Source: Terebella lapidaria
Lineage: Eukaryota; Annelida; Polychaeta; Terebellida; Terebellidae
NCBI GenBank assembly: GCA_949152475.1
Contig: OX424555.1
Span: 97,125,515 to 97,189,514, forward strand
Direction: 5' to 3'
Length of the DNA stretch: 64,000 nt
Shown here: piece by piece, positions 1-64,000 of the stretch
How positions within the stretch are numbered: the stretch's first letter is position 1
How the letters are laid out: each line of letters begins with the position of its first letter
The notes under the pieces: generated by a model
Database searches by the model: none
What the model saw: only the letters and a program-made list of their open reading frames with translations
Told to the model about the DNA's origin: nothing
Program-made: the position numbers and the translations under genes

Positions 1-2999
1 TATATTAATGCCAACTCGTCATACAACAAAGTCAAGACGGGGATATTAGTGACGGATATTTCTGATAATTTACCTATAGTGTTGCAGCTGAATAGACCAG
101 AATCGATCCACAAATCAAAAACAACTCCTTTAGAATTTCATTCACGTAAATTTGATGATGCGGTGATGCGCAGAATATCAAGCGAATTATCTTATTCCAA
201 TTGGTTAATATATCAAAATATGAATATTGATGATGCATTCGACCATTTTGCCGAAACTATTAATTCGGTCATTGAAAGGTATGCGCCACTAAGAAAACAT
301 CGAATTACTGCTAAACAAATCATTAAAAAATCTTGGATAACCCCTGGTATTAGGAAATCAGCGAACACATTGAATATGTTGTATAAAAAACAAATGAGTA
401 AACCAAAAACACACACGAGTCATATTAAATATTTATCGTATAAACGTGAGTACAACAAAATCAAACGAGTTAGTAAAAAACAGTACTTCACTGAATTATT
501 AAGTAAACATGAAAATGATGTACGAAAAACATGGAAAAATCTAAACAGCATTCTTGGGAGACAAAACGACAAGTCTTCAATATGTAATACTTTTGTCCAT
601 GAGGGGGGATATACAGAGGACCCTAAAACAATATCAGATGGTTTTTGTAAATATTTTAGTGAGATTGGAGAAAAATTTGCAAATGCAATACCCGTTGCCG
701 AAAAAAAATTTGACGCATATCTCCCGCAAGTCCAACAACATAATTCCTTTTACATTTCACCTACTGATCCAGATGAAATAGAACGAATTATTACCCATCT
801 TAAAACCAAAAAAAGCTCTGGACATGATAATATCAGTTCCAATTTTATGAAACAAATAAAAGATGTAATAAAATACCCCATTAGTATCCTAACAAACAAG
901 TCCATAGAAGCTGCATCCTTGAAATTAGCCAAAGTGGTTCCGATTTATAAGAATAAAGATCCAGAGCAATATACTAACTACAGACCAGTTTCTTTACTGC
1001 CGTGCATTTCTAAAGTTATAGAAAAAGTAATACATAAACGATTATATCACTTTATAAATAGTCGAGGCAAATTTTACGATAGTCAGTATGGATTTCGTCC
1101 AAACTATTCTACAATAGACGCTGTTACTGAACTGTGCTCGGAGTTGCTCGAGTCGTTAGATAACAAAAAACATGTTGTAACCGTTTTTTTTAGACCTCTC
1201 AAAGGCTTTTGACACTATACATCACGAAACATTATTACATAAACTATATTATTATGGGGTACGGGGTAAGGCTTTAGACTGGTTTAGGAGTTATCTAACA
1301 AATAGAAAAGAGTATGTTTCTTTCAAGTCAGTATCTTCCTCAGTTAAAGATGTCATCTACGGGGTTCCGCAAGGATCAGTATTAGGGCCTCTTCTATTCA
1401 TTTTATATACGAATGATTTACCAAGCTCGTTAAACAATTCTAAATGTATATTATTTGCTGACGACACCACGATATATTGCGCATCCGGAAAATTAAGTGA
1501 AGCAGTTGAGAAAATCAACCTCGATTTAAAAAATTTAACAGATTGGTTTCGAGCAAATAAATTGTCGTTAAATGTAAATAAAACAAACTATATGATATTC
1601 AGCAAAACTAAAAATCCAACTTCGAAACACTCTATCAGGATAGGTGACGTTGACATTAGTGCAGTGGATGAACCAAATTTTTGGGTATGATTATTGACAA
1701 TAAGTTGACATGGGGAAATCACATAAATTATTGTAGAAAAAAAATGGCTAGTGGTCTCTTTGCAATTAATTCACTAAAACACTCATTATTAAGTCCATAT
1801 TTGAAGTAAATTTACTACACATTAGTACATCCGTATATAAATTATGGTAATTTACTGTGGGGGTCCAAGTTTAAAACTCTGACGAAAAAACTCCAAATAG
1901 CCCAAAACAAAGCATTCCGAGCCATAACATTATCGGACTACAACAGTCCAACGGAACCTCTTTATAAACAACTTAACATACCCCGAATTCAGGACTTATT
2001 CCATATCCAGTTGGGTAAACTCATGTACAAAAATGCACGTAACCTTTTGCCTGCACCGCTCTCTAAATTTGTTGAAAGTAATGCCAGTTTTCATGAGTAC
2101 AGCACGAGAAATCGAGATCATCCACATACTTCTAGCCGTAACTCTCAATTTGTTCTGCGTACACATCTACATAAAGCCCCGGACTTATGGTATAAAATTC
2201 CTAATGATATCAAAAGAAGCAAAACTTTGGCTATATTCAATCGTAAATTACGAAAATATTTGCAAGGTCCTGGCAATGTACAAACGTAAATTGTATATTA
2301 TGTTTTTTTTTTGTTTTTTTTTGCTAATTCCACAATTGATGTTGACCGCTATTGGCCGCTATTGGCCGCTATCACATATTACCAACGACTATCTATAAAT
2401 GTTCAAGTGAATATATTCATATATTCTGCGCCATACCAGTTGATATATATATATGCGCAGTTTTCATCTTAAAGGTTTATTATGTAGTGTATTACTTAGT
2501 CGGTGTGGGTACGGTATTTTTTGGCGGGGGAGGCTTGTGCGCGGCGGCAACACGATATGACTATGCTACTGATTTTAGACTACGATGACTGATTGGCGTG
2601 ACCTTGCGTCCATGTCAGTCGGATTGATTTTATAGAATTTGCGTTAGTACTTTCGGATATCGTGCACACATTTTGCAAATTAATAAATGAATCATTTCCG
2701 ATAACCTTTCTTAGTCCTCTGGCAATTTTTATTATTATTATTTATATTATTATTTTTTGGATGTCTGGATGTGTGTGTGTATATCGGTATATTAGTTATA
2801 AATATTTTTCTGGGGTGCACGATCTATCACTGTTGAAAGTTGGGTATGGTTTATTATTATAACATGGTGGAACAGACATGTTTGTCTACGGTGCATACCT
2901 CCACTGAATACACTATTGTTCTTAAATATATATCACCCTGTACTCTATGTATTTCAGTTGGAAAATAAATTACTTACTTACTTACTTACTTACTTACGA
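1..2999 (+). mobile_element. Degenerate non-LTR retrotransposon (LINE-A), 5' end outside window
   Basis: This is a Jockey/CR1-group-like LINE that runs into the window from the left. The sequence encodes the end of an apurinic-type endonuclease followed by a reverse transcriptase, then a non-coding 3' UTR. The tail is a simple repeat of TTAC at about 2970-2997, next to an AATAAA signal. A microsatellite tail of this kind is typical of several LINE clades that do not end in poly-A. The 3' end abuts repeat unit A: sequence right after the tail matches the start of units B and C (around 9378 and 17013). The element therefore inserted into the tandem array. Clade assignment is tentative. Confidence 0.85.
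49..2289 (+). pseudogene. LINE-A ORF2 remnant: endonuclease end plus reverse transcriptase, frameshifted
   Basis: The first open segment (49-1212) starts at the end of the endonuclease domain. The usual SDH catalytic motif reads SDN here, so the histidine is lost. It then runs through a linker into reverse transcriptase motifs (NYRPVSLLP, YGFRP). The frame shifts near 1190-1200 in a T-run. The next segment carries the palm motifs ([24 protein letters not shown] at about 1458). A second shift lies near 1680, and an in-frame TAA sits at about 1807, before the C-terminal region ending at 2289. At least two frameshifts, one stop and the missing catalytic histidine mark this copy as dead. Family-level calls come from recognised RT motifs. 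Confidence 0.88.
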
Positions 3000-5446
3000 T
3001 ATATAGGCCTTACAATCTCAAACTGTCGATATGAAAACATAATATGATGTTTCATAAATAATACTTGCATGAATATGTAACTTCATTAAATGTCACATGG
3101 ATCTAAATGTGTGAATGTCGAACATGTTACACATTACTTTGTATGTTGTTTCATCTGGGATTCATTCACTTTTAGAAAATGACATCAGTTTATGATATCG
3201 AAACTTGAGAAACGATCTTTCGGGGCAAATATATCTGATTTACTGTGACGGAAAACACATTTCAATATGAGGCCCCAGTAACTACCGAAGGAGCTGAAGA
3301 ATATAGGTCACAGACGGGCCTGAGAGTGGTCAGCGAGCACCATTCATCCACAAAAGGCCAGCTAATACACAGTGATGGATTCATATATTATTGATTTCAT
3401 AAACTAAGACGTTTTGTGAAAAACAAACTTTATGCAATAGCACTTCCTCGTAATTTAGTCACTGATTGGGCAATAAAATATTCTCAGTGTCCTCGACTTA
3501 AAAATAGTTTTTTAACGCCTTCTATTTATCATTATGTTATTATTTTTTTCCATCATACACAATCACGAAATGTAGATTTATTTCATATCAAAACCAATTT
3601 ATTACATTATAAAATTTAAGGTTAGGACACACCAACCGCAGATTCAGCACCAACTCGGCGCCGAATACAGTCTGTTTCATGTGTATGCTGGTATATGCCG
3701 AATTGTCATGTAAAAACGCAATTGGGTGCTGCACTCACTCACGGTAGACCATGTTAGACCTATCTTAAGCATTATGCATCATGAGCAGGGCTTAGAGGTA
3801 AAACTCCCAAATCCCTTGTCCGAATCAGTTTCAGTTTTTTCCCACACAGGTTGTTAAATATGACTTAAATATAATGACAGACCGCTACCCCGTGTGCCAG
3901 TTCTCACAGGACATTTTTTCAAACGCTGTGGGAATATATCACTTACATATCATTTTCACATTACTCATGCACACACATACTACACATCTACATTACTCAC
4001 CGATATTGGCATAACGGAACCACACCCTGACTCTGTGGAGCCACATGTTCATTTGTGACCTACCTATAGGGAGTGACTAATTTAGGTTACTAGTATTGTC
4101 TTGAAGTTGGGTGCTTTCTGTTGAAGGAAATCAGTTCAAAAGTTATATTCATAATTTAACACTGATAAGTCTGGTTGATATATGGGCACATATATCATAA
4201 CGTTGTGATATCATTTAAAGATCGGCTTTGCTTCATACAATATTATTAGTCTATTAAACAGTGGGCACAATCAAGAGGGTGATATCACATTTGGCCACAT
4301 ACAACATGAAAGCAATTTCTATCTGATAAAGGCAAGTGGAATTACCGTCACAAGCTGGAAAATCTTCTGTAAAGCCCTATTCGAAAATCCAAGTCCCCAT
4401 TCGCTTCTTGTGGGTTTCAGCTTCAATCAATTGCTAGTTGAGTGTAGGACGTGTGTTCACAGCACCTTTCGTCATTAAGCCGTTCTCAATGTACATGTAT
4501 AAACAACAAGCAAAGATATATTGTATGAACTCGCCACAAAGAGGCTGAGGCTGTCTGTTCTCAGTGCAACAATGATTATAAGTGAATATAATGGAATCAA
4601 TATGGGGATAAATTATGTGGGAACAATATAGAAAGAACAGTCAGATGTTGGCCACATGGTATCACTTGCATCTACTGCTAAAGGCGTGGTTTTGCTCAAT
4701 CAGGGTGGGATATTTCTTCTAGGAACAATTTCTTTTGTAACTTCACCACTGCACATACATCTATCTGAAGAAGTGGCACGACACAATGGACTGCATGAAA
4801 TATTTCAGTATATGGTTTCTCGAAGTTGCTGCATGTTTGAATAACCTGCCCTCGTTATTTCTGTTAAATATGCTATTGGTCAGCACTGGATCATCTGGTA
4901 AATTTTGAAGTGGAACGGGAAAAACTGATACCTTTGACAAAACCGAGAAAGGACGTACATGTATATATACATATCATACGAATCATAGATGACTATATGA
5001 ACCAAAGGATTTCTTTCTCAAAGACTTCATTTCGATTTTCTGGTAGAGTGTGTTTGAATATATTGACATAATGCATAATGCATCACTTTGACCAACATTT
5101 TTCCCCAGATCCACATTAGAACTTATTTATATTTTGTTTCCAAGAACTTGTAAAGAATGAATAATCTCTCAATTAATACTATCCAGATTTTTTATCGTTG
5201 GTTTCCTGTGACAGATAACATGCTTCACTCAGAATTTGCTGTTGTTGATGAATGAGCCAGAGAAACTAAGTGACAGACAGTTCCGAGAGTGGTCAGTGAG
5301 CACCACTCATCCACATGGAAGTATACAAGACACAGACGTGCCTACATCACCAGAATATCTTACAACCTTAAAACGTCAATGTCATGAAAAGTAAATTGAG
5401 CTTAACACCCTTTGACCAGAAAAACCTTTTGACCAGAGAAAAATTA

Positions 5447-6877
5447 GCACAAGGGATAAGACAGGTTACCAGACAAAATATGTTATTCAGCAAATATTAT
5501 TTCCTAAATGTCCACAAATGAATCCTAAGCTGTAAAGTCGATAATAAGCGAGATCATTTCCTATATGTCCAAAATTGACCCCAAAGCTGTAAAATCGATA
5601 ATCAGTGAAATATTAGCCATTTTGTCCATTTTGTCCTGTGACCTTGAAAATGAGGTCAAAGACCAAATTCAAGGTCATGACAATCTACATATATCATTTC
5701 CTATAAGTTCATAATTGATTCCTAAGCTGTAAGGTCGATAATAAGCGAGATATTAGCCACTTTTCCTGTGATCATGAATATGAGGTCAAAGGTCAACTTT
5801 AAGGTCATCAGAATATTCGGCGTATACCTTTTTCTAAATGTCCACAATTGATTCCTAAGCTGTAAAGTCGATAATAAGCGATTTATAAGCCATTTTGTGC
5901 TCTTGACCTTGAAGTGAGGTCAGAGGTCAAATTCCAGGTCACCAGAATATTCAGCATATATCATTTCTCATATGTCCACAATTGATCCCTAAGCTGTAAA
6001 ATCGATATTGAGTGAGATGTCAGCCATTTTGTCTTGTGTCCTTGAAAATGAGGTCAAAGGTCAAATTCAAGGTCATGACAATAATCTGCATATATCATTT
6101 CCTATATGTTCATAATTGATTCCTAAGCAGTAAAGTCGATAAGAAGTGAGATATTAGCCATTTTGTCCTGTGACCTTGAAAATGAAGTCAAATTCAAGGT
6201 CATCAGAATATTCGGCATATATCATTTCCTTTATGTCCACAATTGATTCCTAGGCTGTAAAGTCAATAACAAGCAAGATATTGGCCATTTAGTGCTCTGA
6301 CCTTGAAACTGAGGTCAGAGGTCAAATTCAAGGTCACGAGAATATTCAGCATATATCATTTCCTATATATGCATAACTGATTCCTAGTCTTTAATCTCAA
6401 TATTAAGTGAGATATTAGCCATACTGTGTCCCATTATAAAGCATAGGAGAATTTAACATGGGGAAGTCCCATTTGGGCCGTGTTTGGGCCAAAAATGGCA
6501 CATTTGGAGTGATTCAAGGGCAACGAAAACTATACATGTCACAGGGATACACAAGGAGTGTTATGAATGAAAGAGAAAAAAAATTACCAAACAGTTTTTG
6601 AGGAAATGTCCACCAAAGTACAACTTTGGGCGTTTTTCGACGAAAACCGCCGCCATTTTGAAAAAAAAAATGCGAAATTAAAAAAACTAAAAAATACCTT
6701 CCTCTCGATATATTTTTAGCCATATTTCTGCAAAATTTCAGAGAAATTCGATCGTAAACTTCAAAGATAAAATTGTTTACAGACGGACGGACGATGGACG
6801 GACGATGGACGGACGATGGACGGACGACGGACGCAACGCCACGGCAATAGGTTATCGGACCATAGGTCCGGTAACCT
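5447..6877 (+). mobile_element. Palindrome-ended non-autonomous element, copy 1
   Basis: The left terminus contains GACAGGTTACC and the right terminus ends in GGTCCGGTAACCT, so the ends are imperfect inverted repeats. The right end is also a self-complementary palindrome (6850-6876, GGTTATCGGACC facing GGTCCGGTAACC). Just inside it lie tandem ACGGACGATGG repeats. The interior is a tandem array of about 150-bp units. The element is flanked by AAAATTA on both sides (5440-5446 and 6878-6884). Unit C has the uninterrupted site near 18421-18437 (gagaaaaattaaacggg), which is the empty site. There is no coding capacity. TSD length is ambiguous because the target is A/T-rich (5-8 bp fits all three copies), so the superfamily is not assigned. 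Confidence 0.82.
5490..6420 (+). repeat. Internal ~150-bp tandem repeats rich in AGGTCA half-sites
   Basis: Roughly six degenerate copies follow the pattern 'atatcatttcctatatgtcc ... gattcctaagctgtaaagtc ... agccattttgtcc ... ccttgaaaatgaggtcaaag ... ttcaaggtcat'. Each copy carries an AGGTCA-N-AGGTCA pair, perfect at 6051-6063, and a separate TCAAGGTCA. These match the consensus DR1 and NR5A/ERR-type nuclear-receptor elements. The similarity is visible in the sequence. Receptor binding is not shown and could be coincidental. Confidence 0.7.
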
Positions 6878-9800
6878 AAAATTAAATGGGTTCTTTTGAG
6901 GCTCTTATTTGTTCCTACGGAGCATGTTAACTCTTTCTACTTCTAGTGTTGCCATTATGGCTTTGGACATACATTTTTGGTCAGGATTTGTTTCTATTCA
7001 ATATGTGTTTCAAAATAAAAATGCTACTGACATCATCAATCTCTTGTGGCATTCATAGTAATAGATTACCAACATTTAAACTGATTAATTTAAGACAGTT
7101 TCGTCGTCTGTAGATCCGTGTGTATAGATCCGGTTTTCCAGCACCAAATCACACAATTTTCACAGATATGAAAATCAAAATGTTTCCAGCTGCTTGTCTC
7201 AACGTGTTTTTAGTTTTACAGTGCCATAAATGATGTAGTGACACTTTGACGAAAACAGCATATGTATGAACTACTGTAGCAAAAGTCTATTTGATGTAAA
7301 ACTTCCCACGGGATGCCATGTTGCAGGACCTGGAGGTAGCTACGGTAAACATCAAGAATGATATATCATGTCATTTCTTCCGAACCTTCATAACGCTGCT
7401 GATATAAATGTGTCAATGTTGATGTAGGATGGGGGACATGGACATGTTATTGCCATACCGCTGTCGAGGGTCGTGTCAGTGTAAGGACTTTTATCATATT
7501 TAGTCTGCTCAGACTGACAGGGACTGAAGTGGATTGGATCTTATTTTGCTGTAACGACATGTATATATTTTTTTATTATGATATATATGCGAATGGAATA
7601 TATCATGCTTTGACTTGTTGGGGACTGAATCATGCATTGAGAACGGTTGCTAGTTGTGCAAGAAGCGGATGAAACATGATATTTTATAACTTATTTGCAG
7701 TGGATCAAGGTCATTCAATCAATACTAGATGTGAACTGTTTTATTTTTGTGTCAATGTATACATTTAAAAAATTCGGTGGACATTACGTTTTTGGTATAT
7801 TATTAATTTGGCAAAGAAAAAATACATGTAGGTCTATTGTATCACTGTATATATAGTAATTATTGGATAATGAATATAGTGTCTTCTCGATGTTATTGAA
7901 CTCACAATGTAATTAAGAAAATTTTGTTGACTAGCTCTCATGCATTCTGAATATATCACTATTCTGACATGTTGGCTTCAGGTGGATGTGCTCCAAGAAA
8001 TATATTGCTATATCACATATTTCATTGTGGTGTTAACTTTCACCAGGTAAGGATTTTGAATATTTGTGGGTGCCTTACATAATCTGGTGTATATAGGTCC
8101 AAACCGTGTTGGGACCAATCCTGAATTAAGACTGTGGTATCGAAGACAACACATTTTTCATTTAAATATAAATGAAACGATTATGAAGGATGAAGGAAGA
8201 GAAAGTATTGTTAAATGAGGCATTATAGTAATTTTCAGTGGCGTGTTTATGCTTTAGTACGACAGTGACCACTTTTCAGCAACCCTCACATCCAGACCCT
8301 CGAAACTGTTTTTGGCCTTACTCTACTTTCCATGTCAAACATTCTCTGGGAAACCCAACCCACAACATGCACTATCGATATGTCAGGATGTTCCATTTTA
8401 GTCGTTCCTACTCCAGTCTGAGATCGTGAATGGAATTGATAAAGGACCCGAGAAAACAACATACTTAGCACCATTGAAAACATTCTTCCAACATTTCTGA
8501 ATTTGAATCTATGCATGTAATGCATCACTGGTGACTTTGGGACCCCTAAATATCTTTGAGCTCTCAGCTCGTGTTCTGGTGATGTATGAAGCCGTTGCTG
8601 TGTATTTTCTATCCTTGGTTGGATGAATGGTGCTGGTGGACCACTGTGCGAAACTTCCATCACAAGATTCTTCCGCTCATTCATCAATTGCAGAAGTTTC
8701 TCACCCATGTGTGAAATCCAATAACTTAATTTGGGGAAGATCGTTAATACCCGGCACTTTGAGCGAGAGGCATCGTGAAATGTTGTTATCATTTGTCCAA
8801 TGGCTACATCCCACTGAGGTATGGTGTATGTTTGTTATATTGGGTATTATCATTTGGAGAAGTGTGATTTTGAGAGGGGTATAGATGGAACCACAATAAG
8901 TAAAAGTAAATAAACTAATGTAGATGGATATATTTTAAGTCGTGACTGAAAGATACCGGTATATATCTAGAGCACAGTCAAGATAACAATTGCCCATAAA
9001 CCATCGAAAAACTCAATTTATCAACTGGATACTAGGATAAAAGGAAAGAACAATTACCACCAGAAGACAAAAAGGCAGGAAATCGTATGTTTCTGAAATA
9101 AATGGTACAATAGGACAGAGGGCACTTAGAGTGGTGCCAGTTCTGAGACTCACTGGGCTAAAAGCCTCATGCCATAACCGGAGCACCGATAGGATAAGGG
9201 ATGTTGAGAGCAGCTTTGTGTCTCTCTTCATCTATCAGAACTTTTGAACATGGTCACTATTTTGAGTTTGATTATTCCTTCCGAAGTATTTCCCTATATT
9301 CAATACTTTCGTAAATATGTGAACTGATATATCAGACAAAACATTCCAGGATGTGACATCAGATAATATATTTTGAATCAATATATAGGCCTTAAAATCT
9401 CAAACTGTCGATATGAAAACATAACATGATGTTTCATAAACACATGTAGTACTTGTATAAAAATGTAACTTCATTAAATATCACCCGGATCTAAATGTGT
9501 GACTGTTGAATATGTGACACATTGCTTTGTATGTTGTTTCAACTAGGCTTCATACACATTTTAAAAAATGGCATGAATTTCTGATATTGAAACTTGAGAA
9601 GAATGAAGAATGATCTTTCGGGGCAAATATATTTGATTTCTTGTGACGAAACACACATTTCACTTTGAAGCTCCGGTAAGTGACAGACGGTTCTGATGCT
9701 GGTCAGCGAGCAACATCCCTCCACACAATTCCAGAAAATACACAGTGATGGATTAATCTATCATTGATTTCGTTTTGTGAAAAATAAACTTTTCTCATAA

Positions 9801-11286
9801 TGCATCAGCAGTTCCTCGTAATATAGTCACTGTTTGGGCAACAAAATATTCCCAGTATCCTCGACTCGCAAATAGTTTTTTTTAACGCCATCTATCTATG
9901 ATTATGTTATTATTCTTTTCCACCACACACAATCATGAAATGTGGATTATTTCATATCTAAACCAATTTATTACATTATAAAATAAAAGGTTAGGACACA
10001 CCAAACGCAGATTCAGCATCAACTCTGCGCCGAATACAGCCTGTTTCATATGTATACTGGTATATGCCGAATTGTCATGTAAAAACACAATTGGGTGCTG
10101 CACTCACGGTAGACCATGTTAGACCTATCTTAAACAGTATCTTAAACTTTTCCTATTATCTGATAAAGGCAAGTGGAATTACCGTCACAAGCTGGAAAAT
10201 CTTATGTAAAGCCCTATTCGAAAATCCAAGTGCCCATTCGCTTCTTGTGGGTTCCAGCTTCAATCAATTGCTGGTTGAGTGTAGGACGTGTGTTCACAGC
10301 ACCTTTCGTCATTAAGCCATTCTCAATGTATAAACATCAAGCGAAGATATATTGTATGAACTCGTCACAAAGAGGCTGGGGCTGTCTCTTCTCAGTGCAA
10401 CAATGATTATGAGTGGATATAATGGAATCAATATGGGGATAAATTATGTGGGAACAATATAGAAAGAACAGTCAGATGTTGGCCACATGGTATCACTTGC
10501 ATCTACTGCTAAAGGCGTGGTTTTGCTCAATCAGGGTGGGATATTTTTTCTAGGAACACTTTTGTAACTTCACCACTGCACATACATCTATCTGAAGAAG
10601 CGGCATCACACAATGGACTGCATGAAATATTTCAGTATATGGTTATTTCGAAGTTGCTGCATGTTTGAATAACCTGCCCTCGTTATTTCTGTTAAATATG
10701 CTATTGGTCAGCACTGGATCATCTGGTAAATTTTGAAGTGGAATGGGAAAAATTGATACCTTTAACAAAACCGAGAAAGGACGTACATGTATATATACAT
10801 ATCATACGAATCATAGATGACTATATGAACCAAAGGATTTCTTTCTCAAAGACTTCATTTCGATTTTCTGGTAGAGTGTGTTTGAATATATTGACATAAT
10901 GCATAATGCATCACTTTGACCACATTTTCCCCAGTTCCACATTAGAACTTATTTATATTTTGTTTCCAAGAACTTGTGAAGAATGAATAATCTCTCAATT
11001 AATACTATCCAGATTTTTTATCGTTGGTTTCCTGTGACAGAACACATGCTTCACTCAGAATTTGCTGTTGTTGATGAATGAGCCAGAGAAACTAAGTGAC
11101 AGACAGTTCCGAGAGTGGTCAGCGAGCACCACTCATCCACATGGAAGTATACAAGACACAGACGTGCCTACATCACAAGAAAAGTAAATTGAGCTTAACA
11201 CACTTTGACCAGAAAAACCCTTTGACCAGAGAAAAATTAGCCCAAGGGCTAAGACAGGTTACCAGACAAAATATGTTATTCAGCAT

Positions 11287-12170
11287 TGTCACGAATATGT
11301 GACATGTTGTTTACTATATTATTCCCGTAGCAGGCTTCACGTTATTATTGAGCAGTGGCAAGTCCCATTGCGGGTAGTACCTGAAGAGTGAAGTATTATA
11401 GTGTGTGTTGTTTCAGAGTTGAGTTTAGTTATATGTATATTATTTCAGTGGAACTCGTGGCAGCGCAATTGATATATGTTATTGCATTGATTTGGTTAAT
11501 CCTGTTGTGCTTGTTCACGCCTGGTGACCACAGACACTCACTAAGATATATAAACTCGATGCTAATTCATGTTTGTTACAATGCAAACGGGAGCTCAGCG
11601 ACTGCACCAGACAGAGGCAGTAGTGATAGTGCGATGTAGTGCTATGTGATATTACCAGTATTATGTGAATTGTGTGGAGGACTTGGACACTTTCACCGTG
11701 AGTACATGTATATATGTTGGATTTTATCGATAGGTCGGGGATAGGGTAAGATAGTTAGGTGGGTTAGGACATGTTGTGCTATTTGTTTCATTTATTAAGC
11801 TTCAAGGTCGGGAACCTGACATGATGTAACAGACGCCTAGAACAGGGCTGAACTAGAGAGCCGACAACAGACGTATACATACGGGGAAGAACTACGTGGG
11901 AAAACTCAAGAATTCATGTCGGGTCGCCGCTAACCGGGAGCGTCTAGTACAGCAGTTCAAGATTGAAGTTATTGTAACGGGAGCAGTGTTGCTCGAAGCG
12001 CTATTTTAATATTACACAGCTGTCATTCATTGTACATATTGTCTACTTATCAAACGTTTAAAAATTATATTTGGTTGTCCGAGTTAGTTATTTGTCCATT
12101 ATATGAGTCCGAGTGAATTAGGTACCAAGAGGTGCTTTATATGTCTGACCAGTCACAGAATATCGTGACA
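11287..12170 (+). mobile_element. Solo LTR (884 bp) of an LTR retrotransposon
   Basis: The insertion begins TGTCACGA and ends TCGTGACA, an 8-bp perfect inverted terminal repeat with the TG...CA ends typical of LTRs. It is flanked by the 5-bp direct repeat AGCAT (11282-11286 and 12171-12175). The uninterrupted sequence (cagcatatatcatttcc) occurs repeatedly in the tandem units of the host element. A TATATAAA box lies at 11547-11554. No gag or pol is present, which fits recombination between two LTRs. The strand is taken from the TATA box orientation and is only moderately supported. Superfamily (Gypsy or BEL-like, both giving 4-6-bp TSDs) is undetermined. Confidence 0.85.
11547..11554 (+). promoter_or_regulatory. 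Candidate TATA box in the solo LTR
   Basis: TATATAAA lies about 260 bp from the left end of the LTR, a plausible place for the U3 promoter. This is motif match only. In AT-rich DNA a chance occurrence is possible. Confidence 0.3.
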
Positions 12171-12825
12171 AGCATATATCATTTCCTAAATGTCCACAAA
12201 TGATTCCTAAGCTGTAAAGTCGATAATAAGCGAGATCATTTCCTATATGCCCAAAATTGATCCCAAAGCTGTAAAATCGATAATCAGTGAAATATTAGCC
12301 ATTTTGTCCTGTGACCTTGAAAATGAGGTCAAAGACCAAATTCAAGGTCATGACAATCTGCATATATCATTTCCTATAAGTTCATAATTGATTCCTAAGC
12401 TATAAGGTCGATAAGAAGCGAGATATTAGCCATTTTTCCTGTGATCCTGAATATCAGGTCAAAGGTCAACTTCAAGGTCATCAGAATATTCGGCGTAAAC
12501 CTTTTTCTAAATGTCCACAATTGATTCCTAAGCTGTAAAGTCGATAATAAGCGATTTATTAGCCATTTTGTGCTCTTGACCTTGAAGTGAGGTCAAAGGT
12601 CAAATTCAAGGTCACGAGAATATTCAGCATATATCATTTCTCATATGTCCACAATTGATCCCTAAGCTGTAAAATCGAATAATCTGCATATATCATTTCC
12701 TATATGTTCATAATTGATTCCTAAGCAGTCGATAAGAAGTGAGATATTAGCCATTTTGTCATGTGACCTTGAAAATGAAGTCAAATTCAAGGTCATCAGA
12801 ATATTCAGCATATATCATTTCCTAT

Positions 12826-13817
12826 CTACCGTTACTACGCAAACTCCGACTAATCGGAGACTCTAGCGTACGGTGCGCAGCTGGAAACATACAAATTATT
12901 AAACAAAAACATATTCACAAGCGTTTAAAACCAGCTTTTGTAACTAGAAATGTATGTACATAGATTGAGAGGATCTACATGGGTTTAACTGTAGTGCCAG
13001 CGTGTACTGCTATAGAGTGTTTTGAAGGAAGCTAAGGTGGGCGCTAGAACTACTTGTGGGGGTAAGGCATTCCATTGGACAACCGTACGTGGGAAAAATG
13101 ACATATTGTGTTGCTGCAAGCGTGTCGGTACCTGGATGAAACAGTATGGATGTGTGTGCCTGGTATGTCTTGTTACGGGGGTGAGATAGTGGTAGGGGTC
13201 AGTGGTTACTGTTTGGTGTACCATTTTATATAACAGAACAAGGCGACAGTGGAGGCGTCTTGTCTGGAGTGGGACCCACTGGAGCTGTTCCAGCATGTTG
13301 GAGACACTAGACGTGTTATGGTACCGATGGAGGACCCATCGAGCAGCTCGGCACTGTACCATATCCAGGCTTTTGATGTTGCTTGCCGTGTATGGATCCC
13401 ACACCGACGCGCAATATTCCGATTGTTGGCGGACAAGTCCGAAATAAGCCTTTTGTTTGATGGTGGGGGAATGGATACGTAGGTTTCTTTTAAGAAAACC
13501 TAAGGTACTATTTGCCTTTTTTGTGATGTTACTGATGTGTTTGTTCCAGGAGATATCGGAGGTGATTGTTATGCCTAGGTACTTCATACTTGATACTGTT
13601 TCGAGCTGATGGCCTCGTAGTGTGTAAGGTACATTGTACTGTTCTGTTGAGTTAAATTTGATTACTTGGCATTTATCAGGGTGAAATTCCATTTGCCAGA
13701 GTGATTCCCACTTTTCAAGATTTATGAGATCGTTTCGCAGGGTGTGTGTGTCGGAGGTGTTTTTTATTTTGCGATATATGATTGTGTCGTCGGCAAAGAG
13801 TCTGACTTCAGAATGAA
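12826..13817 (-). mobile_element. 5'-truncated LINE fragment (LINE-B) nested in palindrome-ended element
   Basis: The insertion is flanked by CCTAT direct repeats (12821-12825 and 13818-13822) and is absent from copy 1 at the matching place (near 6225). On the minus strand it encodes only the C-terminal half of a reverse transcriptase, starting at the FADD active-site motif, and is followed by a short 3' UTR. Loss of everything upstream of the palm motif is the usual 5' truncation of target-primed reverse transcription. No poly-A tail is visible at its 3' end (12826 side). The protein resembles CR1/L2/Rex-type LINEs and differs from the LINEs at 1-2999 and 40988-46035. Confidence 0.82.
12985..13816 (-). 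pseudogene. LINE-B reverse transcriptase C-terminal fragment
   Basis: An open frame runs from the insertion edge through LFADD near 13800 and continues in frame through 13692 to a stop at 12985. Recognisable blocks are KCQVIKF, the KYLGI motif and SDISWNKHI (thumb), then the conserved C-terminal region with QRRAARWV-like and WNALPP-like motifs. The frame is open over about 277 codons, so the fragment is relatively young. It lacks the endonuclease and most of the polymerase domain and cannot be functional. The copy is not expressed from any promoter I can see. Confidence 0.85.
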
Positions 13818-16800
13818 CCTATATGTCCACAATTGATTCCTAGGCTGTAAAGTCAATAACAAGCATGATATTGGCCATTTAGTGCTCTGACCTTGAAACT
13901 GAGGTTAGAGGTCAAATTCAGGGTCACGAGAATATTCAGCATATATCATTTCCTATATATGTATAACTGATTCCTAGTCTTTAATCTCAATATTAAGTGA
14001 AATATTAGCCATACTGTGTCCCATTATAAAGCATAGGAGAACTTAACATGGGAAAGTCCCATTTGGGCCGAGTTTGGGCCAAAAATGGCCCATTTGGAGT
14101 GATTCAAGGGCAACGAAAATTATACATGTCACAGAGGTACACACAAGGAGTGTTATGAATGAAAGAGAAAAAAAATTAACGAACAGTTTTTGAGAAAATG
14201 GCCGCCAAATTCCAACTTTGGGCGTTTTTCGACGAAAACGGCCGCCATTCTAAAAAAAAAGTGAAATTAAAAAAACTAAAAAATACCTCCTTCTCGATAT
14301 ATTTTTAGCCATATTTCTGCAAAATTTCAGAGAAATTCGATCGTAAACTTCAAAGATAAAATTGTTTACGGACGGACGGACGATGGACAGATGATGGACG
14401 GACGATGGACGGACGATGGACAGACAATGGACGGACGACGGACGCAATGCCACGGCAAGAGGTTATCGGACCATAGGTCCGGTAACCTAAAATTAAATGG
14501 GTTCTTTTGAGCTTCTTATTTGTTCCTACGGAGCATGTTAACTCTTTCTACTTCTAGTGTTGCCATTATGGCTTTGGACATACATTTTTGGTCAGGATTT
14601 GTTTCTATTCAATATGTGTTTCATAATAAAAATGCTACTGACATCATCAATCTCTTGTGGCATTCATAGTAATAGATTACCAACATTTAAACTGATTAAT
14701 TTAAGACAGTTTCGTCGTCTGTAGATCCGTGTGTATAGATCCGGTTTTCCAGCACCAAATCACACAATATTCACAGATATGAAAATCAAAATGTTTCCAG
14801 CTCAACGTGTTTTTAGTTTTACAGAGCCATAAATGATGTAGTGACACTTTGACGAAAACAGCATATGTATGAACTACTGTAGCAAAAGTCTATATGATGT
14901 AAAACTTCCCACTGGATGCCATGTTGCAGGACCTGGAGGTAGCTACGGTCAACATCAAGAATGATATATCATGTCATTTCTTCCAAACCTTCATAGCGCT
15001 GCTGATATAAATGTGTCAATGTTGATGTAGGACGGGTGACATGGAAATTTTTTTGCCATACCGCTGTCGAGGGTCGTGTCAGTGTAAGGACTTTTATCAT
15101 ATTTATTCCGCTCAGACTGACAGGGACGGAAGTGGATTGGATCTTTTTTGCTGTAACGAAATGTATATATTTTTCATCATGATATATACGGGAATGGAAT
15201 CTATCATGCTCTGACTTGTTGGGGACTGAATCATGCGTTGAGAATGGTTGCCAGTTGTGCAAGAAGTGGATGAAACATCATTCATAACCCAATTTGCAGT
15301 GGATCAAGGTTAATCAATCAATACTATATGTTAACTGCTTTTTTTGTGTGTCAATGTATACAATTAACAATTTCGGTGGACATTACGCTTGTGGTTTGCT
15401 ATTATTTTGAGTTTCGTACGAAATTTCGACACATTTGGCTACGAAAAAATACCTGTAGGTCTGTTGTATCATTGTATATGGTAATTATTGGATAATGAAT
15501 ATCGTGTCTTCTCGGGCAATTGTCGGTCAAATTTTCTATTTTACCTAAAAACACTTCTGATGGTATTGAATTCAAAAGGCAGTTAATAAAATATTGCTGA
15601 CTAGATTCTCATGAATTCTATATATCTCTATTCTGAAATGTTGGCTGAGATGTGGATGTGCTTCAAGAAATATTTCATTGTGGTTTTATCTTTCACCAGG
15701 AAAGGATTTTGCATATTTGTTTGTGCATTACATAATTTGGTGTATATAGGTCCAAACTGTGTTGGATCAATCCTGAATTAAGACTGTGGTATTGAAAACA
15801 GCACAGCATGAATGGATGACGGAAGAGAAAGTACTGTTAAATGAGGCATCATAGTAATTTCCAGTGGCGTGTTTATGTTTTTGTACCACAGTGACCACTT
15901 TTCAGCATCACTCACATCCAGACCCTCGAAACTTTTTGGGCCTTACTCTACTTTCCATGTCAACCATTCTCTGGGAAACCCAACCCACAACATGCACTAT
16001 CGATATGTCATAATGTTCCATTTTAGTCGTTCCTACTTCAGTCTGAGATCGTGAATGGAACTGATAAAGGACCCGAGAAAACAACATACTTAGAACCATT
16101 GAAAACATTCTTCCAACATTTCTGAATTTAAATCTATGCATGTAATGCATCACTGGTGACTTTGGGACCCCTAAATATCTTTCAGCACTCAGCTCGTGTT
16201 CTGGTGATGTATGAAGCCGTCGCTGTGTATTTTCTATCCTTGGTTGGATGAATGGTGCTGGTGGACCACTGTCCGAACCCTCTGTCACAAGATTCTTCTG
16301 CTCATTCGTCAATTGCAGAAGTTTCTCACCCATGTGTGGAATCCTATAACTTAATTTGGGGAAGATCGTTAATACCCGACACTTTGAGCGAGAGGCATCG
16401 TGAAATGTTGTTATCATTTGTCCAACGGCTACATCCCACTGACGTATGGTGTATGTTTGTTATCTTGGGTATTATCATTTGGAGAAGTGTGATTTTGAGA
16501 CGGGTATAGATGGAACCACAATAAAACTAATGTAGATGGATATGTTTTAAGTCGTGACTGAAAGTGAATTGATTCCTTTGGTGGGGTCTGTTTTGGATTT
16601 CTAAGTCTGCAAGACACCGGTATATAACTAGTGCACAGTCAAGATAACAATTGCCCATAAACCATCGAAAAACTCTATAGCCGGACACAAAAGAAAGTAC
16701 AATTACCACCAGAAGACAAAAAGGCAGGAAATCGTATGTTTCTGAAATAAATGGTACAATAGGACAAAGAGCACTTAGAGTGGTACCAGTTCTGAGACTC

Positions 16801-17012
16801 ACTGGGCTAAACGCCTCATGTCATAACCGGAGCACCGATAGGATAAGGGATGTTGAGAGCAGCTTTGTGTCTCTCTTCACCTATCAGAACTTTTGAAGAT
16901 GGTCACTATTTTGAGTTTGATTATTCCTTCCGAAGTATTTCCCTATATTCAATACTTTAATTTATCAGACATAACATTCCAGGATGTGACATCAGATAAT
17001 ATATTTGAGTCA

Positions 17013-18983
17013 ATATATAGGCCTCAAAATCTCAAACTGTCGATATGAAAACATAACATGATGTTTCATGAACAAATGTAGTACTTGTATAAAAATGTAA
17101 CTTCATTAAATATCACCCGGATCTAAATGTGTGACTGATGAATATGTGACACATTGCTTTGTATGTTGTTTCAACTAGGCTTCATACACATCTTTAAAAA
17201 TGGCATGAATTTCTGATATTGAAACTTGAGAAGAATGACACACATTTCCAAACACACATTTCACCTCGGTAACTAACGAATGAGCAGAAGAATCTAAGTG
17301 ACAGACGGTTCTGAGACTGGTTAGCGAGCACCATCCCTCCACACAATTCCAGATAATACACAGTGATGGATTCATCTATCATTGATTTCGCTTTGTGAAA
17401 AAAAAACTTTCCTTGTAATATAGTCACTGTTTGGGCAATAAATTATTCTCAGTATCCTCGACTTGAAAATAGTTCTTTAACGCCATCTATCTATTATTAT
17501 GTTATTTTTCTTTTCCACCATACACAATCACGAAATGTAGATTTATTTCATATCAAAACCAATTTATTACATTATAAAATATAAAGTTAGGACACACCAA
17601 CGGCAGATTCAGCACCAACTCGGCGCCGAATACAGTCTGTTTCATGTGTATGCTGGTATATGCCGAATTGTCATGTAAAAACACAATTCGGTGCTGCACT
17701 CACGGTAGACCATTTAGACCTATCTTAAACATTATCTTAAACATTACCTATTACCACTGCACATACATCTATCTGAAGAAGCAGCACGATGGACTGCATG
17801 AAATGTATATGGTTATTTCGAATTTGCTGCATGTTTGAATTACCTGCCCTCGTTATTTCTGTTAAATATGCTATTGGTCAGCACTGGATCATCTGGTAAA
17901 CGCATTTTGAAGTGGAACGGGAAAAACTGATACCTTTAACAAAACCGAGAAAGCACGTACATATACATATCATACGAGTCATAGATGACTATTTGAACCA
18001 AAGGATACCTTCCCTCAAAGACTTTCTGGTAGACTGTGTTTGAATATATTGACATAATGCATAGTGCATAATGTATCACTTTGGCCAACATTTGCCTCCA
18101 ATTCAACATTAGAACTCATTTATATTTTGTTTCCAAGAACTTGTAGGGAATGGATAATCTTTAAATTAATACTATCCAGATTTTTTATCGTTGGTTTCCT
18201 GTGACAGAACACATGTTTCACTCAGAATTTGATGTTGTTGAAGAATGAGCCAGAGAAAGTAACAGACAGTTCCGAGAGTGGTCAGCGAGCACCACTCATC
18301 CACATGGAAACAAGACACAGACGTGTCTACATCACCAGAATATTTGCCAACCTTGAAATGTTAATGTCAAGAAAAGTGAATTGAGCTTACCACCCTTTGA
18401 CCAGAAAAATCCTTTGACCAGAGAAAAATTAAACGGGTTCTTTTGAGGTTCTTATTGGTTCCTATGGAGCTCTTTCTATTTCTAATGTTGCCATTATGGC
18501 TTTGGACATACATGTTTGGTCGATATTTGTTTCTATTCCATATGTGTTTCTTATAGTAATTCTACTGACATCGTCAAATTTTTGTCGCACTCATGGTAAT
18601 AGATTACCAACATTTAAACTGAATAATTTAATGCAGTTACGTCGTCTGTAGATCCGTTTGTGTAGATCAGGTTTCCCAGCACCAAATCACAATTTTCACA
18701 GATATGAAAAAAATGGTTTCCAACTGCTTGGCTCAACTTGCTTTTAATTTACAGTACCATAAATGATCGAGTGACATTACTGGTGGACGTTAATTCCGTC
18801 CCCGAGGATACCATCAACTCAGTAACCTTTTGGCTTGTGATTAGGTACTTATGTACTTGTCATATATCTACTCCATGGGGTTTGTTTCGGATTTGTAAAT
18901 TATTTTCATAGTTTGTTGGGCAGTTGTATACTAATTCCATCAAGTGTACGGTAGAAACAACTACATTTACCACAATCTCTGCC
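17013..18983. repeat. Long tandem repeat unit C, first part
   Basis: It starts with the same 'atataggcct' block as A and B and follows them with several deletions. It lacks the palindrome-ended element and shows its empty site (gagaaaaattaaacggg, about 18421-18437). From about 18840 it matches 59050-59230 in unit E and then enters the roughly 200-bp dispersed block. It stops at 18983, exactly at the left junction of the 17.5-kb insertion. The unit resumes at 36528 on the other side. No gene is supported here. Confidence 0.75.
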
Positions 18984-19383
18984 TAGCACTATCAACGGGC
19001 AGAGCCCTATCGCACCATATGATCACAGTTTTCAAAACAACAAAGTTGTCAAAAGACGCGAAGTTTGGTTCTATGTGTTCCTACCTTCATCAATAAACAT
19101 AAATATACAAGCTCACACGTCCACTTTCCACTACAACACTCAGAAGATCAGTTTTTATTGGCATGTTATCAACTGACAATTCTCCGTGTGGTTTTGAAGA
19201 TGTTGACGCTAAATGTGGGGAAAACCCACCGGTAATACCGACTACTACCGTACTTTCCCGAATATATACGGACATAAATAACATTTCTCAGCCTTTCTCT
19301 CCGGAGAGTTCTAATGAAAAGAGGATCCGACAAGATTAGACACACGGATTATCAGATTATGGCGTTTTATCATCAGCTGGTTT

Positions 19384-22300
19384 ATGCATGATGACAGCTT
19401 TTCTGATATGGATGTAGATGAAGATTGCGAGGTGCATTGTGTCATTTGTAACAATGTTGTTGACAAGAAGAGAAGGTGTGGGTTTGGAGCAGGACTGCGA
19501 GATGTCGAGGGTACTGTTTACAGCGCCCTCAACGAACTATTCAGACTGGACCTTACACCCATAAAGGCTGGGACGGGCAGTCAGTAAGTGCACATTTTTA
19601 TTTGACAAAAAATTTGGATTTTAGGCATGTGCATAGGCTACATATATGTATGCAGCATTAGAACTGAACCTGTTGCTACCTTTAATAGTCTGTGAGATCA
19701 TCCTGGTCATGATCCCAGTTCACAAGATTATAGTCTAGCCACTGTGCATAGTAGATCATGTCAGGGAAAATATGATAAAAATTCCACTGAGTGAAAAATC
19801 AGTGAAAAATATCTATTTTTAAATATATCTAGATATATGTATTTTGTGAAATTTATAGTGCATGTACATGTATCATGTTGTTGAATTTACAATTGTGTAT
19901 GTATTTTGTGTGATAATTATGGACACTTTTTTGTAGATATTTGTGCCGATCATGTTTCGGCTTTGTTTCCACTTGCTTGAAGAAGAAGAGGGAATTGGAC
20001 GGGAAGTTCTCTGAGGCAGCTTCTCTTTCGAAAAAACGCAAAATGTCCCCTCAGAAAACACTTGTTCGAAACAAATTGCCAAGGCTGTCGAGGACACCAA
20101 TATCAACCAGCAGGAAAAAGCTGAAGACCCCTCTCAAGAGGCGAAAAAGACAAGTAGGAAATTCAATATTATTATAGATGTACTCATCATCGAAATATGT
20201 AATCAATACATAAAATTTTTGATGTTTATTCATAAAAAAATGTGTTGATATTGAGAATTTTTTCGTTTTAACAGCGCGGAACGTTTTTGGAAAGGGCCAC
20301 TGATGTCTTGGTGAATCACCAGCACCGCAGAGCCCTAAAAATAATGATGAAAAACTCATTCAGAGCTTCCACAGAAATAAAGCAAGTTCTGATAGATGAG
20401 GTAAATCATCAAATAAGTGTAATTCAATATATTCTGTGTTCCAATACATGAATGTGATCATGTAGGTACACAGACACAATGTAAATGTATTTAGTGTAAC
20501 TGAATTTGTGCATGAAACATGCAGATACGGGAAGAGGTCCGGGGCTATGCATCAATTACCAATGCAGACTTGGCAGGGAAACTGAACAGGGAGACATTGG
20601 AAGCTGTTTCTTGGGACGAGGTGGCAAAGAATGTGAAATCTTCCATGCCTTACCTCTTCGGAGCAGTTTCGGCAGTGACCCTGACCCACGAATAATCAAG
20701 TAAACGGTAATATAAAATCACTTCTATAAATATTTTCATGATTAAAATGTTAACTCTGAATATTTTTATGATACTTTTTTTAAAGTAATTAGGATGAAAC
20801 ACTGTTTTCTTTTTACTTTGTCACCAAACAGGCAGGATGTACTTCCAACAGTGGTATTGGCCATTTCCATGCTACTGTATCGAGCAAGGCCCTTTAAGTG
20901 GAGGTTCGTTTCATACAATTTGGGAGTCATGCTGTACAGAGGGGGATGCGCGAAGAAGGTACAATCATAACTTGTAAATGGCTTCATAGGCAACACAAAA
21001 TCTCAGTATTGATCTGTGTAACAGTACGTAGGTAGTTAATTTTCAATAAAATTTGAAAAAATATTGAAAAACATTGTTTTTCATGCAAGGATAAGTCATC
21101 ATTTTCCTTACCAAGGCAAACACTGTTTTCATGAGTTTGAACCTAAAGTTATCATGGTTATATACATGTATATCATGCCATTAGTTGTCTTTTTGGTAGT
21201 TTCAAATCCTAAATTTTCTTCACAGATATCTTAAATTTGTGTTGAAAAGTTTCCAAAGATAATTGTCCTGTTTCTTTGTCATTTTTTTAGGTTACCGGAC
21301 CTTTGGTCCGATAACCTATTGCCGTGGCGTTGCGTCCGTCGTCGTTATCGTCCGTCGTCCGTCAACATTCTTATCTTTAAAGCTTATGATCGAATCTTCC
21401 TGAAATTTTGCACAAAAATGCTTAAAAATATTTCGAGAGGGAGGTATTTTTTAGTTTTTTGATTTTCGGATTATTTTCAAAATGGCGGCCATTTTTGACG
21501 AAAAACAGCTAATTTTGGACTTTGACGGTCGTTTTCTCAAAAACTGTCTGATCAGATTTGAGATTTTTGTTTCAAAAGATTCTCCTTATGTACCTCTGTG
21601 ATGTGTATAAGTTTGGTTGCCCTTGAACCGCCGGTCTGCGTATGGCGGCCATTTCGAATTTTCGACGGGTCGACGGAAAAAAAATTTTCCGGCCCAAATC
21701 GCATTACTATCCATTTTGGGCTATTTCTAGACAAAAAAAATTTGTCCACCCTTTGAAAAAAATTTTGGACACTTTTTTCCTTCATAATGGGAGCTGCCGG
21801 GACTGTACTCCCAGAACGCCTGAAGATACAGCTTAGAAATTGGTACTTTCAAATGGGAAGTCATATATGGCGATTTGTGTGGTGACCTTGAATTTGACCT
21901 TCGATGACCTTGAATGGTCGGAACAGCCATTTTGGGGTAAAAAAATGCCCAGATTTGCATCTATAGATGAAAAGCTTGCATATAGAACTCATGTTTGCAT
22001 TATGAACATATAGCAAGACATATATGGCACAACTAATGATGACCTTGATCTTGACGTCAGATGACCTTGAGTACCAAATGTCTGACTCGTAATGTGTAAA
22101 TTGACCTGAGTGGCCTAAACGATTCCACCCAGATATATCTTTGTATTATGAACATATAGAATATCAAATGCCGGACACATACATGTAATGGTGACATCGA
22201 AGTTCACACGGATGACCTTGATTGGTAAATCTCGAGGTCATTTGTTCACACTGCGAACCTTGATTGGTAAATCTCAAGGTCTGTTACCTGCCAATGCTGC

Positions 22301-25300
22301 CATGGCCAAACCAAAATTGTCCGGTAACCTGTCTTAGCCTTTGGGCTAATTTTTTTCTACCGGGTACATAGCAGATTAGGTGTGGCCTTATCTGCTTATT
22401 TTAATTTGTGTCACGAGTACAGCTTTTATTAATGCAGACTGTATCAATCACAATGATCACAATATACATATACCGGTACTTAAAGACATATATTTCTATG
22501 GATCAAATATTGTCTACGCAACAACACTGGATAAATATCGGTGATCAAATTGAAAACAAAATAAAACCAAACATGAACTACATAAAACATGTGTAAACAC
22601 AAATAAATGAGCAATGTCCTGCAGGGTACATGTAAAATGTTTTTGACCACACGATGTTAACGTTACTGTTGATCAAATTCAAGAGAGCAGTTCATCTTCC
22701 CAGTTTTCTTCCATAATTGCTTTGCATTGACATCTCTTCATACAAAGTGTACAGCACTTGAGTAGAGGGCATGAAGTGTCATCCCCGGAGCAACTCTTTG
22801 GATCCAGAATGCTTAGATCTTCCATTTTTTCAAGCAGCAACTCCTCGAGCAAAGCTTGTCGCAAACAGGGATGATGTTCTCCATCGTCCATGCTCTCAGC
22901 TTCCTTCCCTGTCATTTCGGGCAATGATGTCTCATCCGTTTGTATACCCTTGTTCTTGATTTTTGATTGCCGCCTTGGAATTATGCCACCCAACTCCTTC
23001 ATTTTGTCGGTGAAATCTGTGTCATGCAGTTTATGGTAGACCAGTCCAGTCACAACAAACAAGTGTCCGACTCCTGGACTTCCATCACGTGCAGCCAGTC
23101 CGATCTCCTGCCATTGGCTCAGGGCATTCTTGCTGCATCCCCAGTGAATGACAGCGTGGATGTCTGGAATGTTTATTCCGAGGCCAAAAGCTACCGTAGA
23201 CACAAGTACACGAATGACACTATCCGATTTTGGAAACTCTTCTTGTACATATTTCTTGGTATTTTCTCCGACGTTGGCATAAAACACAGCAACATATCTC
23301 TTTCTGTAGTGTCTCTCGTTGTCCTTATAGCCACTCAGCTTGAGCCTGGATGAGAGGTAGCTGAACACATCAGCACAAGCACTCGTGGTTGGGCAGTAGA
23401 TGATAGTCTTACGCAGTTGATCTCCTTCCTCTTTTATGCTATCCACCAGCCAGTCAAGTTCATGTAGTTCTATGTCTGACTTGCATGTAAACTTGAGGAA
23501 AATATTCGGCCTGCAAGTAGAAAATGTCACTTGAATAACATGGTAGTATATCACTTGGTTGTATTACAGATTTTCCATTGTCTGCATCAACTGGGCCTCT
23601 GTCAAACTTATGGAGCTTCCCTTGCCACTGCTGACAGAATTGGAGAGCAATGCACCCGCGAGCTCATCAAATGGCAGAAATGTTTGGAAGTATGTCAACG
23701 TCAGATGTGTTGTTATTATATTGAAGAAACAGAATATTGTGGATATGAGTGTTTTCATCAAATGGTTTTAAATGAATGCTCCATATATGATCCTGAGGTT
23801 TATGTACATGTAGGAGTTAAACTACCACATAATTCATCTTATTTTGGATTTAGAGAAAAGATGAACAAGAAGTTGAGACTGGCATGACAGCAGAGGAAGA
23901 TGCCGGTGTTATGCAAGATAACATCAGTGAAGACGACTTGTTTGCAAGTGATGTTTCCAGTGCATCCTCAAAAGATGTAGATGAGCTTGAAACTGCCCGG
24001 TCGGAGGGGATGAGAGCAAAGCGGCTCTTCAAGCCCACCAACCATAATGACAGCGATGAGATTTTGGCTGTGCCATTGGCAGATATCCCTGTAAAGGCTG
24101 GTACGTGTTGTATGTATGTACAGTATGTGTGATCTATTCTAATGGAACTTTTTTTTTCGTTTTGGGTTGCAAGGAAAGTGGGGATAGGTATGTTTTCACT
24201 TAAACATGGGGAAAACATATTTTAGCAACACTGGTATATAAGTACTACAATGTATCGACAGGCATACCAAGCTTCAGCATGTGCTTTGACAATGTGGGAC
24301 TTGGAGAGAGAACAAGACATGAAGGGCAGGCGACCAAGAAGACCCACATCTGGACGTCAGCTTTCGCAGTTCAGAATCGTGTTCATTATCAAGGGTCCAA
24401 TGAGCGAGGATCGCCTAGGCGTTGCCTGGAAATGCCGCTTCAAACTTTCATGCCCACGGAGGAGGACCAAAACGGCAGAAAAAACAGGATGAAAGTCATC
24501 GTAAGAAGGATTTTGGTTTCTCATCTCAAATGTTTCCAATTCTGTCCTTCACCGAAGAGGATCTTCCACTTGAGGAGATGGATAAAAAATCTCACATCGT
24601 AACAATCGGAATTGTGCCTTGCAATCCAGGCTCATCAGAAGGGTCACACGAGGTACTGGATCGCCTCCATCACTTCGTTCCCTTTCCCGATGGACCGCGA
24701 CGGGAACCGACACCCATACCAGTCCATGGTGATGGAGCAAGTGTGATTGGCATGATGGCAACCCAAAGGGCGCGGAGAGCCAGTGTCACGCCAGCAGAAC
24801 GGTTGCAGGGCATCATCCCAGTTCCTGGGGAATTACATCGCAGGATGTTGCTCAATCTGGACACAATGAATCTCCTCTACAAAGCAGATACGTCCACATC
24901 TCGAGGCACTCTGGCGAACATTCGTACTGTCTTCAACCTCCGAAGCGTCAAACCGAAAGTGAGCGAGTCTTTCAATCATATCGAAGATATGTTGAACTTC
25001 ACCACCAAAGGACTTGTATGTATTGCAGCCCTGGAATTGCTGCAACTACAGAGCCTAGATGACAGTCTGGAGTCCAAAAGACCAGCAGCAGTGATGTCTG
25101 CCCAGAGCAAGATAGAGGAGTTGGAACGTGTGGCAGAGAAAGTAACCAATTTATTTTGGTTCAGGACGCCCGCCTCTGATGTCATGAATGTGGTTGAAGC
25201 CGACACAGAAGAAGACACAAAGTACTGCCACTGCCAAGAACCATGTGGTATGCATCAATAAAATTAGATGTGCACATATTTTCATCCCTAATCATCTATA

Positions 25301-27707
25301 ATCTGCAGTGATTGTCATTCGATAAATAGTTGCTGGCCAAATTTTAAATGCAAATTACAAATGTCACAGGAGATTTTGAGATGGTCGAGTGCTCAAACAT
25401 TGGATGCTCCAAAAGTTGGTTTCATCTTCCATGTGTTGGACTCACTGAGGCACGACCAGATCGGAATCGTTTTGCAGTGATGAGTGTGGCACTTCTGGAA
25501 GAAGCGGCTGGTGTCTATGCAGGTCCAAAAAAAGTGAAGTATTGATTGAGTGCCAGGCGAAAGATGACTGCAGCAGAGGACGACTCTTCCATCCCAGCTG
25601 TGTAGGATATGTGCAAGAGCTATTTGAACCAAAAGGTGGGACAATTCATGAGTTAATTTCTGTTTAATTACATGTTAATATACAATTGTAGTATTTAAAC
25701 TGAAAAATATATACATTTATATTTCATTCTAGTTCTGCTGTGATGACAAGGATAACTATGTTGGTAAGAAAGTCTGAAGGGTGCTTTATTGTACAGTGTA
25801 TATTTTACTTAGAACTGGCTTTTGATCTTCACCACATTCTGCCTTGCTTTATTTGTGCTTATTTCTGTATCACATTCATGTGGCCACACTGTACAAGCTA
25901 AATGAATGTGCATGTACACATGTAATATACTACTAGTCATGCATCTGGTAACTCTTTCTTGTGATGACATATATGTACATGTACCTTCGCTTTCCTGCAA
26001 ACTCACATAACATGGTGGTTGAATGTATGTATTTCCTTGGACATGTGGTACTTATTTTTATGTTTTTATATTGCTTAAACATAGACTAGTGGCATATTCA
26101 CATGTGCCTGATTCGTCACAATGGTGACAACATAAAATGTACCTACAATCATGTTTTCTCCTACATTTGGTTATTTACTTTGACATAAAATATCCAGTGA
26201 TATTCAGTTCATTTGAAATAGTACTTTGTCATACATTGTACAAGCATGGTACATCATACTGTCAGCACAATAGCACTAGTACAAACATCCTTATGTAGTA
26301 TATGCCATTTTTCTTCTCTACAATGTCTGCAATAGTATGACTTACCAATAACCATTTTAAACATTTGTGACTTTCTGAAACAATTATGACGGAGTCAATG
26401 ACCTAAATATGTATGCCACAAACTTAACATAAACTAACCCCCAATTCATCTGCTTAATTTATTGAATGTGCAGGGCGAGGTAGAGTGTGCAACATGCCAA
26501 AGAATTGGTGGTGTAGCACTCAGTGCAGGAAGATCAGCGGCAAAGACTCGACCCACGACAGAGTCCAGGAATATTCCCGAGCCCTGGGGTTTCGAGGTCT
26601 CCTGGACATGGCTGTACGGGATATAATCAGAGAGGGGGGTGGGCCAAGTATGAACGCGGAATGGAGACTTTCCATGCCTCAGTACTCCAGTCTGAACCAT
26701 AGGAATTACTTCCAAATCGGCCACATGCTTCTCTCTGGTAGGCCATATTGTTCAAATTACTTATTTATTACAGTGTACATAAATGTGTGTGTTTACATCT
26801 TAACCATTTATGAACAAGTTTTTATTAATGAAATAAATCTATGTTCCTTACTGTTTAATATATCATGCATAACATTTTCATATACGATACATGTATTCTT
26901 CAATAGGGGTCAGTGGGGTCTGGCCAGAGACTATCCAAGAAGCAGTCGTATGGAACAGGACAGTGAACGAAGCTGGAGGGCCAAGCAGGAATATTCCTAT
27001 GGACAGATACAATGAGTTCATAAACAACGACTTCAAAAGTAACCATCTTTTTTCCATTCATAAAGACCCTCTCACAAATGACATGTATAGTTATTTCCAA
27101 ATATTATTTGTTAAATCCTCCCCAAAAGCAATTAAAATGACTGAATTTAAATTCCTTTTGTATCCCATCTATACAAGTACAATGTATATGAATACATCAT
27201 GTAATTGCATGTTTCCACCTCCCTTGATTTCCTTTGCTGTGTTGAACAGGGATGCTTCGAGACTCCAATAGGAGATACACAGCAAGGCACGTGATAAGAG
27301 CAGGGCGTCTTGCAGGTGCCATGGGGAAGTCTTTGGACAGATTGTTCGTTCAACAGGTGGCCCGGACATATATGCCTGGACGTCGCAAGACAGTGCAGAG
27401 AGAGACCACACAGCATGACCTAGTTGAACAGTTCGTCACAACGTACAAGCCACAGAAACTTCTGACGAACATTGGAAGCCGTCGACACAAGGGGTTCGAA
27501 ACATTCCAGTACAACCTGGATATCAAGTCCACTGCGAAAATGAAGGCCTCCTTGAACAAGCATTCAGAACGCCAAGATGAATTTGCAGACAACCTTCCAT
27601 CAGACACGGAGGACAGTTGTGAAATAACCCCACCAAACGCCTGCACAGGAGGGCTAGAGTCCAGTTCGGAATCCGAACCAGGAGATTTGGACATTGCCAA
27701 CATTTAA
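19384..27707 (+). CDS. DUF6589-like transposon protein with N-terminal zinc finger and two PHD-like fingers (13 exons, decayed)
   Basis: Predicted exons: 19384-19583, 19937-20153, 20275-20400, 20525-20699, 20832-20958, 23570-23689, 23854-24100, 24262-25247, 25370-25635, 25733-25763, 26474-26737, 26907-27038, 27250-27707. Junctions use GT-AG. An N-terminal Cys finger spans the first splice (CVIC ... CRSC). Exon 5 has the VVLAISMLLYRARP block, exon 8 the FDNVGLGERTRHEG and HGDGASV...RLQGIIPVPGELHR blocks that recall DUF6589 proteins. Exons 8-9 encode PHD-like fingers (CHCQEPC ... CSKSWFHLPC; CLCR ... FHPSC). Exon 12 has WNRTVNEAGGPSRNIPMD, and an acidic tail ends at 27705-27707. Breaks: TAA at 20693-20695 with a phase mismatch consistent with one lost base, a shift near 24540, a shift near 25470, and a bad phase into the 31-nt exon. 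Likely the mobility protein of the surrounding element; catalytic residues are not identified. Family recognition is from memory of conserved blocks. Confidence 0.68.
21289..22348 (-). mobile_element. Palindrome-ended element, copy 3 (reverse orientation) in a transposon intron
   Basis: The left end reads AGGTTACCGGACC followed by its own inverse (GGTCCGATAACC), and the right end reads GTCCGGTAACCTGTCTTAGCC, the reverse of copies 1 and 2. It is flanked by ATTTTTTT on both sides (21281-21288 and 22349-22356), an 8-bp apparent TSD. The interior keeps GTCCGTCGTCC repeats next to the palindrome and degenerate GATGACCTTGA units, the complement of the AAGGTCA arrays in the other copies. It lies between exon 5 of the DUF6589-like gene and the last helicase exon. 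It diverges clearly from copies 1 and 2. Confidence 0.8.
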
Positions 27708-30700
27708 GATGGTGAAACCCTGCCGATTGTTGGCAGTAAATTTCACGACTTTAGTACCGCATACAAAATATGAGCATTTGTCACAAAACTTCTGGTAGTC
27801 CGAAGTGACTTTTTGCAGTTGGAGTGAATAGAGGAGTCATTTTCTTGTTTTAGAAAAATACAATCTTCGACCTGAAACGTCTGGACCATTCCGGATAATA
27901 ACGATAAAGTTGGTACATCCGTTCTCAATATCAACCACGTAATATTTAGAATACATCGACTTTTTACATAGTGGAGCAGTCAGTGTCTATGAGCCGAGAA
28001 TTACTTTTTGAATTTACCGCCTACATTTGTCACAAAATGCCCGACTGTCTTTGACACATTTACGAAATGCGCCATTTTCAAAATATCACGTGGATTTGGA
28101 CAACACACAGACTTGAAATATCATCTATTATTTTGATGATTTTCAAAGAATAGCTGACTTACTTGGGATTGGTACATCGTAGACTCCATAACGAGCTATC
28201 CACAGCCATGTGACATTGCGTTTTCCCCCGTAAAATTGAGTCTGAACATCGGCTACTTTCAACGTCAGGTGCCACGAAATCGTGTTTACATATTTCCCAG
28301 GTCAAAGTTTAATGTATCCTTACGCGAGACTTATCTTTGGTCATGTCGATTCTGGTAATCTGTCTAATCCATTGATCACACCAAATAATCCACTTTCTGG
28401 ATACTGAACGGGACTATGTTCACAGTACGACACATTTACATGTGTTTTGTAATATCAATTGGTAGCGGTCATCCTCGGAATATTTCCTTCGGTTGTGAAG
28501 ACCATATTTTGCGACTATGAGATTCGGTAGCTTCGTCTCCAAATGTTTTCCCGCGAGGCACCAACACTCCCATGTGTTATGCATGTATATCGGCATATGA
28601 CGGAGGTAATCCCAGAATTATGTACATAATCGAAGACATATTAGTTCATAGACAAAGAATTGTTGTAGATCGGGGAATGACAAACACTGAAAACCATGTT
28701 TCCAGACGATAACTGACATATCGCTCACCACGTGAGTTTGTATTCGCTCCGGTGAGAAAGCCGTTGAAATCCGTGCACGGAGTTTTGAGTTCAATGTGAA
28801 GAGCAATACTCACTAGCTGCTCAAGTCCAGTCTCGGTCAGTGATCGCATGCAACCACACGGAAAATCGTCGAGCACATGTCCTGGGGCGGATTATTAACC
28901 CTCTTTCGACCCTTCTTGCACATTGGGAGTTCATTTTCACAAATAGGTAATATAATATTATATTTGTTCAGGTACGTACACGTAATTTAAGCATTCTGTA
29001 TATTGGAGCCCCGTCTCTATCAACACTGATCAAGTATCTATGAGTACCTATTCCATAAGTTCGTGGTTAAATACATTTCGATAACAAAATGAAACTGTAT
29101 GTAGATGTATATCTATATGTATGTCAAGAAATTTAAATCAGTGCCCTGATTGGCACAAGTATATAAGGTTATTATCAATAAGCAGCTATATGATAATTCA
29201 TATCACCAACATATATATATTTCTTCTCTAAATCAAGAAGTTTACTTGATTGTAATATTCCAATGATCAATTCAAGGCAATGTGATTGGTATCAGCAACA
29301 GAATAGAGTGCCATGTGACAAATCCATCATCTCATATTTTTCTGACTCCAGATGACTCCAGATGTTGCTGACAACTCCACACCACTTTCCTGACAGCTCA
29401 GCCAGAAGACAACACAACCAGAAGCTCCATAAATCCTGGTTCAAGTCTCAATCAGAAGACAGGCAATAGCAGCTCCACACCACTTGACTGATCCCCCAAT
29501 GACAGGCACCCAGGAGCAATCATTCAGTTGGCCAACAATATGGATGTCAAAGCATAACAACAACTTGTGTTTTGAAGTTTGCACCAATATATACATGTAT
29601 ATTAAAACAATATATATATATAAATTCAAATTAAGTGCATGTTGGATCTGTAATTCTGAAACACCTGTAGAGAATTGCACACCACCATTTTGGGTATTGT
29701 AATGTCACTATAAGGCAATTGGATATCTTATACAACAGCAATTTGGGGATTCAATGGCCAATTAATAATATTTTCATATTTTATATTTTAATGGATAAAG
29801 TGGCCAACACATTGTATGTATCAAAAATTTGTTATTGATACACATGTGTAGGTCAGAAATACATTATGAAGATTTGAATGGCAGTGTATCAAGTGGCCAT
29901 GTGCAATAATGTTTGCCAATTATGATAAACTCATAATCTTTTTGATTGGTATTATATTTGATTTATTTTGTTCTTGTTTACCTTCCATGTACAAACTTTG
30001 TAAGATAAACATATGGATAAGGAGTATACTACCAAATACACTATTTATTCATGACATTTCTTGTCTGGTATGTTTGATATCATACCTGTGATCCATGTAT
30101 GTCAAAAGATGAATTGTACTAATAAAATGCTACCACTGTGTGAATTTCACATCAATTATGTTGACACAACCCATGTGCAATAATGATACTTTAATGTCAC
30201 ATGTAATCATGATGACAATGAATCGAAAGCCTGGTGATATCTACATTTACATGTTATTGGGATCAGGATGTATCCTGTATCTAGCTTGGGGTTTGTGTTC
30301 TTTGTATGCATAGACCGAGCATTATGCACAATAGGGTCAGTGAAGACATACATGTACTGTTAGTTATTCGATGACCACAGAGTGTTATGAATTATGCCAA
30401 ATGCAAGAAGATGTTACTTCCCCAGAAGTTTTAAACTTATAACTGTCACTTTGGAAATACGGGTTATTATTTGCATTGATCAGGTGAATAGAGTAGTGTC
30501 ATGGCCCAATGCACACAGAAGCCCTAGCATGTAGCAGTCTACATGTAAAGGCCAGTGTGAATTGTGCACAGTGGAGCATATGATATTGAAGTCTCCCTCT
30601 CACTGTGGCAGTGTCTTGAAGGGTTAAAAAATAGTGCCTGTGCTGGCCACTTGGGAAAATTTTTTAGTTGTCCATAAATGTCTGAACTTCATAAATCATT

Positions 30701-33700
30701 TGTGATGCAATGGATTTGAATTTCAAAAAAATATTTCTCGGCTCATAAACTAGCATATGTAGTAATGCTCAGAAAAATACTAGGAACATTCGTAATCGAC
30801 TTTTTCCACAAGAACGGATGTCCCGAAATGTTGGTAGTCAATTTCACCAATTTTAACATAAGATGCATAATAACTGCACGTAAAATGCTTTAAATTAGTT
30901 ATTAACATGATAATATAACATTTATGTGAAATATGTGTTCATTTCTTCAAGAAAAAACATTTTCAAAAATATTCAGTGCGCATCACTGACTAAAATATGG
31001 CGAGGGTAACAACCCCTTAAGAGAAACACAGGCATTTCATGACCTGAAAGTACATTTCATACAGAGCAGGATGATTTAAACCAAGTGCGAGTGCATGTAA
31101 TCATGATAAACATACAATGGTAATTGAGGAGCATGCATTTTCTCAGTGCTGAGTTATATCTTTTCATTCATGTATATGGACCTGCCGTTTCCCATGTTAG
31201 ATTTCTTTATCATTCAAAATCATTTAGTATTCATTGTTGTTGTATTATTATTTTTAGTACTATGAAGGTTAGGTATTTAGTACAAGATGTTACATGTACC
31301 TGTCGGGAAGAATTGCAACATGTGGAATTTACTGAATTCCAAATGACACTAGAAGTTCATCTCGAATTTTCTTGTTGCATGTTGCTGTCAGAAGACACAC
31401 AGGTCAGAGCCCCTGCAAAAAAAATATGGACTTACAAAGAGTATTCATCATGGGGTTGTTTTTTTAGCCATTATTGTCAACTGCAGGTCATCTGAGTTTA
31501 TTCACCAATCAGAGATGCAATGGGCTTCATCATAAACAATGGACAGGAGAGATGTTGTCCATGGCTCTTGGCGTAACATTTTTCTCCACTCTGTAGAAAT
31601 TAGTGCCTCTGGAGAACTCATGACTATACTATGTCTGCACAGTTTAATGCCTGCAAAAGAAGTTGACAATTGGTTATGATCGTCATCAGCATACTTCAAT
31701 ATCTGCATTCATTGAATTGTAAGTGGCAATAAAACATCGGTGTGTTTGAAGTGATATTCATGCTTATACATATTTAGGACGTCACCAAATGCAACGATAT
31801 CATCAGAGAAAATATGGTGAATTTGCGGTGTGGTTGCTCTTTCCTTATATCAATATACTGCCTATAGTCGTTTTCACTGAGTTTTTTAGCTCACCGGCTG
31901 AAAGCCGTGGAGCTATTGGGATGGATTGACACGGTGTCTGTCGTGTCTGTCCCATGTTTTCCTGACTCAAATCTTTCAGAATCTTCTCCGCCGAAAGTGC
32001 TATTGCTATTGAACCCAAACTTGGCATACTGTTCGCTTATTGGATGCTCTCCAAAGTAAAGTATGCTTCGGTGAAAATTCCATAAGTTTTCTGGAGAAAT
32101 TTAACGATTAAACATTAATTTTACTATACATGTGCTCTTGTTTATACATACGGGTTGTGGGTGGAAGGTCAGCGCATGCGCAGAGGGGACATTTCAATTG
32201 CAAATAGCGAATGTTTGTTTACCTTCGAACTTCCACCAAGAAACACGATTTATCGGGTCATAACAGTTCTGACAGGAGCGGATACCTGTGTTTTGTGTGA
32301 ATCATTTGTTTACCTTCGAACTTCCACCAAGAAACACGATTTATCGGGTCATAACAGTTCTGACAGGAGCGGATACCTGTGCGTTGTGTGAATCATTTGT
32401 TATTACATTTCAAATTCCACTGTAGTCCGTATGTCAATGCATAAATATATTTGTTTTGCAGTGTTTAAGGGAAGTACGACCGGAAAATTTCCGATGTTGG
32501 GTAATTTATTTCCGTCAAACTTTCCGAATCTTTCCGACCAACGACGATTTAGCCTATCTATAAACAAATCGTGACGTATCTAACGCATGCGCAGACGGGA
32601 CAATGCGATCGCAAATGGGGATTGTTTATCTTCGCATATCGACCAAGAAACGCGATTTTATCCAATCGTACAATTTTCGACAGCATAAAATACCTGGATT
32701 TGGTGTAATCGTTGTTGATGTTACTGTAAATGCACTGTAGTATGTTTATCAAGTGATAAATATCTCGGTAATTGCAGGATATACAGCGAAGGCACCGGTA
32801 ACAGGGCAAAGATCTATAAATAGCACTGTTCATTGATGACTGCATGACAGCTCGGCCCAAAGACAACTCGGACCTGGACAAGTCGGCCCGGAAAAGACAG
32901 CTCGGCCAATTGCATTGGACCACTTGGCCCGGGCTGATGAGACAAGTCGGCCCGCCGCTAACCTACGCTCGGACCGCGATGCTAGTTTTGTTACGGTTCA
33001 ATTACTGAGTGACGACCGTTTGTGATCGCGCCAAATGATTGCAGATTAGTAAGATATATATCCACTATGTATGAATAATTATTTTGCCATCGAGACGTAC
33101 TTATAAATAATAAATAAGATATACAAAGGCAGGGAATTAACCGACTGTTATCCACTATATGTTGCGTGTTTTTATTGGTTATCCATGATTCAAACAGCAT
33201 GCCTGTAAACATGTGGAAATTTCGATAAACTTATAAACATGTATGGAAATAATAATACAATAATTTTAAAAATATATAACATTGTATATGTTGCGCATAA
33301 TTTCATCTTACACATCGAAAAAATTTCAAGTAAGCAAGTCAAAAGTCATTCAGTAAAGTCCATTAGTCTATAGATAGGTGCCTTGAAATAATCTGTCAGA
33401 TGCAATCATGATTGCAATTCAGTCGTATTGCCTAGAATAGTCTGGACTGGACAGCTCGGCTCAGGGACAACTCGGCCAGGACAACTCGGCCCAGGCTGGA
33501 CAACTCGGCCAGGACAAGTCGGCCCGGCTCGTCCCGTTGATCGGACAACTCGGCCAGCTGATTGGACACGGCTCAGAGGTGGCAGTGGGGGCGGGGCATA
33601 GGTGTTCAGCCTAGCCCTAACTGAGTCGACTATGGGCAATACGACTGAATTGCGTATTATTTCAAGGCACTTAGTACTTATTTATTCAACCTCCCCATGG

Positions 33701-36108
33701 GAGAAATGACAAAAAATTACAAATTATGATGTAAAACATGCAATGACACTGAATATTACTGAATGACTATTCTAGGCGATACGACTGAATTGCAATCATG
33801 ATTGCATCTGACAGATTATTTCAAGGCACCTATCTATAGACAAATGGACTTTACTGAATGACTTTTGACTTGCTCACTTGAAATTTTTTCGATGTGTAAG
33901 ATGAAATTATGCGCAACATATACGATCGTCACTTACATGTACCGAAAAAGGTTTACTTTCTAAATGAAAAAAGAAATATCAAAAACAAGTTGTGATTTGC
34001 ATTTACATCAATCTAAATGTGGTAAATGCAACACAGTTGTATGGATTGAAATAACAATATATACCCACTTTTAGAAATGACAAAATTTGTTCAGTCTGCA
34101 AATAGCTTTATTTTGTCTATAGAATGAGAATTCATGCAAATTTTGGTCTGAACATATATGTATTGTGTGCCTAAATTGAGTTGACAAGATTCAAACTTGG
34201 GCTAATCAATTTCGCATCCATTTTTCCTCAGAGCGGCCCGCGCAGTCTTATGATATCATTGGTATTAATCTAGATACTGTGGCAACCGGCAATGAATGCA
34301 GGCCGATCATTCTCTATCCGATGTTTTCAGGCACAGTTAATGGCGATTTTCTGATTATCTGTCATCGAATTGTGCCTAGTCTCTATTTATTCCTGACGAT
34401 ATCATCTCAAGATATACTAGTACTTCAAGTTTGCATGACGAACAAGAATGCTAGATTTGGCTGATTTAACTTTAAAACAGGGAAGGAGAAGTAAACTTTC
34501 ATACATGAACTTTTCACTGGCATCGATGGATACATTGGCAAAGTACATGAAGTACACAACACACTGATCATCGTTGTACTAATAGTTCTAATAGATTCTG
34601 GTAAAAATCCCTCGTGAGACATTGGTGGTAAGAAAAGTGGGGGTGCTGGAAGGTAGAGTGGTAGTAAGCATGCATCAGCAAATTCTTCATTCCTCTTTGA
34701 AACTTTGTATTTTAATATTTTCCTCTTTGAAACTTTGTATTTTAATGATAGTGATACTGTATTGTAATCCTTGTAAACTACTCATTCCAGAATTTTTATG
34801 GTTTTTTTTGTGTGAATTTTTTTTTCTTTGAAGAATCGCCATTTATTTATGATGGGAAAGAACATATTATGTAGACTGTGAATGTTGCATGATATGGTGC
34901 CTCTTTTGGTAACCTTCACAAAATGTATTTATTGTATAGGTCTGCACTTCTCTGCAGGCAAATCTTGAAAGCTGGAAATGTAGTTTGGATATACATGGGG
35001 ATTCATTGTACAATGTATGTTATATTATATTATACTATCGTTTGGTGACCCTGAACTTGATGATGGCATTGGATGAATGTCAAGTTTGAGTCAACAACAA
35101 ATGTGGGAATTGTTCCATATCGACACAACTCTGTTAGAGTTAAAGCTTAGTGTTGTATTACAAAGTCATGATGACATAGGACCACATTATACATGGATCC
35201 TGTGTTAACATGGTTAAATACCACCTGGTTTGAGAGACCACCCTGTGTTTTGAGACCACTACACTTGGTCCAAAGTGGCCTTTTATCATGTAAATGAACC
35301 TGTCATGAGAGACCACCTGTCATTTAATACCACCTTTTTGGGGTCCCTTGGGTGGTCTTAAAACACAGGATCCACTGTACTAGTAACTATCAAAATCCAT
35401 TTGATGAAATATTCTGGTTGCCTGATAATTCCGGTGAGCTACAGGGCCCTTGGCCCTATGTTTTCCTCATAATTTCAATATATATCCATGCTTTATTTCA
35501 TGAATATTTTATGAATCCACTCTACTCACGCTCTACTTCTTCTTCTGTCATGCTGCTCCTTTCTCCTATGACACCTGTGCTGATATTCATCTGTTCATTA
35601 TGCTTTCTCTGGTCAGCAATAAGGGACAGCATCGGTGAAACAACAAGAACTGCATGATGGACTTCTGGTTCAAGCTAAGGAAGTGACAGTAGTTTAATAT
35701 TAATTACTACTATATGCTGGAGAATATATATGGAATTCCATTTTAAACTGGCTACATATCTGGCACGATATATATGTGTTATATATGACTGAACTGGGTA
35801 TATACATGAAAGTATGGTAATTTAGTCAGAGCTTCATTTATTTCTTAAATTTATATTGAGACAGAAGTTTTCGTATAAAATACATTAAATTAACCATTTG
35901 TTGCTCTAAAACATTTTACCTTGTCCATTATCAAAGGTGCCAATTGATAGATGAAGGATTTCCCATAGCCAGTTGGAAGAACACCTAAAACATGTTCTCC
36001 ATTGCACACCATGGTCAGCACCTTCAATTGTTCTACCTTCAACTCATGACAAAACACACCCCTGAAGTACTGTTCATATGCTGAATTGATATCTTCCTTG
36101 TTAAACAT
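22679..36108 (-). CDS. RecQ-type ATP-dependent DNA helicase, multi-exon, one core exon not found
   Basis: Minus-strand exons: 35920-36108 (start MFNKED; Walker A LPTGYGKS), about 35530-35664 (motif Ia VVSPMLSLIADQ), 31506-31650 (SPEALIS, then the DEAH box in YDEAHCISDW), and 22679-23510 (RPNIF, motif IV TIIYCPTTS, motif V STVAFGLGINIPD, motif VI QEIGLAARDG, then a Cys-rich tail with CCTLCMKRCQC). The order and motifs are those of RecQ helicases, which unwind DNA 3'-5'. The segment carrying motif III (LTATA) and the region up to RPNIF is missing between exon 3 and the last exon. Exons 3 and 4 are phase-compatible without it. Motif VI has L and A where RecQ has R and G. The phase from exon 1 to 2 is off by one. 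It probably assists transposition or repair of the host element. Confidence 0.72.
27708..31505. other. Non-coding interval inside the giant transposon
   Basis: This is downstream of the plus-strand gene and within the largest helicase intron. I looked on the minus strand for the missing helicase motif III exon and did not find an LTATA-like block. The sequence is AT-rich, with ATATAT runs near 29205 and 29610 and short degenerate direct repeats around 29340-29500 (e.g. 'agctccacaccactt'). No supported gene, TIR or known repeat core is seen. Confidence 0.5.
31879..32165. mobile_element. Possible short element with AGCTCACCGGC...GCCGTGGAGCT palindromic end
   Basis: Near 31887 the sequence TTTTTAGCTCACCGGCTGAAAG is followed by its near-inverse (AGCCGTGGAGCT) and then ATTGGGATGG. 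This terminal hairpin followed by a GTCTGTCGTGTCTGTCC tract resembles a common invertebrate repeat family with AGCTCACC ends. I cannot place the distal end or a TSD, so boundaries are approximate. Confidence 0.4.
32216..32396 (+). repeat. Two-copy tandem duplication, period ~91 bp
   Basis: The block starting 'ttaccttcgaacttccacca' at about 32219 recurs almost perfectly at about 32310, and both copies end in 'cggatacctgtg.tttgtgtg'. A third, diverged relative lies near 32583-32670 (GCATGCGCAG ... gaccaagaaacgcgattt). It is non-coding and lies in a helicase intron. Confidence 0.8.
32849..32956. repeat. GACAACTCGGCC-type minisatellite-like tract
   Basis: Irregular repeats of 'gacaactcgg', 'gacaagtcggcccg' and 'gacagctcggcc' occupy this GC-rich island in otherwise AT-rich DNA. 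The same motif fills the loop of the inverted repeat at 33284-33923, which suggests a related element. Confidence 0.6.
33284..33923. mobile_element. Inverted-repeat element: ~159-bp arms around a GACAACTCGGCC core
   Basis: The arm at 33284-33442 (starting GTATATGTTGCGCATAAT) is nearly perfectly inverted at 33765-33923 (ending ATTATGCGCAACATATAC). The 320-bp centre holds about eight copies of ACAACTCGGCC or ACAAGTCGGCCCG at 33450-33560. It also holds a third, shorter copy of part of the arm around 33625-33672 (CAATACGACTGAATTG ... ATTTCAAGGCAC). The arms are long and similar, as in a foldback transposon. No clear TSD was identified. Confidence 0.72.
34691..34746 (+). repeat. Short tandem duplication (30-bp period)
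   Basis: The block beginning TCCTCTTTGAAACTTTGTAT at 34691 is repeated exactly at 34721. It is non-coding and in a helicase intron. Confidence 0.8.
35190..35379. mobile_element. Small MITE, Tc1/mariner-like (190 bp)
   Basis: The ends are inverted: TACATGGATCCTGTGTTAA at the left and TTAAAACACAGGATCCACTG followed by TA at the right. Both ends are bounded by TA dinucleotides. The interior has repeated 'gagaccacctg'-type motifs. The length, TA bounds and short TIRs fit a non-autonomous mariner-type element. It sits in the helicase intron between exons 2 and 3. Confidence 0.65.
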
Positions 36109-37385
36109 GGCTGATTATTTCGATTTACCCGGCTTCTTTCCAAAATGAATTACTGTTGCCCAATGAGTGTCTCTTTTTCGATAGTATTCTTGTTGAAATA
36201 GTGCTCCACAAAACCACGGCCTCTGATTGGCTGTTGAAGTCATGTGACCTGTGGCCATTTTGACATCTCAAACAAAAACCACCGATGAACAGCAGCAGAG
36301 AACAAAAATCTCAAATCTCCTCAAATGTGTGATAACATTGGTGTCAAGTACATGAATTTGAAAGAGAACAACCAAAACTAGGTTTGTGACACGTCTATTC
36401 AACTGCAACCCCATTTGTGTAGTCATAAACCGTGACCCACTGTGACAGGGTGTCAGGCGAAAACCGTTGTCAGCTCAGGAAGGGACTAGCACTTAACTCT
36501 GTTATTGCGGCTGAACTAATCTCTGCCCCTGGTGACGCCAGTGTGTCTTTTGATAAAGTATTTGGTCGGGGTTTGTTTCTATCGGGGTTTGGTCGGGGTT
36601 TGCAAAATGTTGAATTTTACGTTTGTTATTGGAATCATCAAAATTTGGCTGTATTGGTGATAATAGATACTTACATTGTAAAAAATTGCATATGTACAAA
36701 CTTCTGTAGCAAAGGTCTATTTTATGTCAAAATTCCCATTGGATGCCATGTTGCAAGACTTGGAGGTAACTACGGTAAACATCAAGAATGATATATGATG
36801 CCGAACCTTCATAACGCTGCTGATATAAATGTGTCAATGTTGATGTAGGACGGGAGACACGGACATGTTATTGCCATACTGCTGTCGAGGGTCGTGTTAG
36901 CGTAAGGACCTTTCTCATATTTATTCCGCTCAGACTGACAGGGACTGAAGTGGATTGGATCTTATTTTGCAGTAACGAAATGGTTATATATTATGATATA
37001 AACGGGGATGGAATCATGCTTTGGCTTGTTGGGGACTGAATCATGCAGTGAGAACGGTTGCCAGTTGTGCAAGAAGTGGATGAAACATCATTCATAACCT
37101 AATTTGCAGTGGATCAAGGTTATTCAACCAACATGGTAACTGGAAAATCTATGTGACACGAATTGATGTTGGAAAAGAAATTTTTGGTTAATAAGGCATT
37201 CTAGTAATTTTCATAGTAATGATCAGTTTTCCGCAACTCTCACAACTCTCAACTAGAACCTTGGTACTTTTTGGGCCTCATTCTACCTTCCATGTTAACC
37301 ATTCTCTGGGAAATCATGTTCCATTTTTGTTGTTCCTGCTTCAGTTTGATATCATGAATGGAATTGATTACGGACCCGAGAGAAT

Positions 37386-37985
37386 CTTAATTATCTCGAT
37401 AAATCGACATACTGTCTTGATAAATCGAGATATTATCTCGATAAATCGACTTGTTATCTCGATAAATCGTGATAATAACTCGATAAATCGAGTCAGTTAT
37501 CTCGATAAATCAACTTATGTCTTAGGCATTTAAAGTCCAAGTAAAATGGAAATATGTGCACATTATTCATAATGGACACTATGTTGAATAGCCTTATATG
37601 ATCGACCATTATAACGTTAAATATCGAATAATACAGACCAAACTTCCGAATTAAAAACCATGGTGAAGTTACTAACACTATCTCTTGGAAAGATGCATAT
37701 GTTCATGTTCATGAATGGTATAATTGTTTTTTTTCGAAATTATTTAGCTATTAAACATGGAATGAGGTATATTTGTAACGTTATCTGGAACGGCTTTTTC
37801 AATTGGATAGTTTGGTATTATTTCAGTAATTAATGTAATGACTGTTGTTCATATACTCCATATAGTTTTCATTATGAGTAATCAGTATATTTTCTTAGTC
37901 CTATCGTTGCCAATTGCTGATTTATCGAGATATTAGGTCGATATATCGAGATAACTAACTCGATTTATCAAGATAATAAGGCAAC
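37386..37985. mobile_element. Insertion bounded by TCGATAAATCGA minisatellites
   Basis: About six copies of a 21-22-bp repeat (TTATCTCGATAAATCGAC) fill 37390-37512. A smaller cluster in the opposite sense lies at about 37917-37977 (TTTATCGAGATA, TATCGAGATAACTAACTCG). The interval is absent from units A and B at the matching site (near 8445 and 16075). The core motif is itself palindromic. It looks like a non-autonomous element with subterminal repeat arrays. Ends and TSD are not resolved. Confidence 0.55.
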
Positions 37986-38285
37986 AAATTTAATTTTGAA
38001 AAACTCACATGGCCCGAATAAGCTTCCGTACTGGTAGTGAATTTGGGACCCAAAAAAACTTTCTGTGAGCTCGTTTTCTGGTGAGGGGTGAAGTCAGCCC
38101 TGTGTATTGTCTACCCTTAGTTGGATGTATGGTGCTTGTGGATCACTGTCCGAACCCTCTGTCACTTTGATTCTTCCGCTCATTCGTCAGCTGCAGAACT
38201 TCCTCACTCTTGTGTGAAATCCAATAACTTTATTTGGGGAAGATCGTTAATAGGAGACACTTTGGGCTAAAGGCATCATGAATGT

Positions 38286-38490
38286 AAGAATCAATCCATT
38301 ACCACCAATAGTCAGATTTTGATGATGACAATAACAAACGTAATATACAACTTTTTGCAAGAGAAACAAAGCCCGACCAAATAGTTTATCCAAAGACACA
38401 CTGGCGTCATCAGGGGCAGACATTGTGTTAAATGTAGTTGTTTCTACTGTACACATGATGGAATTAGTATACGACCTATGAGAATAATTT
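38286..38490 (-). mobile_element. Dispersed ~200-bp short element, reverse-oriented copy
   Basis: On the minus strand this matches 46451-46655 and 59160-59369, including GATGACGCCAGTGTGTCTTT and TGGAATCATCAAAATTTGG-like blocks. It interrupts unit C sequence that is continuous in unit B (gcatcgtgaaatgttgttatc, near 16387). Occurrence in both orientations shows it can insert independently of the large units. It could be a SINE or MITE. I see no clear tRNA-derived head, so class is open. Confidence 0.6.
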
Positions 38491-38917
38491 AGAAATAAAT
38501 GTTATCATTTGTCCAATGGCTACATCCCACTGATGTACATGTATGGTGCATGTATTATCTTGGGTACTATCATCCGGGTGTGATCAATTGTGATTTTGAG
38601 ACGGGTATAGTATCAATGGATGGAACCAACAGTAAGTAAAAGTAAATAAACTAAAGTAGATGGATATGTTTAAGTCGTGACTGAAAGTGCATTTACCCCC
38701 TGTGGCGGGGTCCGTTTTGGGTTTCTACTTTCTAAGTCCTCAAGATACTGGTATATATCTAGAGCACATTCAATATAACATTTCCTAGCAAATTATCGAA
38801 AATCATTTGATATCGAAATACTGATTTTATAAACTCAGACGTTTTGTGAAAAACAAACTTTTCACATTATGCACCAGCAGTTCCTCGTAATTTACTCACT
38901 GTTTGGGCAATAAAATA

Positions 38918-39180
38918 GTAAGTAAGTAAGTAAGTAATTTATTTCCAGTTTTCATATATAAATCATTCAATATACAATATGATACATAAAATGCACAATT
39001 ATTTGAGGAGAGAAATAAAAGATATAAGGTATTCGAGTATTTGGTATAGTATTAGTATTAACTTTATGAAAACTAGGGGACCAAAATAGCTGGATGCTGT
39101 TTTTACATTTGGCCCTTAAATGAATTCAATGATATTAATTTTATATTTGACATGATAATTGATAAAAAAAAGAACAAAAC
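38918..39180 (-). mobile_element. 3'-end fragment of a LINE-A-like element
   Basis: Read on the minus strand, this ends with 'aactggaaataaattactta' plus a TTAC microsatellite, matching the 3' end of the element at 1-2999 ('cagttggaaaataaattact'). It is flanked by AAATA on both sides (38913-38917 and 39181-39185). It interrupts the unit sequence 'gggcaataaaatattctcag' seen intact near 3469. At 263 bp it is a severely 5'-truncated insertion. Confidence 0.85.
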
Positions 39181-41113
39181 AAATATTCTCAGTAACCTCG
39201 ATTTGAAAATAGTTTTCTAACGCCATCTACTTATTATTATGTAATTATTCTTTTCCGTAATACACAATCATACAATGTATTATTTATTTCATATTTAAAC
39301 CAATTTAATACATATATAATATAAGCTTAGGACACACCAACCGCAGATAAATCCGCGCAAACCAGTACAAACTCGATGTAGCCTTTTTCATATGTTCATA
39401 TACACCAAATGCTGTCTGTTTCATATGTATGCTGGTATATGCCGATTTGTCATGTAGAAACACAGTTGGGTGCTGAAATCACTCATGGTAGACCATAGAC
39501 GTGGAATCAATACCCAGTATAAAGTATTCCAAGCAAACAAAACAGGGTCCGTTATCCAATCTCATAGTCCAGGGACAGAAAGTCATATCAGGCATACAAA
39601 GTGAGAGAAAACAAAAATGACAGGGAAACTCATGAACCCCCCAAAATGGCCATTAGGAGGTGAAATCAGGTGTTCCGGAAAGAGTGAGCATTTCCTGCCC
39701 CACTAGTGGCACCCGTCATGAATTCCCCAAAATTTGGCATGGATTTGTTGTATTTATCAACCAGATCATGATGACGTCCATAGAATTTCTTAAACGCAGC
39801 AATTCCTCGACAGATCGACAGATTCAGTTTTTTCCCATACAGTTCGTAAAAAATGACTTAATATCATGACCGACCACTACCCCGTGTGCCAGTTCTCACA
39901 GGACATTTTTTCAAACGCTGTGGGGATTTATCACTTACATAGCACTTTCACATTAATCATGCACATACATACTACACATCTACATGACTCACTGATATTT
40001 GTGACCTACCTATAGGAAGTGACTACTTTAAGCTATCTAGGTCTGTGTGGATCTAGATGTTTTGGAACCGGATGACTTTCTTGCATATTGTCAGTGGCAT
40101 TACTAGGGGAGGGCACACAGGGCACATTTCCCCGATCTAAACTGGTTATATTGAGCATACATCAATGTTCAAGTTATGGCAATGGTTCCGAGCCGTTTGG
40201 ACAAATTGACATATTAGTGTTGGCACTACTACCAGTATTGCCTTGAAGTTGTGTACTTCGTCTTGAAGTGAATCTGTTCAAAAGTTATAGTCGTATTTTA
40301 CCAATGATAAGTCTGGTTGATATATGGACGCATAGAACATTTTGGTATCATTTAAAGGTCGACTTTGCTTAATACCGCATTATTAGTCTATTAAACATTG
40401 CTGATGGGTAAATGTTAATTAGCTGAGACTGCAAAGAGAACGTGTCGTGGATCAAATGTCACCCAAATTATGCCTCTGTACATAGTATTCTTGCCCTTAC
40501 AAAGTCAGTGTGGGCACAATCGAGAGGGTGATATCACGTTTGGCCACATACAACATGAAAGCAATTTTAACCAATTATCTGATGAAGGCAAGTGGAATTA
40601 CCGTCACGAGCTGGAAAATCTTCTGTAAGGCCTTTTCGAAAATCCAAGTGCCCATGCGCTTCTTGTGGGTTCCAGTTTCAATCAATTGCTAGTTGAGTGT
40701 TGGACGTGTGTTCACGGCACGTGTTGTCTTTAGGGGTTCGCAATGTATAATCAACAAGCGACGATATCTTGTACGCACTGGTCACAAACAGGCTGGGGCT
40801 GTCTCTTCTCAGTGCAACAATGATTATGCGTGGATATAAAGGAAACAATATGGGGATAAATTATGTGGGAACAATATAGAAAGATTCAGGGTGGGATATA
40901 TTGCAATATTTCTTCCAGGAACACTTTCGTACGTTCACCTTTGCAAAAGCATCTATCTGAAGAAGCGACACCATACAATGAGGTGCATATATATATATAT
41001 ATCATTTATTTCGCATCGCCTTGATACAATTGTTGAGTATGGAACAGAAAGCACAATACAATTGTTAAATATAATTGATTCAATTGTTTGGAGTGTAGAA
41101 CATAGAAACTATA

Positions 41114-44100
41114 TTACGTAATGCATAGAAAATCTATGATTGCCCTGACTTTTTCAGGGTCAAGTACTGAATTCAGCGAACCATCTCTCAATAAACATAG
41201 TTCTCGAATTGTTTTACCACAATGTTGACAATCTGCGTCACACATATATTGCTGGGTTATACATTGCTTTAACTTTGACAAAGCATGATCAAACACATAG
41301 TCATCATTCACGTTTAATTTATACAACAAAAACCTTCTATTGGCCGCCACCGATGTGGTTGAGAAAGAACATAGATTACAACATAATTTTACAATTGAAT
41401 TATGGCTGTTACAAGCCTTGCGATAGAAATTAAGGAACCTGTTCATGAGATCAACTTCAATATTTTTGCCGATAAGATGATGCAATATAGACCCATGGCT
41501 TCTCCATGGTAATCCCCATATTTTACGAACGCATTTCCTCCACGCAGTATATAGGCGCTTAATAGTATCACTATCAAGTTTCCATAACACAATACCGTAA
41601 TAACTAGTACAATATGTGTTGAACATAAATGATTTAACCTCAGAATTGCAACTGCTAAACCTGGAATTGACGAAGTTTGTTCGATAACAGATATCACTCA
41701 CAGCTGTATTAATTGCGGTGTGAAGACAATTCAGACCAATAGGGTGACCTAAGTGTACAGCCTCATTTGATACACAGAGAGCTTGACCATGTAACCTGAT
41801 ACACACAGATCCAGTAGCAGGGGTATCTGCATTGAAAATCAGCAACTGGGTTTTAGCCGAGTTAAATTTTACATCATATCGTTTACTATAATGTTCACAA
41901 ACCCTGAGCATTTTGTTTAGAGCATTTTGACTGGGTGCCAATAGACTGACGTCATCCGCATAGCCAAAAGCCCCACAGAATACGTTTCCAATATAACAAA
42001 CAAAGCCAGCGCGCTGGAGCTCACACAACAATTCATCAATATACACACAGAACAATATAGGCGATAAAACTGCACCTTGTTTTACACCGTTAGATATTTG
42101 GAATTCACTACTAACAATGCCGTTCCATCGTACCCTGAGAAACTGATTAGTATACAATCGAGCCAAAAACCTGGCAGTAAGACAACATATGCCTTTACTC
42201 AAAAGTAATTCTTTTATGTAATGTACACGGTCAAATGCCTGTGAGGCATCCAAAAGAACCAAATACACTGAAGAATCATACCGAGTGTAATAATCAATAA
42301 TTTCCTCTAGAACAAATGTACACTGTGCAGTTGAAGATTTTGGTTTGAAACCAAATTGTAGATTACTAGACGTTAAAACATCGACATTTTGTTCTAATAT
42401 AATGTTATCCAATAACTTCCCCAGGAGACTGCTCAGAGCGATAGACCTATAATTGCTACTGTTTTTCAGACTTTTCTTCCTGTTTTTTGGTATAGGAACA
42501 ATTGTAGACAAACACATGCCCTTTGGAGAATACCCATGACGTAACATGAACGTAAACAGAAGGGATAAGTGAACTTGGAAACTATTGGTGCTGTTTATAA
42601 GCGAATCTGACATCAAATTATGTACACCATCGGACTTCCTACGTTTCAATTTCATAATAGAATGTTGGACACTCTTAACATCAACAGTATGAGGGTTTAA
42701 ACACCTGTTGGAATTACAGTTAGATAAAATACCAATGTCAATATGATCTAACAATTGTTTCATCTTGGTAGAATCGTATGATACACAGTTATACAATTCT
42801 TTATATTTTTCTGCAAAAACATTACAAATATCCATTTCGTCATGTTTGCCATCAATCATATTTGATACAGGAGACTCGTGATTATTCAGTCGTTTGACCT
42901 CACTCCATAAATCACGTCTATTTTGAGATACAAATGCTTCAGCCATACGTTCAGACCTGATTTGATTTTGTTGTGCTTTCACTTGCCGCACAGCTTTTCT
43001 GTATTCTGCGCGAGTGGAGCGTTTAATGTTCGCAACAATGCCTTGATTAGGTCGACCACACTGCAGCCAAATATTATACCAAAACATGGCGTCTACTTTT
43101 TTCGGTTTAACAATATCATTCCAACCTGCTAAACCACGTTTCTTTGTCTTGGGTATACATCGATGTGTAGCCCGAATACAGATATTAACCAACTGTTCAC
43201 AATACTCATCAATGTAATCGTGATGTGAAGAACAATTCAAGGATGGACACTGTAAAAGCTCTACCGGTAAGATGATTTCATCAAGAAGTGAATCCATGGA
43301 TAATTTATACATATCTATATCATCATTGGAAGCCTTGTCCCATGACGGTTTCTGAGTGAATTTTCTATTATTGACAGTGCGAAGCCGATCGACAGGTAAG
43401 CGTAGACGTAGGACTACCGGACAGTGATCAGACAGATTATCTCCATCATGCACAGAAAAATATTCACTGATATTTTCTTTGACATTTTCTGACACAAGAA
43501 AATGGTCTACTTTTGAGAATACATCATTAGAGCTGTGCTCGTATGTGTGCAAAATATTTGCAAAATCACTGTGTATACACGGGAATAAAGTTTGATCATC
43601 AATGAATCTAACCAACTCGATCGTATGCAACGAATCCCTTCTACTAAAATCGGTATTGAAATCACCTGCAATCATAATTTTATCCACATAAGCATGTTTC
43701 TCACATATACTGACAATGTCGTGCAAAGTACTGCAATAAATATCCAGATTATTTTGGTCATAAGTAGTGTCACACGGCATATAAACATTAAATAACAGAA
43801 TAGTCATACTATTGTGAAGATGTAATAGACCTGAAGAACATCTACTGTTGACATTAATGGGAATAAAAGTACAGTTGAGTGAATTATTCACAAGAATAGC
43901 ACATCCACCAAAAGGTCTACCAGTATATATCACAGAAGAATCCATTCCAGAACAGCCATGAACTTGTACATTTTGCAAATAACTAGACAATTTGGGAATA
44001 TCATAATCAAAATACCAATGTTCTTGGATAAGTACTATGTCATACAAAGATACCAGATGTTTCAAATATTCAATACGATCATCACCATGACCTTTACAAT

Positions 44101-44182
44101 TAAACGATACAATAGATAAACACTGAGTATTGGGTACATCCAGGCTTAGTTCCATGATTGGGGTTGATTGCGGGTTTGCCAA
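41114..44182 (-). CDS. LINE-C ORF2: AP-type endonuclease plus reverse transcriptase (1022 aa)
   Basis: The protein nicks target DNA and reverse-transcribes element RNA at the nick. The N-terminal endonuclease/exonuclease/phosphatase fold is visible: SFNCKG at residues ~26-31, catalytic E in LIQEHW at ~54, GDFNTDF at ~173-179, SDHCPV at ~251-256. Reverse transcriptase follows: YRSIAL ~578, GFKPKSSTAQ ~611, LLDASQAFD ~643-651, GVKQGAVLSPILF ~699-711, and the active site YADD at 741-744. All expected catalytic residues are present. A C-terminal CDADCQHCG stretch may be a small zinc-binding motif. The start at 44182 overlaps the ORF1 end. The length is normal for an APE-type LINE. Clade is not assigned. 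Confidence in function is high. Confidence 0.93.
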   Translation of the reverse strand: MANPQSTPIMELSLDVPNTQCLSIVSFNCKGHGDDRIEYLKHLVSLYDIVLIQEHWYFDYDIPKLSSYLQNVQVHGCSGMDSSVIYTGRPFGGCAILVNNSLNCTFIPINVNSRCSSGLLHLHNSMTILLFNVYMPCDTTYDQNNLDIYCSTLHDIVSICEKHAYVDKIMIAGDFNTDFSRRDSLHTIELVRFIDDQTLFPCIHSDFANILHTYEHSSNDVFSKVDHFLVSENVKENISEYFSVHDGDNLSDHCPVVLRLRLPVDRLRTVNNRKFTQKPSWDKASNDDIDMYKLSMDSLLDEIILPVELLQCPSLNCSSHHDYIDEYCEQLVNICIRATHRCIPKTKKRGLAGWNDIVKPKKVDAMFWYNIWLQCGRPNQGIVANIKRSTRAEYRKAVRQVKAQQNQIRSERMAEAFVSQNRRDLWSEVKRLNNHESPVSNMIDGKHDEMDICNVFAEKYKELYNCVSYDSTKMKQLLDHIDIGILSNCNSNRCLNPHTVDVKSVQHSIMKLKRRKSDGVHNLMSDSLINSTNSFQVHLSLLFTFMLRHGYSPKGMCLSTIVPIPKNRKKSLKNSSNYRSIALSSLLGKLLDNIILEQNVDVLTSSNLQFGFKPKSSTAQCTFVLEEIIDYYTRYDSSVYLVLLDASQAFDRVHYIKELLLSKGICCLTARFLARLYTNQFLRVRWNGIVSSEFQISNGVKQGAVLSPILFCVYIDELLCELQRAGFVCYIGNVFCGAFGYADDVSLLAPSQNALNKMLRVCEHYSKRYDVKFNSAKTQLLIFNADTPATGSVCIRLHGQALCVSNEAVHLGHPIGLNCLHTAINTAVSDICYRTNFVNSRFSSCNSEVKSFMFNTYCTSYYGIVLWKLDSDTIKRLYTAWRKCVRKIWGLPWRSHGSILHHLIGKNIEVDLMNRFLNFYRKACNSHNSIVKLCCNLCSFSTTSVAANRRFLLYKLNVNDDYVFDHALSKLKQCITQQYMCDADCQHCGKTIRELCLLRDGSLNSVLDPEKVRAIIDFLCIT

Positions 44183-45606
44183 AAGCGCCTAACATAAATA
44201 CCAGTTGGCCAGAAAGAGGCCTGCAGCACGTTTTCCAAATCAGACATTTTGATTTGCACTCTGAAGCTGTTAAACAGTGAACCAGTTTTGGATGTTTTTT
44301 CAATGGCACGAACCTCAATATTTCTACTGTTCATGTACAATTTAATCTGATCATGATCGACATCTTGAGCAACACGAAACACAAAAATGTCCCTGTTGGG
44401 TTCTGGAGCTCCACGTACGTGATCCGACGATCCAGCTGTTCCGACGATGGCGAGTCGACGCCTTTTTCGTCGCCTCTGGTTGGACGGAAGCTCGAAACCA
44501 GCAGAATGTCCAGACGCCACCGTCACTTGACTCGAGGCTCGACTCAGCTGCCCACGAGTGTCCGAGGAAGATGTGAGCTGACGACCAGTTTTGTCTCTCG
44601 AAGTGTGCTCAACACGTGTAGGAGCAACCGAGCGTGGTTTCGTCTCTGCGTGTACCCGGGGCATGAGAACATCAGCCGCGATGACATCGAAGCTCTCTGC
44701 ACCCGAGGCACTCGGTGATGACAGGAAAGGGTCCGGGGGACACATATCAGATGTCTCTGTGTGTAACACTGTTGTCGCTTGCATGGGATGAGGAGCCGAG
44801 GGAGTCCGGCGTACAGCATCAGCATATGGGGTGAGTTTATTCACTTTCTCCTCTACCGCTATGGCCCGACAGACGTTTGCCGATAGTGTTTCTTCAAGTG
44901 ACGATACACGACTCTCTAACGTGACGAGTCTCTCACACACGACTAAACTGTTAGTTTCCGAAGGTGTTGCTTTAGGCATTCTATGGAGGCCTACCGGATC
45001 AACAGCAAATTTTGGTAACTTTTGAGCCGAGTCTAACTTCTGAATGGCGCTAGTAATGTCTATAGCAAGCGCTTCCGCTTCCGACCGCGTGGAGCTGTCC
45101 CGGCGTCTGATGTTAGGGCCAATGACGTCATCATCAGCGGTACGCCACAATATATCCTTAGCTTGTTTCAGTTCGTCGAGACTGTAGAACTGTGAGCAGC
45201 ATCTCATTATATGTTCCACAGGTGAATTATCCAAGGAGAAGGAAACGTACGTCAATGTCGGATTCAAGATCACAAACTCTTCACAACTTTCGCCGACTTG
45301 TGCGCCAACGTCATTAGTATTGACATCTCTTTTTTCCGAGTCAGCCTTTTCCCAGTAGCGTTTTGCCATACACATATTGAAATCTTTCACGGGTATTCCT
45401 ATGTCATCGTCAGTAAAGACACGTATGTCTGACTTTTGTGTCGAAGAGTTTGCATACAAAAACTTCACACAATCTTTGAGGTCGTCGAATTTCTTCAGCA
45501 GATTTCCCGGGTATTCGTTCACCTGTCGATGGCAGAGTCCCCAATCGAGGTAAATGCCGTTTTGCCTGCCCTTGGCAACGGCATAGAAAAACTTCTCCTG
45601 AGCCAT
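44146..45606 (-). CDS. LINE-C ORF1 with N-terminal RNase H1-type hybrid-binding domain (486 aa)
   Basis: This is the first ORF of the LINE, expected to bind element RNA. Residues ~5-53 (FFYAVAKGRQNGIYLDW, then a Cys, NEYPG, KKF and a final FL) match the RNase H1 N-terminal hybrid-binding domain, also called the caulimovirus viroplasmin domain. That domain binds RNA:DNA hybrids. The middle is acidic then Ser/Thr/Pro-rich, with a heptad-like coiled-coil stretch (residues ~229-265: VTLESRVSSLEETL). The C-terminal ~85 residues (DIFVFRVAQDV ... WPTGIYVRRFW) resemble the RNA-binding C-terminal domain of other LINE ORF1 proteins. There is no RNase H catalytic domain. The start at 45606 gives the domain at the extreme N-terminus, as in RNase H1. 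Confidence 0.85.
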   Translation of the reverse strand: MAQEKFFYAVAKGRQNGIYLDWGLCHRQVNEYPGNLLKKFDDLKDCVKFLYANSSTQKSDIRVFTDDDIGIPVKDFNMCMAKRYWEKADSEKRDVNTNDVGAQVGESCEEFVILNPTLTYVSFSLDNSPVEHIMRCCSQFYSLDELKQAKDILWRTADDDVIGPNIRRRDSSTRSEAEALAIDITSAIQKLDSAQKLPKFAVDPVGLHRMPKATPSETNSLVVCERLVTLESRVSSLEETLSANVCRAIAVEEKVNKLTPYADAVRRTPSAPHPMQATTVLHTETSDMCPPDPFLSSPSASGAESFDVIAADVLMPRVHAETKPRSVAPTRVEHTSRDKTGRQLTSSSDTRGQLSRASSQVTVASGHSAGFELPSNQRRRKRRRLAIVGTAGSSDHVRGAPEPNRDIFVFRVAQDVDHDQIKLYMNSRNIEVRAIEKTSKTGSLFNSFRVQIKMSDLENVLQASFWPTGIYVRRFWQTRNQPQSWN

Positions 45607-46035
45607 AGGCCCACTGTAGATTTACCCAAATTCACTCACAAAAGGGGTCACAGTCAACAAAGTCACCAAAGCATGGCGATTAAGGGGCATAAACAATGTA
45701 TGACCCTCAGCTTGTCCCGTGTAGAGTAAAGTTCTGATCACCCCAATGGGCCACGGTTGTCACGGCGACCAGGACACACAAGCCCTGAGCAATGGGCGAT
45801 AAATGGTTGTCTGGAACTTATGCCAGCGATCCAGAGACACTCGTGTATTATAATCCAGTAAAGTCCGATGTATCAAATAGATACAAGTCCCGTGTCATAT
45901 GTTGACACTATATCCATGTGATTAATTGCTATAAATAGTCTATAATTGGAGACAGAATTCCGCTCGAGCCGTGTAGTACCTGAAAAACAAAAAGTGATAT
46001 AATCTTCTATATTATATCACTATAGCATAGTTTCT
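45607..46035 (-). promoter_or_regulatory. 5' untranslated leader of LINE-C
   Basis: About 430 bp upstream of ORF1, within the element, is expected to hold an internal promoter. I see no TATA box in the right place. A near-palindromic 'agtgatataa ... ttatatcact' pair lies at 45992-46021 near the 5' boundary. The boundary itself is inferred from resumption of unit D sequence (gcatggcggcagctgcaaca) at about 46039. Confidence 0.4.
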
Positions 46036-46450
46036 ATAGCATGGCGGCAGCTGCAACACTAGCCCCACTAGCGCCGATGTTTTGAGTATATGTTTGTGTG
46101 AATAAATGCCCTTGTTATTTCAGTTAAATATGCTATTGTTCGGCACTGGATCATCTCGTAAACATATTTTGAAGTGAAATAGAGAGAAATCGATATCGTA
46201 ACGACAGAAGCAGAAAGACATACTACATGTACAAATCATACAGATCACACATGAACATATGAACCGAAGGATGTCTTTTCTCAGGGATTTCATTTCGATT
46301 TTCTGGTGGAGAGTGTTTGAATATGTTGACATCAGTTGACATCAAATCCCAGTTCCACTGTAACATTTATCTATATTTTCTTCCAGAGATCTTCACAAGA
46401 ATGAATAGTCTTTCAAGTAATAATATCCGGACTGAATATCGTTGATTTCC

Positions 46451-46655
46451 TGTTGGGCAATTGTATGCTAACTCCATCAGGTGTACAGTAGAAACAACTA
46501 CATCTAACACACTGTCTGCCCCTGATGACGCCAGTGTGTCTTTTGATAAACTATTTGGTCGGGCTTTGTTTCTATTGCAAAATGTTGTATTTTACGTTTG
46601 TTATTGGAATCATCAAAATTTGGCTGTATTGTTGGTAATAGATTGATACCTACAT
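46451..46655 (+). repeat. Dispersed ~200-bp short element, copy in unit D
   Basis: Starts 'ttgggcaattgtatgctaac', contains 'cccctgatgacgccagtgtg' and ends near 'gatacctacatt'. It is more than 90% identical by eye to 59160-59369. The same block is the insertion target of the 17.5-kb element (18918-18983 plus 36528-36690). Short open frames inside it are incidental. Confidence 0.65.
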
Positions 46656-48086
46656 TAAACGAGTTTGTAGAAGGATTCTTCCGCGGAATATGATGTAGCC
46701 AATAGTTATTGAAAAGTATGTGTCAAGTACGTTACAGACGGCCATGGAATTTCCTTATATGGTCAGAACGTTTGATCTAGGTTTGTCTTGGAAATAATGC
46801 ACAGGATAGTGGTATTAAAATACTGCTTTATAGTGTTTATGCTGGTAGCACATATATTTGTCACCCTATAACATGCATGTTTCAGAGATGAGAAAAGCTC
46901 TCACTGGGTGGAAGCAAAAGCGAGTAAGTCGGCCCTCTTTTGGGCCGTTCGTCGAAGTATTCGAGAGGTGTGGTCAACTGATAATAGCGAACGGTCTATT
47001 CCTACAACATATTCTGTCTTGCCCAAGTCTTTCACTTACCAAATTTATTCGAAAGTTAAAATATCTTTCGAAGGCAGTCCCATTTGAATCCCATGAGATT
47101 TGAATAACGCAAGTCGACATTGTTACCTTAAAGTGAGATTGGAAGAAAGTTGCCGCTTTAGCCGTACATTTTTGACCGAATGAAGAAAACACACACAAGT
47201 TATATGTGTGCACTAGATTTGTTCAACAAATGCCCCTTTCTCACTGATTTCCTTGTGAGTTCCTGGTGGAGACCATTTGAGTTTGTTGACATTACCGCCA
47301 TTCTCCATGCTTTTGATGTATCCCATGATTTTTAAAAACATCGTATTTGCTCATTATATCAGCTTATTCGTATTTGTTTGAGCGTAAACTAGGTCAGGTC
47401 AGGAGTATCTCTGAGTGGCACACAAAACAAAACAAAAGTGAGTACTGATAGTACTGCCAAATGCTTGATTTATCCAACTATAACCATAGTTTGTTACGAA
47501 ACGGATTTTTCTGAGGTAATTGAGCATATTTGTTGTTGATTAGCAACAAATATTTTTCCCAATGCAACCTTAAGACACAACACTGAGATTCAGTCAGAAC
47601 CACGCAAGATTTAAAGTGCCATTGCATGTAAGCTTCATGGTGGATTTAAATTTCTCTGAGGTGCAGACAGACAGCATTGGTCTTGTCTTCATCAGACTGG
47701 CCATGTCCACATCAGTTTGCACAAACCCGATGTCTGATATCCAGTTCAGCTTCGGATGTACATTGATAATAGATATAGTTAGGTAGAAAAGCTGTGTATA
47801 TATACACCATCAATACTTCGACGTGGAACTTGGCATTATCTATTTGAATTTTGATATTGATAGTTCATTTTGTGCTTCACATTATACTCCACCCCCCCCC
47901 CTCCCTCCAAAACAAATTCACAGACATGTAATATAATACTTGATATTACCATATGGTACAATTTTTTTTATTAATAGTATATATAGTGACTGGCCCCAAA
48001 TGACCAAATCATTCAGATGAATGATCATCGAATAGTACCTCATCGAATAATATATTGATCATCAACCGTATGTCATGAGCTAATAT

Positions 48087-48489
48087 TATTAACTTAGCAC
48101 GAATGATCTTCTCTGATTGGTTCATTTGTACCACGTGCCACTCCCAAAGTATGTATGTTGGATCATGAAATGGTATATTGCATTTGTGTATCAGACAGCG
48201 CAGTCGCCTCAACCAATCAGCGTGTCTGTTCCTTCAAAAAAGAGTATATTGGATCCGAGTCATGTATATGGGATTGAGTATATTGGACGGTGACGCGATA
48301 GCAGCCAATCAGCGTGGTTGTTACATATAACGTGCTGTTAATAATATAGCAAAGATTGGATGCTGATCGTCAAATACAGAGTTTGCGGGAATCAGAAAAG
48401 CTATAGTGGACTCGGCTGCGCCTCGTCCAATATAACTTTTCTGAATCCCGTTAACTCTGTATTGGACTCCCCTTCATCCAATATTTGTA
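48087..48489. mobile_element. 403-bp insertion with internal hairpin, unit D only
   Basis: The interval is absent from unit E at the matching position (near 60793, 'gctaatatatatcggtgg'). It is flanked by TAATAT on both sides (48081-48086 and 48490-48495). It contains repeated 'caatcagcgtg' motifs and a large imperfect hairpin: 'atacagagtttgcgggaatc' near 48374 is inverted at 48444-48463, around a CTCGGCTGCGCCTCG centre. It is probably a non-autonomous DNA element with no coding capacity. Confidence 0.65.
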
Positions 48490-48847
48490 TAATATACATC
48501 GGTGGCTTAAGTTTGTTCTGTTATCACGTTCGTTTTTATCATCACTCTCACTCGATAATAACCATGATATATTGACCACGAATTCTGGTGTGGAATCTGA
48601 ATTTTCCCGTGTTTGCTTGTACTTCGTGAATGAAAATAGATGAAAAGACCTAAATACTGCATTTTTCCTTATATGCAAGTATAACAAAGGGCATTGCTCG
48701 CCCACTGTGCCTTCTATAATCTGCATTTACCTCAACAATAAGCTGGAGAATAGCTCGTACCAGAGACATTGCACTAGGGATATGAGTGCGTTTTGTCACC
48801 ACGTGACATACCACCAGATAATAGCATTCTGTCGTCTTCAGCTCCCT

Positions 48848-49140
48848 CACTGGGTGTAAACCTGATGTAGGTAACTAAGTTACCTACATCCCAAGATGGC
48901 CACGGGTAAGAACGCTTTAAACTGGCATTGGCGATTACAGACGATTTACGGGGTTTTACTTGAAGAACTGTGTGTAATTAGATAGTACTGGTAATACTTC
49001 TTAGCATACAAGCGCCCTTGTGTATTTATTAAGCTGAAAACGTGCGTTTAGAGCGATTGTTTTTTTCGAAGAGATGTAGGTAACGGAAAGGTTCGCTAAC
49101 GAGAAGATGTAGGTAACGTATGGGGCAAGATGTAGGTAAC
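48848..49140 (+). repeat. Left TIR with palindrome and iterated GATGTAGGTAACG motifs
   Basis: A 27-bp palindrome at 48864-48890 (GATGTAGGTAAC and its inverse around a central CTAAG-type pentanucleotide) sits 16 bp from the end. Single copies of GATGTAGGTAACG follow at about 49073, 49105 and 49128. Regularly iterated subterminal motifs in transposons are usually transposase-binding sites; that role is inferred here. Confidence 0.85.
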
Positions 49141-49142
49141 GG

Positions 49143-49839
49143 ATTATTCACAAGCTGGATGTTTGTGCGAAACATTTAATACACACCGGTTCACTACTCA
49201 TAATTTTTTCTCACAAATGTTTGTTTTTCAATGCAAGTAATTGTCATGTATGAGCACTAGTATGTGTCTATTTTTGTAAACTTCTACAGCATTCATTGTT
49301 GGTATTGTCTCGAACTTTGGGGGCATGGTTGGGTTTGACATATTGTTACACAGCTGTGATGTACATCCTGCCAGCCTGGTAATTGTTTCTGTTTCGTGCA
49401 ATCAGTGTTATATCAAGTAATGCACACAAAAGCTATGTCTGTTCATTAATAATGTTGGTATGTACTTGATATATGTATTATTGTATGTATGATCTCCATT
49501 ATGTGGGATTCCGTATTTGTGAGAAACATGTTACAGTACAACACATTTCATATGTAAAATTGGACAAACAAGCGATATGATCAAGCGATGTGATGGCATG
49601 TTTAGTCATTATATTACATATACTTTGGTTTCCATAGCAGACCTACTTTCCTGTGTTCATGACAGAGGTTATGTTTTTATTTGTCTCATATTTCGTAATC
49701 CATCGTCTTGACCTGCATATGAGAGATAATATATGGAATAAAGCAAGAACTCTGCATTTATTTGTGTTTTTAATTATTTAAATGTGAAATTCACATAACA
49801 CCCGCCATCTGAATGAGATGTGCCGAAAGGTGTAATAGT
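49143..49839. other. Non-coding 3' region of the 6.5-kb transposon
   Basis: It lies between the left TIR motifs and the gene's terminal exon and is AT-rich. It would hold the 3' UTR and polyadenylation signals; 'tttatt' (AATAAA on the minus strand) occurs near 49676 and 49757. Nothing else is recognised. Confidence 0.5.
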
Positions 49840-52800
49840 TTACTCGGTTAGCAGCGCACTGTGTAATCTCTCATCCGGTATGTTTTCTCTTCTGTGTGCC
49901 AATATTTTCTCCTTGTTTAGTTTGTGGTGAGCTGTAACCCCTGATGCACCTCTACCAGGCCTGTCGAGGGAGGACAAGCTGCCTGACTTCCGCTTTGGGT
50001 GTTTCGTTTGACGACCGGCTGTGTCAAAAAAGTTTCCGCTGAAGAAACATAAATTGTATGCATGGGGCTCACATATTTATATAGAGAGCATTATATATTA
50101 TTATACATATATTATTGTGTTTTCTTATCATTTGTATCAACCTCATTTGAAGAATGATATTGAAACATACATTACTGTAATGGTGTATTTTTGCAGTGAT
50201 GCGTTTAGTCGATCCCCACTGTTTTCAAATGGCTCAGCATCACGCCCTTCGTCGTTCTCGACTGTGTCGGGTTTCTCTGTCAACGGATGTTCTTCATAGC
50301 ATTTCCGTTTTGTTATTTTATTACAAGCAACCAGTCCCAGTGGGATCCATATCCTGAATATAAAGTATTGAAAATACAAGAATATAAAGTATTGAAAATT
50401 CCTCACAATGAATATAAAATAGTCGCATTGAAGCAGCTCGTTGTAATGTGCTTAGTACCTGGAAAGTCCCAAACATGTTTTCGGAGTCCAGACTGATGAT
50501 GGAACGCTGATTATAGCTGCCTGTCTTCGTCATTGCATACATCTGCAGACGTCTGTCAATATTACAAAGGATGCCCTCAAACTGTGTGATGGGCAAGTCA
50601 GACACGTATTGAGTAGGTGGAGGGAAACGACCAACGTCGAAGAAATCCAACAATTTTTTGCGCATCTCCATCAACCACTGGATTCTCAACTCCACAGAAT
50701 GGCCAGCACCATCCACAGCTTGATACCAGTTACGTAACAACCGGCACCATTCAGCTTCTTTTCCATCACCGTTTGTTTCCATGACATCTTCAACAGCTTT
50801 GCTGAACGTTGTTTGTGCATAGGCATTACTTTGCCTGTCTCTCAGCCCTTTGACCAACTCCAAGGAAAGTCCGGTTTCGTTGTCCTCATATGCTACCCTC
50901 AACCATGCTTTCGGGTATATCCCCATGGCTGGCATACCCTTGGAACAACATCTGCATCTGTTATTGACGAATAGATGGTGTGGATCAATGACAAACTGCA
51001 TCAGTTCGTTGTCATGAAGTGTAGGTTGTGCATACCAGAATGGGACCTCGAACATGCAACCAGCCTCAGTGGTTACAGTTGTTCCATTCTTGAAAGGGTT
51101 TTGCTCTTGCCAAACCTTATATGCCTCTGGAAATGTCGCTGATGCGTAGATTATGTTGGTCGCTAGTTTAGGCCAGCTTTTGATTTTGTCTTTCACGAGC
51201 GTCTTCAGTGACTTGGGGTTGTACATCACATTACTGAGCGTTGCTCCAGTTCCGTATGTTTCAGACACTTTGTCAACCAGCATGCTCTTTCGGTCACTAA
51301 CTCGAACTGAAACACCTGGTACCAAACGCAGGAGCATCATCAGCTCTGGTTTCACAAAGGATCTGTGTATACTTTCTGCAATTTGAAACTTCTGTTTGAA
51401 CTCTGGCATTGTACATTTCTCCCAAAAAGCTGCTTTTGGTCCACCTTTCAATGCCGTGAAACCTTCATCATATCTTTCTTTTTTCTGTCGTCTTCTGGAA
51501 GTTCTATCACCTCTGATTCTGTCTCAACAGGTTGGTCATTACTGGTGAGAGGTTTATCAACTTGTCGAATGAGTTCTAAGGTTTCATCCGTGAGAGTTTC
51601 CAAGATGTCTTCTGGCAACGACTGCAGCATTTCTGACCCCTGTTGCTTGTGTGTTTCTTCTGTCTCCAGAATAGGTGCTGACTTCGGAGTGATCTTCTGT
51701 GTGTATCTTGCAAAGTTTCTGGGAAGCTTCACCATCACGTATTCTTCTTTGAATGATACATGTAGCACTCCCTGGCTGTCTTTGTGCACATCGAACTTGC
51801 TTGCCAGGGTATTCTCATCAACCTTGCCGCAATTATTCATACTGAAGATGAAAGACATCTGTCTCTGTTTGTCCACTGATATTGCCCTTTGCCAAACGTG
51901 TTTGTGTAGCTTGCAGAGTGTTAGTGGTCTACTTTCGCCATCAGTTATGGACAGCTTGAGGAATTGTCCATCAAATGAAACAGCTTTGATTTGCAGATTG
52001 TTTGCTTTGCACTCACTCATGACGTTTTGAAGAATAGTGCGGACAGTTGCCATTTTCAAACTGTAACCAGGTAAGTAGTACGCAATCGGAACTGCATGTG
52101 GAAGGTCAGATTTGGGGTCATAATTTCTTTCCAAGTCGGATATCATTGCGATCATTATTTCATTTGCTGGTTTTCTCAACAGTTGATATGCCTGCTGAAT
52201 TGTATCAGCTGCTGCCTGTACGACCGCTGCACATTCATCAAGCTCTGTGTTGTCGTCTTTATGTGGGTGTTCTGTTCCATGTGCTCCGAATGCACAATCA
52301 ATGGATGATGTACCTCCACAGGAACACAGTTCTCCAACCAGTGATGGAAACTCTGCAACGAAATTCGTTTCTGCATCAGCAAACTTCTCCATGGAACTCA
52401 CTAGTTCTTTTGAAACTTCCAATTTCTTAGTTGGTCTTGGAGTAGCATGACCATACAGTGCATCAGCAGTTTCCCATAACTGGCACCAAGCTTCTGAATT
52501 AAAGTTCCCCACAAAGTAACTGGAACTCTGAGGTGTGTAACAGAGATTCAGAAATCTTCCACACTCCTTGGCTGCCATTTGGCTGAGAACTTGTGCAGCA
52601 TAGTACTTTGGGAATTTATAGTACACATCTGTTGTGAACAACTTCCCTGGTACAGGACACTTCAGCATCACGGCGACTTTCTCAGTGCTGCTGTCTTCGC
52701 TGTCGTGTATGGTTCCATCGCCACTCACCACGGCGTAGCCATTCGACATGGGCAGTACCTCACATCCATCTTCATAGTATATGTGGTGTGGGTAGTATAC

Positions 52801-54998
52801 TGGCATGATCTTCCCCAAAACCGTCGCGAGGGCATTCGGTTCATTGGATGTACCATGGTCGAACCTCGCTTGCATTTCTTCTGTAATAACACGTTCTTTG
52901 CCTTTGAACACGCGATCATGATGTTCTTGTTGTTCTTTCAATGTTTTCAGCCCTAACGCATTGTGAAGTGTGCTGCCCGTAACACGAGCTTCGCTTCTCA
53001 GATTGTTCCATTCCTCAGTGTGTTGTTTGGTTTTCGGAGCTGACTCTTTTTTGTCAATATTGGAGAGAATGCTCCTGTCAACTTCTTTAAGACATTTGGA
53101 ATTGCCTTGATGCCCAATATTCAATGTCGAACCCTGCCCTCTGACATAGTATTGATGTGTGTTGTTGATGATTGCAGTGAAGTATCCGAAATCATCGATA
53201 CATTGCATGATACTTTTCAGACAAGCGTCTGCCTTTAGTAGTTTGGTCTGAAAAAAACTGACGGCGCATTTCAGATCACTCTCCATCCAGTTACCACTGA
53301 CTCGTTTCATCAAATTCCGAATGGTACCTTTGTGTTTTATGGAATATTCTCTCAACTCCCTACATCTCGTTGACAGTACAAATATCAGATCAAGAAACAA
53401 AGTCCTCGTTCTTCAGCATCGACAGTTTGGTACTCAGGATGTTTTCCAACAGGAGATTTTGAACACGATCGGTGAGTCTGATTTCTGTGTCTAGTCTATC
53501 TTTTCGCTCTTGTAGAGTTGGTGTTTCTTCTAGCCCTGCTAAGTTCTCATCCCCTAGGCTCTTGCCGAATCCAACAGCAATTTTCTTGCCATCAATGCAC
53601 AGCTTGCAATCAACGCCCTGGTTGTGTTCTGCAAAACTATCTAAGCTTTCGCTGAGAATTCCAGGTTCCATTGCGTCCATCCTGAATGATTCACTTTCCT
53701 TCGCTAGAATCTGGTCACTGGGCACGACGAAGTTCAGGTCACAGTCCTCAGGAAGAATCGGTCCTGGATGACGACAAAGTTAGTATTGGTAGCAGTATTT
53801 TGTTTTCAGATTCAAAACAATCATTCATTCAAGATTGTGATTAAAGAAATGCGACAAAACAGTACACTGTGAAGAAAAATTTTAAGTTTTTAAGTCACTC
53901 TGTATATTGCTCAAGTGAAATTTTACATTTAACCATTCAATTTACATGTCTATGCTATATTTCAGATATCTTTCTTAGAGTAATACAGTTAGTATCCCAT
54001 ATGTAGATGTTGAGGCTTTTAGGCGTTAGATGTACAGTGTACACCATTTCGTCAGCCAATATCGAGGGTTTCAAAGTGTTACTGGAGCACACCTTATAAT
54101 TCTCAATACTAATTTATGACTTACTAACTTATAAATCTCAATACAACATGTATACATATTCAATGAATCGTTGCATTTGCTTTATATCAGGAAAAAAGTT
54201 TGCTTGAAAGATCTGTATTCATATATTCCCAGAAATTGTGTCAGCCTGACTTAAGTACATACCTGTTGCTGCTACTTGCTTTCTGAAACCGGCTCCTTTG
54301 TAGCCCTTGAAGAATCGTATGCCTCTCCCATGGAACAGTTTCTTGACGATCACCCAAAATTGCTTTGAAGTTTTACTGTACCGCATGTTATGCACAGTGC
54401 TTTGCCTTAGAAACTGTCCCACATCTAGTAGAAGATGTAACACGATATGATCTGGGGAGAGCTTCCCAGTTTTCAATGCCCGCAAAACAGATATGAAGTC
54501 ATCTAGCCGTCCCATGGTTCGGAGTGTTTCCCACACACTGGCGATTTCGTCTAAAAATGACTGTTTATCAATACCAGGATCCTCATCACCGTCTCTCTGT
54601 ACTGAAGGTGTATTAACTTCCTGTACTTGAGCCTTGGTATCACCGCTCAGTGTCTGACCACTCTGCTTGAAGCGTATTTTCAAGTTAGCAATGTCAATAA
54701 TAGCCACATATCCTGTGCTCATTTTCTTTTTCACCTCCGCAGCTGTCAACGAAAAGTGCTTGGACCGATATACCAGTCGTCCAGAAGATGGTTCCATCTC
54801 ACGGTATCGAAATCGGATATCCTTATCATCATGGTGCTCCACAATGTGACCCAGACACTTGCTACTACTATTTGATTTGAAGTCCCAGTAGTAGCACAGT
54901 ATATGGGTGTTATCTTTTATGAGGAAGAAAAAACGAAATAAATTATTAACAAATAAATCAGCCTCTTCCACCCTTGAATGGAAATGCCGCTGTGGCAT
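49840..54998 (-). CDS. Transposon protein with YqaJ/PD-(D/E)XK-type nuclease domain (4 exons, frameshifted)
   Basis: Exons: 54263-54998, 50459-53763, about 50177-50353, 49840-50018. The first junction keeps frame. The N-terminal ~245 residues are unrecognised. In the large exon a YqaJ-like domain is visible: EEWNNLR and RVTGSTLHNALG near 52990-53030, then HGTSNEPNA, SGDGTI and VMLKCP with a downstream YYAAQVLSQMA. YqaJ proteins are lambda-exonuclease-like. The usual E of the ExK motif is M here, so activity is doubtful. C-terminal to it are CRCCSKGMP, and SLDSENMFGTFQ spliced to DMDPTGTG; the last exon gives KHPKRKSGS to a TAA at 49840-49842. Frame breaks at about 53400, about 51470 (A-rich run) and in the third exon. 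The start at 54998 is uncertain. Likely acts in excision or end processing of the element. Confidence 0.75.
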
Positions 54999-55047
54999 AA
55001 CGTAAGTTTTTTTCAGTGCAGCAATAATTCAGTCCAAACACATGTTC

Positions 55048-55347
55048 AACAACCGTTACCTACATCATTGAATTTTGTCCGAGTACCGTTACCTACATCT
55101 TGTCGTTACCGTTACCTACATCCCTTCGAAAAAAACAATCGCTCTAAACGCACGTTTTCAGCTTAATAAATACACAAGGACGCTTGTATGCTAAGAAGTA
55201 TTACCAGTACTATCTAATTACACACAGTTCTTCAAGTAAAACCCTGTAAATCGTCTGTAATCGCCAATGACAGTTTGAAGCGTTCTTACCCGTGGCCATC
55301 TTGGGATGTAGGTAACTTAGTTACCTACATCAGGTTTACACCCAGTG
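55048..55347 (-). repeat. Right TIR with palindrome and iterated CGTTACCTACATC motifs
   Basis: Inverted counterpart of 48848-49140. The 27-bp palindrome is at 55305-55331. Three further CGTTACCTACATC copies lie at about 55050, 55087 and 55110. Copy number and spacing closely mirror the left end, although the sequence between the inner motifs differs between the two ends. Confidence 0.85.
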
Positions 55348-57833
55348 TCCCTACAGATGAATACCTTGACTATTTTTTCAGATGAAAACTTGGAAGGAAG
55401 CTGAAATACCTGAAAAGGTATATTGGTACAGGTCTTGATAAAGGTCTTGATTAGAGTGGCTAATAGACGAGTAGCTATATTCGTTGCCTTTAAACGCATT
55501 CTGTCAACTACGTTGTTTCATTGGTGGAAGTAACTGCTTCCACATTGTAATGTCAAAATTTTGTATTTTGTTCAGAATGCTTTATGTTTAGTCCAAAGTT
55601 CAACACACTTGTTTTGGAAATGTTACAAACGTGACTTACTGCGCAGTATCATGCAATTTCGTCTTCATTTTACGAACTTCCCAGTGATTTCAGAAACTGA
55701 AGACAAAACCTCAGACAATGCACCACACTGTTTCATGTTTGCTCAGTGTCTAGACACTCGCAGACTGGGATTTACAGATCCGTCAATAAAGCCGTAAAGT
55801 AACGTACTTGGTAAGACGTCGTCACGTCACCTTTCCTGTCGGTTGAGCTGATAATTGCCCCGTGGATCCGTCCGTCAAACTAGTGTGATTGGGTGTGGGG
55901 TGAAGGAAGGATATTCGTTAATCCGACATACAAATGGAATACTTTTTGATTTGTGTTTTACCGACAACATATGTCATTTAAGAGCTTCTTAATAAACATT
56001 AATATGTATTACCAATAGCATGACATTCAAATTTGAATATGGTTCAGGCTTTCGGATCATATAAGGTCAATTGCATAGACTTTGTATAAAAAAAGGCAGG
56101 ATGAACGCACGCAAATATGCAATACAGAACAATTTCGCAGTTATACCGGCTCTATCATTTATTCATGACATGTATATTGTTAATAATGTCATGATGCGCC
56201 ACAATTGTCAAGGTCACCCGCCCTGTTGAAAATAACATTCAGGGAGAGAGAACAGAACAAGCAATGCACATCAGATCTGCCAAAGGATGGAGTGGAGCCA
56301 TATGGTGTTGTCTCAAAACAAATAGTTGTTTGGTAAATATAACATTGTGCATCCACGGTGCATCCAGTGTTAGCTTACAGAATGTATGGTTTCAGGTGTC
56401 GTATTGTTTGGCTACCCACTGTGAATGCTTGCCCCACACATTGATGTTGTGAGTCATGCAATAGTTGATGGAAAAACGCTGCATGATTCATAGTTGGTAT
56501 ATATCATAGTGCACCAAGTTGATATCAAAAACCTACCTATAAGGAGTGGGCACGTGCCCCGGATCTAAAATGGCTAAATTGAACCTACATTAGTTTTCAC
56601 TTTGTGGCAATGGTTCCAAGACTTTTGAACATTTGACAAACTAGATACAGCATTTGCACTACTAATAGTATTATATTTGCTGAAGTTGTGTTCTTTTGTT
56701 GAAGCGTACTGGATCAAAGGTGAAATATATCGTATAGTCATAATTTAATACTGATTAATATTGATATATGGGCACATTTTAAAACGTTGCGATATTATTT
56801 GAAGTTCGGCTTTGCTATTCTATATACTATTATCTATGAAACATTGTTTTGGTAAATGTTAATTAGCTAAGATTGCAAAGGGCACGTGCCCCAGATCAAA
56901 TTTCACCCTAGTGACGCCTTTGTATATACTGTTCTTGCCTTAACAATGTCAGTGTGTCCGGAAATCTTAATTAAAGGGGCAGAATCAAGAAGATGACATC
57001 ACATTTGGCCACATACAACATAAAAGCAATTTGAACCAATGGGGTACCGGCGACTATGACAAATTGGTTGGAGTGGTTCAGTAAAGACCTGACTTGCATT
57101 TCACGCCCTCAAGTGGGGACACCATTCATGTATATCACAGTCAGTGATTTGGTCATCCTACTGGTCAACGCTGATCAGCTCCTATGAATATTGATTGATT
57201 TTAGCCATGCCTGATTAACTCTTGGACATTGGAATATCCATATAAGGCAAGTCGGGTCTAACTACAGAAAGACACAACAAATTTGTGACTCTCGAAAATG
57301 TACCCCATTATCTGATATAGGCAACTGCAATTAACGTCAAAAAGTGGAAAACCTTCTATAAAGCCTTATTTGAATATTCAATTGCCCTTCGCAACTTCAA
57401 TTTGTGAGTTACAGTTTCTAAAATTTGCTCGCTGAGTGTTGGACGTGTGTTCACGGCACCTTTTGTCATTTAGCCGTTCGCAGTGTAAACAAGCGGAGAT
57501 GTATTTCACGCACGCGTCATAAAGAAGCTGGGGGCTAACTCTTCTCAGTGCAACAATGATTTTGAGTGAATATAATGGAAACAATATGGGGATAAATTAT
57601 GTGGAAACAATATAGAAAGAACTGTCAGATGTTGGCCACATGGTATCACTTGCATCTACTGCTAAAGGCGTCGTTTTGCTCAGTCAAGGTGGGACATATT
57701 GCGACACGATACAGAAGCAACATGATACAATGAGGTGCATATAGCCTGGTGGCAGCTGCAACACTAGCGCCACTCACGGCGATGTTTTGAGTATATGTTT
57801 GTGTAAATTAAGTGCTCTCGTTATCTTAATTAA

Positions 57834-58548
57834 AGACCTAGTAGCATGCCGATGAAAGTGCTTTTCATTTAGTCCATTATGAATAGTTATCTGTGAATTC
57901 GAACGAATTTTACAAATACAATCAATGGGTTTCGATATATTGAATCAAATAGGCACTCCTTCCGTAAATTGCGGAAGATTTTGATCACGATTTTAGTATG
58001 GGTCACGTGGTTTATGACGTCATTTGAGGCAGTACTGAAAGTACATGTAGCCAACAAGGTAAACTGCATGTCGCATATTCATTCTCGTTGTGTATGTTTG
58101 ACAATTCAAGTGAACGGGTGAGATGGTTGGGATACGGCATTTCTTGTCTTGATATTTAGAATCAGTACTATTCATTCTCCCAGAAGGGAGGTTTGTTGAA
58201 CTGCAAGATGTCCAGTATCTGTTGGTTTTCACGTGTTTTCTTTTGAATCTCATGCATTTTGGAGTGGTTTTCTATCTTTGAGCTGACCGCCCAAATTACG
58301 TGTTTTACGTTTTTGGCCAGCCATCAAAGCACGTTTTGCCTCAACTGACGTCACGATTACGGAAACTGCCGAAGCTATTTTTTTCATCGGCATGAGAAGG
58401 CGATTGCAATACCGGCTCAATATACTCGATTATATGTCGCTGTTATTAATTACCAATTAACGCGAACATCTTTTTTATCACCAAATGTCCACAATGCCTT
58501 TATCCGAACAGGAATAAACCCATATAATGGTACCTTGCTACTATGACT
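57834..58548. mobile_element. 715-bp TTAA-flanked non-autonomous element
   Basis: The insertion is absent from unit D at the matching place (near 46130). It is flanked by TTAA on both sides (57830-57833 and 58549-58552). Its ends, AGACCTAGTAGCA and (inverted) AGTCATAGTAGCA, match at 11 of 13 positions. A subterminal pair, GCATGCCGATGAAA and TTTCATCGGCATG, is also inverted (57849 and 58382). TTAA targets are characteristic of piggyBac and Kolobok. It has no coding capacity. Confidence 0.7.
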
Positions 58549-59159
58549 TTAAATATGATATTGCTCGGCACTGTATCATCTCGTGAACACATTTTGAAAT
58601 GAAATGAAAAGAAATCGATATCTTAATGACAGAAGCAGAAAACACGTACTACGTGTACAAATCATACAGATCACACATGAATATATGAACCAAAGTATGT
58701 CTTTTCTCAGAGATTTCATTTCGATTCTCTGGTGGAGTGTTTGAATATGTTGACATCAAGTCCCAGTTCCACTTCAACGTTTATTTATATTTTCTTGCAG
58801 AGAACTTCACAAGAATGAATGGTCTTTCAAGTAATAATATCCGGACTGAATATCGTTGATTTCCTGCGGCAAAACACACACTTCACTGACAATCCGATGT
58901 TATTGACGAATGAGCCGGAGAATCAAAGTGACAGACAGTTCCGAGGGTCTTCAGCGAGCACTATTAATCCACATAGAGGCAAACAAGACAGAGGCAGCTG
59001 CGTGGTTTCATACATCAACATTCGAAAGTTAATGAAATATTAATCATCCGCTCAGTAGCCTTTTTTCTTGTGATGGTACTTATGTACTTGTCATATATCT
59101 ATTCCATGGGGTTTGTTTCGGATGTCTAAATTATAGGTTGATACATACATTTCATAGGT

Positions 59160-59369
59160 TGTTGGGCAGTTGTATTCTAATTCCATCAGGTGTATAGTAG
59201 AAGCAACTACATCTAACACACTGTCTGCCCCTGATGACGCCAGTGTGTCGTTTGATAAACTATTTGGTCGGGCATTGTTTCTATTGCAAAATGTTGTATT
59301 TTACGTTTGTTATTGGAATCATCAAAATTTGGCTGTATTGTTGGTAATAGATTGATACTTATATTAAAC
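59160..59369 (+). repeat. Dispersed ~200-bp short element, copy in unit E
   Basis: Near-identical to 46451-46655, with the same flanks ('aaacgagtttgtagaaggat' downstream). This copy was therefore probably duplicated with the unit rather than inserted separately. Confidence 0.65.
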
Positions 59370-62354
59370 GAGTTTGTAGAAGGATTCTACCGCGAAATAT
59401 GATGTAGCCAATAGTATTTGAAAAGTATGTGTCGAATACATTACACACGGCCATGGAATTTCCTTATATGGTCAGAACGGGTGATCTAGGTTTGTCTTGG
59501 AAATAATGCACAGGATATTGGTGTTAAAATACTGCTTTTGTAGTGTGTATGCTTGTAGCACATATATTTGCCACCCTACAATATGCAAGTTTTAGAGATG
59601 AGAAAAGCTCTCACTGGGCGGAAGCAAAAGTGAGTAAATCAACCCTCTTTTGGGGTATTCTTATTCGAGAGCTGTAAGTCAACTGCTAATGGCGAACCGT
59701 CTATTCTTACAACATATTCTGTCTTAGACAAGTCTTTCACTTAAATTTATTCGAAAATTAAAATATCTTAAAAAAGGCAGTCCCATTTGAACCCCATGAG
59801 ATTGAATAACGCAAGTCGACATTGTTACCTCAAAGTGAGATTGGAAGAAAGTTGCCGATTTAGCCATACATTTTTGGCCTAATGAAGAAATCACACACAA
59901 GTTATATGTGTGCACTTGATTTGTTCAACAAATGCCCCTTTCTCACTGATTTCCTTGTGAGTTCCTGGTGGAGACCATTTGAGTTGTAGACATTCTCGAT
60001 GCTTCTGATGTATCCCCGTGATGCAACACGATTTCAGTGTATTTGTATTTGTTTGAGCGTAAACTAGGTCAGGTCAGGAGTATCTCCGAGTGGCGCACAA
60101 AGCAAAACAAAAGTGGCTGCTAGTACTACCAAATGCTTGATTTTTCTCACTTTAATATTAGTTTGTTTCGCAACCGATTTTTCTGAGGTCATTGAGCACA
60201 TTTGTTGGTGATTGGGAACAATTTTTTTTCCACACTGCAACTTTAAAACACAACACTGAGATTCAGTCAGAACCATGCAAGATTTAAAGTGCCATTGCAT
60301 GTAAGCTTCATGGCGGATTTTTTGTGATGTGCAGACAGATAACAATGGTCTTGTCTTCATCAGACTGGTCATGTCCACATCATTCTGCACAAACCCGGTG
60401 TCTGATATCCAGTTCAGCTTCGGATGTACATTGATAATAGTTTACATAGCTAGGTAGAAAAGCCTTTTGATACTGAGTTTTTTTTTGTACTTTACAATAT
60501 ACTCCCCCCTCCCAAAAAAAAAATTCACAGACATATAGCATACTACTTGATACAACCGTATTACACAATTTTTTATTAATGTAGGTATCAAAGTATTACC
60601 ACCATTGCAACCAAATTGGTGAAACGATACCATGTCATATATATAATATATATAACATATATATAATAGTATATATAGAGACTGGTCGGCTATCATGTGC
60701 AGTAGAATTGCCCTCAAATGACCGAGCCATTCAGATGATAAAAGTACCTCACCAAATATTATACTGATCATACAAACCATATGACAGAAGCTAATATATA
60801 TCGGTGGCTTCAGTTTGTTCTGTTCACTTTCTTTTCAATCATCACTGTCACTCGATAATAAACATGATGTATTTACTATGAATTCCGTTGTTGAATCTTA
60901 ATTTTTCGGTGTTTACTTGTACTTCGTGAATAAAAGTAAATGAAAAAACCTCATAGTATGTATTTGTCCTTATATGCCAGTATAACAGTGGACATTGCTC
61001 GCCCACTGTGCCTTCTAAAAGCTGCATTTACCTCGACAATAAGCTGGAGAATAGCTCGTACCAGAGACATTGTACTAGGGATAGAAGTGTCTTTTGTCAC
61101 TACGTGACTTACCACCAGACAATTGCATTGTCTCGTCTTCAGATACCTACAGATGACAGAATACCTTGAGTATTTTCAAGATGAAAACTGAAATATCCGA
61201 AAAGGTCCTCTTGTCTTGATAAGCTGAGTGGCTAATGGGCGAGTAGCTATATTCGTGGCTTTTGAACGCATTATGTTTTACGCATTACTATGTTGTTTCA
61301 TTGGTGGACATGGTGGAGGTCACTGTTTCCACTCTGTAATGTCAGAATGTTGTGTTTTGTTGAGCTTGCTTGAATCGAAAGTTCAATATATCTTGTTTCG
61401 GAATCGAAAGTTCAATATATCTTGTTTTGGAAATGTTACAAACGTGACTTACTGCACAGTATCATGCAATTTCGTCTTCATTTTACGATCTTCGCAGTGA
61501 CTTCAGAAACTGAAGACAAAACCTCAGACAATGCACCACACTGTTTCATGTTTTCTCAGTGTCTAGACACCCGAGGACTGGGATTTACAGATCCGGCAAT
61601 AAAGCCGTAAAGTAACCGTACTTGGTAAGACGTCGTCACGTCACCTTTCCTGTCGGTTGAGCTGATAACTGCCCCGTGGATCCGTCCGTCAAACCAGTGT
61701 GATTGGGTGTGTGGTGAAGGTTGGAGATTCCTTAATCCGACATACAAATGGAATGTTTTGTTTATTTGTGATCTACCGACAACATATGTCATATGGGAGC
61801 TTGGTAATAACCATTAATATGTATTACCAATAACATGACATTTAAATTTGAATATGGTTCAGGCTTTCATGTCATGTAAGGCCAGTTGCATAGGCTTTGT
61901 ATAAAAACGCACGATGAACACACGCAAATATGCAGTGCAGAACAATTTCGCAGTTATACCGACTCTATCGTTTATTCCTGACATGTAGATTATTAATAAT
62001 GTCATGATGCGCCAATATTGTTAAGGTCACCCGCCCTGTTGAAAATAACATTCGGAGAGAGAACAGAACAAGCAATGCACATCAGATCTGCCAAAGAATG
62101 GAGTGGAGCCATATGGCGTTGTCTCGAAAACAAAAAGTTGTTTTGTAAATATAACATTGTGCATCCACGGTGCATCTAGTGTTAGCTTACAGAATGTATG
62201 GTTTCAGGTGTTGTTTGGCTACCACACTGTGAATGCATGCCACACATATTGATGTTTTGATTCATGCAATAGTTCCATTGTATATCCAATCCGATAAAAG
62301 ATGGAAAACGCTGCATGGTTCATAATTGGTATATATCATAGTGCACCAAATTGA

Positions 62355-63700
62355 TATAAATGGATTTATGCCAAACATGATATCGCTCGTGTTATTCAAG
62401 AAAATCTAAACAATGTGGAGGCCTCTAAGATTTCAAATGAATGAACAATGTACAAACGTTATACGTGTTCCTTCACATCTCAATCTTAGATGTGAACATC
62501 ATAACGTTCTACTTGACAGAGCAGTAAAACGTTCAGGTGATGTTGACTCCGAGAATAACAACAACGAATAATGCGAACTAAAATCAGTGTGCTATGTTCA
62601 GTCAAATTTGGAACAAGGATATTGCATCTCGCAGAAAAATCACGCCCCAACAACCAGAAACATACGAGAGAAATGGAGTGCGCAATGTGTGTACATCGTT
62701 TGGACTGTAATAATCGGATCCTTACCGTATTTGTATCAAGCGGGTATATTTTCAGGTGAATTGATACAAGTTGTGAAAAATAGTACCAGAAAAACGAAGT
62801 TTTAGAAGGTCTTTACAAAAATCATCTCCTACTGGTCATAGTGCACTCAATTGCTTCTATTGGGTGTTCTAATAGGTGGTGTTTTATGCACATAAACACG
62901 AAAAAGATGTCAACTGTCCCTTAAATACATTTCATCCAATGTCGCTGAAAAGCATCTGTTCTGTACAATTAGGTTTTTTTTTCCTCTGTTGATTTCATCG
63001 ATTTCTCAAGTAAAACTCTGGGGTTGTACCCATTAACTCCTCCCGTTGATCCGAGCGCACAGTTATTAGTGCGTACAACAGTCAACAAGTTGTTCAGATA
63101 TAGTGGTGCACTGTCCTAAAATACGTATGTGGCCATTACGATGTTCTAGTGTGTCCTTGGACAACATTTTTTTTGTGACAGGTTGATATTTTACCCTTAC
63201 GTCAAAAATGGAATGTGGCTCTTACCCGGGGGCTCTTATGAATATTCTTAATAAAGTACTAGTAAAGTGCAAATATGATATTCAAATGAAGGATCTCATT
63301 GATCTGAGCAAAATGTTCTTTACGGTATATCAATATCACTATCCGTTCAAAAGTTACAGCCATTTGAAACTGCCATTCTGGCACTACATTACAGAAACCA
63401 CTTGAAAAGTTTTAGCAACTCATTAATATGCAAATTAGATGTTAATGAGAATTCACGACGTCATGAAGCCATGATATAATGATTCTTATTCAAGGTTTCG
63501 ACGATCAGACTAGTGCATAATTATTATTATGTACCATGCATAGTCAATATCCACAAAACCAATAATGTTGCTATGGCTACCAGTCGTTCCCTATAGCCGT
63601 AGTTACCCATGGTTACCATGGCCGTTAACTAAAGTCAATCATCTCCAGGCTTTCGGTCGATTATTTATGAATTGAATTAATATAGAGCTCAAGTTGGCAC
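62355..63700. other. Interval with no recognised feature
   Basis: After 'gtgcaccaaattgatat' (62342) the sequence no longer follows unit D. I see no long open frame, TIR or known repeat core. A short palindrome-like 'cccatggttaccatgg' lies at 63606-63621. It may be a further insertion whose boundaries are not visible. Confidence 0.4.
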
Positions 63701-63715
63701 CATTTCCATTTGTGC

Positions 63716-63880
63716 AGTTCTAATGTAAGTATCAATCTATTACCACCGATACAACCAAATTTTGATGATTCCAATAACAAACGTAAAATACAACATTTTG
63801 CAATAGAAACAAAGCCCAACCAAATACTTTATCAAAAGACACACTGGCGTCATCAGGGCAGACAGTGTGGATATGGGGTA
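63716..63880 (-). repeat. Dispersed ~200-bp short element, reverse-oriented copy near window end
   Basis: The minus strand matches 46490-46650: 'gtctgccctgatgacgccag', 'ttgcaaaatgttgtatttta' and 'tggaatcatcaaaatttgg'. It is the second reverse-oriented copy in the window, the first being at 38286-38490. Confidence 0.65.
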
Positions 63881-64000
63881 TACCGGGTCACTGGTTACCT
63901 TGACAACAACAGAAAAAGGTAAAACACTGATTATTCATATTGAAAACTTTATGGAATAAGTTTTGATGAATAAGCATAACATCAAATTAATGAATAATAA

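Follow-up and report, generated by a model that had tools for sequence, protein, structure and literature searches.

Interlocked DUF6589 and RecQ-Like Helicase Genes in a Probable AcademH-Type Transposon of Terebella lapidaria

Introduction

Why should a gene matching Pfam DUF6589 and a gene for a RecQ-like helicase lie together in one insertion, and what kind of element would carry them both? The question is raised by a locus in a 64-kb stretch of DNA from Terebella lapidaria; this whole stretch was analyzed and is called the window here. An initial annotation had proposed for this locus a single, self-contained transposon bounded by a target site duplication (TSD), with a DUF6589/PHD gene, a RecQ-like helicase gene, and no visible terminal inverted repeats (TIRs). 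The analysis presented here bears out that description and addresses the family to which the element belongs, the arrangement of its two genes, and what their products might do.

Results

The Insertion and Its Ends

The inserted segment is 17,534 bp long (18984-36517) and has an exact 10-bp duplication on either side. The features that define it are as follows.

18974..18983, plus strand, left TSD copy, AATCTCTGCC
36518..36527, plus strand, right TSD copy, AATCTCTGCC
18984..36517, no strand assigned, inserted element, 17,534 bp, left end TAGCACTATC..., right end ...GGCTGAACT
59045-59352 (plus strand), 46451-46643 (plus strand), and 38496-38294 (minus strand), repeat copies matching the joined flanks by alignment
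63870-63722, minus strand, fourth repeat copy, starting only ~4 bases to the left of the duplication

The duplicated 10-mer occurs exactly twice in the 64-kb window, at these two positions, where 0.12 matches would be expected by chance, and none of 100 shuffles contained two. The duplication is exactly 10 bp, because the adjacent bases differ on both sides of the repeats. When the two flanks are joined, they align over the junction to the three other repeat copies that have at least 60 bases to the left of the duplication. The joined flanks thus form an unbroken repeat of the kind found elsewhere in the window, and this is therefore a true insertion. At position 4 of the duplication both flanks have a C, in contrast to the G found in all four other repeat copies. 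The initial annotation had pointed to direct repeats around an interval that interrupts a repeat block, and to a diagnostic C common to both flanks; both observations hold. The duplication and the empty-site alignment together therefore indicate that a repeat was already present when the 17,534-bp segment inserted into it and duplicated 10 of its bases. The window also holds three large tandem copies, diverged from one another; the target repeat lies within the third and is absent at the matching place in copies 1 and 2.

No TIR could be detected above shuffles in the 400-bp ends, as the initial annotation had remarked: the best inverted alignment score is 14, inside the range of 200 shuffles (mean 12.7, maximum 22). 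Neither end has a second copy within the 64-kb window. By eye, CAGAG can be seen at a distance of 17 bp from either end, inverted in one case, and TAGCACT at the left end, recurring near the right end.

Inside the element, 114 ORFs of at least 55 aa were listed, many of which overlap the two genes. Ten further ones were tested and none has a Pfam match above cut-off, so that, as far as this test reaches, the DUF6589 and RecQ-like genes are the sole genes of the unit, again as first proposed. Two repeats lie in their introns.

21280-22358, no strand assigned, nested repeat in intron 5 of the DUF6589 gene, outside the core element
33281-33926, no strand assigned, foldback repeat in helicase intron 2, 162-nt arms, ~98% complementary

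The first is a reverse-orientation relative of repeats at 5435-6888 and 11228-14499, and the second is probably a nested insertion. The length of the element is partly due to these repeats, and the copy now looks decayed. The foldback is part of a longer repetitive stretch of helicase intron 2 (32173-33926) that also holds a 91-bp tandem pair and GGACAACTCGGCC arrays.

The DUF6589 Gene

The gene on the plus strand was modeled as follows.

19384..27708, plus strand, DUF6589 gene, 13 modeled exons, probable transposase
19384-19583, 19937-20153, 20275-20400, 20525-20674, and 20836-20958, plus strand, exons 1-5
23570-23689, 23854-24100, 24262-25247, and 25370-25635, plus strand, exons 6-9
25733-25763, 26474-26737, 26907-27038, and 27250-27708, plus strand, exons 10-13
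24262..25247, plus strand, exon 8, with the candidate catalytic acids FDN, GDG, and GELH
25216..25480, plus strand, PHD finger 1, ING-like, across the exon 8/9 joint
25488..26540, plus strand, second Cys-rich block, PHD-like by pattern only, read by eye

The DUF6589-like gene seen in the initial annotation is recovered by Pfam, with E=1.4e-14 from one exon alone and E=1.5e-25 from a read-through protein model, which covers profile positions 8-380 of 410. Translated together, exons 1-7 and 273 bases from the start of exon 8 yield 485 aa free of stops, and all 12 modeled introns are bounded by GT-AG, at splice sites that we picked so as to fit the reading frames. The reading frame changes at two places, about 24.53 and 25.47 kb, and in the model exons 9 and 10 do not join in phase; mutation, faulty assembly, or a faulty model could each account for these breaks. 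We do not count as a lesion an in-frame stop that one version of the model placed where exons 4 and 5 meet, as alternative GT-AG sites leave the frame open.

We consider the DUF6589 protein to be probably the transposase of the element, a reading made from its sequence. GDG and GELH fall within the Pfam match and FDN lies ~50 residues ahead of it; that the three supply the catalytic acids of a DDE triad is a guess. DUF6589 is the sole match of the read-through protein at E≤0.1; the Pfam transposase domains of MULE, hAT, and other modeled transposases gave none. A search of the protein collection with the transposase model returned no relatives at E≤0.001 (8000 and 2347 candidates scored), by a method that requires short words in common and can overlook divergent relatives. 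The exon 8 piece gave pattern matches in viral and genome contigs, none of them confirmed by tblastn, and a word search of one open-access library found DUF6589 in no paper.

The PHD finger that the initial annotation placed in this protein turns out to be ING-like. Its best chain match is png2 (E=1.4e-8), an ING-family protein, followed by ING3 (2.6e-7), while the Pfam PHD model gives only E=0.03, below cut-off; its last cysteines lie beyond the frame change. The H3K4me3 pocket of ING proteins is lined by tyrosine, methionine, and tryptophan, and all three are found in the alignments of PHD finger 1 with ING-type chains. The second Cys-rich block has no Pfam match at E≤10.

The RecQ-Like Helicase Gene

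The second gene lies on the minus strand and has five modeled exons, whose motif labels follow RecQ motif naming.

35920..36108, minus strand, exon 1, with ATG and Walker A (GYGKS); Pfam DEAD E=1e-4, just below cut-off
35530..35674, minus strand, exon 2, motif Ia
31506..31650, minus strand, exon 3, DEAH box
31333..31412, minus strand, exon 4, motif III (LLTAT), out of frame with exon 3
22679..23510, minus strand, exon 5, Helicase_C (motifs IV-VI) and Cys-rich tail

Exon 5 matches Helicase_C with E=5.3e-11 and the RecQ family model TIGR00614 (recQ_fam) with E=3.1e-19, the latter below the curated cut-off. The four modeled introns read as GT-AG by eye. Its best matches are short RecQ-like proteins from Tubulanus polymorphus (33% identity), Glandiceps talaboti (30%), and Mytilus edulis (33%), all three named as animal proteins. 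A 27-row tree, built from the query and 26 matches that we chose out of 109, groups the helicase with these three and two unnamed proteins (support 98/94). A C-terminal CC..C...C.C pattern is common to the helicase and three of these five neighbors (P0001, P0004, and P0005); P0002 is without the last cysteine, and P0003 stops before it. The RecQ-type helicase of the initial annotation is thus confirmed by domain match, relatives, and tree. Relatives P0001 and P0005 gave pattern matches in viral contigs, none confirmed by tblastn.

The modeled protein is without ~16 residues that its relatives have between motifs II and III and without ~10 residues between motif III and Helicase_C. Its motif III is out of frame with exon 3, and in motif VI it has Leu, while all 14 of the relatives aligned there have Arg. 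The helicase of this copy is very probably inactive, even if the gap before Helicase_C could be due to a small exon that the model missed.

An Interlocked Layout

The two genes start ~0.4 kb inside opposite ends of the element and both point inward. They do not simply face each other: helicase exon 5 (23510-22679) lies inside intron 5 of the DUF6589 gene (20959-23569), and exons 6-13 of the DUF6589 gene (23570-27708) lie inside the 7.8-kb intron 4 of the helicase gene. Since no part is repeated or reversed in either gene model, the simplest reading is that of two interleaved antiparallel genes.

As far as the layout alone is concerned, the interlocking could instead be private to this copy, the result of a later rearrangement in which a block was duplicated or moved, and no trait of the family. 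The decayed look of the copy and the repeats nested in it would suit such a history. On the other hand, each gene has a single set of parts, arranged in order along one strand, the joints carry GT-AG (12 of 12 introns in the DUF6589 gene, and by eye the four of the helicase gene), and by reasoning, no single inversion yields the interlocked order. We give a private rearrangement serious weight, at somewhat less than even odds; it would be compatible with the assignment to AcademH that we favor below as the best explanation of the element.

Other Repeats in the Window

The three tandem copies span 2999-40000, with starts near 3.0, 9.4, and 17.0 kb. In the first two there is a repeat with 134-bp minisatellite arrays; copy 3 is without that repeat, a relative of which lies inside the element at 21280-22358. 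The copies also contain paired minus-strand ORFs of 182-183 aa (8286-8834 and 15908-16459), the first of which has no Pfam match above cut-off. A second DNA transposon (48848-55347) has ~295-bp TIRs (91%), ends CACTGGGTGTAAACC / GGTTTACACCCAGTG, a probable 5-bp duplication TCCCT, and, near 61146, an empty site that is similar without being identical. A minus-strand ORF inside it has a YqaJ/lambda-exonuclease-like domain and also matches a TNP-like RNase H, weakly and below cut-off. At 41114-45621 lies a minus-strand non-LTR retrotransposon with two overlapping ORFs: one has a Cauli_VI domain (RNase H1 N-terminal), and the other is a 1024-aa endonuclease/reverse transcriptase ORF.

Discussion

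Classification of the Element

AcademH comprises transposons of animals and fungi that carry a helicase and make TSDs of 9-10 bp (Kojima 2020, doi 10.1186/s13100-020-00211-1, as cited in PMC10045372). PMC10045372 gives TSDs of 9 or 10 bp for AcademH and 3 or 4 bp for AcademX, a difference that seems related to their helicase and nuclease. AcademH is likewise treated as a group of helicase-carrying transposons in PMC10799480, and PMC9587614 counts Academ among the superfamilies with a DDD/E transposase. The element has a TSD of exactly 10 bp, with its empty site, and its helicase is RecQ-like. On TSD length and helicase, set against the published description of AcademH, it is probably a member, and we put the probability that it is an AcademH-type DNA transposon, apparently decayed, at about 0.8. 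Next to AcademH as so described, the element is set apart by its interlocked genes and the lack of a detectable TIR. AcademX belongs to the same superfamily, but has a nuclease and TSDs of 3-4 bp; the 10-bp TSD found here, beside a helicase, rules it out.

A helicase in company with a transposase is also known outside Academ. According to PMC9587614, some Kolobok lineages encode a RecQ helicase, on the complementary strand in one rhodophyte element, and KolobokH combines it with a DDD/E transposase. A KolobokH-like element would have a helicase of the right type and, as in that one case, on the opposite strand. However, the same paper gives TTAA-specific 4-bp duplications for Kolobok and states that KolobokH is known only from fungi, whereas the duplication here is the 10-bp AATCTCTGCC. 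Kolobok helicase elements are excluded because their duplication is TTAA, unless the duplication observed here stems from some other event, and we attach almost no credence to this reading.

Should the element then be placed in a separate, undescribed superfamily of TIR-less transposons, resembling AcademH only in helicase and 10-bp duplication? The missing TIRs, the lack of relatives of the transposase model in the protein collection, and the absence of DUF6589 from the open-access library searched for the word would be expected of such a group. Against this, TSD length and helicase agree with the AcademH description in PMC10045372, and a protein search that needs shared short words can overlook divergent relatives. 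We think a separate superfamily decidedly improbable. The initial annotation had seen here a candidate for an undescribed system, a reading that is not supported, as the combination of a helicase with 9-10-bp TSDs is already stated for AcademH in PMC10045372. Three points remain for which we found no earlier match: the interlocked genes, DUF6589 as the probable transposase, and the histone-reader-like PHD finger.

A Possible Mechanism

If the DUF6589 protein is the catalytic subunit, it would act as a DDE transposase that cuts the element ends and joins them to the target with a 10-bp stagger, and repair of the stagger would leave the target site duplication. Unwinding or processing of the element ends, or of the gapped joints, would fall to the RecQ-like helicase, and through the ING-like PHD finger the complex may be tethered to H3K4me3 (active) chromatin. 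As a whole, the proposal would be that DUF6589 is the DDE transposase of helicase transposons, that in this lineage an ING-type PHD finger steers insertion to H3K4me3 chromatin, and that the two antiparallel genes are locked together by interleaved exons. We offer this combination tentatively, and consider it rather doubtful that all of it will hold.

If it is true, the pre-mRNAs of transposase and helicase would be complementary over ~5 kb (22679-27708), and this complementarity, or the interlock itself, could keep the genes together in recombination, or serve self-regulation or silencing. The element also suggests what DUF6589, listed in Pfam without a known function, may be, and a possible reason why DUF6589 and RecQ-like genes share one insertion. 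The interlocked order and the ING-like PHD finger are specific predictions for other AcademH elements.
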